DNA of 64,000 bases from Hypomyces perniciosus (lineage: Eukaryota > Ascomycota > Sordariomycetes > Hypocreales > Hypocreaceae): contig SPDT01000004.1 in the NCBI GenBank assembly GCA_008477525.1, forward strand, positions 4,216,001-4,280,000, read 5' to 3'. Shown in pieces: positions 1 through 64,000 of the stretch (its first letter is position 1; every line of letters begins with the position of its first letter). Position numbers and translations under genes: made by a program. The notes under the pieces were generated by a model that had not been told where the DNA came from, did no database searches, and worked only from the letters and a program-made list of their open reading frames with translations.

Positions 1-1230
1 CTCCCCGCACGTAGAAAGACTTGTTGGATCACGTGCAGCCAGAGATATATGATAAAAGGCATAGTAGCATTGCTCCTTTGTCATTGACGAAGGACCCTTG
101 AAGAAGAGCCCGCATCGAAGCACATTCAACGAAATGCTAAGCTTGTCACTGGTGACACTCGCATCGAAACCAAAGACCCGCCTGAAGACTAGCATATAAC
201 TCTCTGTGAGTGATGGATCTTCTGTGCGATCGGGAGTGGCGGCGGCCCATTGGGGATTAAATTTTTGTGTGGCATATATGTAGAATCGGGACAGTTGTGA
301 CCCATAGGTCTTTTCCAACGTGTCGAACTCATTGGTGGCGACGTAGCTGGATATGGCTTTGGCGATAATACACAGTTCGAAAAGGAACGATGAGGTCATT
401 TTGACTACCATGGCGGAATGGCCATCGTATGTGTTGCATCTGATGAGAAAGAGCTGATGGTTGCTGACGAGGAGCTCGTGTCCGCACCATGCTCGCGTGA
501 ACCATCTCGCCGAGAAAATCTTCCACGTCAACTTTGTGAGTTGCCGGCTGTCTTCGAATTTCTCGCGATACATCCACGCGCATCCGCGTTGAAACGTCTC
601 GGTTATAGATCGCAACGCCTGCTCCTCATCCTTGTCGATGGCGATGTCCTCAAGAACAACAGCAACAAGCCTCGCACGCTGATAAATCACATCCATAGCA
701 CCAATCGCCATTATTTTCTCGTCCTCGTCGGACTGGTTAATGCACAGTTGGTCAACCCAAATCCCTTCATCGCCTGAAACTCGCTCCTCCAAAAGCGCTT
801 CAAATAAAACCGGCGAGATGGGGATCTTCCTGTTCCGGGCTGAGTTGCCAGGTTCTCCCTCCGTTGACCAGTCGTTATTGTGCCAGCAGTAACTCAACGC
901 GATGAAAGATTCTGTAGAACTTGAAGACCCATGCTTCGATCCCTTTGAGATGCGCTTCACCAGACGAAATGGAGCCTTGGACACAGCGGTGGCTTTGAAT
1001 CCAAAGAGCTCAGCGATTCCTCCATTATGAACGCCTGCAAGCAGATCCTTAGCTTTCTGGCGAATGGAATCGGAGAGGGAGGGGGCACCGGCGAGTATTT
1101 TGTCTTTTATAGCTGGTGCCACTGTTACAACAGCTTCGTCGGCATCTTCAGTCGTTCCAGTCACTCCCGTTATCTTACACCAGCTTCCGACGCCGCATAT
1201 CAGACCGCGACCGGTTGCATCTGACGGCAT
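1..1230 (-). CDS. HET-domain (heterokaryon incompatibility) protein, 3' end outside window
   Basis: The minus strand reads open for 410 codons from an ATG at 1230 to the window edge, with no stop, so the C-terminus is missing. Three HET-domain blocks are visible: ALSYCW (about residues 111-116), WVDQLCINQ (about 159-167) and ARWFTRAWC (about 241-249). About 100 residues precede the domain. HET proteins trigger growth arrest or cell death when incompatible hyphae fuse, and many are orphan members of large fungal families; what this one recognises cannot be told. The ORFs on the plus strand here are shadows. The gene is divergent from the aldoxime dehydratase at 1871, with 640 bp between them. 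An intron beyond the edge cannot be excluded. The HET assignment is firm; the allorecognition role is inferred from the family. Confidence 0.88.
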   Translation of the reverse strand, partial: MPSDATGRGLICGVGSWCKITGVTGTTEDADEAVVTVAPAIKDKILAGAPSLSDSIRQKAKDLLAGVHNGGIAELFGFKATAVSKAPFRLVKRISKGSKHGSSSSTESFIALSYCWHNNDWSTEGEPGNSARNRKIPISPVLFEALLEERVSGDEGIWVDQLCINQSDEDEKIMAIGAMDVIYQRARLVAVVLEDIAIDKDEEQALRSITETFQRGCAWMYREKFEDSRQLTKLTWKIFSARWFTRAWCGHELLVSNHQLFLIRCNTYDGHSAMVVKMTSSFLFELCIIAKAISSYVATNEFDTLEKTYGSQLSRFYIYATQKFNPQWAAATPDRTEDPSLTESYMLVFRRVFGFDASVTSDKLSISLNVLRCGLFFKGPSSMTKEQCYYAFYHISLAARDPTSLSTCGE

Positions 1231-1870
1231 GCTGGTATTAAGGCACAAGGGATGAAATCCACAGAATAAACTAGATGGTGGGCTTGTAGCTGCCAAGTTG
1301 GTCCTCCGCACATCTCCGCTTGGGCATACATACGTATGTGTCTTGACTTAGGTAAGGTCTGGTGCCCTCGCGACTATTGGTCCATCCAGAACCCATATAT
1401 ACAAATCGACTCAGGCCCTCATCTCTCAAGCTTTTCACTCTCTAAGCTATAAATTCTGAGAATAGATCGCATCATAACTCATCTGGTACCAGAGGTCATA
1501 ACAACGGCGAGGTTTCGGGGTCGCAAGCATGCCCAGGACTCTGCAGGGGAACTACTTAACCGAGCCTAACCAGTGCATTGAGAGGATTACAGGCGCAGGG
1601 GGTTAAGTGCACCCCGTACTTCGTACTTGGATCAATATCTCGCATCTCTAACCTGCCAAGGCGCAACTTTGGACCAATCATGGGGGATGTTTTGCAGAGG
1701 ACAACCGATATATTATGCGGGGTTAAACGGAAAAGCCGCACGTTGACAGACAGTAATAGCCCGAGTACTATAGCAGCTACCTTTAGTATTTAAAAGGACT
1801 TGCTACTACATACACTTCGATATCGCTGTGTTTAGCAATAAGTACAGTATCGTGTTTTATATCCAAGGCC
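1231..1870. promoter_or_regulatory. Divergent promoter region, HET gene / aldoxime dehydratase
   Basis: No coding sequence is convincing in these 640 bp. A CCAAT box lies in GGACCAATCATGG near 1671. A TATA-like TATTTAAAA lies at 1787-1795, about 80 bp before the dehydratase ATG. Both are seen in sequence; their use is inferred. Confidence 0.4.
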
Positions 1871-2977
1871 ATGGCATGCCCAGTTCGGACGTACCCACTG
1901 GCGAAACCAAAGAACCATCGGCCTCCGGTTCCAAGGTGGAAGGTAAACTTCCCAAATGGAACAACTCATATTTACACGACCTACTTGGGCGTTCAATGGC
2001 ACTCGAAAAGCTCGGCAGTAACCCAGGCTGTAGAGCAGGTAATCCGCGCGACTCGTGCTTGGCTCGACGGCAACACGTCTGACCAATTCTTTGCTTTTGA
2101 GTCTTTCGACTTTCTCGATGGCAACGACGAGCAGGGTACCAAGGTCTGGGTATGCTACTGGGGCGATGAGGGGAAGTACAAAGAAAGTCTCGACCGTCTT
2201 TCCCTGGCTACACTCTTCTCAGAGTTACCCGCGAACAGCCGCGCTTCCGTCGGCTTATGGGTTGAGAGGTTTCCAAGTCCTTTGTCACGGCTGGAGACGA
2301 ACTATTCTGGCCTGGATTACCTTCCAGGACTGGCAAAATTGCCTGGAGTTGGTACGGAGGAGCATTCTACCACAGCGTACTGGGGCGCTGCGAGAGATCG
2401 GATACCAGAGTCGGCACATGATTTGTTTGAACAAGACGAAACTGCCTTTCAATCACCCATTGAAGAACCCAGTGGTTTAGGACAGCATTTAATCGGAACC
2501 AATTGCAATAACGTGGTACACATTCGGTCTGGTCAGTTCTGGGGAAACTGCACCCTAGAGGAAGGTCAGGCATACGAATCGAGCCTCAAACCGAGGCTTG
2601 AAGCAGGACTTCGCTATCTATGGGACAACCCATTCGATACCGGCGCTATGGGTCTGCGATATCTCAGGAACACCAAAAACAACGATGAGATCCTCAGTGA
2701 GGGCAACAGCACATTGAAAGAGACGTGTGCCGCCGGCTTCTTCACCAGCCTACACAGCCTAGAAAGGTGGGCAAAGACGCACCCATCACATCTGGCTATT
2801 TATACAGGGGCACTGAAGCATGCAAAGGTATGGGGGAACGACAGAAAATTTCGAACGTGGCATGAGGTATCGGTGCTCAAACGTGGCGAGGCGAGCTTTG
2901 AGTATATTAATTGCTTGCCGAATACTGGGGTAATTCGATCCTTGCCACTCGATGACCTGAGAGGCATTGAATTTTAG
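1871..2977 (+). CDS. Aldoxime dehydratase (heme-containing dehydratase family)
   Basis: Single-exon gene of 368 aa; bacterial and fungal aldoxime dehydratases are about 350-370 aa, so it looks complete. The family converts aldoximes to nitriles (phenylacetaldoxime to phenylacetonitrile in OxdB-type enzymes) on a b-type heme with the substrate bound directly to iron. The C-terminal signature is present: ERWAKTHPSHLAIY contains the likely proximal heme ligand (His304 or His307), and RTWHEVSVL carries the likely distal catalytic His331. The ATG at 1871 follows a TATA-like box and lies in the context GGCCATGG. No aldoxime-forming P450 or nitrilase is encoded next to it in this window. Family assignment is from motif recognition; the substrate is unknown. 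Confidence 0.86.
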   Translation: MACPVRTYPLAKPKNHRPPVPRWKVNFPNGTTHIYTTYLGVQWHSKSSAVTQAVEQVIRATRAWLDGNTSDQFFAFESFDFLDGNDEQGTKVWVCYWGDEGKYKESLDRLSLATLFSELPANSRASVGLWVERFPSPLSRLETNYSGLDYLPGLAKLPGVGTEEHSTTAYWGAARDRIPESAHDLFEQDETAFQSPIEEPSGLGQHLIGTNCNNVVHIRSGQFWGNCTLEEGQAYESSLKPRLEAGLRYLWDNPFDTGAMGLRYLRNTKNNDEILSEGNSTLKETCAAGFFTSLHSLERWAKTHPSHLAIYTGALKHAKVWGNDRKFRTWHEVSVLKRGEASFEYINCLPNTGVIRSLPLDDLRGIEF

Positions 2978-3502
2978 ACCCAGAAATGCTGTAGCAGGGC
3001 TCGAGATTTAAACGGACTTGTCAATCGGCCAGTGCACTGAGTAAAATCCGTTATAAACGCTCATCGAGGTCAAAGGCCCCTTGCTAGGCCCTTGTCCAGG
3101 GCCCCTGCTGGTACCAGCCCTGCAACATCGTATAGGTACGAGTAGTTGAACGTTACTAGGCGGGGGAGTACGAAGTAGGGATATGGGTATTAATAGATAC
3201 CAGATTGAGTACTCGTAAAATAGGTTGTCTAGGTGATTAGTAGGCTGAATACGGAGTACGGAGCACTTTGCTTTGCACGTTCCGGGTGGGCCGGTAGGGC
3301 GAAGCATGATGGCTTGCATCCAAAATGTAATGGTACAAGAAGGGGTCTCCCTCAGTCTGAGCAGTCTTTGATCGTGCATCTTTTCTCTACTTTTGACTTC
3401 GTCAACGAACCGGCTTGTCCCTACGGCGCGAGATACCCCTGGAACAAAACCAAGTCTGAGACTTACCTCCGTCTTTGACTCTGTATTACTCCATCGCTAA
3501 AG
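2978..3502. other. Intergenic, no gene seen
   Basis: No ORF with family features. It carries one copy of the 9-mer TACGGAGTA at 3250-3258, partly repeated at 3255-3263. The stretch just before 3503 should be the promoter of the downstream SDR gene. Confidence 0.4.
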
Positions 3503-4489
3503 ATGACCGGCATGTGGCTCTACACACTCGCCGGCATTGGTGTCGTGACAATTTCATTTGCTGCGTACACTGTCTTTGACTTTGTGGTTTTCCATTTCAT
3601 CACTCCATCAGCGCCACTCAAATCCTACAAGCGTACAGGCCCCGATCCAACATTTGCCCTCATCACGGGTGCCAGCGCGGGCATCGGCCTCGGTGTCGCG
3701 CAGGAGCTGGTCAAGCAAGGTTTCGGCGTCATTCTTCTCGGTCACCTGGCCGAAGAGCTCGCCGAGGCTAAGTTGCGGCTCGAGAAGCTCAAGCCTGGGG
3801 CTGCGGTGCGCACCTTGGTCATGGACGCGATGACAGCCAGGCCAGCCGAGATGGAAGCCGCCGTGAGGTTGCTGGAGGGTTTGCAGGTCTCTATCCTGGT
3901 GAACAACGTCGGCAGCAACCCCGTCGCCCTACCGGCCTTCCGTACCCTGGCGACGTACTCGAGCGCCGATGTCGACGCCGTCATCGACATGAACGCACGT
4001 TTCATGGCACGCATCACGGCGCTCATGCTTCCTATTCTGAGCCGTAAGCCGGGTCAGGTCGGCCAACGCTCACTGATCATCAACATGAGCTCGATGGGCA
4101 TGATTGGCGTGCCATGGCTGATCATGTATGGCGCAACCAAGGGGTTCAACCTCGCATTCAGCCATGGGCTGGCGCGCGAACTGGGGACGTCGTCAGAGAC
4201 TAGCCACATCGACTGCCTTGCCATCCTGCCCGGTGACGTGCTGAGCCAGGGCAACTGTAAGGGGGTACCAAAGAATGCGCCGACATGGGATCACTATGGA
4301 CGGTGGATTGTAGAGAAGGTGGACGGTGCTGTGCGACGCAAGAAGAGGAACATGAGCCCACACTGGCCGCACGATCTTCAATTTAGGATCCTCTCATGGC
4401 TAGACGAAGGGACAGTGACGGCAGAGATGGACAAGATGATAAGGAGAAAGAAAATTGCATGGAATGGCCCTCACGAGAAAACACAATGA
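3503..4489 (+). CDS. Membrane-anchored SDR, very-long-chain 3-ketoacyl-CoA reductase / HSD17B12-like
   Basis: Single exon, 328 aa, ATG at 3503. A hydrophobic stretch at residues 5-32 looks like an N-terminal membrane anchor. A classical short-chain dehydrogenase fold follows: cofactor motif TGASAGIG at 55-62, an NNVG motif after the mid-domain, the active-site Ser196 in NMSSMGMIG, and Tyr209/Lys213 in YGATK. This layout is typical of the ER enzyme that reduces 3-ketoacyl-CoA during fatty acid elongation (yeast Ifa38) and of 17-beta-hydroxysteroid dehydrogenase 12. Fungi often have several divergent paralogues, so the true substrate is uncertain. A C-terminal KKXX signal is absent; the tail ends HEKTQ. 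Confidence 0.82.
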   Translation: MTGMWLYTLAGIGVVTISFAAYTVFDFVVFHFITPSAPLKSYKRTGPDPTFALITGASAGIGLGVAQELVKQGFGVILLGHLAEELAEAKLRLEKLKPGAAVRTLVMDAMTARPAEMEAAVRLLEGLQVSILVNNVGSNPVALPAFRTLATYSSADVDAVIDMNARFMARITALMLPILSRKPGQVGQRSLIINMSSMGMIGVPWLIMYGATKGFNLAFSHGLARELGTSSETSHIDCLAILPGDVLSQGNCKGVPKNAPTWDHYGRWIVEKVDGAVRRKKRNMSPHWPHDLQFRILSWLDEGTVTAEMDKMIRRKKIAWNGPHEKTQ

Positions 4490-7170
4490 TGCAAGATCAC
4501 CTACATATTAATAGGAGAGTTGAACATGACCTGTGAGCTCGGCGCAGCTGCCCAGGCACTGGATAATTCGCTGAAGCATCGCCGGCGGCTTTGTCTTCTA
4601 TGAGAATGAGACCACAACGTGTCCCAAGATATAGGAACCACACGTCCAATAGCTCTGGTGTGCCATTTTGTGACCATTTTGCAGTGAGACCTTGGGATCG
4701 CCGTAAGATCATCCAAATATGTTGTATCTCTAGAGAATGTTTCCCATGGTAGGTAGTTATTGTATGCCGCGTAATAATTTGCAGAAACGCATCATATCGA
4801 TCTTCTTAATGAATCCTTGACGTAAAATGGCACCGTCCTTTACGAATCGTTTTTGATGTGGACGGATTGGGGGTGAGTCTCAGGGGAAAATGACCTTTCC
4901 ATCTACAGATGCCCAAGACCACGATGACACCCAACGTTCTGCTTTTGCCTGTCTTGTATACTGATGCTGTCCGTTCGCAGCGTGGCCAAAATGGCGCCAG
5001 AGGAGTGGCTCTACGCGATATTCTTTCCACACGCCAAAAATGTAGTCATCCGTGGCAATTTGGCTGAGCTGTGCAAGTCCTACTAAAATTCCTGCGTGGA
5101 AAGAAATAGGCTTCTGCTCGGTTTTCCTGCCATTTATGCTTCAAGACTTTCATATTTCACGTTTCTCACAGAAGCTAACCACAAATTCTCTACAGTAACT
5201 GCACAATTAACTGTTCGCACCTCGTACCACTCTTCCGGTCCAAGGGTCGCCTAATAATCGAACTCTGTACATGCCGCAAGGATCACAAACGTTAGTTTAG
5301 TACAAGACCTATATCTCGATTTTGTGATTGGAGAATAATGCAGATATGTATTTCTATATAAAATCGTGATGTGGGTCTTGTACTGAACTAAACCTGGAAG
5401 TTTGTGATCCTTGCGGCATGTATATACGTAGACCTCTAGAAAGTGCAATAGTATGCCCTAGCAGATTCCAGGCCAAGGAACAGATCATTCTAGGTGTTCT
5501 CTGGATGCGCGCTAATATAGTTTATAAATCTAGGAATAAATATAGCCGTATTCTTACTTCCTCGATACCGGAGCCAGTAATTCCATATCTGAAGATATTG
5601 CTTCGTCTTGATTGCAACGAAATCGGTCTCGTTGGTCAGGTTATTAGAATAGCTTTGGAGAAAAACCAGGTATAGAGCAAGAAACTCCTCTACATTCACA
5701 CTTACCCTACGGCTGGTCGCAGGCTTGTGGTAAGTCAAGGGAAACCAGCGCTACAAAGACCGAATTAACATAAATAGTAGCAAGGATAGGAGGGGTAAGA
5801 CACAAAAGCGTTATAGCCTTGAACCGGTAGCATGAATGATTGACTTGAATAGAGTCTAAGGAATACAGAACAGTGGCTGCGACGAATGTAGCAGATCAAG
5901 CTTGGTGGGGGCTAGCAGTGGTAGTTGAGAATGCATTAGTAGCAACATAGCTATAGAGACTTGGGAAGCTCAGCTTGAGACTGCAGATAGACGGATCTAC
6001 CAGGTGGTTTCATCTTCATATTAGTAGACCATTTGCAGGTATAGGTGCCTAGATGTTGTGAGGTAAATGATAGATAACGAGCAACCCGGTGTGTACAATT
6101 GGCCCACTGGATGCTCGACCTATACCACCTGTGAAAATCTCTAGAAGAAATGCGACAAGCACCGATAATCGGACGTCCTTTCGTTGATGATGTATGGGTT
6201 GTTGACGAGTACAACAGCATCTGCCCAATATGTGCGATTAGAGATCTTTGGGTTGGATTGGAGGACCACTATTGGCACGTGAGTACCTCAATAATGAACG
6301 GAAGACCGAAAAGCGGTTTGTAAAGGAACCGATTTGGGCCCGGGACATTGAGCCCAAGACAGAGAAGAAGCTCCAGTCGCTGTGGGCCGTAGTGCTTGGG
6401 CCTTGATCGAGTGGGTATACATGATCCCTTTTTGCACTCTGGAGGCGAGTCGTATACAACAATGTTCCTAATATGCATGGCTAATAGGTCTGGCACCGAA
6501 ATTTGTCTCGGACTAACTGACGTGTTTCAATATCCTAAGTTGGTTGACATGACGCACTTTATCTACAGGATCCGATGGCTGAGACACGTTGGCGGCCCCA
6601 ACTGGACGGTGACATCGATACATGTTTTCCCAAGCTGCCAAACATGCCCTGACAGACTCAACCTTCGCAAAGAATTACCGGCCCTCTCAAAACCGGCAAA
6701 CTCAGTCTTTTGGGCTCGTGGTCGCGTAGGTTGGGTACACTGTGGTTGTGTTTCCATTACTAAGGGAAATACAGCCACATCAACACAAACAAGCTACACA
6801 CAGTCTGTGTGGTAAATGAGACCACGCTAATTCCTTGCCTTTGGTGTCCGTTTGTGGTAATTGGTCCGTGGTGCAGAAGCGTATGAACTGCGGTTGCTGT
6901 ATGGTTGCGAGCTGCGCGTCTTGGACCAATCAACACGAAATACTTAATGTCTTAATAGTGCTGCCCAGGTGGTGTTGTTTTTACTACGTGGTCGACCGGG
7001 ATTGGACCATTTTGCAAGCTGCTTAAGCTATTAGAAGTGGTAGTCAATAAATGGTGAGCTGCTTCCCAACTTATTCGGTTTACATCGGGCAAGATCCCTC
7101 TCTTCGCCACTTTTGAAGCCTCCTCATCTTAGGCCCAATTCGATAGAGACGACGGCGAATCCAGAGCGTC
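4490..7170. other. Gene-poor 2.7-kb stretch with a foldback element
   Basis: Only short ORFs with no recognisable family on either strand. The one structured item is the inverted-repeat element at 5268-5422. The part next to 7171 should hold the promoter of the exonuclease gene, with CCAAT-type ACCAATCAA near 6924. I see nothing else I can support. Confidence 0.4.
5268..5422. mobile_element. MITE-like foldback element with TA target duplication
   Basis: The left arm at 5268-5290 and the right arm at 5400-5422 are perfect inverted repeats of 23 bp, starting TACATGCCGCAAGG and ending CCTTGCGGCATGTA. A second, imperfect pairing block follows inside (GTTTAGTACAAGACC near 5295 against GGTCTTGTACTGAAC near 5374). 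The loop of about 55 bp is AT-rich and has no ORF. If the outer TA on each side is the duplicated target, the element is about 151 bp with termini CATGCCG, as expected for a non-autonomous Tc1/mariner-type element. The structure is seen directly; the family is inference, since no second copy is in this window. Confidence 0.6.
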
Positions 7171-8514
7171 ATGGCAAGGACTACACCAGCTACGACACCT
7201 TCGCAGCAATGTACAGTGTGTCTCCAAATTCTCAAGTCAAAACGTGCTCTTGCCAAGCACTCTCTCGACCAAGGTCATAGAGCCGAACAATGCTGTCGAG
7301 AATGCATGCGGTTATTTGGAAGCTCGAAAGCACTCGACGATCATAAAAAATCTTCTGTTCACTCAAAATCACAGGTCAACAGCGCCAAAGGCCAGTCTCC
7401 AGCATTACCTTCAGACCCACTCAACTGTAGAGGCAATAACTACTCGCGACTTTCAACAGTCTACCAGGCACAGATCTATGACATGCTGGTATCCAGCTGC
7501 CATCCGCTAGACTGTCTCAAAAAGCAGGGTTATGTACTTGGAGCCGAGCAGCAGAGACGAAATACCAAGAAATTTCGGCCTCCACCTAAGCCAGAAATCG
7601 CAATGCCGAGACGAAAGGCCGTAGTTCTGGACTGCGAGATGGCTGGCGTCAAAGGAGGCCGAAGCGAGCTAATAAAGCTCTGCATCATCGACTTTCTGAC
7701 CGGCGAGATATTAGCCAACTCACTCGTAAAGCCGCAACAGCCTATTATCGAATGGCGAAGTCACATTCACGGTATTACTCCCGCGGTAATGTCTATCGCC
7801 AAGGCGCAGAAACAGGTCTTCGATGGCTGGGAAGCGGCGAGAGCCGAGCTGTGGAGGCACATCAATGAGGACACAATCCTAGTCGGACAGTCGCTCAATA
7901 ACGATCTGCAAGTACTGCGGGTTATTCACACCAGAATTGTGGACTCGGCAATCCTCACGGCTGAAGCCGTCTATGGTAGAGGCAGCAAAATACATCGTAT
8001 GTGGGGACTGAAGGATCTATGCCACGATCTTCTTGACCTAAGCATACGTGGTAGTGCTCAATCAGGCAATCACAATCAGATACACGATAGCCTCGAGGAT
8101 GTTCTAGCAGCGCGGGAAGTGGTCTTGTGGTGCCTACAACACCCAGTGCAGCTCGGGGCATGGGCATCTGAGAGGGAGAAGGAGCCAAAACGAAGATCAC
8201 GCAGCAAGAAGTTGAACTGCAAACCTGCGCAAGAGGCGCCATTTGAGAATACCGGAGTTGAGTGTGGAGACGACGAAGATGAGGCTATCCGGTGGGAGGA
8301 TGTCGACTATTATGAAGGATACGATTGGAGCATTAGAGGAAAAGAGGATGAACATTGGGACGAGGTTGACGCGGAGTATTATCCAGATTGGAACACCACA
8401 GACGAGAGTGGAGATATGGGACAGGGGAATATGCGGGATGGAGTTTATTATTATCAAGCTGCATTTCACCTTATGTCTGGGTCAGGGCTTGGGTCAGGGT
8501 TTGGATTCTGGTGA
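7171..8514 (+). CDS. REX4-like DEDDh 3'-5' RNA exonuclease with C2H2 fingers
   Basis: Single exon, 447 aa. The N-terminus has two C2H2-type motifs (residues about 14-65, CTVC..H and CREC..H). The exonuclease domain follows with all DEDDh residues: Asp154 and Glu156 in DCEMAG, Asp245 in GQSLNNDLQVL, and His305/Asp310 in HDSLED. This places it with the REX4/ISG20-like 3'-5' exonucleases, which trim structured or ribosomal RNA precursors, usually in the nucleus. The C-terminal 100 residues are acidic and rich in Tyr, Asp and Glu, and end in a short Gly-rich tail. Zinc fingers ahead of the exonuclease are a common fungal arrangement. The RNA substrate is not known. Confidence 0.86.
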   Translation: MARTTPATTPSQQCTVCLQILKSKRALAKHSLDQGHRAEQCCRECMRLFGSSKALDDHKKSSVHSKSQVNSAKGQSPALPSDPLNCRGNNYSRLSTVYQAQIYDMLVSSCHPLDCLKKQGYVLGAEQQRRNTKKFRPPPKPEIAMPRRKAVVLDCEMAGVKGGRSELIKLCIIDFLTGEILANSLVKPQQPIIEWRSHIHGITPAVMSIAKAQKQVFDGWEAARAELWRHINEDTILVGQSLNNDLQVLRVIHTRIVDSAILTAEAVYGRGSKIHRMWGLKDLCHDLLDLSIRGSAQSGNHNQIHDSLEDVLAAREVVLWCLQHPVQLGAWASEREKEPKRRSRSKKLNCKPAQEAPFENTGVECGDDEDEAIRWEDVDYYEGYDWSIRGKEDEHWDEVDAEYYPDWNTTDESGDMGQGNMRDGVYYYQAAFHLMSGSGLGSGFGFW

Positions 8515-9652
8515 CTCGCTAGCCACCAGTATTCTGAGGTTGTGATGGTTCTCTTAAGTCGCTTGCCTCATACGATGCATCTTATATTGTCTTACCTTCT
8601 TGTAATCTGCGTCAATTTGTCTTCCATCTGAGCTGAATCTGCTTGGTTTAATCATCTGTCTGGGTGAAATCGCTGGCCTTAGGCGGCAACACGCCATCAT
8701 CAAGGATTAATTCGATGTAGTTGAAGTAGTTTCGGTCATGTATGTTTTAATTATAGTACTTCGTTTATCCACGTCGGAGGCCGAAATGGCCGTGAGGGTT
8801 AATAAGGGTATGCCTCTTTGTGATTGCCAAGAGCGAATGAGAATAAAGAGGTCGACTTGACAGAGCAACACGAACGCACCAAAATAGCTGCAGTACGGAC
8901 TTTATAGGTATTTGCTCGTGTCAAGTCTGCGGGTTAAAGCGTTTTATCACAGAAAAGGTAAGTATAAATCTGCTCTCTTCCGTCGGGTCAGCATGAACGT
9001 GTTCGAGGTAGCGAGTACTATTTGCCAATCAAGCAACGGCCTGGAGCCGACCATTAAACACTGAAATCTATAGATAGTACTCACTGCAACGGATTCTAAG
9101 ACTTATTGGAGATGGATCAGTGCTGTACTACTAATCCTGATCTAGCACTAACCTCGCGTTTTTCGTGCGGGCTGGTAAGCCCATGTAGATCCACTATCTT
9201 GTACTCCGGAGTATTAGTACTTATATAGATGCTACCTTATGTTGCCTTAAAGATGGCCGCTCCAGTTCTTGCATAAGGTAAGCTTACAAACCATGGCTTT
9301 GAGGGAAGAGGATCCGTCCGCTGGAGAATCCGTCGTAATAATACTAATACTTGTTTGTGTGGGGGTTCTAACTCAACTGGCCATGTCAAATATTCAGGGA
9401 TCAGTTAGGTACTCTATACATATGAATTGTTATTAGTGCCAGCTAGTCCTAACGCTGGTTAGGTTGGTAAGGAGGTATGGAGTACCTCCACATAACCCGC
9501 GGGTGTATTGCTTATGGAGTAGTTAGCACTGTGTTTAGCCGTTACAGCAGCACCACATTCGTTGAACTGACGTTTTTCTCCCTTTCATCTCACGACACAT
9601 TTGATCGCATCAAATACAACATACACAACACACAGACACAAGGCTATACGCC
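8515..9652. other. Intergenic, no gene seen
   Basis: About 1.1 kb without convincing coding potential. A 12-bp palindrome TACTCCGGAGTA lies at 9202-9213. The end of the stretch is the 5' region of the Zn2Cys6 gene. Confidence 0.4.
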
Positions 9653-11092
9653 ATGTTTGCGACGTTCAAATTCAACGAAACCACCAAAGGCCACAAGTAT
9701 ATCAGCCGGTCGGATCATCCGTCGTCTGCCAACGACAAGGGATACACACGCACTGCCTGCGATCTGTGCCGTGCGAGAAAGGCAGGTCTCGTCCATATAT
9801 CTATAATATGATGACAACGATGATGGCCCAACCAGTCCTAATACCGCTGGCTGGCTGCATCTGCATTAGCTAACCCACTCCTCTTGCTGCAGTTAAAATG
9901 CAGCGGCGGTAACGAGGGCTGTGACAGATGTCTGTCTGCGTCCAGCGCCTGTACCTACACCCTCAGCTCGGGTATTGGAGCAGGAAAGAAGCGTTTACGA
10001 AAGGTCACCACAGCCAGCTTCAAAACCGCTAGACTTCCCCAGAAGCCGTCCTCGGAATCGACGTCACGGTCCTCCCGTGAGACATCCGCAAACACCATGC
10101 ATGATGCCCAGCCACAGATCGGCGGAGGAAGAAGCGAAGGGAGGCGCCAAACGGAACAGTTGGGCTTCCTAACGTCCCCTGCGTCATGGTCAAATATCGA
10201 CATGGAAATTGACAATATGTTCCACGTCCCTTCAGATGACAGCAGCTTTTTGACGGGCGACAGCTTTACCATGTGTCCAGGCAAGATCGTCTCCAAGGTC
10301 CCACCACCAGTCACAGACCAAGAGGCGACGCAAATCACGGGCAGACAAACATCCACCGTTGGTGCAGGCTTATTGGAACTTTTCGAGTTGGGCCAGTTAC
10401 CCGAGGAGAGGAGTTTCCCATCGCAGCGAAGGCGACCTCAGCCCAGTGGTGTCTCGCTTCCAGGAGAGACCTTGAGTCAAGGCACAACAGCTCCATCCAC
10501 AGCTCCATCCACAGCTCCATCCACAGCATCATCTGCACGGCCCCCAACGCGGAACGACGCTCCATCTTCTTCCACTACGACCACTATGTCCGGCCAATGT
10601 GGATGCCTGTTCTCCATGTTGCAAACCCTGGAAGACCTCGGCGTGCAATCATCCGCTAGTGCAACAGTCACGTCGACCGATAGTCTCTTCCTCTGTTTAG
10701 AGAAAAACATGGAAAAATGCCGCATGATGCTGTCGTGCATGTCCTGCGACACAAGCGCTTCCAGTCCAATACTGGTTATCACCATCGCAAATCACCTGGT
10801 CATCGTCGTGACTGAACTGGCCAATCGCTTCATTAACTGCCAGTCACCGGACACTGTGCCTACAGTGTTCCAGTTTGGCCGATACTGCGTTGAACACCCT
10901 GCGCTGCGGACACGACTTTTGGGGAGTATGATAGAATTACATGTTAGGGACCTACAACGTTTGATCATTTGCCTAGAATCTAGTCTGGCGGGCAAGCAAG
11001 GCTCAATGTTGGATGATGCAAAGAACAAGCTGGAGAAGATACACCGAGTCCTACAGGACTTTGGGTCTCCAGACTCTGGCATTAGTGTCTAA
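9653..11092 (+). CDS. AflR-like Zn2Cys6 transcription factor, two exons
   Basis: Exons 9653-9781 and 9893-11092 give 442 aa. The Zn2Cys6 cluster is split by the intron and reads CX2CX6CX6CX2CX6C (Cys36, 39, 46, 53, 56, 63) only if the intron 9782-9892 is removed. That intron starts GC (AAG|GCAGGT) and ends CAG, so it is a GC-AG intron; the nearby GT would break the cluster. A Ser/Thr/Pro-rich middle contains a short APST repeat (12-bp DNA unit around 10488-10525). The C-terminal half (CGCLFSMLQTLEDLG onward, then a helical segment with ANHLVIVVTELANRF) resembles the aflatoxin-regulator domain of AflR-type cluster activators. It is convergent with the MFS gene and probably controls the following genes. 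Target genes are inferred from position. Confidence 0.85.
10488..10525 (+). repeat. Short 12-bp minisatellite inside the regulator gene
   Basis: About three tandem copies of a 12-bp unit, ACAGCTCCATCC, encode the repeated peptide APST. The unit is a multiple of 3, so copy changes keep the frame. It lies in the low-complexity linker between the DNA-binding and AflR-like domains. Confidence 0.75.
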
Positions 11093-11331
11093 TATTCTCA
11101 GTCATGTATAATAATGAAGGAAACTGACTCGAAGGCTAACCAAACTACCTGACTGGCAGCTGGCATTAACATTGAAGAAAACGAAGCAAACAGGCCATGC
11201 TCAACAGATGAAGTAGCAAAAAAGCCAGGGGTTTCGGAGGTGCCCTCGTGGTTGCACCTATACACTGTGTCTAAACTAGTACAATGCAGCAGATACAAAG
11301 CTATTTCCGTTTCCTTCCCTTGCCTTCGTTT

Positions 11332-13221
11332 CTAACCGAATACCTTCTCCCGCGGCAGAGCTAGGCTGGAGAGGAGAGAGGCTGCACCGGTTGCCAGGAC
11401 TGGCACAAAGGCAAACTGGATGGCTCTTGCAATCGCATGTATGGCCGCAGCCGCCATCTCAGGGCCCGCAGAGGTAATCAACGCGCTTTCGGCACCAGCC
11501 ACAGCCTCAGAAATCTGTTCGGCTGTGGCGTCGGGGAACAGGTTCTGAAGACCCTGGCTGGCGATATTGACGAACACAGCGCCCGACATGCCAGTGCCCA
11601 CGGCGATGCCTAGCATCTGACTGACCGTCATGAAGCCAACGCTGGCAGGTATATCCTTGGAAGAAACTTTCATCTGGGCAACGGGAAAGCCGGCCTGGCA
11701 GTACGCGCCGACGCCGACACCGAGAAGGATGGTGTAGCCATAGATGTTGGCATTGCTCGTGTGCTCATCCACGGTATCTGAAGGTGTGTGCATGTTTATT
11801 AGTCGATCAAAATTTCTTCTTTCCTCCGGGGTCACCTGGAATTGGGTCGTATAACTTACAAAGGACGGCACCGCCGATGGTTTGGAGAGCCGCTCCAAAG
11901 AGATACCATGGGTAGAAGTAACCCGCCTTTCCCATAAATTGGCCGTTGATCAGCACCGTTGCCGACAGGAAGAGAATGAATGGGAGAAGGTAGAGTGAAG
12001 TATCCAGGGCTGTCGCGCCACGGGTGAACTGGAAGTAAAGGGGCAAGTAATAAATGCTGATAAAAGTTCCAAAGGCGGAGAACACTGGTGACAGTCAGTC
12101 AACCGATTAGTCCCAAATTCAGCTGTGGGCAGGGGTCATATCGTACTCATCGTCAAGAAGAGAACAACCAGTGTGCGGTTCTTGAAGAAATGCATGGGGA
12201 AGATTCGGTGTTCTAGGGAGGTGCCAATATTGTAGATTTGTTGAATGCAGAAGAGGACAAGGAGGACGGCCGCGAGTATAAACAGAGAGATACTGCGTCG
12301 ATCGGGCCATGTCCAAAGAACACCACCAAAGTTCATGGCCATCATGATACTCAGGAACGTGCCGGAAGAGAGCAAAGCGCCGATGTAGTCCAGCATCGCC
12401 AGGCGGGCACGGAGGGGGACGCCTAGCAGTGGCTGGTAGTCGGGCAGCACGATAAAGTAGACGGGAGCTGCGGCGCCACCGACACACAAGTTGAGATAGA
12501 AAGCCCATCGCCAGGTAGCTGGGCTCTGAGCGAAGGCGCCGCCGATCACAGGACCTAGGACGGTGCCGATGCCCCACCAGAAGCCCGTCAGGCTGAGATA
12601 TTTAGGCCGTTCCGTCTCGCTGGTGTTGACGGAGAGGATAGTCAATAAGCCCATGTACATACCAGTTCCACCGATGCCGGCGAGCGCTCTCCCCACGATG
12701 AAGGTGTCAATGTTCGGGGCGCCACCACATAAGGCTGAGGCGCCCATGAACAGGGTGGTGCCCCCGATGAAGAGCCACTTCGCCGAGAAGGTACCAAAGG
12801 ACTTGGACCACACGAGAGTGCTGGCGGCTGAGGCGAGGGCAAAGGAGACGCTGAGCCAGGGAACAAGTTCGACCCTACCGAAGTCATTGACGATGGCAGG
12901 CTGGATTGTTGCCACGATGGTTGTGTCCAGCGCGTAGAGCAAGAAGGAGGCTAAGAGAGAAACGACGACAAGGGCCCACTAAAAGCAAGCAAGCAAGCAA
13001 AAAAGCGTGAGTCAACAAGATCATATCATCATAGCCTGAGGAAGGGGTAGTAATCATACCTTGATTCCATGGATAGGTCGTGGTGAGCCAGAAATTTTCT
13101 CTCCGATCTCCTGCCCGGCACTGCCTTGGCCATCATCTTGTTCGTTGAGGGCCACCCTGCTCCTGTTGTTGTTTTCCATCTCTTCGCCACTTGCGGCGGA
13201 TGTCTCGAACGGAGTCTCCAT
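11332..13221 (-). CDS. MFS multidrug/toxin exporter, DHA2 (14-TMS) type, four exons
   Basis: Exons on the minus strand: 13221-13060, 12978-12147, 12084-11860 and 11777-11332, all with GT..AG introns and continuous frame; 554 aa. A charged cytosolic N-terminus of about 54 residues ends at the first intron. Membrane segments then begin with WALVVVSLLASFLLYALDTT, which holds the D-T-T-I-V motif of drug/H+ antiporters. Further hydrophobic segments continue to a C-terminal block, with the family motif YTVDEHTSNANIYGY spanning the last splice junction. Members export toxins, pigments and other metabolites through the plasma membrane by proton antiport and commonly sit in biosynthetic clusters. The gene is convergent with the AflR-like regulator (239 bp between stops). 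The cargo is unknown. Confidence 0.88.
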
Positions 13222-14445
13222 GGCGTAGAGTCAATGGTAAAAGAAGCTCTCTACTCACGAATGATATCTCCTCCTTCACTTGTAACCGACAACTTGTAGA
13301 TGAGACAGAACAACTTTGGGGCAGCGGCAGCGCCCTCAAGCTTCTTTATACTGATGGCCTTAGCCATTGCGGTTGTAAGTTCGTCCGTGGCCCTGTCATT
13401 CAGAACAGATATTCAACGTGTATTCCGGGAGTTTGGTAAATTAGTAATGATGTCCGTCAACAAACGGATGGAATATGAGTCCGATTTCAGAAAATTGTAA
13501 CTCTATAACCCTGTCAATCACCCGCAACGGACCGCCTAATATTATCTAAGCAGCCCAATCTGGGAATCCCGCAAATCTCGGAACTCTTCCCAAAATGGAA
13601 ATTTCCTAAAGAGGAAATGTCCAAAAAGGGACGACCTCCGATGTTCGAGCAATTTCAGCTTTCGCATTCTCGGTATTGTGCCGCTCATCACTGGGACATG
13701 CCAGAAGATCTTAGCAAACTCCAAAATGCCCCCAGCACACGCGGAAAGTCCCTCTACTCTATTTCCGAGGTGATACTCATTCCTCCGTCTTTCTCAGCGC
13801 AGCTTCGTCATCAAGTCCAGACTCCGGAGTCAAATAAACACATACACAAATGAACACAAACAAAAATAGGTGGAACCTTTATAATTCTGTATGAAATGAT
13901 GCAAAATCAGCATTCCGCAGTCTGTTGCGGCCAGCTGGTCCTCCACGAGAACCTGCTGCAAAGGGTGTGAAGGCCATGCGATGCCTCTTCTCGTTGGCCG
14001 CCTCGTCTGCCCACGAAGTAAATATCTCTAGAATTGCCTAAAAAGACCCGTACTTTTGTCCTGCTGGTAGAATCCTGAGCACCCTGTTTTAAGGGTGAGC
14101 CTTGACGCCTCCCGCTGCGCTGATAGGTACACGAAGCTGCACAAAACACAAACTTCACTCGCGTCGCGTTGAAGAATAATGAGACTCATTAGACACCGAT
14201 GAAAGACCGTCATGTCGTGAACAGCTTGTCAGCTTTTTATTTGTGGGCGGGACAGATATTGAACAAGTTAATGAAGACAAAAAGCTTCGACTGGTAGATG
14301 GAGACGAGATGACAGTTCCCATTTTCTATTGTACTGTCCGGCTCGCCTAATTGGCTTACTCGCACTGCAAAATAATGATGATTCTCTCACACAATTTCCC
14401 GATTAGGTAACGAAGTATGCAGAAATGACAACGAGACCATGAAAC
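13222..14445. other. Intergenic, no gene seen
   Basis: About 1.2 kb between the MFS start and the ATP-grasp stop, both on the minus strand. Short ORFs here have no family features. The part next to 13222 should be the MFS promoter. There is a small palindrome GGAAATTTCC near 13597. Confidence 0.4.
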
Positions 14446-16308
14446 CTAGCTTATCTCCCATTTTAGATTACTTTTGATCTCCTCGCATATTCTGAGGGCA
14501 TCTTCGCGACCATTGTCACTCTTGACGATGAAAAATGTGACCCATGAAGCTCTCTGGCTGGGATCCTTGACTACGTCGCCATCTTTAAAAAAAAGTATTT
14601 TTTCGACAACATTTTCCATCAGGTGGGGAAGCTTGTCTCGTAACTCTTCAAACATATTCTCGCCGCGAAAAATGCCAGCTCGAGGAGTCAAGACAAACTG
14701 CGTAATCACACAAGTGTTATTCAGATCCTCAAATGGCAGGGATAATATGCGAGCGCGGCAAGTATCGCCTATGCAGAGAAGAAGCTGTAGAAGAGCGTAG
14801 TCTATACCATAGCAAGCTGAGATGGCCGGTTGTCCAGGATAGCCGGGGGGTCGCGGATTGATCTCGATGAGCATCGTGCGCGGTTGCTCTCCTGGTTGAG
14901 CTTCTCTAATCTCCAATCTTGGCAGCCGTGTTGAGTTCCCGCGGGTCCACACCATCGAGGATCCCACTATGCGGCCTTCTAGATGAAATATCCCGTGAGT
15001 AAGTCCGAGTTTCTTCACGGATTCTAATGCTGTCTGGAATAGGATGGACTGCTCCGACGATGGTAATATAGACGGCCAGATAAGTCTGTCCTCAATGAAC
15101 GAAGCCGGCTCACTTTTACAGCCGTTCGACTCCGCAGAGCATGGTGGTGCGTCGTTGATGTCATAGAAAACGATGTCTCCATCGACAAGAGCAATGTTTA
15201 CATCTACTTCCGGGCCATCGATGTACTTCTCCAATAGTGCTGCGGAGCCTGAGTGAATCACACCTTCGACCAACAGTTCAGCCTCGGGAATGGATTCAGC
15301 CTTGTTGACTCCTGTTGAATTCCCTCCACTACGAGGCTTGACTATCAGAGGCAAATGAGATGCTAGATCGTTGGCGATGGCATGGAAATCTTGCATTGAT
15401 GTTACACAGAATGAAGGGCAATCATCAATCGGGAAAAGGTGCCGAAATCTGTCTTTCCGAGTGCAAATATCCAGCATGTCTGGCGAGTCTGTTGGAAGGC
15501 CGAGGATCTGAGCAACCTGTGCTGTTGCCACGCGATACCTGTCGGAATAAGTGGTAATGCCGTCGAGTCTCAACTCGCATTTTCGACAAGCAGTGACTAG
15601 GCGATCGCACAGTCCCTCATCTATAGACATATCAACGGAGACGAACATCTCGCGCGCATCCGCCCATGACTCCATCCAGTGGCCTGGCTTGTCGATGATC
15701 ACAAGACGCAGCCCAGATGCTGCTGCTGCGTTGAACATGTCATTGCGGAAGCCAGGACTGAACCCCCCGCCAATAACGCAGACTGTTTTGGCTGAACAGG
15801 GCTCGGTAATTGTCAGGGAAATGCTGAGCTTATTGAATAGTTCTTCGGACAGCTGGTCGAGACGGGACTTGAGGTTGTTCTCATCAGTTTCCTGGATGAT
15901 GATGACGCTGAGGGTCGATGAGAGAAGGGACGTCATGTCCCCGCGGATGATGTCGCTTTTTTGCGCTCTCAGCATCGCTGACAATCGCGCGCATGGTGCT
16001 GTAATATCGTAGATCGATTGAATGGTACGAATATGCTGAAGCCGGTATGATATGATGTCCGATCTGACAACATATCCTTCTCTGGGCGAGCCAATAAATA
16101 TGACCGCAGCCGGCTGTGCTTCCACACGAAGGGTGTTTAGATGCTGAAACAAGCGCTTTCCACCCGCAGTAATTGGGTCCCAGTAGGATTGTTCGTGTTG
16201 CAACGACAATACGAGGTTTTTGATATGGATATCATTGTGTAAATGCACCTCGAATTTGCAGAATGTCTGTTCTGCGCTGTAATTCACCTTTCCAAATAGG
16301 CCGTCCAT
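14446..16308 (-). CDS. ATP-grasp ligase (carnosine-synthase-like peptide/amide ligase)
   Basis: The frame is open from 16569, but the first 87 codons look like leader; the Met at 16308 (MDGLFGKV) gives a sensible 620-aa protein. The N-terminal half carries a Rossmann-like block (VCVIGGGFSPGFRNDMF) and GHWMESWADA, as in the pre-ATP-grasp region of carnosine-synthase-like enzymes. The ATP-grasp core includes PLIVKPRSGGNSTGV (phosphate-loop lysine), LLEKYIDGPEVDVN, and the Mg-binding MLIEINPRPPGYPG. Such enzymes join an amino acid carboxylate to an amine through an acyl phosphate. It is divergent from the hydrolase-fusion gene, with 471 bp of shared promoter, which argues for joint use. The substrates are unknown; dipeptide formation is inference. 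Confidence 0.85.
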   Translation of the reverse strand: MDGLFGKVNYSAEQTFCKFEVHLHNDIHIKNLVLSLQHEQSYWDPITAGGKRLFQHLNTLRVEAQPAAVIFIGSPREGYVVRSDIISYRLQHIRTIQSIYDITAPCARLSAMLRAQKSDIIRGDMTSLLSSTLSVIIIQETDENNLKSRLDQLSEELFNKLSISLTITEPCSAKTVCVIGGGFSPGFRNDMFNAAAASGLRLVIIDKPGHWMESWADAREMFVSVDMSIDEGLCDRLVTACRKCELRLDGITTYSDRYRVATAQVAQILGLPTDSPDMLDICTRKDRFRHLFPIDDCPSFCVTSMQDFHAIANDLASHLPLIVKPRSGGNSTGVNKAESIPEAELLVEGVIHSGSAALLEKYIDGPEVDVNIALVDGDIVFYDINDAPPCSAESNGCKSEPASFIEDRLIWPSILPSSEQSILFQTALESVKKLGLTHGIFHLEGRIVGSSMVWTRGNSTRLPRLEIREAQPGEQPRTMLIEINPRPPGYPGQPAISACYGIDYALLQLLLCIGDTCRARILSLPFEDLNNTCVITQFVLTPRAGIFRGENMFEELRDKLPHLMENVVEKILFFKDGDVVKDPSQRASWVTFFIVKSDNGREDALRICEEIKSNLKWEIS

Positions 16309-16779
16309 TGTTGATTTGTGTAAAGCGGCAAAGTGTCTAGGTTGATGGGACTGGGCAAGCAATCGGGCTACAAGGACGGGTAACTTTGAAGATAACTGGG
16401 GAGAAGGGAGGGAAACTTGGAAAGGAGTGCAATTATAGAAATGGAACAAGTGTAACTTCGTGGTATCGGGTGTTGGGTCTTGGTGTGAGACAAGTCGTGC
16501 ACAGCCTGGTTTTATTGACGGCCTTACACCATGGGTGGCCTTAATCCGAAGATCGTCGCAGTCTGCCAATCTGTGGATAGTCTTGTGTGAACGGAGTCGG
16601 TGTCAGACAGAGGGAGGGGGGCGGAAACAAAACGATGAGTAGTGCCTTTTGTTTTTCTTTTCTTTTTCCCCCTTTGGGTGCTCAATCGTTATGTACTTGA
16701 CTTAGTATTATCTCAACCGAAATCACATCTAGGTCCCACGGTTTTCTGCCCCGTCCTCATCCATACCTAGACAGAGGCA
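16309..16779. promoter_or_regulatory. Bidirectional promoter, ATP-grasp ligase / hydrolase fusion
   Basis: 471 bp separate two divergent starts. A pyrimidine-rich tract (T and C only, roughly 16646-16673) lies about 110 bp before the hydrolase ATG. CGGAGTCGG near 16594 is a direct CGG pair of the kind Zn2Cys6 proteins bind. Binding by the regulator at 9653 is a guess. Confidence 0.4.
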
Positions 16780-19380
16780 ATGGCTACACGGCCTACCTAT
16801 GCCATTGTTCTACATGCCGGTGCTGCAGAGTCATGGATTGGAGATTCAGAATCACATAAGAGTATCCAGAGCTTCTTGGGGTCAATTATTACCCAAGCGG
16901 AACATGCGTTGACCAGAGGTGCGCCCGCCATTGATGTGGTGGTAGATGTCGTCGCAGCCCTCGAAGATTACCCTGAATTCAACGCGGGCAGAGGCTCTGC
17001 CCTGAATATCGATGGCATTCATGAGGTGAGTCCATGATTTCTTCTTCTTTGAGTCCGACTACAACACTAATGTTCCGCGAAAAAAAAGCTCGAAGCAGCC
17101 GTGGTCGATGGCAATACGTCCAAGTATCGTGCTGTCGCCGGCTTGCAACACACCAAAAATCCAGTACGGTTGGCGTCAGCAATGCTATCTCGCACTGGTG
17201 CATCCTTCATTTTTGGCAAAGCAGCGGAAGATATGGGGTCGAAAATGGGCTTTCAAGCTGTGGAAAACCCCTACTTTACCACCCCGAAACGAAAGAAGTA
17301 TTGGGAATCTCAAATCTCCAAAGTCAGATCTCTCGAAGAAGATCATGGCACGGCTGGGGCTGTGGCATTAGATCTGCATGGTAATCTTGCTGCCGCAAAC
17401 ACCACTGGCGGCATGACTTTCAAGGTGGCTGGTAGACTTGGTGACACAGCAGTTCTTGGTGCTGGATTGTGGGCAGACAAGCGTGTCGCAGTTGCTTGGT
17501 GGGTATTCCATGTTCGTCCAACGCTGCAACGTCTCTAACGATATAAATTGAGTAGCAGCGGAAGCGGAGAAGCCATATTGCAGTCTGGGGTGGCGGGTAG
17601 AATAGCTGCGGACTTGGGCAGCGGCAAATCTCTCGACGATGCGGCGCGAGGCGTTCTCCTCGACTCAGCAAAGGTATTTCCACGATCATCCTGCGGTATA
17701 ATCGCAGTGTCAGCGGACGGCAACATCTCTATCCAGTCCAATAGCAGACTATTTACTGTGGCGGCTTCATCCTCTCGGACGGCGTTACGGTTTGCAAAAA
17801 TATTGCCGTCATCATTTCCTATACTCAGTCAGCACGTCTTCTACTCGGACGACATGATGCAAGCCGGGTTGGCGAAATATCCTACGATAAGAAATCAAAT
17901 TGTTGTGGAGATAAGAAAAGGTCTCCTGCTCCAGACCATGGATTTGATGATCTTCTTGGTATTCTTTTCTAAGATCTGCAAACTTACCCGCACTATTCGA
18001 GCGGTTCTGAGGTCCGAAAGCATCGGTTTTTGCACGGAAGGCAATAGGAGGACTTTCCTGTTTCCTGTCTCGCATGGAAAGTTAAATGGTGTATTTGAGA
18101 AGAATCTAATACCCAGCAATGCGGAGCCTTCATGGAGGCATTGTCCGGATGGCGGAAGTGAAGGACGACCTCAGGAGTCCAAACTCGAAGCAGGCCAATG
18201 CTTGCGGAGACAAGAGCCCTCTCAAACAAATTTCTGGGTGGAGGATCTGGATGATGGTCATTTTATCAAATTCTGGTCGTCTTGCTCTGCGGAGGACTCT
18301 TTCAGCAAAGCACAAATCTCCCGCCGAGAAGAAGGCTTGGCCGAAGATTTATTCTCTTTACCGCACATACCATATAATCGCCTTATATCAGCAACTTGGA
18401 AAGCTCTAAGAGTAATTTCCACGAAGTTCAAGGTTTCATTGCAGTCCTTGGGAATTGAAGCCCTGCCTATGCAAGGGATATCGGGTCCGATTATTGTTAT
18501 CACCCTGATCGAATCCTCCTCACAGTACTTCCCGGCCCCGGCTCCCTATCATGAAGAATATCGGGGCGATCTGAGCAAGGAATATGGTGCGCTTCCTCCA
18601 GACCTGGAGGTATTTTCGTCATTGGCCCATGACATACGGACACTGTTGAGAGCAGAGACACATAAGGAGAGCCAAGCTGGAAATGGGAATTTTAGTGTCG
18701 ACGCTCTCAACTTTGGCTTGTTGCTGCCAGCCCACAAGGCAGAAATGCAGCAAATATGCTTTCACGAACTTTTCAAGTTTCTTGGGAGCAATTTGGGGTA
18801 TAGGTTCTCGCCAAAGATCTCCTCAATGTCGAGCCAGGGACTCGTGTCGATGCCGAAAAACCCTTTTACTCTCCTCGCAGTGCCATATGACTTCACTGGC
18901 GTCTACGACATCACCACCCTACCAAATGCAACAGCTGAGCCTGGAGCACCTTTAATGGGCACTATAACTGTCTCTGTTGTATTGTCAGGAACGCCATCGA
19001 ATGGTATGGAAACCCTGGGGCGAATTCTGAGCCATTTAATCCAGGTCTCGTCGGATTGGGTCCGCCAAGCAGAACCCCCATCTTTCGAGAAAATATTACA
19101 GCGCTTTTCAACTTACTTGGTAAACCTCGGATTATGGCTAGATGGCACGAAAATAAGTGATGATAGCCAGCAAATTTCCACGCTGATTTGGCACCATACG
19201 AAGGTGGGTTGTATGAGAGTATGGGATGAAGATCTTACGGGATCGGACCCAGGTATTTACTGCTTGTATGGCGACGCTACCATTATGAGCCCGGGTGAGG
19301 GTAGCACAGAGGCAACGTTACCCAAGATCGTGGGATTTGAGTTAGACATGGGGGAGTTCTTGGAACTACTGTGGAAATGA
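16780..19380 (+). CDS. Threonine-aspartase/isoaspartyl-peptidase-like Ntn hydrolase fused to an unrecognised ~535-aa domain
   Basis: Exons 16780-17025, 17089-17498 and 17556-19380 give 826 aa with the frame intact. Residues 1-290 are an N-terminal-nucleophile hydrolase of the asparaginase-2/Taspase group: VLHAGAAESW at the start, NAGRGSALN, the predicted autoproteolysis site before Thr170 in DHGTAGAVALD, then NTTGGMTFKVAGRLGD and CGIIAVSADGNIS. Such enzymes are cleaved to alpha and beta chains and hydrolyse beta-aspartyl or asparagine amides. The reading frame then runs on without a stop for another 535 residues I cannot assign; it is soluble-looking, with FWVEDLDDGHFIKFW and a C-terminus ending in an acidic ELDMGEFLELLWK. 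Normal family members stop near residue 300-350. A missed intron with a stop, or a real fusion, are the options. The second acceptor is a TAGCAG tandem; TAG gives the family-like CSGSGE. Confidence 0.78.
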
Positions 19381-19486
19381 CGTCAAAGGTCAGTCAGCGC
19401 TGTTGCCAAAGGCTTCTGCTGTAGGTTGTGAAATAAATTTATCTATTTTACCAATTAAATCTTTATGCGGGCACGTATTTGGTAAT

Positions 19487-20110
19487 TCACTGAGCAGCCG
19501 CTCTCTCTAGATAACCTCCCAATTCTGGGGAGATCTTCATCACATGTTCCAAGATCCTTCGTGCTGACTCTTCCACCGAAAGCCCGGAAACATCCAACCT
19601 TAACAAGGCATGGTGGTCATCGAATCCGTATAACTCTGCATTATCCCTGAACTTCTTCACCAATTCCACATCAACAAGCTTCCCATGGCCGGCTCGGCCA
19701 CTCGCCACCAGCCTCGTCAAGTTGGTCTGTTCATCGCAAAAAAGCATAACGGGTATGAAGTCACACCCTCGCTTTGCAGCACAGTCCACATATTCTTGAC
19801 AAACAGCTTGTCCAAGACTATTAGAGGCCTGGAAATCCGTGAAGATGTATGCAGTCGGGTGAGTAGCTGGCTCATGTATGAGCGAGAAGAAGATGGCTGA
19901 GCGAATCTGATGGCGGAGATCTTGATAGCCTGGTTGCTCACGGTGAAGAACAGCGTCTGCGGGATTGATAAGGAGATGGTTATGAACGAGTTTAGCCGCA
20001 GAAGGCTTGAATAGAGCCGCCAGAGCTTGGGCAATGGTCAATTTTCCTGTCCCTGGAAATGCATTGAAATGGATGATGGGGAGAGGTCGTGGACTGTTCG
20101 GGTGAGCCAT
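19487..20110 (-). CDS. P-loop NTPase, small kinase-like (AAA_33/zeta-type fold)
   Basis: Single exon, 207 aa, ATG at 20110. The N-terminal phosphate loop reads FNAFPGTGKLTIA, a form common in an uncharacterised fungal P-loop kinase family. A second block, AYIFTDFQA, fits a Walker-B-like strand. Later segments (FIPVMLFCDEQTNLTRLVASGR and HHALLRLDVSGLSVEESARRIL) match the lid and C-terminal helices of small-molecule kinases. The stop lies 106 bp from the stop of the hydrolase fusion (convergent), and the start faces the aaRS-like gene with 777 bp between. The phosphorylated substrate is unknown. Similarity to zeta-toxin or chloramphenicol phosphotransferase folds is general and does not show such activity. 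Confidence 0.72.
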   Translation of the reverse strand: MAHPNSPRPLPIIHFNAFPGTGKLTIAQALAALFKPSAAKLVHNHLLINPADAVLHREQPGYQDLRHQIRSAIFFSLIHEPATHPTAYIFTDFQASNSLGQAVCQEYVDCAAKRGCDFIPVMLFCDEQTNLTRLVASGRAGHGKLVDVELVKKFRDNAELYGFDDHHALLRLDVSGLSVEESARRILEHVMKISPELGGYLERAAAQ

Positions 20111-20887
20111 TCTAGTGGCTTGTGGTGTTGATGAATGACTGATGATTGCCTGTTGAAATGGGGAGTCCTTCGGACAGAGTCATGAAAAGGGTCGCCTGGA
20201 TTGCTACCGAACGTATGTATTGAGAAATCAGTCAGGCCAAGTTCAATGTTGCCTGGCTCGCAAAGTGGAGGTGTCACACTAGAGGAAATGTAACATCATT
20301 TAACATATCCGCAGGGCTTCAGAGGCAATAGAACGACGGGTTATTAATGAAGATGCCGTGGATGCTTGGACAGCTGTGGCCTGATGCTTTCATGACTGAA
20401 TGCATTACGATAAAAAGGGCTATGTATGTATGGATCAGAGGACATTTGTGTAAGGCCGCCTGCAATGAAAGGTGGAATCCCGTCACTCGCTGCGAGTCTC
20501 ATTCGTCCAATGTGTAATTACGAATGAGGCAACAGGTGGCGTGACTTGATTGGGCTGACCCCGAATCGACAAAGCAAAGCCGAAGTCACAGCGAAAGGCC
20601 ACCAGTATGGCACGGCATCAAGGGATGCAGATCAGCCATCTGTGTCTCCTCCCTTGCAACAGTGGCGGACAGAACTTCTTGAATTGGGCACCAAAGAAAA
20701 CATAGATGACCAGGTTGCTGACAATGACATGTAGGCTACGCACGTATAAAGGCATGGAGATGGCCTGTCGAATTCCTAAACTTTTCTCTCATCAAGCTTC
20801 CAACCATCCACTTCACGTTCGACTGAAACATCTTTTACATCAGCCTTAGTATCTCTCTTCCACGAAATACCGAAAACAACTACCACC
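20111..20887. promoter_or_regulatory. Bidirectional promoter, P-loop protein / aaRS-like synthetase
   Basis: 777 bp with no convincing gene. A TATA box TATAAA lies at 20745-20750, about 140 bp before the plus-strand ATG. The plus-strand start has a good fungal context (ACCACCATG). No further sites can be supported. Confidence 0.45.
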
Positions 20888-22018
20888 ATGACTGTACAGA
20901 CTTTGGTCGAAGTTGCCCCCGTCAAGACCAGCACAAACGGTTACCTCGAGCGCAAGAATGGAGCCCATGCAAAGAAGATTGTGCCTAAGCTTTGGCAAGA
21001 GCCGCAGACTTTCGCCGTGAAGGCCATGCAAAACTCGTGGTATTCGGCCATGTTCGGGCTTCAGAGCACCTTATTCCACTCCTCCATCGACTTCTTCCGC
21101 CGGCAGATGGGCTACAAGTACCTCATTGTGCCGATTACGACGAATAGCATTAGCTCGCCTATGGGACTTGGATCTGACTCGCAACCTGTCAGTATTAAGC
21201 TTCACGGCGAGGAGACGTATATCGCCGACTCGCAGCAGTTTGTGCTCGAATATGCCCTGCGACTTGAGGATGGGCTTAAGGGGTCTTACTATGTCGGTAC
21301 ATCTTGCCGTGGAGAGGACCCAGACGCGACACACTTGAACCAATTTTGTCATGTCGAGTGCGAACTGCTCGGAGAGCTTGATGCGGGCATTGACGTGGCC
21401 AATGGCTATGTGATTTCCCTGACCGAAGACCTCTTGCGCGAGCATGCCGATGCCATTCGGTCCTACGCGGGTACCACCAACCATCTTGAGTCTTTGATCA
21501 AGCTTTATAAGAGCAATGGCAACAAATTCCCTACTATCACGCTTGATGATGCGCTAGCCCTGCCGGAAATGGCCGATGATATGTGGCAGTATGTTGTCGA
21601 GGGCCAGCCTCAGTTTGGACGCTCCTTGACCCGTAAGGGTGAACGCATGCTGATTGAGAAGTTCAGCAGCGCGTGCTGGCTCTTAGAGATGGACCACCTC
21701 AGCGTGCCTTTCTACCAAGCTCACTCCGACGCCAGCCTCATGAAGGCCCGATGCGGTGACTTATTGCTTGGTCTCGGAGAGGTTATTGGATGTGGCCAGC
21801 GACACAAGACGGAAGAGGAGGCTCTAGGGGCTCTTCGCCAACACCAAGTGGATCCTCAGGAGTATGCATGGTACCTCGACATGCGACGCGTCAAGGCTCT
21901 GACCACGACGGGATGGGGAATCGGAACGGAGCGATTCCTGTGCTGGGTTATGCAACATGATGATGTTCGGGACATTCAACTCCTGCCAAGACTCAAGGGT
22001 ATCGAGTGCGCTCCTTGA
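20888..22018 (+). CDS. Asparagine-synthetase-like class II aaRS paralogue (AsnRS/AspRS core without anticodon domain)
   Basis: Single exon, 376 aa. The fold is the class II synthetase core of the Asp/Asn group: motif 2 region LNQFCHVECEL at about 150-160, an ERMLIEKF segment, and motif 3 TGWGIGTERF at about 341-350 with the invariant Arg. No OB-fold anticodon-binding domain precedes the core; only about 40 residues stand before it. Archaeal AsnA-type enzymes with this architecture turn aspartate into asparagine through aspartyl-AMP, so an aspartate-activating or amidating role fits. A tRNA-charging housekeeping role is unlikely without the anticodon domain. It lies beside an Ntn asparaginase-like gene and an ATP-grasp ligase, which suggests a cluster role. 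The exact reaction is inference. Confidence 0.8.
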   Translation: MTVQTLVEVAPVKTSTNGYLERKNGAHAKKIVPKLWQEPQTFAVKAMQNSWYSAMFGLQSTLFHSSIDFFRRQMGYKYLIVPITTNSISSPMGLGSDSQPVSIKLHGEETYIADSQQFVLEYALRLEDGLKGSYYVGTSCRGEDPDATHLNQFCHVECELLGELDAGIDVANGYVISLTEDLLREHADAIRSYAGTTNHLESLIKLYKSNGNKFPTITLDDALALPEMADDMWQYVVEGQPQFGRSLTRKGERMLIEKFSSACWLLEMDHLSVPFYQAHSDASLMKARCGDLLLGLGEVIGCGQRHKTEEEALGALRQHQVDPQEYAWYLDMRRVKALTTTGWGIGTERFLCWVMQHDDVRDIQLLPRLKGIECAP

Positions 22019-23452
22019 GATGCCTCTGTGACTCTGGCTTGTGGCATGTGTCTAAGACGGCTACTACTAGTTGAATTATTGCCAAGAGGCTCAGTGGAAT
22101 GCTTGCTTTTTCTTTTTACGTATACGTGAATTTCACGTGGATCGCGTCAGGTTCGTGTTGTATGCAGTCCACATTAAGATCAATGATGGGTTCAAACCCG
22201 TGTTTTGAGTGCAGTTTTGCTGCTCGTTTTTAAGTGATTGATTTTATATGTACGGAGTAGTGCATGTTACGTGCCTAGAGGCTTAATTGCCTATTATCTT
22301 GTTACTGAAACTTATACATCGATCTGCTCTTACGATACCTTCGTGACCTAAGCTTCCTCCTCTCTTCGCTGACTCTGTCGCTTGTTCTATGACAATTAGA
22401 GCATCCCGAAATTGCACCCTATTTTTTTGACACTGTACAAGTAGGATATCACTTGTGCATATGGAGTAGGGGGTCAGATCTTGACCCAGACAATCACTGT
22501 CGATCACGAAGGACGAGTAACACATAGATATTAGTATGAAGTCAAAAATGTCTTGGTCCGGTATTTACTTAATGAGGGAAAGATCTAAGCGATAGTAATT
22601 TCCTAGCAACATTCCCTTGCCCTCGCCAACCTCTGAGTTCAAGCCGTCACGTTCATTTTGCTTCATATAACCGATAAAACACCGGCGAGATGCGAAGTCA
22701 TATTACTTCGTATACCTATCCAGTTGGTATAATAAGGGACTCTAGTTGGTAGGTACTCTATACTGCTAGCATCTTAACATTCATTCGCAAATATCTCCTG
22801 TAGATCTTTTCCCTCTACGAGGCATATATAGCCTAGTTGTATTAGTAGTAGAAGTCTAAGACAGCTTTCACTTAGTGCGTAGGGGGTTGTAGTACCATTC
22901 GTCATCGACAGTGCATGGTCCTCTCAGATTCTATGCAGATCAGATCTCCGAGGACCACTACCCAATCGAGCGCTGTGTTTCTGAGCCAGCCTTCGGATGG
23001 TTCCGTGGCGAGCAGCTCTCACAGGCCGGATGCGGTAAGTGGTCGTGCGGAGGAACAGGATTTGGACAGATCAGCAGAAACTCCCCTGAACCTCATTTGT
23101 ACCCCTGAACGGCGTCCAATCTGTTGATAGTGGTGGCTGATGCGGCGTCTTAGCGATCATCCTGATCGCGTTGACTGTTTGACTCGTGTGGTCATATCTA
23201 CTGGTATTTGGATACTATTACATCATCGTCTGTGCCCGAAACCGTACAAGTTCCTCCCACTGGGCCACCAGCATGATGAGGCGTTCGAACCGAGTGGGTA
23301 ATGATTGACATCGCACCGCTGACCACAGTAGGAGGCCCCGTCAGACAGTTGCCACAAAGTGTCGATAAGAAAAATCGCTACACCATGTAAAGGTGTAAGG
23401 ATACTTTTGTCTATGGTGCTGTTATTTTGTTTTAATTGACACATAGCAAGCA
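22019..23452. other. Intergenic, no certain gene; possible 5' leader of the MFS gene
   Basis: About 1.4 kb without a recognisable product. TACGGAGTA occurs at 22251-22259. A 70-codon ORF at 22915 is Ser/Thr/Gln-rich and could be an upstream exon or leader. The bases just before 23453 end in ACATAG, which could be the acceptor of a 5'-UTR intron. Neither can be settled here. Confidence 0.3.
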
Positions 23453-25761
23453 ATGGAGCAAGAGCGCCAGACGAAACATGAGTCCAGGCAAAGACTCTTG
23501 GAAGATGAACTCGAGCTACAGGACTACTCTGAAGGCACTTCCTCGGCGGTCTCAAGACCAAGCCACGAGGAAGAATATGAAAAAAACGTTGATGAGAAAG
23601 GGCCTCGCTATAACCTCCCAAAATCGAGGCTTATGATGCTCATCATAGGCAAGTCTGCGAAAACCCTCTGTCTCCAGCTTTCTACTCGCTGGCGGCGCAA
23701 CACGTCAAACTGCTAACGACATGATGGGACAGCCGTTCTAGTATCGAACTTCGTGAGTCACAAGGCCTCCATACCAGCAGCGAAGAAGATATTGTTTTGA
23801 TGACATGTTCTTACCGTCCGCAATAGTCAGCCGCCGTTGATACTGGACTCTCGGCGTCCACTCACACCGCCGTCGCCTCAGCCTTTGACCATACCAACTT
23901 GCAATCCTGGCCAGTCAATGCCTTTGTGGTTGCCTCGATGACAATACAACCTCTCTATGGCCGATCATCGGATATCCTGGGCCGCAAGATACCGTATCTT
24001 GTTGCATCCACTGCGTTTGCCATTGGCATTGTGATGTGTGCCTTTGCCCCAAGCTGGGAGCTGTTAATTGCATCTAGAATGCTCTGCGGCCTTGGCTCTG
24101 CTGGAATTACGACAATGGGTATGTGACCGGATCCACTCTCTATACATGAGCGGGTAGCATCGCGGACAAGTTTATCAACAGGGTCTTAGGTTCTGTTGTC
24201 CTCACGGACGCGGTCGGACTAGCCAAGAGAGGGTATTATCAATCCATCAACTATGCTGTATACGGCGGAGGGTCCGCGTAAGGAATCGTCGTCCCATACT
24301 CTTTGACACGGAATAGCACGGCTGACTCGTCTCTCTGGGATAGACTCGGGTCTGCTTTTGGCGGTGCCGTGGTGCAACATCTTGGCTGGGACTGGGTGTA
24401 CAAGGTTGGCCTCTCCCAACTACAGCGTCGAAATAGACTCTAACCTGGCGCCATTACCACAAGACTCAAATTCCCATCTCCGTCCTTGCGCTTGCTCTCT
24501 TGTCCTTCCTGCTTCCCGCCAAGCCTGTGACAAGTGACAGGGAACAGCCTGATGTTGGAAGATTTGAAGCAATCTTTCGACAATTTGACTGGCTAGGGTC
24601 CGTCTGCTTAGTGAGTTCACAGAAAAGTCCTAGTTTTATGTTTTCATTTTGGTCTAACAGTTCTAGATGCTTACCCTTCTAAGTTTGTTTGTCTTCCTCA
24701 CATTGGGGGGGAATGTATACCCATGGAGCCATCCGCTCGTCCTGCTGTTTGGCTTAGCTACAGCAGTCGCTGCCGTGTGCTTTTTGTATATCGAGACATG
24801 TGTAGCTCGACCTGTCCTACCTCTCTACCTCCTTGTTAAATTCCCTGCTCGCAATATTATGTTTGCTGGGTTTTTGACGTCTTTCGTCAACTACACGGTA
24901 TGCCCAGAGCTGTCTTTCTTGACCTGCTCTAATTTGATGCTTATCTATCCGGTTATAGGCGCTGTATAACACGACACTATTCTTCCAAACGGTTCATCTT
25001 GACTCTGTCCAGGACGCTGGATTTAAGCTACTTATACCATCACTATCATTTACTGTAGCGAGCTGCATGACAGGAGTCATCACTGCAAGGCGCAAGAGTC
25101 CAACGCTGACTTTACAGCTAGGCCAAGGATTTCTTCTCGTCGGCACAAGCGGCCTAGTCTTCATGGCAGCTACATTTAGGACGCTCAGTGTTCCAGATTG
25201 GACATATAATGTCATGCTGGCTATACCCATTATTGGAATCGGTATGCTGGCATCGAGCACCGTACTTGCATTGTTGAACGTCACTCCAGCCGATGACCAG
25301 GCTGTTGCTAACGGGTGTCTCATAATGGTGAGGTCGCTGGGAGTATTCATTGCGACCGCCCTCAGTACTGCTGTTTTGCAGAATACCTTCTTGGCCTTTC
25401 TCCGGCCGGACCAATATGACGAAGAGAAACAGCTGGTAAGCGGCGACTCTACCTCTTCATTCTTCCCTCTTTTGTCAGTGGCCTGAATTGGGGTGATGAT
25501 TCTGACCCGAGCTACAGATCATTGAAGCCGTTCGCCAAAACGCAGAAAGATTGCTTTCAGTTGAGGAGCCTCTCAAGCTACAGAGTAAGTCTGCATCGGC
25601 TTTTAATCATAAAAGACTGCTGACAAAATCAAGTCATATTGGCATATGAAAAGGCTTTTACTGCCGTGTATGGAACCTGTGCCGTCGCCGCCGTCGCCAT
25701 GATTGTGTCCCTATTAGCCGTCAAGGTAGGCAGTTTTGGGAGGAACAAGGTAGCAGGATAG
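23453..25761 (+). CDS. MFS transporter (Fnx1/drug:H+ antiporter-like), ten exons
   Basis: Exons: 23453-23648, 23733-23752, 23827-24118, 24190-24277, 24344-24404, 24464-24610, 24667-24897, 24959-25435, 25518-25584 and 25634-25761; 1707 nt, 568 aa, frame intact. The first intron is GC-AG (ATAG|GCAAGT), and the second exon is only 20 nt. About 58 charged residues precede the first membrane segment (LMMLIIAVLVSNFSAAVDTG). The loop motif PLYGRSSDILGRK and the motif RMLCGLGSAGITTMG follow; the segment NYAVYGGGSALGSAFGGAVV is the usual conserved helix. This group exports drugs or moves amino acids across plasma or vacuolar membranes. As the last gene of the set starting at 9653 it may move the product or an amino-acid precursor. 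Exon 6 acceptor (CACAAG) is the least certain junction. Confidence 0.8.
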
Positions 25762-27463
25762 AAGATTGAAGGGATTTGGTGGTGTGAGACTCATTTATTT
25801 TAGACGTGTGTGTCAACTAGTAACAATTGATGAACGAATGGGGAGCGCAATTGCCTGTCCATCACATATCCAAACTTTCAGTGTAGTCCATAATCTTGCT
25901 CAACTGTTGCTGGTGACTAATGTGTGATCTGGTCATGTATGTATTCGCATGGGTATAAGTCACTGCATGGGCAAGAGACAAACCACGATATCGTCCTAGA
26001 TGATAACGTCATTATGCGCAGCTCGCCCTGAGATGGCTTCTGAATATGGTATGTGATCACACACCAAATTAGTGACGACCTGCGTGTCTCATCCTCGGCA
26101 AGCCACACGCCGTTGATCGTTGCCATTGTCGCTCGAGTCTACATAGCTTGAGTACGAGACATGGTGTGATGTCTGAAGTGCTATCAAGCCTCAGTATTCC
26201 TGGTCCGGGACCCGTCCAAAGATCTTCGAGGGCAAAAGTCACTCGGACGCGTACTGCGAACCGGCGGTGCCGAATTCTGGCTTCCTGGGCCATTGTCTCG
26301 CAACTCAGAACAAGCAAGCACTATATCGCGGAAACTTCCGCGTGGTCCTCTGACCGCTTCTGTCATGATGTGTCCCCCCCTCAAGTTTAACAGAGTGTGA
26401 AGAATAAGTGTTTCAGTGTGGAGATCGTTTACTTAGTTTGGGCACTTGACGCCTCGCAGACTTGCTTCTGTATAGCGAAATTCCAGATGAAATGACACAG
26501 AATACCCGCCTCCGCCCCTATCGGGCTGCTCTGTCTCAAACTGGCTGTTTTCCCGCGGAGAATTTTGATATCCGTAGGTCAAAGAGCCGAGGTTATATAG
26601 CTCCAAATATCTCGGTTTCGGTTCGAGACGCCACGGTTTGTTTGGTGGTATCAAAGGATCGCGTCAAGCTCCTCCCTGCTGGGCTGTATGCGTTCAATGC
26701 GAACTCTCATTGCTACTACTATCTATAGGCTGACAATTCTTTTCTCAATCGATGACATATAGGTTAGCTATCCTTCTCCGAGTTTCACTGCTCCCTTTGG
26801 GATGGCGTTTCGAAGAATGAAGATGTCTATCTGTCGCATGTCTCAGCCATAGTCCAGCCGCGTATCTGTCAATCCGTTTCCTTACTTATTGCACGATACT
26901 AATTGCAATACGCGAGTGCTGTGATGCAATACTGCATTGGCTGTCTAAGCCACGCATCGAGCGATTAAGCTTTGCCAATGAGACGGTGGGACTGATTACG
27001 GCCTATAGATCCTCCCAGTGGAACTGGGTCTAATCCAGTTGGCCAAGAACTTGAATGTTGCTGCGGGATATAGTCTACCCCTGAATCATGATTACCTCAT
27101 TGCCGTAGGGCACACCCTACAGCACATTCCTATAAGGACTGTCAGTATCAATTAATAATAAACCCAAGCAGAATACGAAGGGCGATTCTATTCCGCGATG
27201 AATCGATCATACTTATGCAAAACCCTCAACCAGATGGGTGTAACCAATCTACTTACGTATATACTGATGAATCATTCAGGGGGTGAATTTCCTGCTTTTT
27301 GATTGAGACTAGGGTGCAGCGGGATGCAGGAGAGTATGTTTTCGTCTACGAAACGCAGATCACTAGATGTGTAACAAATATATAAAATAATTGGGTGGTC
27401 CTATCGCACCAAGAGAAGGCTACTTTTATTCCACAAGGCGACCTTTTTATACATGATTCAAAC
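25762..27463. other. Intergenic, no gene seen
   Basis: 1.7 kb with only short ORFs of no recognisable family on either strand. It may hold the promoter of the C2H2 gene. I see no repeats or RNA genes. Confidence 0.4.
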
Positions 27464-28306
27464 ATGGAGATGGAACAACACCTTGATACCAACTTGCTTG
27501 CCATACGTTCCGAGTTTGACTACTCTTCCACCCACCCGTTCACCTTTGACTGTTGCACCCATCCGATACTTACTGGTAACTTCGATGACTCCTTGCAATC
27601 ATTTTCCATACTCAATACTCAATCGCCAGTCCCCCTATCATATTCTCCACCCCAGACATTCCCCACACAAGCAGCCGCCGGTGCGGCTACAGTAAAATTT
27701 GGTCTACAGCTAGAGCAGTCTCACTCCTCCAGCATAGATGAAACCTGGGCCCTTGAAGACCAAACTGTGCTGAGAGACTGCAATGCTAGCACTGATGAAA
27801 ACTGGACTCCCGAGGATCTAAGCAGCATCGGCCACTGCGACGCCAGTGGCAACTGGCGCTGCGCCTTTCCAGGATGCCGCTCATCACGCGTGTTTTTACG
27901 GGTCTGTGACCTGCGCAAACACTTTCGCGGCCACGAAAAAGTCTTCTTTTGTAGTGAGAAATTTTGTCAGATCATTGGAGTCGGCTTTTCCTCCAGAAAG
28001 GACTACGAACGCCATATGAGATCTCACTATCCGACGATTAAGTGCCCACATATGGAGTGCGGACGCCTGTTTAGTCGAAAGGATAATATGGTGAGTAAAC
28101 CCGGTCCCATATTATCCCTTTCATGACGTTTTGTTAACCGAGAACAGAGGCAGCACTATAAAAAGATGCACTTATCTCCCCGAAATAACCTCTTTCCTCG
28201 TCCCTGCCGCCGCTTTCGGAGGGGGAGAGGTAAAGGCGCTGATGGTCCAAACTTGGAAATTTCAGCAACAGAAGCGGTTACACAGTCTCCATGTTGGTCG
28301 CTATAG
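27464..28306 (+). CDS. C2H2 zinc-finger transcription factor, two exons
   Basis: Exons 27464-28090 and 28148-28306 give 261 aa. The frame is open a little further upstream, but only from a GTG at 27395; the first ATG is 27464 (MEMEQHLD). The N-terminal 140 residues are low-complexity, Ser/Thr-rich, and contain two similar acidic segments (DETWALEDQ and DENWTPEDL). Three C2H2 fingers follow: CAFPGC..HFRGH, CSEKFC..HMRSH, and CPHMEC..HYKKMH. The third is completed only by splicing 28091-28147 (GTGAGT..CAG), which supports the intron. The C-terminal tail is Arg-rich and short. It is a nuclear DNA-binding protein of unknown targets. It is close to the cluster at 9.6-25.8 kb but may be unrelated. 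Confidence 0.8.
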
Positions 28307-29812
28307 AGATAGGAAAATGAAAAAGTTGATGTTGTTTGGACCATATCGGACAGGCCGTTCGGGTCCGGATTTTGGGTTTCAATGGAGGAAGAGACGGGCC
28401 AAAAGTTTGTAGGGAGTCTAAATGTGAGACCAGATACTGATAGAATAAGTACAATCTGTATCACTACTAGACTATTCTACAACATCCACATCTACTCGTA
28501 TGTAGACGACGCTGGGATCAAAGGACGGCCTTTGACCGACCTCTCACTACACCTCCATGCGCTTGATAAGTCCTACCTGAGCTGTCGGGCTAAGCAAAAG
28601 CAGTCATGGAGCCAAGCCGGATTAGCAGACGCCATATGCGATGGTTCAGCCTATAGTAGACGCCCAATTTGGAAGGGGAGCGGGGGATTAAACCGGTTAG
28701 ATGCTGTAGACAGAGTAAATAGATCTGGAATTGCCCAAAACGGTCGTACTTTGTCCCTCTAATAGCCAATATGCATGTCTACACCATCAAGACCCTTCCC
28801 TAGTTGAGGAGCTCTACTATTGTGGTGAACTAGTCATTCGACTGCTTCCTAAACATGCATGGTTTTATGTATACCTACTCCCTTAGCTTAACCGTCATTT
28901 GTATCGATGCCCTCTGGGGCTTGATGCTGAGGAACGGCACAGCACCAGATATTGGTGCAACAGAGCTCACGGGTGTGCGGTGTGGTGGAAGTCTCTTGAG
29001 ACGCATCTACACGACAATCCCATCACTCGATAAATTTTACTGCCTTCGTGTGTCCCATATATTTCCACGCGAACCTGGACCAAGTCGCGGATGGCCTTGA
29101 CAAACAAGATGGCCCTACCTGTGGGTTATGGTATACAGGGGTGGAGAGTAGATTTCGTGGGCTGGGAGGGCGGCTCGTGACGCTCGCAGTCATGACGGTG
29201 GTGATTTTCGCCCGGAGCGGTGCTTGCTTGGGTGACGGCCACTATGGTATAGGTTTGTGACTTCATCTCCATCATGGGTCAGGTTCGTATTCCGTGTATG
29301 TAGTGGCAAGATGGGTTTAGATTCGTAGTTGTTAGATTGACATTTATGTAATGAGGGCGTAAGCCGCTGATATCCGAGAATTGGGGTGGCTCTAGCCGTA
29401 CAAGACCCACACGAGAAATAGGGGTGGAGGAAGAAGCCACATCTAGAAGAACGCGAGATGCAGGGAGACACACACACAATACACACACAACAGCAACGTT
29501 ACTGCTGAACGCGATAGATTGACCCCTTGTTGCTCCAGACGCCCATCCAGTGTTTCTAACAGTAGTGAGAGATAAGCAGAACACTAGCAATTCTCCGTCG
29601 AGAATATGAAGTAAATCCCGGGCGGTTGTGTAAGTTGACGCCCAAGTTTTACACTTCCGTCTTCTCACAGAAGCATAGTAATATAAAATGTCGTAGATGG
29701 CTTGAATCGATGCAAATCCAGACAACGTATGTATAAGATTCCCTTCTCAAGGCCAAAAGTTCAGATTCTGCTAGGAGTCATTATCTATGTAGTGATGCCC
29801 ATTTACAATCAA
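28307..29812. other. Intergenic, no gene seen
   Basis: 1.5 kb holding only overlapping short ORFs on both strands, none with a recognisable domain or splice-supported extension. Confidence 0.4.
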
Positions 29813-29960
29813 GACACTTTGGCCGAGTGGTTAAGGCGATGCCCTGCGTAAGTTGAGCCTGAAGCGCGACCGCATGAATTAAATCACTAACATATCATAG
29901 TATCAATTGGTAACACAGGCATTGTGTTCGCACGCGCAGGTTCGAATCCTGCAGGTGTCG
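29813..29960 (+). tRNA. tRNA-Ser, apparently GCU, with a split anticodon
   Basis: Class II tRNA cloverleaf: acceptor stem GACACTT with AGGTGTC (one G-T pair), A box TGGCCGAGTGG, anticodon stem ATGCC (29839-29843) with GGCAT (29918-29922), long variable arm GTG-TTCG-CAC typical of serine tRNA, and T arm GCAGG-TTCGAAT-CCTGC with the B box. A T-rich Pol III terminator follows at once. The anticodon loop is interrupted by 67 extra bases. A single canonical intron after position 37 would give anticodon GCG, which does not suit a long-arm tRNA. Removing 29848-29900 (GTAAGT..ACTAAC..TAG) and then a 14-nt intron at the normal site (29903-29916) leaves C-T-G-C-T-A-A, anticodon GCU. The double-intron reading is inference. 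Confidence 0.8.
29848..29900 (+). other. Spliceosomal-intron-like insert inside the tRNA anticodon
   Basis: 53 bases start GTAAGT, carry a CACTAAC branch-site match at 29885-29891, and end CATAG, all spaced as in short fungal mRNA introns. They lie between the second and third anticodon bases. Whether they are ever removed cannot be seen from DNA. Confidence 0.5.
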
Positions 29961-30392
29961 TTTCTTTTTTTGTTCCTTTTTGCATGATGGCTCGTTCTTC
30001 ATCTTTTCCTTTTTAATACTCACATGCAGTACCAGGTAGACTTAGAGTATCGACGTTGATTTGAGTATTTCGGATGATTTGGGCGATGCACTGTGACAAA
30101 TAATCTCATCAAACGACCTTATGTCAACCAACCGGTGCAATTAATCCCATGTCAAACAAAAAGAACCCTAGAGTAGCAGTTTTTTCGCTCAATTTTCCCA
30201 TGTTTACTCTGCTAAGCATATATCTACGACTATGGGCGATGATGACGAGCGCCTATGGGGATATGAAGATATTCAGCCTATATATATAAAACAGCCATAT
30301 GATAACCCTAGCAATTATATCCGACTCGATGCCCCGGAACTTGGAACACAGACCTAAGGCCTACATGAAGTCAATGCTGCGTCAAGCGCAGA
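29961..30392. other. Intergenic between tRNA and PKS relic
   Basis: A T-run directly after the tRNA is the Pol III terminator (TTTCTTTTTTT from 29961). The rest is AT-rich and has no supported feature; decayed 5' PKS sequence may extend into it. Confidence 0.5.
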
Positions 30393-33318
30393 TTGATTCG
30401 GAATGTTACTAACAAAGTTCCCTACCAGCTGAACACCACACACGGCTTTTTCCTCGAGCAAGATGTGGTCGCCTTCGATGCGCCATTCTTCTCTATCACT
30501 GCAAATCAGGCTGCAGGCATGGATGCTGCTAAACGGCTTCTGCTGGAAGTGTCATACGAGGGCTTTAAGAACGGATAGGCCGCTCATGGCGGCAGCTGGA
30601 AGCAGCGCGGCCACGGCTGTCAACATAGTTTCGTCGTTCTTTGATCTTCACGTACCGAGATACGTCGCTCATCGAGTCTATACGCATTGCACTTAGCTTG
30701 CCAGTTTCTGGGTCTCCGAGAGACAAATATGGTGAGTATAAACTTGAACGCATAAAAGTGCCTGGAATAGGACTGCGAGATAACGTGGAATATATACCAA
30801 GCCCTGGTGGTCGGAGCCAACGTCATTCTTCGCCCCGATTTCATACAAAAGTTAGTGGCAATGCGTATTCTGAGCCCAGATATCTCCCATACCTGTGATG
30901 ACAGGGCCAACGAATATGGCCGTGGTGAAGGGTCTGGTATCAATGTAGACGGGAAGACACTGGTTGCGACGAAAGCTTCAGCGACTCTTATTCGTGGTGT
31001 GTACGAGGGGGCTGGTCTCCCTCTCGACAAGATGCATTATGTCGAGCTTCATGGCACAGGCACACCCGTGGGCGTAAGTCGTCGTGTTGTGGAGACAAAC
31101 ATGCTTCCTAGCTTACAACAAACTTCCTAGGACCCTATTGAGATTTCGGCGATTTCTGCTACCTTCGGGGCCTCATCTGGTAAACCAGTCTATGTTGGCA
31201 GCATCAAGCCCAAGGCGGTGGTTGGATATTCGAGCGGAGAAATTGCTGAGTACATATCCCCCCATCCGATTTAGTTTGAGCACTGTGATTGACATTAAAA
31301 ATTCTGCGTTCGGCTACACCACTGAGATCCTGACTCACGAGGACACAATCAAGATTGCCTACCTCTGTGGCTTCTACTTAGGAATGGTCTCACACGGCCC
31401 GAAACGCGGCGCTATTTTGGCTGCGGGTATTTCGGAGGAGGAAGCACAGGAATATCTGCAGACCATCCCCCCTGAAATTGTCGTCAAGACATGTGTCAAC
31501 AGCTCGAAGAGGGTTACACTCTCGGGTGACGTCGAGTTTGTTGATCAACCAGAGAAAATCATATCGAAGGATGCAAAGCTTGCCCGAAAGCTTCGCGTCA
31601 TGACTGCCTACCGTTCTCTCCACATGAAAATGGTGGAGATGATTGCTTGGATGCCATGATTAAGGCTAGTGTTGGGGAGCCTCGAGTGACGATGACATCC
31701 ATGTTCTCCTCGGCCACGGGTCAACTGATCGACCCTGTCGAAATTGGCAGAGATTACTGGATTCGGAACATGTGCGGAACTGTGCGCTTCTCGCAAGTTG
31801 TCCACATTCTCCTGACCTATGCCCCGGGGTGATGAGGTTCACGCAAGACGGCCGTCAAGTGGAATGCCCTCATCGAGGTTGGACCTCACTCAGCGTTGAG
31901 GGCACAACTGGTACAGATCATGGAGGGAGTTAACGACAGACTGCCTTCAGAGTCGCCTTACACCTGTGTTTGTACGTAAAGAGGACGCTGTGACAACGTC
32001 CCTAAAGGCTGCAGGACATCTCTGGGCCCCGGGAATCACAATCGCCCTTGACAAGATCAACCAGGAAGCAGCAGCACCAGCTAAACCCCGAGCCGTCGTC
32101 GACCTTCCTTCATATACCTGGAACCACGAGAAGCGATATTGGCATGAAACGACAACGACAAAGGAGCAATGACTTCGGGAAAGTCCGCTCGGATCTTTTT
32201 GGCATTGCCGTGAGAACCAGAACCCGTTTGAGCCCCAGTGGAGGAACTTTCTCCACGTGTGGGAGAACCCCTGGGTGGAAGATCAGACGATCACTGGGAC
32301 AGCCCTCTACCCTGGGTTCCCTCATCTGATCTATTCAGCAACTCTAGACGCAATCTTCTACTTGATTATGGTTGCCGTGACTGGTGGAACGACTTTGACA
32401 GAGTCCGCTGTGCCCTACATGTTAGAGAAGCTCTTCATTTCCTTCCTCATTCCCTGGAGCGCTGGCTCCCTCTTCTCTGACCATTCTCATAGAGTCGAGA
32501 GGCGAGATGAACAACTTATCGCTGATCCGATTGTCTCGGATGAATCCTACATTACATGTCTTGCCAGCGGCCAGAAAATCCTCATTCAAGACGGTGAGAA
32601 AAGCCTCGGTTAGCTTCTGCTTCATGTGGTGCACCGGAATAGTGGAGTCGACGTCCTTACCACTGTGAGAACACAGGATAAGAAGGCGCTTCTTGTCAAG
32701 AGGCTACATTTCCCTAAGAAGCCTATTATCGTCGTAGACCAACATCAGGACAGCGGCCGTCTCTCCACTCACTTATTAGATAAGACCAATGGTCAAAGCC
32801 TAGATGTTATAGTTAGTTCCAGTTCAGAAATTTGGATAGTTGACAAGCTGGTCCCCTCCCTATCCGACTTTTCCCACATTGCGGTTGTCTCGGGGGCTGA
32901 TCAAACCTCTCAGATGCCACCAGCACTTCTGCCCGGGGACATCAGCTTCTCAACGATAGACCCTGCGCAAAACCTCCGAGAAAACGACAACTACTCTTAA
33001 AGCTGCTACGAGAAATCCTCCCGGAAGCCTGGCATGAAGGCAGGATACCGTGTTCATCGTCCAAGAAACAGTGAAGACACTGCTTGCTCCAGGCTCGGTA
33101 TCCAACCAGCTTATATCGATGATTACCGGCCATTGTATGATGTAGGAGCTAAGAGAATCTTCTTCTTCTACCTCTTCTTTTGCTTCATGACGACACTCTT
33201 CCTACAAATTGCCTTTGAGCCGACTAACACAGTTCTGTTCCTCGCAGTGGACTCTTCCAAGGCGGTTGAGATCCGCAACCAGGTCTTCGAGATCCTCAGC
33301 CCGAGCTCTCTAGTCTAG
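30393..33318 (+). pseudogene. Decayed highly reducing polyketide synthase
   Basis: Fragments in the order of an HR-PKS, in changing frames with many stops. KS pieces: [17 protein letters not shown] and [14 protein letters not shown] near 30450-30570, then NVILRPDFIQKL and VELHGTGTPVG near 30820-31080. The KS active-site cysteine region is missing between them. Near 31200 a KS piece (YVGSIKPK) runs straight into the AT active site (VVGYSSGEIAE), an internal deletion of the KS end and AT start. More AT sequence follows (VKTCVNSSKRVTLSGDVEFV), then a DH-like NPWVEDQTITGTALYPG near 32260 and a terminal carrier-like VDSSKAVEIRNQVF near 33250. A normal HR-PKS is over 2000 aa; under half is left here. 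It cannot make a working synthase. Confidence 0.85.
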
Positions 33319-33686
33319 CCGTGGGATATTAGAGTGTCGCGAAGCCAACTGATTCCAGCTCAGGTTCGGGAGATGGATGCCTCGTAGAATAGAAAGTCGT
33401 GCGAGACCGTATTGCACACACATTATAGATTGAACGTAATATTTCACATTTATAGAAAGAAGCCATACAGTTACAGGCAGAGGAAGGAGTCTCCGTACCC
33501 TTAGGAAATTAAAGGATACCCCAAATGCCTGAGGAGCAACCATATGCAACTTGAGGTTGTGGCTGCACAAAAGTTTACAAGACCCATCGCTCATAAACAA
33601 AAGCTTGCTGAACACCCTATGACGATTGAGTACAGGTGCCAGCAGTTATCCCATTACTACCATTAACTCATGATCTATCTGATACT
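33319..33686. other. Intergenic, no gene seen
   Basis: About 370 bp between the end of the PKS relic and the stop of the endosulfine gene on the other strand. Nothing further can be supported. Confidence 0.4.
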
Positions 33687-34144
33687 CTACAATTTCTTCA
33701 CCCGCTTCGCCTCTCCAACCTTGCTCTGAGACTTGGGCTCAATTTCTTGATTCAGTTGGCTAACCGGCTTTATCTCGGCAGACCGCCTGTCTCCCTGCAC
33801 TAGTTGCTCACTGTCATTTGTAACGTTACTGGAGCTTGGGACCGCCGATGAGGGATGAGATATATCCTCACGAACGGGATGTTTATGTCCAGTCTCTATC
33901 GTGCCGATGTTGGAGGATCTATGTGCCTGAGACAGAGCAAAGTCACCAGAGTCAAAGTACTCTCTTCTCTGTAAGGGATACCAAGATTAGCTAGACATTA
34001 CCGGTAAGGAAACGTAGAAAAGTACATTAATACCTCTAGTTGATGATGTAAAAGGTGCCCCCTGTGTGGTAGCGTCCCGTATAAACGCCTGAGCCGATTC
34101 TCCATTTCACTTCCGCGGGGCTTTGCGTCCTGAGGAGGGTTCAT
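33687..34144 (-). CDS. Endosulfine family protein (Igo1/ENSA/ARPP19-like), two exons
   Basis: Exons 34144-34034 and 33968-33687 on the minus strand, with a GTATTA..CAG intron, give 130 aa. The protein has the endosulfine core: LRRLYGTLPHRGHLLHHQL in exon 1 and the hallmark REYFDSGDFAL in exon 2, with Ser44 as the expected phosphosite. When phosphorylated by Greatwall/Rim15-type kinases, endosulfines inhibit PP2A-B55; in yeast Igo1/2 this links nutrient state to quiescence and mRNA stability. The C-terminal half is polar and disordered-looking and ends in a basic tail. The two exons are each too short to stand out, so this gene is easily missed. Function is from the family; whether this is the only copy is unknown. 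Confidence 0.85.
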
Positions 34145-34928
34145 GTTGATAAATTGAGAGTGAAATCCGAATTGATGGATAATCTGTGAAGTGTTTTTTA
34201 TTGGGGGGATATATATGAGTTCGGGCTGGGTGGGGGATGGATTACTGCAACAGCAGTGTCTACGTATCTAGGTAGTCTTAAGACACAAAGCAGTGGCGAG
34301 ATCAGGTCATGTGAAGGGGATGACGTGGTATCATCAAGACGCGACAACAACCATAAGTCGAGGGCTTTTGGTACGGAGGAAAAGAGGGTGCCCATTTGTC
34401 ATGTAGGAATGTGACTCATTCAAGCACAAATCGATGAGCACTAAGAATGTCGATCGATAGCTCTTAAGCTAAGTATTACTAGGTGGTGTATGCCTTCCGC
34501 CTCTGATTAGTCTTCAGTGTTTTCATACCACACCCTGTGCATTTGCTATATGGCTGAGTGAGACGCAGACCAAGGGACAGCGAAGGTTTCCAACTAAAGT
34601 GTCACCCACATGTGCCAATATTACCATGTTTTGTAAGAATTTCCTCTGAAGCCAGTTCACAGTCAATCCCTTCCAAGGTACTGTGATAATGACGAACTTA
34701 CTGTCGACATTCGTTTCTTTGTTCGGAGAACCGGTGTTTAATAGTGATTTTGTCTCGTATGACTTGATCTATTTTCCGTTCCTTCTCTCGAAATCTCTGG
34801 CTTTGTGCAGTAAATACGGGAAACTCCCGAAATTGTAATTGTATATTTATGCCACATACCTATAATTTCCAGCCCAAGATATACAGGACCCAAACCTCGT
34901 TGTCCCCTTGGTTCCTTTATCTAGCATG
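34145..34928. other. Intergenic, no gene seen
   Basis: About 780 bp between the endosulfine start and the kinase stop. No coding or repeat feature can be supported; the part next to 34145 should be the endosulfine promoter. Confidence 0.4.
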
Positions 34929-35860
34929 CTAATCCAACACAAAACCATCTGACACGGTGAAACTGGTACAGGCCATGATCCTGTCTCGAAGCTGGGGGAG
35001 CGTAACCCTATATTTAGGATTTGCTTCAAAAATCGAATCTAGTATGTCATTGAGGCCATCAGACAATGGTAATATTGACTTGAGGAATTCCGGCGACTGA
35101 CTATACTGTCGGTAGTTCGAGTCCTGGGCGGAGGCCTGCCCCCATGGATTGCGTCCGCACGTCAAGTTGATGAGTATGATTCCTAGGCTCCAGATATCAC
35201 TAGGTGCACACAAATAGCAGTGCTTCTTTGTGATTTGGTCTAGACACTCTATCAAGAAGGGAAAAGGTAGGTTGTTAGTGGTTGAGCAGTGCCAAGAGAG
35301 GACCGAGACATACCTGGGCTCATGTAGGATGTCGATCCACAACCACCAGTTTCAGATCGTGAATATGCGGTAGCAAGTCCAAAATCCCCCAGCTTGACGG
35401 TGTCTCCGTGATTCATGACCAAGATATTCTCTGGCTTGAGATCCCTATGGAAGATGTTGAGTTTATGACAGTGTTCAACAGCATCCAAGATTTGGAGAAA
35501 GATTTTCTTGCATAATGCGTCATTGCCAACATACTGACCGCGCTCTGTGATATTTGAGAAAAGGTCACCCTCTGAACAATACTCAAGAATTATATAGACG
35601 CAGTCAGGGTTGTCTACAATCTTGAGAATAGACACAACGTTCCGGTGTGCGGAAGCTAGGTAATGAAGTTGGATTTCCCGCTGTTGGTAGGCAGCTTCAC
35701 GACGTCCCAGCGGAGTCCCATCAGCGTGAAATTTGCTGAGACATTTGACCGCATAGCGCAGTCCAGTTTTGATGTCCGTGGCGGAGTAGACAACACTATA
35801 GCCTCCAGTTCCTAATACATCAGTGAGCTCGAGTCTTCCTCCGAGTAGCTGTCCTGGCAT
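34929..35860 (-). CDS. Ser/Thr protein kinase, Ran1/Sks1/Vhs1-like, two exons
   Basis: Exons 35860-35314 and 35248-34929 give 288 aa, nearly the bare kinase domain. Seen: glycine loop GTGGYSVV (17-24), Lys39 in YAVKCL, HRDLKPEN (138-145), DFG at 159-161, an SPE form of the APE motif created at the splice site, and DIWSLGIILINLTCGRNPW. The HRDLKPEN and DIWSLGIIL segments fit the fungal Ran1/Sks1 group, whose best-known member Ran1/Pat1 of fission yeast holds back meiosis under good nutrition. The protein stops soon after the catalytic domain, with no long C-terminal tail. All catalytic residues are in place. The biological role is unknown. Confidence 0.85.
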
Positions 35861-36510
35861 CCCGACAGGGTTAGACCGGATACACGGGCCGAGATGGAAG
35901 GTCTTTATTACGGCATAAGTCGGTCCGAAGATGAAAGTGGTAAGATATATCGTAGTGTATAAGCTTTAATCGTAATAAAATGTATTTGAAGGAGGCATGT
36001 AAGTGTGGTCGGCCCGAGCAGCCAAAACAGGCAGATTTGAGCAAGTTCTCGTAGTACTATTGAAATAGCTAGCCGTGATTGAATTCAAATCTGGGAAACT
36101 ACGAGTAAACTGGCATGGGTATCGGTAATTAGGAGTGGGTCGAATGGGTACTAGAAATAAGAACTGAAGCCCGCAACATGCGACATCATGATGCGCCTTA
36201 TTATGACATAAATATAGACATTTCGGAGCGGGGGGGAAAAAAGATATTTCATATGTGACGTCAGCCGCAGGGATTACATTTCTTTCTGTACCACTTTTGG
36301 CCTACTGGCTCAGCCGAACAGCTAGGATGTGACTCCAAACCGACGATTGGGAGCAAAAAGTTCGATGCTTCACCCCCGTACACGCTGATGTTGATGCCTG
36401 AGTTGGTCAAATTTGCGCTTAATTTGTACAAACAAGTGTTGGCTATTGCGCAGTGCCGCAGTATTCTCAAACCTCTCTTCTGATAACTATCCGTTGTTGC
36501 CTACTCGACT
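35861..36510. other. Intergenic, divergent promoters
   Basis: 650 bp between the kinase start (minus) and a small hypothetical gene (plus). No further feature supported. Confidence 0.4.
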
Positions 36511-36960
36511 ATGGAAGATCTAGCATGGTCATGGCCCGCTTGGAAATTCGGAATGAGGACAGACGACCAATTCCATATGCTGAATGACCAGTACAACACA
36601 TTCTCCTCATCAATTCAAGATCCAGAGGCCTTTCACCTCGACATCGTCGAGATCTCAAACGCGGTCGACACAAACGAAGAGTTCCACAGGCTGTTAACCA
36701 TCCGCAAGCAGTTGCGTCTCCGAGAGTTAAATGACTTGCTTGAATCGGTGAGTGTCGAGATTGTTGCAAATCCGAGTCTCATCGGCGCCTCACAGTGGCA
36801 CCATGCTGTTCAGCTCTTCCGCACAATGTCGCTGGATTCTCTCATACGATATTTTGCCTCCTATATAAGCGATGGCGACTCGTCCTCAGGAACAGATGAG
36901 ATGAGCCCTGAAAAATTAGAGGGAATTGGGGCGTATGGGATGGATAAGGCCCATGCTTAG
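36511..36960 (+). CDS. Small hypothetical protein
   Basis: A single open frame of 149 aa from an ATG at 36511. I do not recognise a family. The sequence is Trp-rich at the N-terminus (MEDLAWSWPAWKF), then mostly helical-looking and acidic, with a Ser/Asp/Glu-rich stretch before the end; it has no signal peptide or membrane segment. The composition is that of a real protein rather than a random frame, and no stop or frameshift is seen. No overlapping gene competes for the space. It lies between the kinase and the FAD-oxidase relic, and nothing in the context indicates its job. Confidence 0.5.
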   Translation: MEDLAWSWPAWKFGMRTDDQFHMLNDQYNTFSSSIQDPEAFHLDIVEISNAVDTNEEFHRLLTIRKQLRLRELNDLLESVSVEIVANPSLIGASQWHHAVQLFRTMSLDSLIRYFASYISDGDSSSGTDEMSPEKLEGIGAYGMDKAHA

Positions 36961-37987
36961 TACGATGAAGCAACCCAGTGGCAACTGACACACAATGCCA
37001 TACACTGAACAGTCTGATAATGGTGACATGGCTTCGAAGGTGATTCTGGCACGGGTGCTTGAAGGCACAGATTGAAGCCAATATCCATCGCGTGGAGCTT
37101 AGACTCACCAATACGATTTTCTTCTATCCATTAACCATTGCATTTCGCTGTTCTTCCTCTTCCCTATTTTAATTCTGACATAACTATCTTGTGCTTTTTA
37201 AATAAAGACCTGGGTGAACACTCCCTCGGGACCCCACTTATCCTTCAATGCCTTGAGCTTACTCTGCCTTTCTGCGCCCGGGAATCGACTTTCGATCGAC
37301 GTATCCCTTAATAAATTCTGGTAGGTCTCCACTTCCTCCTCGAAACCAGTCATTGCAAGCTTTAGGGCTTCGATCTCCCACTACTTAACGGCCGCAGCCG
37401 CCTTTGCATCCGTATACCACGCCATAGTCTCAACCCAAGTCTTTACCCCTTAGTGTCTATATACATTCTCCTCGAACCTTCCTGGTTCTCCCTGGCCTAC
37501 TCATTCAAACGTAATCCCAGATAGCCCTGCCCCAGCCTCTAGTTCACACGCCTCGACCATTCTATCAAAAATCGCCACTTCCTTCTCCCAGACCTTAGCA
37601 TCGCTTGGGAACCTCGGCAATCCAGCAAACCGGAGACGCTTGTATCCTCCTTTTACGGTGACCCCTTAAAACCTTGACTGATGAGCCTAAATGGAATACG
37701 ATAATGCGGGACGAGTCCGACTGTGCCTGCGTTGCCAAGAGGAGCACAGAGACCGACCTCGGAGAGTGCAGAAATAGCGGCCTTGTGTTGCGAACCGCCT
37801 TGAACAGTCATGGTTTCTGATTTCTTGTCTATATCGACGCTGTTGAAATCCGTCAGGTCGATAACGAGTCCATCCCAACCGATCGTAGACCATAAGCTGC
37901 TTCCGCCTGCTTTTGGGACAAATGGGACATGTTGCTCGTGACAGAGTTTCAACTAGAGTTCATGCTATCAGAATATTCGCATATAAT

Positions 37988-37995
37988 AGAAATAT
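37988..37995. repeat. Target-site duplication, left copy (hAT)
   Basis: AGAAATAT directly before the left end of the hAT element; identical to 41414-41421. Confidence 0.9.
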
Positions 37996-40900
37996 CAGGC
38001 TGGCGATCCATTCCATTTCCATCCACGCAGCCTTAGCTGAGTGGATGGACGTCCATTTCAGTCAACGTGCAGTGGAATGGGTGGAATGGACGCCCAGAGC
38101 AGTCGCATGGAATGGATGGAAATGGAAATGGATGCGTGGATGGGGTTACCTAAATAGGAAAGGTATCGCGCTAATAGATTAGTTACTATATATAGTACTC
38201 ACCACAGTCACTGTAACCATCTCAATGATCACCAAGCAACAAAATTCATTATACAGGATATCTCTCTTATTATACATAATTAAAACAAGCACTTTCTTAA
38301 TGAGCCCAGGCTCTAGCCAGTGCGCTATAAATAAAGTCTAGAGAGGGATAGTACATACAATTCGCCCACCTGTTACTTCACGAGCTTCTATAAAGCTCAG
38401 TTCGGCAAGCGGATCGGTATCCGATAACTCAACCTCTTCAAGAAGCTTCTCCACACTTCGAATATATCCCCCACGAAGCCACGATCTCACCGTCTGCGTC
38501 ATTCCAATTGTACTAGCATCCAGATTTGCCCGGTCATCTCGAACCATTCTGCCGGCCGTAGAGAAAAGTCTCTCAACGTCAGCAGACATTGGAAGAGTAG
38601 AAAGAACATCAAGGGCCATCCGTGATAGGCGAGGATATTCCTCCCGTCTGTCGCACCAATAGCTGATGGGATCCAGGATCCTCTGATCCGATTTATGTAC
38701 GTCTCGAAACCAATCGTTATATTCATCTCCCACAGCTGACGAAGCAGGAGTGAATGGCGACTGTAATAATGCCGGCGCCTGACGAGACTCCTCGCAGTAC
38801 TCGTTGAAGGGATTTCGATAAGTTCGCTGCTTCTTCATAACCGGTTCTCGGTCTCGAGAAACGACCTGCGGATCGTATTGAGACCTATACAGCCCCTCCA
38901 CAAGGGACTTTGCAGTCTGGATCCATTCTGGGCGATCTGCCCATATGTCCTCAAAGTATCCCCAACGATATGCTGGATGAAGCGCGACAGCTGCATAATA
39001 GACCGGTGTCTCATCAAGCCGCGAGTAGTACTCATCAAGTTTCTTCCAGCAGAGATTAATATTGACCTTGAAGTGCTCAGGGTCGGGATATCGATGAGCA
39101 GCGGCCTTATATACCTCCATTTTATTAAGCAGGTACTCGTAGCCAAACATAAGATCCCAAGAGCATCCATATGCTTTAGTATAGCCATACTTTCGCATCC
39201 GCTGTCGACCGTCACCTTCAAGGGTAATTAAAACATGCTCAAAATGTTGGAGGACCTCGTTAAAAAGAGCGATAATATTCCAATCCTTCTCATCGAGTTT
39301 GTTGTCATCCCTGAGACAAAGTGGCATTTCACTCCTCGACTTCTTTCCCCTTAAAACTGACCCTTCCCACTCGTTTTTCTGCCTATACCAGAGTTCTTCA
39401 AGGAAGTCCTTCAGGAGAAGAGCGCGTCGGATCATGTAAAGAGTAGAAAGCCAACGAGTTACCACATCAGTAATGACATCTAGAGGCTTTTTCGCTTGTA
39501 TTGTCGGATCCTCAGACTTCTCGAACGCGACCAACTGAAGAGACCGAAGGAGATTAGTTAGTAAGTCTGAACGATGAATCCAAACGACAAGGTTATGGAG
39601 TTTCCCAATAGGGCCTTTCCGTCTCCACATCTCATGGGCCTTCGCATTAAGCGCCTCATTTCCAAGGATATCATCCTCAAATGCCTCAGAGTCATGGCCA
39701 AAAAGCAGCGCTTTAACAGCAAGATTAAGGATATGGCCAAAGCAGCGTAATCGCCGGGTTTCTCCCTTAAAGCCCAGCGCTTTTCCGATTTCCTTCATCG
39801 CTGTATCGTTGTTGCTGGCGTTATCAAGTGTAAAGTATCCGACCTTCTGGGTTATATCATAGCTCCGAAGGATATCGACAACATGAGCAGCAATATTCTC
39901 CCCAGAATGACGATCGACAAGCTCTGGAAGTCCAAGGACAAGTTTTTGTGGCTGGCCAACGGTATCAAGAAAATAGCAAACGATTCCATATAGAGCATGG
40001 CGATTATTCGACCTCCAGCCATCGAACGCTATGTGAATCAGCCCTGGGGCTGCCGCCAACACTCGCTTTATTTCCTCTATGTTTTCTTCGTACACCTTAA
40101 GGATGCGTCTGCGAACGGTATCGTGGGTGATATGTGCCTCGGTCGTCTTCACGAGGGGATTGAGGTACTCGAAAACTGCGCGGAGGTACGGATCTTCGCT
40201 TTGTCGGAAGGAGGAATTACTGTTGATGATCCAACAGACTACCAAGCGCTGGAAGGCTAATCGATCAAAACGGCCGATGATCTGGTTGGCAATCTGCTGT
40301 TCTCGCGAGTTATATGTGTTCAGCTTCATCATCTCGGCGATATTCCTTGATGACGTATTCTCTTTTGCTTTACTTGGCGGCTTCCGCCTGCCTGAAGGAT
40401 CCCAGATGCTGTGGTCGGTCCAGAGGTGGATCTCTGCGTTCTGTGTGCCATTCGAGGCAGTCGAGTGAGGTTTTTGCTTACTACTCTTTACGCAGACCTT
40501 GCAAACCCATCGCCGCTTTGTATCATCGTCGCTCTTCTCGATATCGTAACCGAATTGCCATATCCATGACGATATGGATGCGCAACGCTGGGATTGAGTA
40601 TACCCAGGGAAGTATTTCCAAGGGAAAAGGTCCCACAGGTTCTCCTGGTCCTCCTGGGCCTGTATCTGAGGATGCATAGGGTTAATAAATTATGCTTATG
40701 GCGATTCCATTAATAAAAAATTCATATACGAAGTACATAAAACCCTTTCTCCTAATAGAAGTTCAACGCGCCTGAACGCGGTAACTAAGAACGCGAAATC
40801 TCCACGCTCCTGGCTACCAAAAAAAAAAAATCTTCCATAATCACTACTAACATATGTAAGAGCAAAATGTATAGTGATTTGTTAGTGGTGACTTAAGTTT

Positions 40901-41413
40901 AGCGTCCCTCTAGTTTTATACTAGGCTAAGTGATGCAGGTATTTTTATAGCTTAACTTGATGCGAAAACCTGACAGTTATTACGGAGTACATAAATACAG
41001 TTTTTAAAAAAGATATTTATTATAATTGGAATAGAGTTGGCCTTTCTAGCAATATACTAAAATATATATAATAAGATTCATTTCTCTCTATATAGCTATA
41101 TATTAAATGCATATAGATTTAGTTTCGTTTACCTACTCTTCCAATGATATATAGGGTATGTTGGCGGAGGGTCAGGTAGAACAAGCACGGAGTCTCTGGT
41201 AATGATGTCACTGACTTGGGCAATGGTAAGTATACTATTTTAGGGTGATGATTAAGCGCCCCCCTGCTTCCATTTCCATCCACGGGACCCTTCCGTGGAT
41301 GGATGGATTATGTAATGGCAGGCGCGATGGAATGGATGGAAATGGATGCACGGGCCATCCATTTCCATAAATGGACGCCCGTGGAAATGGACGTGGAATG
41401 GATCGCCACCCTG
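37996..41413 (-). mobile_element. Complete hAT-family DNA transposon, 3418 bp
   Basis: Flanked by the identical 8-bp duplication AGAAATAT (37988-37995 and 41414-41421), the hAT hallmark. The terminal inverted repeats match over 20 bp with one mismatch: CAGG then C or G, then TGGCGATCCATTCCA. Inside each end lie many copies of GGAATGGA/GGAAATGGA-type motifs on both strands, probable transposase-binding sites. One transposase gene lies within. All parts needed for movement look intact, so this could be a recent or active copy. Confidence 0.93.
38338..40677 (-). CDS. hAT transposase, intact
   Basis: Single exon of 779 aa, a full length for fungal hAT transposases. A BED-like zinc finger is near the N-terminus (Cys59, Cys62, His84, His89 in WVCKVC..HLWTDH). 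The catalytic core includes LIHIAFDGWRS with the first Asp, and YFTLDNASNND with the second. The C-terminal dimerisation segment reads SADVERLFSTAGRMVRDDRANL. No stop or frameshift interrupts the frame and no RIP-like decay is seen. It cuts and reinserts the element by binding the terminal repeats in the nucleus. ORFs on the opposite strand here are shadows. Confidence 0.92.
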   Translation of the reverse strand: MHPQIQAQEDQENLWDLFPWKYFPGYTQSQRCASISSWIWQFGYDIEKSDDDTKRRWVCKVCVKSSKQKPHSTASNGTQNAEIHLWTDHSIWDPSGRRKPPSKAKENTSSRNIAEMMKLNTYNSREQQIANQIIGRFDRLAFQRLVVCWIINSNSSFRQSEDPYLRAVFEYLNPLVKTTEAHITHDTVRRRILKVYEENIEEIKRVLAAAPGLIHIAFDGWRSNNRHALYGIVCYFLDTVGQPQKLVLGLPELVDRHSGENIAAHVVDILRSYDITQKVGYFTLDNASNNDTAMKEIGKALGFKGETRRLRCFGHILNLAVKALLFGHDSEAFEDDILGNEALNAKAHEMWRRKGPIGKLHNLVVWIHRSDLLTNLLRSLQLVAFEKSEDPTIQAKKPLDVITDVVTRWLSTLYMIRRALLLKDFLEELWYRQKNEWEGSVLRGKKSRSEMPLCLRDDNKLDEKDWNIIALFNEVLQHFEHVLITLEGDGRQRMRKYGYTKAYGCSWDLMFGYEYLLNKMEVYKAAAHRYPDPEHFKVNINLCWKKLDEYYSRLDETPVYYAAVALHPAYRWGYFEDIWADRPEWIQTAKSLVEGLYRSQYDPQVVSRDREPVMKKQRTYRNPFNEYCEESRQAPALLQSPFTPASSAVGDEYNDWFRDVHKSDQRILDPISYWCDRREEYPRLSRMALDVLSTLPMSADVERLFSTAGRMVRDDRANLDASTIGMTQTVRSWLRGGYIRSVEKLLEEVELSDTDPLAELSFIEAREVTGGRIVCTIPL

Positions 41414-41421
41414 AGAAATAT
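41414..41421. repeat. Target-site duplication, right copy (hAT)
   Basis: AGAAATAT directly after the right end of the element, identical to the left copy. Confidence 0.9.
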
Positions 41422-41650
41422 TGGCGTACAGTTTCAACAATATCGTCTTCCGTGGCGATACACACAATCACGGCGGGAGTCTTGGTCCCAAGATCAGTCC
41501 ACCGTTTCAGCAACTCTTCCCAGTGCGCTCCCCCTTTAGATACCACCTTCGCATTTGGACTCAAATTTTCTCCCAAATCTGCGAGTGGCTTCTTAGCTGC
41601 AGTAACGCAACATCTAGCGATTCTTTACCGATTGTTGTTGCCGCTTGCAT

Positions 41651-42030
41651 CGTGATAGTTTTTATGCGATGTCTTTACAATACTTGATCGGGTTGGATAA
41701 GGTTTTGGGAAATTTTCCGATTACCTTGACTGTAAATACCTAGAAGTAGAGGCTTTAACTGAGAAATCAGTTTGGGCAGTTGCGGTAAGGCGCTGTATGT
41801 TCTATTCAGTCAGATACACAGGAATATCCAAGTGAAACAGAACAGCTGGTGCTGCAAGTCAATATTGAATTACCTGGCCCCAGGGAGTAGAGGTGTCTAT
41901 GTCCAAAGCGGAAGCAGTAGTGGGAAGAGGGTTCAATTGCCCAACTCGGTCAAAAGCCAGAGGTGGTGATTGGTTCAAAAGCTGGAACGGGCCGTGTTCC
42001 AGGACATCATAATTGAGTATCTATAAGGCT
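41651..42030. other. Intergenic, no gene seen
   Basis: 380 bp between the start of the oxidase relic and the stop of the PKS-NRPS gene. It holds the 3' region of the PKS-NRPS. No feature beyond that. Confidence 0.4.
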
Positions 42031-45000
42031 TCACAATACCTCACCCATAAATGGAAAGGCAATCTTCTCGCCGTTTCCAACAGTCGCATACATGTAACTA
42101 GCAGTTACCTCTTGCATCCCTAGCTGAACCGCCTGAGACACCCAATCCTTTATATCTAACTCCCGAAACGTTTCGCCATGCAATGTCTCCAAGTGCTTCT
42201 TAATTTCCTTGACCAAAACCTTGCTTCCGCTTGAATAATGCCTGAACTGGGGCCTGACTGTGCCCGCCGGATCATGGGGAGCCAAGATATTTTCCACAAG
42301 CTCAGAAGCAACACCACTAACATCCTTGAAATCAAGGTATCCCTCCATATCTTCAAGTCGTGGCGTTACTTTTAATAAAGTCGAATAGCGAAGAAAGGAG
42401 TTCAGAGCGTCAGTATCTGGTGCATTATCGCCAGTGATTCCGCAGGCACGGTGTATGCACACCCTGAGACCTGTCTTGTGTGAGAGCTGTTCGAGGAAAA
42501 TTTCGCTGATCCATTTAGTAGCTGTATAACCCTCAGATCCATCTGTGGGTGGACGAGATGACGAGACGGAGATAGGCGGTAAGTCACATTTGCCGCTGAG
42601 CAGAGTGACACGGCCAGAGGATAAGAAGTGGATGGGGATTTGACGAGGAAGCGCTAGAGCTGCGAGTGTTTGTGTTGAGAAGTAGTTTGGCGCCCGGAGA
42701 GTATCATAGTGATTCAAGCAGTGGCCATGTGCACCAGCATGTATAATGAGGTGGGCATTGCTTTGAAGCGTGATACACTCCGCCTTGGTAAGACCGAGGT
42801 TTTGTTCTGCCAAACTTCCAGTGTAGAGCTTAAGCTTTTCTGAGGCTGGTAGAAGAGGTTGATGGTTGGGCTCAATGGAAATGCAGTTGACCTTGGAAAT
42901 TCTAGGGCTCGCAAGTAGCAGCTTGAGAATTTCTCTACCGAGAAAACTTGTCGCTCCAGTTAGAATCACGTCCAGTGGACCGCTCTCTACATTTTGGGAA
43001 GCATGCGTGAGGTCTAAGTTCGCAAATAAATTGTCTGGAAATGTAATTTCAGAATCCCAGTCGATATACTCCTTAGGGGGTTGTTGATGCTTTTCCAAGT
43101 TAATGAGAGCAGCCATTTTTCGTAACGTCGTGGCATTGTAAAGCGAGGCTAAGGGGAGTGGAATGCCCATGGACCTCCTAATTGCGCCTTGAAGTTTGGC
43201 CAAGAGAAGAGAACTTCCACCAAGAGCGAAAAAGTCCGAGTCAAGACTGATAGTGGCAGCTAGACCTATATTGCCGAGTGCACTGCTCCATAATATCTTC
43301 AACTCCATTTCCGTGGCGGTTAGTGGCGTGAATTCAGCCGGATTAACTGTAGATGAAACCGTTGGATTTGGCAATGGTAAACTCTGAATGACCTTTCGGT
43401 TAATTTTGCCGCTATTGTTCATCGGAAGCTGTCTCAGAGGAACAATGAACGATGGTTTCATGTACTCTGGCAAAGGAAGCTCTCTCGCGAGGCGCTGTAA
43501 CCCAGAATCGTCCAAGTGTCTGTCTGGCGCAAAGACAACATGGGCCACGAGAATGGATGATGATATTTCCTCCCTCACTGATACCACAGCGTCTGATATT
43601 TTCCCATCTGCGTGATTCAAGATGGAAGCGGCAATCTCATCCAAATCGATTCGCAACCCTCGAAGTTTGATCGTGGTGTTTCCATCTATCCGACCCATGA
43701 AGACTAATGATCCGTCTTGGAGTAGCCGTCCTTTATCACCAGTCTTGTACATGATGTTCCACCCTCTTGCAACATCTTCAGGAGCGGCAAATGAATCTTG
43801 AATAAATGAGGAAGCTGTTAGATCTTGGTCAAGATACCCCAGCGCAACACCAACACCACCTATGTGAATCTCGCCAGGCAATCCGGGTGGAAGCATTCGG
43901 CATTTTTCGTCGAGGATATAGATAGATGTGTTGGGCATCGGCTTTCCTATGACATGATAATCATCGGATGACTGGTCTTTAATAGAAACAGTATGGTAAG
44001 AAGATGCTATCGAGACCTCGGTTGGCCCATAAAAGTCTGTTACAGTAGGAGGGCTCTTCAGCATTCCGAACTGTCGCTTTAATTGTTGCGTCATGGGCTC
44101 ACCACCTGTGCAAGCATGGCGCCATGAACACAATTGATGCATCTTCTCTGCTCCGTAGGTAAGTAGTGTGAGATACTCCGTAGGCGTGCAGAAGGTGAGA
44201 GTCACACTCTCTGATAGGATAATTTTGGACAATTCCAGGGCATCCCCTCGTACAGATCGTGGGGCAATAATGAGTTTCCCGCCATGCATAAGAGCAGCAA
44301 ATATCTGAGTCAATGACATGTCAAAGCCTAGAGAACTCTGCTGTAGCACAGCTTCTCTCCCAATCTGCAGCTTCTCGGCCATGGAGGCAGCAAAGCTGAC
44401 GTATCCTAACTGCGACAGTTGGATACCTTTGGGGGTTCCTGTTGACCCACTTGTAAACATAAGAAGAATAGGCTCAGTTTCTTGTTCTCTGTTTTCAATA
44501 ATCCCAGCCCCTGACAACCTAGCCACATCAATAATGCTAGTGTTTGTAGACTTGAATTTATTAGCTTGAGTGGATGTCTCAGGGTGACAAAGGACGAGTA
44601 GTGGATTGCAAGCCTGCAGCATTGCTCTGTGGCGTGACTCTGGTAGAGAAAGATCTAACGGCACACAAACGCAACCAGTGCGAAAGATTGCGAACATGCA
44701 TGCAACAAACTGAATTGAGGGTTCGCACAAGACGGCGATGTGTGACCCAGAGGCCGGAGATTGATCCATTATAGCAGTAGAGATGGAATTGGCTAAACTA
44801 GCCAGTTGAGAATATGTGATTGATTTTTTACCTTCGATCACAGCAATTTCATCGCCGAATGTTTTACAAATGTTCTCGAACCTCGCCGATATCGTTCGTG
44901 GCCAGCCATAATTGACGCGAGGACCTCGCCCTAAGGTGAGAGCGTCTCGCGATGCTGTCGTCAATTCCGCCAGCTTGATTTCGTATAGGGATCTGAACGG

Positions 45001-48000
45001 GTTCTCAGCAAGATTCCTCAGCAAGGAAGTGTAGAGATCTGCTAGAAGTTGCGTGGATTCAAGGGTGTAGAGATAACTGCGGCTAGTGAGCTGCAGGAGA
45101 CAGGTTGTTCCATGTAGCGTAATGCTGAAAGCCCAGTCATAGACACTCTTGGGATCCTGTCCATCCTTGTATTCCAGCTTGCAGGCCCCTAGCGGAATTT
45201 GGTCAAAGTTTCCTTGGCGATAATTCAAGACCACTTGAAATAGTGGATTGTGTGTTGGGGATCGAGGGAGGTTTAGTTCATCAAGTACCAGGTCAAACGG
45301 AGCCTTGGAATTTGCTGCAGCTGAAAAGTAGGTTTCAGATGTCCTCTGAACCAGATTGCTGAATGTATCCTTTTCGTCAACGAACAAAAGTATAGGCATA
45401 AGATTAATGAAACATCCAATAGTGGAACTGCTGGTTTCAGAACGGTTGGCATCTACTACTCCAATGCACATGTTCTCAATATCCAACAGTTTGTGAAAGA
45501 GTAGTTGAAGCACCGATAAGTGAAAACGAAAGGGAGTAATGCCAAGTGACCGACTTGCTTCTTTCACGATCGCCGTGAGATCAGACCCGAGGTCCTTTGC
45601 GACCGTATTGTTGTTGTAGTCATCGGTAGACTTTCTAGTCTTAACACGGGAGAAAGGAAGCAATGGCATTGCATCCAGTGGCTTAGAGTGTTGTTGTTTC
45701 CAATAATGAACCTGCTCATTCAAGTCACCATTGGAGATTGAGAGTTCATCTGCCACAGCAAGATCAATGTACTGTCCGACAGATGAATCGAGTGGCTTGC
45801 CCTGATATGCAAGATTTAAATCCTGGAGAAATAGATGCCATGCAAAGCCATCCATAATCATGTGATGATAACCGAATATCATGGTGTGATGACCAGGAGA
45901 TCTAGTGATCAAAGTCGCTCCGAACGTGTCACCTTGCTTTAGCTTCCAGACATGGGATCCCATCTTCTTGAATTCTTGTTCCACAGTGTCACTGGTGGGG
46001 TCCGCAATATGACTGAAGGAATACCGTTGTTGTTTCATTAATCCTTGTACGGGATCACCACCTGATTCATTGTCAAAGAAGCAAGTCCTGAAGATGGTAT
46101 GGTGTGAGAGCACTTGATTCAAAGCTCGCTTGAGTCGGGAAATTTGTAAACTTCCGTTGATGTCGTATATATGGACGTTATTGTAAGCTGTACGATCATC
46201 GAGATAACGACTGGAGAACCATATCCTTGATTGAGAGTGAGACATTTTCTCTACTCTTTCAAGATCTTCAACCGAAACCACCTCTGGTTTGGCATCACTA
46301 GCTAGAGTGATATGCGAATCTGTCAGTCCATCATTTGAGGTGAATTGTGTTCCGGGGCTAGTGGGATGAGATGTTGATAGAGTACTAGGCGCCAGTCCAT
46401 CAGTAGGAGTGACTGGCCTCGGGTTTGCATCTTGCTTATCCGAGGGGCGTGCCACGTCTTGACTGTCTGAGACTGAAGTCTCCTGGACGGTTTCCCTTTG
46501 CCTTTTTTGCCTAGTAGCCTCTAAGTACTCCCTGGCTGCAAAAGTGCACAAGGACGCTGAAGTATCTCCGCCGAGAATCTTCAAAACCGGTACATCGACG
46601 AAGGTTTCCTTCAAAAACCACGTCCTTATCTCAACAGCAAGTAAAGAGTCGGTGCCAAGAACGGCGAGAGGACTTTCGACATTGAGAGTTCCTGGGGTCA
46701 TCTGTAACATGGCTTCTAGTTTGGAGGAGAATGCAGCCGTCAGAGCTGAAATCGCGACCTCCAACGACTCTGCATTGTCCAATTGTTCTCTGATGTGGAC
46801 ATCAACGAGCGTACGCTGTACCTCATGTGCGGAGTCGTCCTCTTCGCGGACGAGGTGTGACAAACGGGGGTTCGAGAACCAAGTAGGTCTGGATTGTGTG
46901 CTAGCTGAATATGTAAACGGTTGAATGCCCGAAATAACCTCGCCAGTGTCTGAGTCTGGTTTACTAGCCAGAATAGATTCACCGAATATTATGTGCAAGT
47001 CTTGCTCCGAGATTGGCATGTAAAATTGAGTCTTCAACCGTTCCATGAGCTTTGGGCCTCGTTGTGCAATGTAGCCGACGTCAGTAACCATTCCAAGGCT
47101 TAAGACGGATCCAGCAAGACCTATAGCCCTTCTTTGGGCGATAAGAGTGGATTGGAAAAGACTCGCAGCGTTGTAGTTCGATTGACCCCCATTGCCCACA
47201 ACGCCGCTTATCGAGGAGAACAAGATGAAGAAGTCCAAATTGCTGCTCTTGAAATATTCATGGAGGAGCAATGACCCATCTACTTTCGGCTTCAAAATGT
47301 CGTTGACGGCATGAATGTTCATTTCCACAAAGAGCTTATCCGATAGCACAAGAGCGCCGTTGCATACTCCGGCGACTGGTGGAAGGGTATCCTTTATGAT
47401 GCCACAAACAGAATGCACAGAATCTTTGCTCGAAACATCCATCTTATAGACCTTGACATTGGCGCCAAGATGTCTCATTTCGTCAAGCCAGGCATCATCT
47501 ATGTTGGGGTTTCGACTTGCCAGGACAATGTGGACGGCACCGTTTTGTACCATCCAACGACATAGAGATCTCCCCAAGTCCGATGTCAGTCCGATCATTA
47601 GATACGTCTTAGCAGGTGAGAAGACGCCGGCGAAATTGAGGGGTTTCACAGCAACATTAAGTTGATCAGCTCCCTTCCAGTTAATGACAGTCGGATAACA
47701 AAGCTGGTCGACACACAAGTTATCGAGATCGCTCACATGGATTGACTCCAGCGATGCAGTCATCGAATGAAGTGAGGTTGATGCCTTTGCGAGACTGTAG
47801 GCCCCTTCGAGTAGCTTGTATTGTAGAGTGGTGAGTGAGGATGAGTCAAACTTCATAACCGGAAATAGCTTTAATAGGGAAGTCTTGATCCTGCTCTTTT
47901 CAGCAGTATGAGTCAAGTCAACAAAGACCTCAATACTCTGAGGTAGGGTCTGGCGGAGGGCAAACATTGAGTCGTTTGGATGAACCTGGATATAGTTGTC

Positions 48001-51000
48001 CAAGCCCACAACTTCGTCAACCCCCACAAAGAAACATTTGCCTCCCTTATGTTCGATACGATGTTGTAGAGCTCTGGCAATGAGGAGGTCTGCCGTTCCA
48101 TAAGCAAGGACTGTGGTGTTTTTGTCAATACCCAATGTCAGTGCGTCTACGGCCAACTGACATGCCCACATGGCCAAAAGTTCTGGACCAAATTGCTCTG
48201 TCGAAGGAAGGGGGAAAGTCTGCTCGACTGGGATAAGGATGATGGAAGAGTTGTGCTTGCTGATTGCCAAAACATGCCTCTCGTCATTTTCGATGCATCC
48301 GAGACATAGAACAAATGGTTCCTCCGTTCCTAACTGTGGAAGCGGGATAGATTCCTTGACAACAATGGCCACATCTTTTGTTGCAGCTGATTTGAGGCGT
48401 TCGACTGTTGACGACTCTTGTTGCAGGGTAAGTCTTCCATTGGATGATACGACCCTCAAAGACAGGCTGTCATTGGCAGAAACCTTTCGTGTAATGGCCC
48501 GACGTTGAGAGTTGAAACGGTCGTTTCTCTCCTTGTCAAGGAGGACTCGCGGTATAAGCAATCTATCGCCATTCAACATAATCTCCGGCTCGGTCACCCA
48601 CAACATGTTGTGATTGGAAAATTCTGTTTCGTTTGCCAGCTTGAGCCGTAGGAAAGCTTCCAGGATCTGTCGTCCACTCAGACTTGCAGGATTACCAACT
48701 TCCAAGAATTGCAAATGAAGTTGGGGTAGTTCAGCCATCAATGCTCGTCCCAAGCCAACACTCATGTTCGAGAATGCACTATGCGACAATCGGCCAGATG
48801 TAAGCCACAGAACGTTGCTAGCGCTCGAAAACATGTTTTGCAGGGCTTCAAGACGCTCGGAAGTAAAACTCTGTGAAAACATAGGTGCGTCAAGCTCCGA
48901 AATGCATATAACGGAAACATTTGACCCCAAATTTTCATCACGAGCGGCATCAACGGTATTGATGACTCGTATTTGGCTGGCGAATCGTCTCGACAACTTC
49001 TCAATATCACCCACAAGTCGAGTAGTTGACAATGTATCACCACCAATAACTAACAGTTCTTCTTCCTCTGGTATTATTTCAAGGGAGGAAAGAGGGTCTC
49101 GAAGCAAGGCCACTTTCTCATCAAGATGCTGGCTCAAAATGACTGAACAAGTATGCTTGATTGGGTCCGGTATGTCAATCACAAACTTGTCCACACCTGT
49201 AAACCCGGCTTCTTTCAGCATCTTATCCCATACAATAAGGGACACTGCTGGGCTGCGCACTCTCCCGTCTTCAACTCCGAGCCACCACCCTGGCAAGCCG
49301 CCCATGAGAAATGTCATTTCCAACATTTGTCCGGTAACTTCCATCATAATGAGGTATCCACCAGGTTTCAGGAGCTTCCTTGTGTTCACCAAAGTTTTTC
49401 CGAGCTTGCGTGTAGCGTGTAGTACATTCGCCGCAATAATTACATCGTATGACTCCTCATCAAAGCCTTGTTCTGTGGGATCCTGCTCGATGTTCAGGAC
49501 TTTGAAGTTCATACGTGTCTTATGGTCAAAAAATCTTTCAGAAGCCTTTTCGAAGAAACCAGAGGAGACATCAGTGTATGTATATGATGCATATGCATCC
49601 CCAATTCCGTCAAGTATGCTCCTGGTTGTACCACCTGTGCCAGCACCGATTTCCAAAATCTTTGTCCGGGGATGCTTGAAGGTTATTTCCCCCATGAGAT
49701 CAGCGATTCGTTGATTCAGAGGAGCCGTAGCTCGTCCTTTAGAGTATAGATCGCTCAGCATGTTGTTTCGGAGCATCACTTCCAACAGTTGTGTCTCTCC
49801 CCGCAGGACCGCACTAAGATTCTCCCCCACCGCGTGAATCAAAGTCAAATCGGCTTGCCCTTCATATCTCTGTTTCAAGTCCATGATGAATTCAGTCTTA
49901 TCATCAAGCCACTCCTTCTTCCCGACAGGGTGTTTACCGTTCCGAACTTCAGCTAATATTTCCTGAGCCTCTTTGTAGAAGCTTTGGTGATACCATGAAA
50001 ACTCAGCGGCCTGTTCTGATGTAATCTCATCAAATACCTTCTGGAAATAGAATAGAGACATTCGGTCGATGGCTTCAGCAAGCCCAAGTTCATACTTAGT
50101 AAGTTCACGTGGACTTAGGTTGGCTGTTTCGGCAAGAATGTCCACATCCCAAACTGTCTTGGAGAACATATGGCGGTCATTTGAAGGGCGTGCTTCAGTG
50201 AACATTTTGAGGGTTAAGCCTTCCACTTGTACTCCTGTTTGCCCACTCAGATTGTGGATGTGTATATCTCCTTCGAAGGTATTTGATGTTGTCTTAGTGA
50301 CGAATGTTTCGATGTCAAAATCGATGTCACCAAGCTGGTTACTGTAGTCCATATCTGGCATGATTGCTAACCGTGAGACCTTTATTGGCAAAAAAGGAGC
50401 CCACAAAGTCTCGCTTTCTGGAGTGCAGTATGCAGCAATAATGGAATGAAAAGCAACATCCAGTGGTCCTGGGTGTATGGTGTAGTCTGGTCCGAGGTCA
50501 AGTTCGAGCCACGAAGCTTTTGTATTGGCATAATACATTGTCCGATCCACCTCCCTCAGACCTCTAAATAGGCCTTGGTAATCAAGACCAATCTTCAGCA
50601 GTGAGGCATAATAATTCTCGGAGTCAAAGGATGCAAGTCCCGATCTGCGAAGACGCTTTGGGGGTAGTTCACTTAATGACGGTTGACCAAATGTGACGAC
50701 GATTTGACCAGAACACTTCATCTCCATGGATTCAAGAGAGCTATTGCCAGCCGCATAGCATGTGAACTCTACATGAAGGGTTGAATCATCAGCGCCGGCA
50801 CTCTTCACGCTTTTGGTTGAGAAGATTGTCTCAACTCCAGGATGGTTTTCTTCCATTGTCAGCGCCTTATCGATGACCAAGTCCAGCACTTCAATCAGTC
50901 TAATAGGACGTTCCTCTGCCATGATTTTGGCCGCCTCTATAGCCATTGCCATGTAGCCTGATGTTGGAAAAAGTGTCTGGCCTTGAAATGCATGGCCTCT

Positions 51001-54000
51001 GACCCAAGGGAGCTCGTTCAGTCGCAGGATATTACGCCAGCGCGTTTCATCAGTCAAGTCCTCAGAAATTCTGCGGCCAAGGATTTCATGAGGCTTTTGA
51101 CCCAGCTGGCGATAATTTCTTGCGGGGCGGGACTCCTTCCAGTATACTTTGTCGTGATTCCAGGAGTAGGATGGTAGGCCCTTCAGTATCTTCTGAGGAT
51201 TGTGACCGCCTTCCTGCAGGAATGAATTCTGATAGCCAGAGAAGTCGACTAATGATGGATTGAAGCGTGACCAACAAAACCCGATTCCTTCTGAGAAAGC
51301 CTCCAAATCATCACGGCCACGTTGCAGGAAGGCAGCATGGGGCAATGCCGAACCCAATGCTGCTTTAAATATCTGGGTGGTGGGCCCTTTGAGTGCTGGG
51401 TGAGGGCCGACCTCGATGGCCAGATCGAAAGGGCCCCCGTTGACATGGGCACATTCAACGGCGTCCAAGAATTGAACAGGCTTGACCATATTCTCGACCC
51501 AATACGGCCCTGACAAGGTCTCAAGGTCATCCTCCTGAATCATTTCAGCATCACCACGAACGGACGATATCCACACACAATCGTCCCTTGGAGTATTGAT
51601 CTGGATGTTGCAAGCGCGCATAGAATCGAGATATGCTTGAGAAGCGGGTAGCATATGATGTGAGTGATATGCCGTGTCCACCTTTAGAAGCCTTGAGAAT
51701 GTGCCCTTCCCATCAAAAAGCGCTTTTGCTTCTTGAATAGCGTCCATGTCGCCTGAAAGTGTTACGCTATTGGGACTGTTACTGGCTGCTAAACACATTC
51801 GGCCGGCGAATTGTGGCTGATCACACAGCAATAGTGCAGCCTCAGAGGAGATTCCAACAGCCATCATGCCCCCGAGTTTACCATCTGGGCCGCTAGAGAG
51901 TTTGGAATGAAGGCCTCTGTAGTAGGCAATTCGTATGGCGTCTGGAGCTGATATGATTCCCGCCGCGTAGACAGCAGCTATCTCCCCCGACGAGTGACCA
52001 ACTACGGCATCGAACTTGATACCACATGCCGAGAGAAGCTGGACCAGGCCAATTTGTATCGCGGTGCAAAGAGGTTGCGAGATTATGGCTTCAGCAACAC
52101 GCGACGTGCTTTGATTTGCAAGTAGCTCTTTCATAAGCGACCATTGTGGTGCTTGTGGGATATTTGCCAATGCACTCTCGCTCTCTATTATCGAGTTACG
52201 GAACAGTTGGCAGGACTCGATTAACCGCTGACCCATTGCCGCCCACTGCGCGCCCTGGCCAGTGAAAATGCCAATGATTGCTGGAGGATCACTCGGATCC
52301 CTTGCGGTTGCTTTGATCCCAAAATCGCCAGCACTAGATAATGAGCTGATACATTCTCCCATTGATTGTAACAGCTTCTCTCTCGTCGCTCCAGCGAACG
52401 ATATCTTTGTCGGAAATGCCGTTCGTCGATTTTGGAGCACGAAAGCCAGATCCTGTAAGTTCACATCCGGGTGATCGTTGATGTAAGCCATGAATTCTGT
52501 GACTGTGCTCGCAAGGGATGGTCCATCTTGAGCTGAAAAGACTAGAGGCCCTATGAAAGCTGGTAGTTCAGCGATCTGAGTTGAGTCACTGTCATTTCCA
52601 ACAAACTCTTCCACTAGTTCGCCTGAAACAAAGTTCTCAACGATTGCGTGAACGTTTGTGCCGCCAAATCCAAAACTGTTCACACTCGCTCTTCGAACGC
52701 TATCAGAGCTCTTCGGCCATTGAACTCTCGCCTTTGGGACCTCAAGATTCTGATAGAAAGGAAGAATCGCCGGGTTGAGGTCATTGAATAGAAGGTTTGG
52801 CGGAATTGTACTGTGCTGAACAGCCAGAGAAGCCTTCAGAAGGCCTGCAAGGCCGGCACAGCCCTCTGTGTGCCCAATAACAGTCTTGACAGAGCCGCAG
52901 AATAGCTTCTCACTTTCAGTCTGCGCTAGGTCTGTCGATTTATGTGTTCGATGAAAGAACGCTTCATGAATTGCCCGAGCCTCAACTGGATCTCCCGCTT
53001 GAATGCCCGTCCCATGACACTCGAAAAATTGTGGCCGATCAGCGATTGGATCCAAACCTGCACGCCGATATGTGTCTCTAATAAGAGCTGCTTGGGCGGT
53101 GGAGCTTGGCATCGTGATGCCCTTAGTCCGACCATCGGAGTTCATGCCTGTCTCCCGGATGACACATTCAATGTGATCTCCATCTTTGATGGCTTGACTC
53201 AGAGTCTTGAGAATGATGGCAGCAAAACCTTCTCCTCGTGCATACCCATCAGCTGATTTGTCCCACATTCGTGAACGAGATGTAGGTGACAGCATTTGCA
53301 GTTTTGACTCTGCAATATACATGGGAGCATCCAGAATGATGTTTGCGCCCGCAACAATAGCTGTAGTTGACTCATTCTGACGTAAACTCTGAACAGCGAA
53401 ATGAAGAGCTGCAAGTGAACCTATGCAGTTGCGAGTTAATATGTGACCATGAATAATCTAGTAAACTTTGCTCTGGGCTAAGGAAAGGATAATTCCTTAC
53501 TTGAACATGCTGTATCGATTGTAACCGACGGCCCTTTCAAATCAAAGAAATAGGAAATTCGGTTTGAGAGAATACTCCGAGCAGTTCCAGTTCCATGGTA
53601 TCTGCCAATTGTCTCGCTGTCTCGTAATTGGATATCATAATAATCCCCGGTCATGACACCAAGGTAGACAGATGTTTGTGAACCTTGCACATCATCAAGT
53701 GTGTAGCCTGCCGACTCTAGTGCCTCATAAACAACTTCTAGAGTGATCCGTTGCTGTGGATCCATTGACTCTGCTTCCGCAGGATTGACATTGAAGAAGG
53801 CAGCATCAAATACTCGACTGTCTTCTTGCAAGAGGTATCCCTTGTTGCAGACATTTGTAGCGCCGTGGTGGCCTCCGTCTGGATGATAGAAGCTGACAAG
53901 GTTCAGCTCATCTTTCCGAAACTCCCTTAAAACATCTCTAGGTTCCTGTAAGAGATCCCATAGTTTTGATGGCGAAGAGGCGCCTCCGGGGAAACGGCAA

Positions 54001-54032
54001 GCAGAGCCAGTTATGACGATAGGTTCAGGCAT
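42031..54032 (-). CDS. Hybrid highly reducing PKS-NRPS, KS-AT-DH-MT-KR-ACP-C-A-T-R
   Basis: Exons 54032-53501 and 53420-42031 give 3973 aa, normal for fungal PKS-NRPS. The intron falls right after the KS active-site Cys176 (DTACSS). Visible sites by approximate residue: AT GHSSG 655; DH HAFQG with P..SGY 987; methyltransferase EIGAGTGG 1436; a degenerate ER-like region about 1850-2100; [12 protein letters not shown] 2121 and Tyr2258; ACP GTDSL Ser 2436; condensation HHMIMDG 2696; adenylation [11 protein letters not shown] 3170; carrier GGSSLLL Ser 3580; reductase TGATSFLG 3668 and YTATK 3810. There is no working ER, which the neighbouring enoyl reductase should supply in trans. The kept Tyr and Lys of the R domain favour reductive release (aldehyde) over Dieckmann cyclisation. 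The product is probably a methylated polyketide joined to one amino acid; its identity is unknown. The open frame extends to a TTG at 54038, but the ATG is 54032. Confidence 0.95.
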
Positions 54033-54092
54033 ATTCAACGAGTTGAGGTCTGCTGTCGTTGTTGTGTTTGGAGCTTACAGTCAGTGAAGGGA

Positions 54093-54113
54093 AGGGGGGG
54101 GGGGGGGGGGGGG
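54093..54113 (+). repeat. 21-bp homopolymeric G tract
   Basis: An unbroken run of G about 60 bp before the PKS-NRPS start. Length is likely to vary between strains and may be inexact in the assembly. Confidence 0.85.
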
Positions 54114-54718
54114 TTCAGTAAGAGCAAAACAGAAAGCAGATCTATGAGAGGTTGTAGGAGCCTAGGAATAACTGGACCAGGTGAAAGAGTAGTTTCAAAT
54201 ATTGTAAGTTTTGTGGAGAGCTGCGTTTCAACAATACTATATTGATCGATTTATACCTTTGATACTAACTAACAAAGAAAAAAATTCATCTTTTTCCGCG
54301 CGTAATTGCGATACTGTTTCTTTCTCCAACTCTCCGTGCATGGGTTCCTCACGCTTACGACCTTCCAAGCCAGATCTATCTTGGTGGTGTGATCCTAAGA
54401 ATTTAGCTACATGCAGTGTATCTACTATCTGAGAGGGGCACTTAATCTGCAAATGCTGTCAGCATGGATATGAAACAGGATTAACATGAGGCTGAGCAGA
54501 TTGTAATACGACGGACATCATAGGGTCCGACGGAAAATTATATTGCGTAGTAAAAAGATTTCGATACGAGGCCTCATACCAGAATCCTATCCGCGCTCGG
54601 GGAATCCGTGAACGATACTATTACGACAACAGTGGTGAAAGAGCTTCAAGAGGCCCACTCCAGTTTTTTTGGGGCACTGCTTACATTTGCGGGGATAGGG
54701 CGCGGGGACAAATGCTTA

Positions 54719-55153
54719 TTGTTAGACCACAAATCCAGCAAAAGTTAAGCTCCAGACTTTATGCACTAGGGGGGTCTCAAAATCGACAATCCCCGTGTCC
54801 ATTTTGGATAAGTGACCTTATATGTTACGTGGCACACACCCCCAGGTGCGATAGTGTAGATAGAGCGCCTGTATCCCCTGTAATCTTATATGGAGGGCGC
54901 AGAGGAACTTCTTCCTGCTAGCTTTTACCGTAGCTGCGGTTAAGAAGATATATGTACAATTCCCTCTTAAGGGAAACCTTTGCTATATTATTTTTGATTC
55001 CCTCAAAGTGCAGGAATTGAACGTGCAATTTAAGGCTAAGTCGGGTAATTTCGCGCGAAACGATACCGGGCTTATAACTGTTAGACCATATATCCAGCAA
55101 CAGTAAAACTCCACACTTCATGTATGGATAAGCGACCTAATATGTTACATGAC
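54719..55153 (+). repeat. Degenerate direct repeats in the PKS-NRPS promoter
   Basis: Two related copies: 54719-54835 and 55079-55153. Both begin GTTAGACCA, continue with ATCCAGCAA and CTCCA, and end near GGATAAG.GACC and ATATGTTAC. The first has extra sequence inside. They may be the eroded ends of an old mobile element; no ORF lies between. Confidence 0.55.
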
Positions 55154-55949
55154 ACTTAAAAAGATCCTAGCACATTCTAGGGAATGTTGCCGAACTCCGA
55201 TTCTAGTGATTGTGCCACTGAGCATCGGCCTTCAAGAAAAGAGCGAGAATCAGGGGTGATAGGAAACCCGCCGGCACAAAGGTGCGGGACGAAGCAAGAT
55301 GAGTATTCTTAGGGAAAATCTATGACTATACTCTGTAGTCAACCACACCGGAAGCTATGCATATCATAACATCCTTAACATATAAACGGATCTATATTAG
55401 GTATTTCGACTTGGTATCGATATATATATGTATATATATATTTATATATTATATTGCTGTTTAAATGTAAGCTTAATTCGTACTTTCACTTGTCAGTCAG
55501 GGGGCCTACGAGCCGAAACAGACGCCTACTGAATATGTGGTGTAGTATTAGTTATAAACCCGGCAAGTCCCCGATTGTACTATAATCCTTGTGAGGTGTA
55601 ATCGTATCAGCATACGGTCACATACTAGTACTCCGTATCAATAGGTAGTCTACTCCGACTGGCAGTGGGGTTTTCGACTCGATATGTCTTACGGAGTGTC
55701 CCATATGAGGGGACATGTCCGAGAAACGGACGGCTCTGCTTTGGCATATGATGGCTTCTTTGTCCCTGGCAGACTACCAAAAGCACCTTCAAGGGCCATG
55801 TGCTCTGACCATCTGGTTCTCCATTTGGTTCCCCATACATCTGGTGTGAACATATAAGCGCCGAAGTATAAGGGACCCTAGAACATCAGTGAATAGGAAC
55901 CAATCGTTGTTATTTGAGACTCAAGGGCACAACTAATTGAATCATCCGC

Positions 55950-57249
55950 ATGGCGTCCATTCCGCTAACGCAACAAGCGCTCCAAGTCCAAAGCCTTGGC
56001 AGCGTTCAACTCACCGCCTCATGTCCAGTTCCAAAACCTCGGGATGATCAGGTCTTGGTCAGAGTGGTGTGTGTGGCAATCAATCCTCATGACTGGAAGT
56101 CGTTGGATTTGTCGCCAGCTCCAGGGGTAAGTTGTATTTCCTTACGTACAGTCGGATTTCTACAAAATTGCGCCCACTTTGTAGAAAGTGCGCATTGGCC
56201 CGCCGATGTTGAAAGATCTGGGTCCCCTTCCAGAAACTTGGAATAGATGAAATAATTTCCTAACTTGTATAGTCGACCTGGGGTTCCGACTTCTCGGGAA
56301 TAGTGGTTTCCGTGGGTAACGCACTGAAAAACGAACTGGCAGTGGGTGATAGAGTTGGCGGCCATTCTCCTGGCAATGACGCCAACGACCTTGCCAGTGG
56401 GAGCTTTGCCGAGTATGCGTGCGTTCCAAGGGCCCAAATCTTCAAGATTCCCTCTGTAATGTCCTTTGAGGAGGGTGCAATTGTGGGGATTGGGATGTTG
56501 ACGGTGGGCATCGTATACTATACGATGAAGTTGCCATTGCCAATCCCGTCCTCATTGGGACTACCAACATCTGGTGAGCCTCGCGAGTTTGTTCTAGTCT
56601 ATGGTGGAGGAACAGCTTCAGGAACTTTGGTGGTTCAAGCGCTCAAACTGTGGGTCAATAAGTCTCATGGATATGTTAAAAGCTATAAACTGACAGACGG
56701 TGAAACGACAGGTCCGGGATGATACCCATTGTGGTATGTTCCCCGTCCAACTTTACAAGGTTGAAATCCCTGGGTGCAGTTGAGGCATTCGACTACCATT
56801 CGCCCAACTGTGCGGTAGACGTGAGAAGGTATACGCAAGACTCCTTGAAGTACGCGTTGGATTGCATTACCGACAGCGGTTCCATGAAGATCTGCTATGA
56901 TGCGATTGGGTCTAGTGGTGGAAGATATGTGGGACTTGATCAGTTTCCCATGCGTGGGCATACGCGACGTAACATCAAGCCAGACTGGGTGCTTGCGTTG
57001 ACTATGTTGGGTAAGCCAGTCAGTATGAAGAAGCCGTACCATCGAGAGGCAAAGCCCCAACACGCCGCCTTTTACCGCGATATCTGGGCACCACTGACTC
57101 AGAAGTTAATTGACGCTGGAGATATTATAACGCACCCGATGGAGGTCAGTGACGAAGGGCTACAGGGTGTTGCCGTGGGCGTGGACCGGGTTCGGAAGGG
57201 CCAAGCAGACGGGCGGAAGCTGGTCTATCGAATTACTACCACCGTCTAA
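55950..57249 (+). CDS. Trans-acting enoyl reductase for the PKS-NRPS (LovC-type)
   Basis: Exons 55950-56126, 56273-56649 and 56712-57249 give 363 aa with the frame intact. It is a medium-chain, zinc-free alcohol-dehydrogenase-type reductase: VAINPHDWKSLDL in the N-terminal substrate domain, GSDFSGIVVSVG (split by the first intron), the cofactor motif VYGGGTASGTLVVQALKLSG (split by the second), and CYDAIGSSG. This is the pattern of LovC-like enzymes that reduce enoyl intermediates on a partner HR-PKS lacking its own ER. The neighbour at 54032 is exactly such a synthase, divergently transcribed, so the pairing is well supported. A LINE is inserted 42 bp after the stop codon. Confidence 0.9.
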
Positions 57250-57290
57250 ATGGAGCTGTATTTTACCCATCACAAATACGGACTCTGTAT

Positions 57291-57304
57291 ACTGGCCAAT
57301 TAAC
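57291..57304. repeat. Target-site duplication, left copy (LINE)
   Basis: ACTGGCCAATTAAC; identical to 63436-63449. The first A could belong to the tail of the element at the right copy, so 13 or 14 bp. Confidence 0.88.
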
Positions 57305-60300
57305 CAAGCTTCCCTCCTACACCTACAGGTACCCCACCTTTTAGGTGCCTACTCACCAAAATTCGCAACCTCTTGACTAGCTATCAAGAAAAACAAGTTC
57401 AATAACGCTCCCTCGCCCCTCCTAGGCACATAGAGAAAGATGGCGAATACTATCAGACTCTAAGCGAACTAGGGATAACTGAACCTCGCTGCCGCCGGGC
57501 GGGCAGCAATCCAGCGACTCGAGAAGGAGAGCACTCTTTCGATCCCGGGATAAAGAGGGACCACAGTCCTCCCACTTACTCCCAAGAAACGCTGTATTGA
57601 TAATAAACGCATTGAAACTGACGTCCTTAGACTTAATTTCGGTTCCAACATAAGACCCAGCGTCTCTCTCTTCCTGAAAAGGACTTAAAAAGGCCTCTTT
57701 TCCTCCCTTTAAAGTAGGCCGATAAAAGTACCCGCCTTTAATAATAGTAAGCAGTTTACTGCAGCTTATAAAATCTTTATTTAAATTAAAGAAATTAATA
57801 TAATTTAAAAAGCTAGACAAGAAGTTCTATTCTTAATAGCCTAAGCTATTAACAACTGCCTAGCTAAATATTAAAGAAAACACTATCTTTTAGCTGCCTT
57901 ATAAGTAAATAAGGCGTTTATTAATACTCTTAAAGGCTTCCTCTCTTTAAAGGCCTTTATAAACTTTAAAAAGTTAAGCAGGAACCCCCCTTTAGCCTAA
58001 CTAATAACTATATAGCTAGTCAGTAAAAAGACCTACCAAAACGTTAAATAATAATAAATTAAACCTTACCCTTTAACTTAGATTAACCTAGGTACCCTGC
58101 TAGTAACTAATAGCTTAAAGTAAGTTATATAGGCTATAGTTGCAGCTATAGGTATAAATAAAAATCCCTTAATATAAAGAAAAGGAAATAAATTTACCCT
58201 TTAAAGTAATAGTAGGCTGGCCTTTATTACTTTTAAAAATAAATAAAAACAGATAAAGATTGCTTTAAAGACTAATAATAGGATCTTCTTTTAGGTCCCC
58301 TTAAACTATAGCTAGAAAAAGATTACTGCTATTAGCGCTAGGTAAAAGGTTATTAGAATTGGTAACCTTAAAAGTAAAGATATTATTTACTTTTAAAAAG
58401 TAAAGTCTAGCTTTATACTTTGAATTAAAATAAAAGATATTAAAAAAAAAATCCTTACTTTAGCTTTAACTGTAGAGGCTAGTGGCCTAAAAATTAAAAA
58501 AGCATATATATAAAAAAGCTTTTTTATACGCAGTATCCTTAAATACTATACCAATACTTTAAGTACCTCCTTTATAAATACACTAATCCCAATTAAAGCT
58601 AAAGTAAATACTAGGTTTAAAGAACCTTTAGTCTTTTACTAAAAGGCCCTTTTTAGTAAAACTATTAATACCTGCTATTATTTTATTTTATTTAAAGAAG
58701 ATATTAAGGCAAGATTTAAACTTTTTAGCTGTTTAGCCCCAGTAAAACTTTAAATCTAAAAAGCCTAAATAACCTAATATAATAAATACTTTAGCTTTTA
58801 TAACCTTTAAAAGTATACTAAAACTATATACTATAAAAAATATAGTAAGCCTGCCTTTTAATATATTAATAAAGATAAAAGCTATAATAACCCTACCTAA
58901 TACACTAACTGCCTTAAACCTTATTAATCTAATACTCTAAACTACTATATACATTTAATTATTAAAAATAATATAAAAGTATATACTATTAAAAAATAAC
59001 TTAAAAGCATTAAAGAATTTAGGATTTAGGAATTTTAAAAGAGGAACTTTGCCCCCTTTGCCTTTAAGCCTAGATTTAATGTACTTAAAGGAGGAGCTCT
59101 TTAAGCCGCCCTAGCTAGATCTTTTACTATTTTTAAGGCCTGGATTTAAAGACCCCCCCCTTTAAACAGGACAGTACCCCCTGCCCTTATAATAAAGCCC
59201 CTTTAAAATAAAATCGACTTAATAAATGTCCTTAACAGTTTATTAAAGGAAAGTTTATTAGCCTGCTTTACAATAAAGGTTATTAATTTTAACGACTTTA
59301 TAAATAATGCCTTAAAGGAATCTTTTAAAGGAGATAAACCCTATAAGTTTAACCTATAAATAATAGACTTTATTAAAACTGTTAAAAAAACTTTAAGTTA
59401 AGAATCTTTTAGGCTAATATAAAAAAAAGGGGAAAGTATTATAATATAGCCCTTTTACTAGCCTAGGAAAACAGCTTTAATATTATATTAATCTAAAAGC
59501 TATAAACCTGCTGGGATACTATATTATTTAAAAGATAAATAAAATCTTACCCTAGCTTTTAAGCATTTAACCTATTTAATAACTAAAAGGAAACTAAACC
59601 CTTTATCTTTATATATATTAAAAAATCACTAAATCTATTATATTAATAACTCTTACCCTTAAGATTAAAGAGCGACTGTATTTACTAGGTGGAAGTCTAT
59701 GGCTATATTATTATTAATATCTACTATAAGGCTTCTTTTAATACTATAATAAAAACCTTTAAAAGGTAGGGTTAGCCCCCTTTAAATTTAATTATTGCAA
59801 AAGACTTTAATATAATATACTAAATATAGCAGCCAGGCTAAATTTTAAATACTATAGGCAATAAATTAGCTAAATAAGTAGATAAATATAACCTAGCCCT
59901 TGCCTTTATAGACGCCTTTATAAAGGATTTTAGGAAATATATTAACTTTATTTTCTTTAACTGCCTTATATTAATCACTATTATAAGAAACTTAAATATA
60001 GGCTTAGACTATTATATAGTTATTACTATACTTTTAAGCTTTACTAGGCTAATAGCTAGCGCAGGAAAAAAATATATCCCTTTTAAAAGCTTATAAAAGT
60101 TTAGCTAGTTAATATATATATATACCTAGCTCCTTTTAAAGGTAAATATAATTAATTTAATTAAAGAAAACCTAAATACAGTAGTATAAGTACTTTAAAG
60201 ACTTTTCGCAGATTATATATAGTTAGCAGGCAAAAAGAGATATTAAAATAAATATAGCGCCCTTTAATAAAATAAAAACTGCTAGATAGCCTACTTGGCT

Positions 60301-63300
60301 TTTATTATAGTATTTACTGGGATTAATAAATAAATTAAAGTAAAAAAGATATTATATAATATAGTTAAACGCAAAAAACGCAATTACTGGGATAAGGTTA
60401 TAGCTGAAGCTAGCCTAGGCAGGGGTATTTAGTAGGTAGCTAAATAGTGTAAAGCTATAGACTAGTTTTAACCCCCCCCTTTAATAGATAGCAATAAAAG
60501 TATTTTAAACCTTAAAGAGTAAGTAGCCTTTTTTAGGGAATGCCTACTATAGTGAAAAGGAGTAAAAGAAAATATTAAGAACCTATAGGAACTGCAGGCA
60601 TTAGAGAACCTTTAAATACTATAAAATAAGACAGTTATTAAAGAGGAGGTAAAAAAAGCTATAACTAAAGCAGGGAATACTGCGCCTAGTGTAGACAGTA
60701 TATTAATTGCCTTTTTATACTATATATAGCCTGCTATTAAAGAGTTTATTATAAACCTCTTTAAAGGCTATTTTAGGCTAAAATATTACCCCCTCCCTTT
60801 TAAAAACGCTAAGGTTACTATTATTTTTAAATTTAATAAACCTGACTATATAGATTATAAAGCCTTTTGTCACAGGCTAGGCCATGTCTCCCGGAATCAC
60901 GACTACGCCGAATCCGGAAATACGACCAATACTAGACCGCTTACCTAATTAGGAAACCACCTCGGCCACAACCCTATACGCACAACTATATAACGCATAC
61001 ATAGCTAGTATAGAGCTTCCTTCCTTCAGCTATAGATAGACAATACAGAGGTGCCCTAACTGCGTGCTTTCCAGTTAGGCTACACCCGTTACACCTTTAA
61101 GCCTATTTTATTACTGTCCTATATAGGAAAAGGCTTAGAGAGACTGTTTATTAAAAGAGTATCTTTTTTAGTATTTAAATATAAAATCCTTTTAAAGTAA
61201 TACTTTAAGGCCCTTTTTAAAAGAGTAACTATAGATTTAATCGCCTGCCTAATTTATAATATTAAAGTTGCCTTAAATAAAGGGGAGGTTATAACCTTTT
61301 TTACTTTTAATATCTTTAAGGCCTTTAATATTATTATAAAAAATAGATTAATCCTATAGCTTAAATAATAAGGCTAGCCTATCTAGTTTATAAAATAGGC
61401 AGAGTCTTTTATAAGTAATAGAACTGTATTTATCTGTAAGGGAAATAGGATTAGCCTATTAGACCTCGCCTTTAAATACAGTGCTTTATAGGGGTCCTTT
61501 ATCTCCCTTATTATATTAATACTATATTTTAGCCTAATCCTTTAACTTAAAGACTAATAGTTTTACTTTAAATATACTAATAATATTACTATATTTATTA
61601 TAGGTAAATTTACTTAAAAGACAGTTATTTTTATATAGTAGGCGCTTAATAAAACGCTAGAGTAGGGAATAGAGAATATAGTATTTTTTAATTATATTAA
61701 GGCTAAACTGCTATACTTTTACTATATAAAAGGCTAGATATATAAAAAAGGTATTATAATAAAGGGAAAATTAATTTAATTTAAAAAGGATATTTAATAG
61801 CTAAAGGTTTACTTTAATTTAAAGCTCTCCTTTAAAAAGTATATAAAGATATTTATAGGCAAAGTATATAAAGTCTTTAACTTCTTTAAATTATTTAATA
61901 AAACTTAAAAAGGCTTACCCTTTAAAGCTATAGTATAAGCTATAAAGGCCTATATCCTCTTTATTGCCCTATATAAAATAAAGGTATAGTAGCTAAAGTA
62001 TAAATAATAGTTATAAGCCAACCTTAATAAACAGGTAAATATAAAAGTATTTAGCCTAGTAAATAAAATAAATAAAGCCTTTAAGGCTATAGTAAAGGCA
62101 GTCCTTTTAATTTAGAAAACTATAAGCATTCCTGTCTTATATAGAAAGTCAGGGGTCCCTTTAGCCAGTGTTGCCTTAGCCTAGGCCTAACTTAAATGCG
62201 CAGTAAGATTTGCAGGACTAGATTAGGACTATCTAATCAGTTATTGCATTAATAAGAAACTCTTTCCCTAGCTGCTATAAACCAGGCTTTAGCGCACTGC
62301 CGCCCTAGTTAACAGGACCATTAAACCTATACTTTTCGCTAAAAAGTCCTTATATATTCTCCCTAGTCTTAACCTAAAAGGTATAGGTAAACTAACTGCA
62401 GTAAGGAAATACTTAGAGATAGTTAAGTCTCTCCCCCTCTATTTAATTTTAACCTACTTTAATAGGTTTTAAATTAAAAGGAATATAGGCTAGGGAGCAG
62501 TCGCTTACTATAAAGTAAAAGCAACTATAAATATTAAATGCTTTAATAATGCAGAGGTTTATAATGTAGAGGTATAGGCTGCCTTAAAGGCTATAGAGCT
62601 AGTGGCTAGGTATATAGAGGAAAACTGTATAATTTCAATAGCCTACCTTTTCTTAGATAACTTATCGGTGGTTGATAGGCTGCTTAGTAAGCCCCCCCCT
62701 TTTATATAAAGAGTGTATATACACTTCCAGAAATTAATATAAAGTATCTCGCCTTGCAGGACCTTTATTTTATAGGTTTTAGGATATAAGGATATTATAG
62801 GCAATAAATAAGCCGACTATTTAGCTAAATAAGGCGCGGCCCTCCCTGCTACGCTACAGAACTGGGCTATAATTATATACATTAAAAGATAAACTAAAGA
62901 AAAAGTCGCGGAGGTAAAGGAATAAAACTAGCTTAGCAAGACCCTAGGGGGCTATAAATGATAGGGGCTCGGGGCCCTAGCTTCCCCCCTGGAACTTAAG
63001 CTCCTATGCCCTATCCTCTATAGGCTCCTGGCAGAAAGATTGGGATATAGGGACTTCCAAGAATACTATAAACGCTTTAGGCATAACAGAGAGTCTGTCT
63101 GCAAGTGCAGCGAACCAAAGAGATAAGGCCACTTCGCGGAATGCAGAATGGTCAGGCCTTTCCTCCCAGATATCCCCCCAGGAGAGACCCCCCTCTCTTA
63201 CCTACTCGGACCTATAGGAAGCAAGGCCTTCTAGAGATTAGTGGAGGAAGCGGACCTTTATGGCCCTCCCTTGGCGGAAACAGATTGACACCACCTAGAT

Positions 63301-63435
63301 TGACCCTCTTTCCTTTGTAAATTGAAACTCAGCGAACAGCGGCGCAAGCCGCCGGCTCCTGACGTCCTATTGCCCATAAGGGATTTGTGTAACTAGCTTA
63401 CTTAGTGGACGTAAATAATAAAACAAACAAACAAA
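57305..63435 (+). mobile_element. Tad-like LINE retrotransposon, decayed by RIP-type mutation
   Basis: A 6.1-kb insertion between 14-bp duplications, ending in an (AAAC)n-like A-rich tail (63419-63435) as LINEs do. Coding relics can be read with many stops. The endonuclease block near 59700-60000 shows AKDFN in place of GDFN. Reverse transcriptase runs near 60660-61620: NTAPSVDS, KPDY then KAFRPILLLSYIGKGLERL, GSFISLIILILYF. The catalytic YADD box has become YTNN at about 61573-61584, a G-to-A change. An RNase-H-like part and a CCHC-like CKCSEPKE..HFAEC near 63095-63145 follow. The interior is extremely TA-rich and almost free of CA, as expected for RIP. The first 400 and last 450 bp are not. 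The element is dead. Confidence 0.88.
60868..61093. mobile_element. Solo LTR nested in the LINE
   Basis: 226 bp of balanced composition inside the TA-rich LINE. It starts TGTCAC and ends GTTACA, so it has LTR-type TG..CA ends, and it is flanked by the 5-bp duplication CCTTT (60863-60867 and 61094-61098). Taking it out rejoins the reverse-transcriptase motif KAF|KPILLLS. No internal retrotransposon sequence is present, so it is a solo LTR left by recombination. It lacks RIP-type decay, so it came after the LINE was mutated. Confidence 0.85.
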
Positions 63436-63449
63436 ACTGGCCAATTAAC
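63436..63449. repeat. Target-site duplication, right copy (LINE)
   Basis: ACTGGCCAATTAAC directly after the A-rich tail, matching 57291-57304. Confidence 0.88.
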
Positions 63450-64000
63450 AACTCTGTTCATATCTCAGACCCTGTCAATGCCGGCCCACTAAGCCCAAAT
63501 ACCCCGGCGACCTCGTAATGGCGGGATAGCGATAGTACTCGTACTATTACTACCGTATTATACCTTTTTGTTTCTTTACTTGGTAAATATCGACCGGTTT
63601 TTTCAAACCTAGCGTACCCCGTGACCCACCACGCATGTAAATGATAGACTGTACGGAGTACTCCGTACAGAGACCCCCCAAGTAGCTCCACCAAAAACCC
63701 ATCGCTCAGCTCGTACTCCGTGTATGACATTCTAAGCCCTAATACGGAGAAGCGGTGTAGTACTAATTGTTAATCGACAGGTACATAGTAGTATTCGGAC
63801 GCCCGTTGTCCAACACTAGGTATCCAACCTGACTCAACGTGTACGGAGTACTCCGTAAATAAAAGAAATCTGGAATAATAATACTGCCAATGGAATGCTC
63901 TGCCCATTACAGAGCAGCCTTCCGCCACTTTCGTTTACGTATCTGATCAATCATGTGGCAAAATTTCGATACTAGCACCTCTACTGCTACAGCAGGGAGG
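63450..64000. other. Intergenic, TACGGAGTACTCCGTA palindromes
   Basis: No gene seen up to the window edge. Two perfect palindromes TACGGAGTACTCCGTA occur, at 63652-63667 and 63842-63857, with near matches at about 63714 and 63744. The same 9-mer half occurs at 3250, 22251, 40981 and 55629 in this window. Confidence 0.6.

Follow-up and report, generated by a model that had tools for sequence, protein, structure and literature searches.

The seven genes at positions 9,653-25,761 of the window, i.e. of the whole 64,000-nt stretch of Hypomyces perniciosus DNA analysed, appear to belong together, and we judge the chances to be about even that they encode an NRPS-independent fungal pathway to a small amide derived from aspartate or asparagine. 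The initial annotation had proposed amide chemistry on aspartate or asparagine from the gene content; aspartyl-amide chemistry is indeed the most economical reading of the gene set, and the view that the genes form a unit is upheld, although the naming of one enzyme as AsnA-like is only partly right. In the literature searched, neither the cluster nor the aaRS-like family to which this enzyme belongs was found to be described.

Gene content of the locus

Each of the seven genes is present where the initial annotation had placed it, and no NRPS or PKS is among them, again as annotated. A PKS-NRPS hybrid gene lies 16 kb downstream of the group (42031-53457), and the window also encodes a hAT transposase that is unrelated to the seven genes.

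The first gene (9653-11092, plus strand) encodes a Zn2Cys6 regulator of 442 residues on two exons, 9653-9781 and 9893-11092. The zinc motif CX2CX6CX6CX2CX6C is present in the spliced frame and is intact only if the GC-AG intron between these exons is removed; the Pfam match to PF00172 (33.7 bits) agrees with the Zn2Cys6 part of the former label, AflR-type regulator, whereas the AflR part finds no backing, there being no match to the AflR Pfam models at E 0.01. Two genes encode MFS transporters, which were scanned as single exons. In the first (11332-13221, minus strand) PF07690 matches exon 12139-12978 with 84.1 bits and no Pfam family was found on exon 11335-11949; in the second (23453-25761, plus strand) PF07690 reaches 25.6 bits on one exon, under the cut-off of 33.4. 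The P-loop (GTGK) nucleotide-binding protein (19487-20110, minus strand; 207 residues), so assigned from sequence, had no match in Pfam, NCBIfam or the PDB under the thresholds applied; a single distant paralogue (33%) is present in the genome.

The gene models yield the two divergent pairs that had been described as sharing promoters, with 471 bp (16309-16779) between the ATP-grasp and Ntn genes and 777 bp (20111-20887) between the P-loop and aaRS-like genes. A search of five upstream regions gave no convincing common promoter motif. The best gapped pattern, GGA-N14-GGA, occurs 7 times against 1.9 expected, in four of the five regions, and was judged to be a chance product of the many patterns tried.

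The AsnRS-like and ATP-grasp enzymes

The aaRS-like gene (20888-22018, plus strand) is intronless and encodes a 376-residue protein in which PF00152 (91.4 bits, residues 47-369) is the only Pfam family above cut-off, such that it is without an anticodon-binding domain, as had been noted; the N-terminal anticodon-binding OB domain of AsnRS in particular is absent by Pfam. The class II motif 2 arginine, R141, is found in 43/43 aligned rows and the motif 3 arginine, R349, in 42/43, the motif 2 acidic residue also being kept in the family, which has its own signature, SSPMGLGSDS (21152-21181 in the window gene). Family members occur in bacteria, fungi, fish and a brachiopod (Lingula), under database labels as varied as asparagine--tRNA ligase, asparaginase like 1 and beta-aspartyl-peptidase. 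The genome has 13 other PF00152 matches, grouped into seven places; when eight loci from these places were compared with the aaRS-like gene, four gave a BLAST match, at 21.7-24.8% identity. Judged from such comparisons, the aaRS-like gene is no duplicate of a housekeeping enzyme.

With respect to its closest relatives of known type, the label AsnA-like is correct insofar as asparagine synthetase A (PRK06462) is the best NCBIfam model, but the score of 205.6 bits is below the equivalog cut-off of 322, and searches with PDB profiles put AsnRS first (134.6 bits, best 1x54) and archaeal asparagine synthetase lower (60.7 bits). The PRK06462 model gives 197-237 for all six of the other members that were scanned. 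The enzyme thus resembles archaeal asparagine synthetase (PDB 1nnh/3p8t) in being a class II aaRS core without an anticodon domain, and differs from it in falling below the curated cut-off, in its signature and in its hydrolase partners. It resembles class II AsnRS in motifs 2 and 3 and in its best PDB profile match, and differs in the missing anticodon-binding domain and in scoring 116.4 bits on the asnS equivalog, for which the cut-off is 342.6.

The first place taken by asparagine synthetase A among the NCBIfam models is in keeping with nitrogen or isoaspartate salvage, in which the aaRS-like protein would be an archaeal-type asparagine synthetase and the Ntn protein would recycle isoaspartyl peptides, with no specialised product. 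The presence of the family in fish and Lingula, including a carp version fused to Asparaginase_2, points in the same direction, and it is a poor fit to a purely fungal secondary-metabolite role. We nevertheless regard salvage as unlikely, given the sub-threshold NCBIfam score and the PDB profile ranking, and given neighbours that comprise two MFS genes, a Zn2Cys6 regulator and an ATP-grasp ligase. Moreover, at four bacterial loci (L030, L079, L085 and L086) the relatives lie near YcaO, AMP-ligase or NRPS-type genes and other aaRS-like genes, two of these other aaRS-like matches being below the Pfam cut-off.

A further reading is tRNA-dependent transfer in the style of AcmF or SbzA, in which Asn or Asp would pass from charged tRNA onto a small acceptor without ATP. 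The precedent, from ascamycin, is the class II aaRS-like AcmF, which is paired with a hydrolase, AcmE, that reverses its action (PMC12945691). The likeness lies in a truncated class II aaRS-like enzyme accompanied by a hydrolase cutting its product. AcmF, however, is described as being of the AlaRS family, as tRNA-dependent and as having lost its ATP site, being without most ATP-binding residues, whereas the window enzyme is of the AsnRS family and keeps the ATP motifs, i.e. the acidic residue of motif 2 and the arginines of motifs 2 and 3; in addition, Pfam found neither an anticodon-binding nor another tRNA-binding domain. A transfer of this kind therefore seems to us distinctly improbable.

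The second predicted amide-forming enzyme is encoded by the ATP-grasp gene (14461-16308, minus strand; 615 residues). Its protein matches PF18130 (55.6 bits) and Dala_Dala_lig_C (27 bits) above the Pfam cut-offs and ATP-grasp_4 (23.5 bits) under the cut-off of 27; the PDB sequence matches, at 25-30 bits, are D-Ala-D-Ala ligases and the L-amino acid ligase BL00235. The Conoideocrella luteorostrata protein QQS21_010988 is 51% identical to it. The combination has a parallel in the fungal E-64 pathway (cp1/cp2 clusters), which has an ATP-grasp enzyme and an amide bond synthetase (PMC12568646). Both are small NRPS-independent fungal clusters with an ATP-grasp amide ligase beside a second, adenylating amide-forming enzyme; the E-64 clusters have, besides the amide bond synthetase, a warhead oxygenase, whereas the window has an AsnRS-like core and an isoaspartyl-peptidase partner. 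The scanned stretches of the seven genes held no AMP-ligase-type amide bond synthetase and no Fe/2OG oxygenase. An ATP-grasp gene is also contained in a Clonostachys fumisoquin-like cluster (PMC5999785).

The isoaspartyl peptidase and its degenerate HIT domains

The Ntn gene (plus strand) has three exons, 16780-17025, 17089-17498 and 17556-19380, and encodes 826 residues. Its description as an Ntn asparaginase-like fusion is accurate for the N terminus, where Asparaginase_2 (PF01112) matches two exons, one with 118.4 bits and the other with 35.1 (cut-off 27), and has to be corrected for the fusion partner, which consists of two degenerate HIT domains and a tail. Within the isoaspartyl-peptidase/asparaginase domain (16780-17799, residues 1-300) the nucleophile would be T170 (17350-17352), which aligns with residue 1 of solved isoaspartyl peptidase beta-subunit chains. 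The family and the catalytic Thr are as in the isoaspartyl peptidases PDB 2zak and 4o0c, which we take to be EcAIII and ASRGL1; the difference is the 500-residue tail of the window protein, with its two degenerate HIT domains and further end.

The HIT domains (HIT1, 17821-18072, residues 308-391; HIT2, 18346-18624, residues ~483-575) are not picked up by the Pfam HIT models in the window protein, and were recognised by profile alignment with HIT-HIT-aaRS proteins, hhalign scoring 78 for HIT1 against HIT1 (40 column shuffles gave at most 19.8) and 71.3 for HIT2 against HIT2 (at most 19.9 in 40 shuffles). Of 12 HIT-bearing relatives picked by hand, 11 have a YAHVKLIP-type active site; none of four split-type proteins has one, the window protein, whose HIT2 is without it, included. 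The full-length alignment is collinear from HIT1 and HIT2 on into the aaRS domain. The C-terminal tail (18625-19380) is possibly a decayed aaRS-like domain: aligned alone it scores 24.6, with 2/200 shuffles at least as high, and 21.3 with a second profile (13/200); in other shuffle runs the maximum was 22.2 in 40, and the tail scores 19.8 against the A1 profile, for which 30 shuffles reached at most 21.0.

Fusions elsewhere bear on the origin of this architecture. In a Parabeggiatoa bin, Asparaginase_2, HIT and aaRS-like domains lie in one frame with the site YCHVKLIP; Asparaginase_2 and aaRS-like domains are fused in carp and Fusarium flagelliforme, and a HIT-aaRS-like fusion is present in 5/10 proteins scanned. 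The asparaginase-HIT-HIT-aaRS fusion is accordingly whole in the bacterial bin and partial in fungi and fish, and we infer that the window protein is a decayed form of it.

Linkage in relatives and the proposed pathway

Linkage in other fungi was read from locus tags, contig sizes and merged gene models in the hit tables. In C. luteorostrata the aaRS-like (QQS21_010985), Ntn (QQS21_010987) and ATP-grasp (QQS21_010988) entries all give 43,616 bases as the longest contig; a single tag separates the first two, and a single gene likewise lies between aaRS-like and Ntn in the window. In Colletotrichum fioriniae PJ7 the aaRS-like and Ntn matches are listed with the same contig size (275,967), and in three other fungi gene models are merged, as Ntn with MFS (P0124, P0127) or MFS with aaRS-like (P0091), the MFS part matching the second MFS transporter of the window at 37.5-44.9% and not the first. 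ATP-grasp linkage is indicated in a single other fungus, Conoideocrella; in Colletotrichum somersetense the match to the aaRS-like protein and that to the ATP-grasp protein are on contigs of differing size (36,321 and 38,138), and hence no linkage of the two is seen there.

The bacterial set comprised the best 80 of 136 loci of aaRS-like relatives, 21 of them under 15 kb. A six-frame HMM search found peptidase S66 nearby in 63/80 loci, against ~0.40 expected (53/80 by ORF clustering), and an S66 match runs over the edge of at least one of the loci without S66, L009; the one S66 protein tested is of the MccF kind. With an HMM of fungal proteins, ATP-grasp was found near the relatives in 14/80 loci, with another count giving 16/80, and an HMM partly built from these same loci giving 20/80 (1.07 expected). 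Asparaginase_2 occurs in three loci, all within the 17 without S66 (p = 0.008). One of these, L087, is only 6,460 bases long, so its missing S66 says little, and among loci of at least 15 kb both of the two Asparaginase_2 loci are without S66 (p = 0.04); this mutual exclusion is minor support, made weaker by the recount. Neighbouring tags in Conoideocrella, aaRS-like/Ntn fusions, and ATP-grasp and aspartyl-bond hydrolases as bacterial neighbours together uphold the initial view that the genes belong together. Unrelated genes, such as the hAT transposase, do occur in the window, but a chance neighbourhood, which the Conoideocrella tags, the merged models in three fungi and the fusions in the bacterial bin, fish and fungi make very improbable, is rejected on this linkage and fusion evidence.

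The recurrence of S66 invites comparison with microcin C immunity, in which MccF, an S66 peptidase, and hydrolases of the HIT type, MccH among them, inactivate aspartyl-nucleotides (PMC9239234, PMC12250964). S66 partners the aaRS-like family in bacteria and HIT does so in fusions; the fungal system differs in that S66 (PF02016) has no match in the genome and the window protein has no intact HIT site, and no ThiF-like (MccB-type) match was found among the seven genes. The locus could on this basis be a resistance or detoxification module that removes aspartyl-nucleotide inhibitors; the aaRS-like protein would serve as a decoy target and the hydrolase as the detoxifier. We consider this improbable, since an ATP-grasp enzyme, for which detoxification has no need, is encoded nearby in the window, in Conoideocrella and at 14 to 20 of the 80 bacterial loci, since the fungal split version has lost the HIT sites, and since the catalytic motifs are, in our judgement, more conserved than a decoy would seem to require.

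In the pathway that we favour, the AsnRS-like enzyme would activate aspartate (or asparagine) as the adenylate and transfer it to an amine, and the ATP-grasp enzyme would make a second amide through an acyl phosphate. The Ntn isoaspartyl peptidase may cut an (iso)aspartyl amide, or a corresponding nucleotide, whether to mature the product or to shield the producer, its dead HIT domains being putative relics of the ancestral asparaginase-HIT-HIT-aaRS fusion. The MFS proteins would export the product and the Zn2Cys6 protein would turn the cluster on. We infer the substrates, step order, hydrolase role, product, regulation and fission history from the gene set and its relatives.

A broader proposal, tentative and on balance doubtful, is that the AsnRS-like family would be the synthetic half of a cross-kingdom aspartyl-nucleotide/aspartyl-amide system of bacteria, fungi and animals, the other half being a hydrolase of exchangeable type, with MccF-like S66 filling the place in most bacteria and isoaspartyl peptidase plus HIT filling it in fungi, fish and a small number of bacteria. 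On this view the fungal cluster would correspond, in a eukaryote, to aspartyl-adenylate chemistry of the microcin C type, with neither a ribosomal precursor nor an NRPS.

If the pathway proposal is correct, it would add another amide-forming logic to NRPS-free biosynthesis in fungi, with an aaRS-derived ligase beside an ATP-grasp enzyme, in a type of cluster that finders keyed on NRPS, PKS and terpene genes are expected to overlook. The core-only AsnRS family of bacteria, fungi and fish would gain a concrete, testable function, and the prediction for its partner, be it S66, HIT or isoaspartyl peptidase, is that it cleaves an (iso)aspartyl bond.

Gene content and linkage of the cluster

All seven genes proposed in the initial annotation at 9,653-25,761 were found there, in the order Zn2Cys6 regulator (+), MFS1 transporter (-, 11332..13221), ATP-grasp (-), Ntn protein (+), P-loop protein (-), AsnRS-like protein (+) and MFS2 transporter (+, 23453..25761), as were both of the divergent pairs it described, with start codons 471 bp (ATP-grasp/Ntn) and 777 bp (P-loop/AsnRS-like) apart. 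The zinc-cluster motif of the regulator is complete only on assuming a GC-AG intron (9781-9893). No convincing promoter motif shared by the cluster genes was found, and the P-loop protein matched no family in Pfam, NCBIfam or the PDB at the thresholds used. In the 44-Mb genome (23 contigs), which its introns and relatives mark as fungal, the ATP-grasp has one paralogue (35% and 26% identity on two exons), Asparaginase_2 occurs at three further places besides the window gene, and a search for an S66 peptidase found none. We found no description of the cluster in the open-access papers covered, a weak sign of novelty.

Synteny in other fungi is borne out as far as the hit tables reach. In Conoideocrella luteorostrata, the AsnRS-like (QQS21_010985), Ntn (QQS21_010987) and ATP-grasp (QQS21_010988) genes, each with a longest contig of 43,616, have tags in window order, and the single number between the first two (010986) would correspond to the position of the P-loop gene in the window. 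Conoideocrella is the only other fungus for which the hit tables indicate ATP-grasp linkage; for Colletotrichum somersetense they do not show it. Colletotrichum fioriniae PJ7 has AsnRS-like and Ntn matches, both with a contig of 275,967. Three merged gene models join an MFS2 orthologue either to the Ntn protein (Trichoderma SZMC 28012, Colletotrichum salicis) or to the AsnRS-like protein (P0091 of Aspergillus desertorum), their MFS parts being 37.5-44.9% identical to MFS2 with no match to MFS1. The AsnRS-like part of P0091, in which a Pfam scan found no family, is 62% identical over 63% of the query. The Ntn search, which scored only the 7,998 candidates sharing most words and gave seven matches, is not a census.

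Elsewhere in the window, a haem-containing dehydratase gene (1787-2977, +; PF13816, 345.7 bits), which we take to encode an aldoxime dehydratase, is followed by a short-chain dehydrogenase gene (3479-4489). An 11.4-kb open frame (42031-53457, -), 16 kb from the cluster, encodes a PKS-NRPS hybrid with KS, AT, DH, MT, KR, C, A, PP and reductase-type NAD-binding domains; between the two lies a 783-codon open frame (38338-40689, -) that encodes a dimerisation domain of the hAT transposase type.

The AsnRS-like and Ntn proteins

The AsnRS-like protein is a stand-alone class II core. PF00152 has 13 other matches in the genome, at seven places by our count; four of the eight loci fetched match the window protein by BLAST, at 21.7-24.8% identity, and it thus did not arise by recent duplication of a housekeeping enzyme in this genome. 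Among 43 aligned family rows the motif 2 arginine is kept in all, the motif 2 acidic residue is E in 39 and D in four, and the motif 3 arginine is kept in 42, so that adenylate formation is to be expected. Because the window protein and all six further members scanned fall under the NCBIfam cut-offs for asnS and asparagine synthetase A, the family is filed under neither; the nearest relative is asparagine synthetase A in NCBIfam and AsnRS by PDB profile.

Residues 1-300 of the Ntn protein form an isoaspartyl-peptidase domain (nucleophile T170), followed, on profile comparison, by two HIT domains, which score 78 and 71.3 (maxima over 40 column shuffles for each, 19.8 and 19.9). Of 12 hand-picked relatives that bear HIT domains, 11 have the site of the second HIT domain (YAHVKLIP type), compared with none of four window-type proteins. 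The C-terminal 250 residues line up collinearly with the beginning of the AsnRS-like domain; since this tail alone does not score clearly over shuffles (2/200 and 13/200 as high), that it is a decayed aaRS domain is offered as a suggestion only.

Fusions recur among the best 120 of 410 relatives (search-limited to about 207-658 residues): some are HIT-AsnRS-like proteins (five of ten scanned exceed the Pfam HIT cut-off), and one carp and one Fusarium flagelliforme protein, both beginning within the asparaginase domain, combine Asparaginase_2 with the AsnRS-like domain. A 1,470-residue frame of a Parabeggiatoa bin carries carnitine acyltransferase, Asparaginase_2, HIT and AsnRS-like domains; Pfam detects one HIT domain, the first being read from the alignment. 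Within this single open frame (L087, 88-4497), the acyltransferase domain lies ahead of the asparaginase-HIT-aaRS fusion. Eukaryotic and Parabeggiatoa sequences fall into one clade (support 100) inside the bacterial ones in a quick maximum-likelihood tree, built from 73 rows picked by hand, some of them cut down to the aaRS part. The window protein lies in a fungal subclade (16 rows, mostly stand-alone; support 99), of which the Fusarium fusion is the first branch, the rest having support 91. The simplest history would be an ancestral fusion that was later split in the lineage of the window.

Bacterial neighbourhoods

Scanning genomes identified 136 relatives of the AsnRS-like protein; the analysis covers the best 80 loci, 59 of which are at least 15 kb long. 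Six-frame searches (E < 1e-15), with an HMM built from four Pfam-confirmed members of the same loci, place an S66 peptidase in 63/80. ATP-grasp (E < 1e-7) occurs in 14/80 with an HMM built on fungal proteins; the count is 20/80 with one from 11 ORFs of nine of these loci, self-matching by construction. Background rates, from 40 S66 and 106 ATP-grasp_4 Pfam matches in about 132 Mb of 20 host genomes of our choosing, predict 0.40 and 1.07, respectively, in the 1.34 Mb examined. The one S66 protein compared with the PDB is closest to an MccF-type entry (376 bits), with MccF 3gjz at 125 bits and murein carboxypeptidases at most 62.

Asparaginase_2 occurs in three of the 80 loci (L067, L068, L087), all within the 17 lacking S66 (p = 0.008 if independent), the absence being weakened for L087, which spans only 6,460 bases; among long loci both Asparaginase_2 cases are within the 12 of 59 without S66 (p = 0.04). 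This suggests, rather than shows, because the test was post hoc, that an isoaspartyl peptidase can take the place of S66.

Other neighbours include two methyltransferase ORF clusters (32/80 and 13/80), P-loop kinases and, at single loci examined, YcaO, AMP-ligase and NRPS domains and other aaRS-like genes. Three proteobacterial bins (L081 4805-10838, L082 4891-10848, L086 2702-8531) share the order ATP-grasp, P-loop kinase, AlaRS-like family, S66, AsnRS-like core, methyltransferase; the AlaRS-like assignment is below cut-off in L086 (27.2 bits), with no match in L081. A class I MetRS-like gene (PF09334, 200.8 bits; L079 4078-5691, Vibrio ostreicida) is flanked by two S66-family ORFs. A family that matches HisRS only weakly (PF13393, 22.7 bits, below cut-off, on the L085 member; no match on that of L042) is present in 9/80 neighbourhoods by ORF clustering, e.g. 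L032 4553-5653, L062 10843-11952 and L085 12126-13232.

Proposed chemistry and distribution

MccF splits the carboxamide bond (PMC9239234), and HIT hydrolases the phosphoramidate bond (PMC12250964), of aspartyl-nucleotides; what S66, HIT and isoaspartyl peptidase have in common is an aspartyl bond. An ATP-grasp next to an adenylating ligase is known from fungal E-64 biosynthesis (PMC12568646), and ascamycin biosynthesis pairs the aaRS-like enzyme AcmF with AcmE, a hydrolase acting in the reverse direction (PMC12945691). Neither the amide bond synthetase nor the oxygenase of E-64 clusters was found among the seven genes. From these precedents and the kept aaRS motifs, we infer that the cluster may encode an aspartyl- or asparaginyl-amide pathway. 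The AsnRS-like enzyme would form the adenylate expected from its motifs and, because an anticodon domain is absent, would more likely transfer its product to a small amine than to tRNA; the hydrolase would either mature the product or protect the producer.

Family members also occur in fish and a brachiopod, which argues that the module does not have to serve secondary metabolism.
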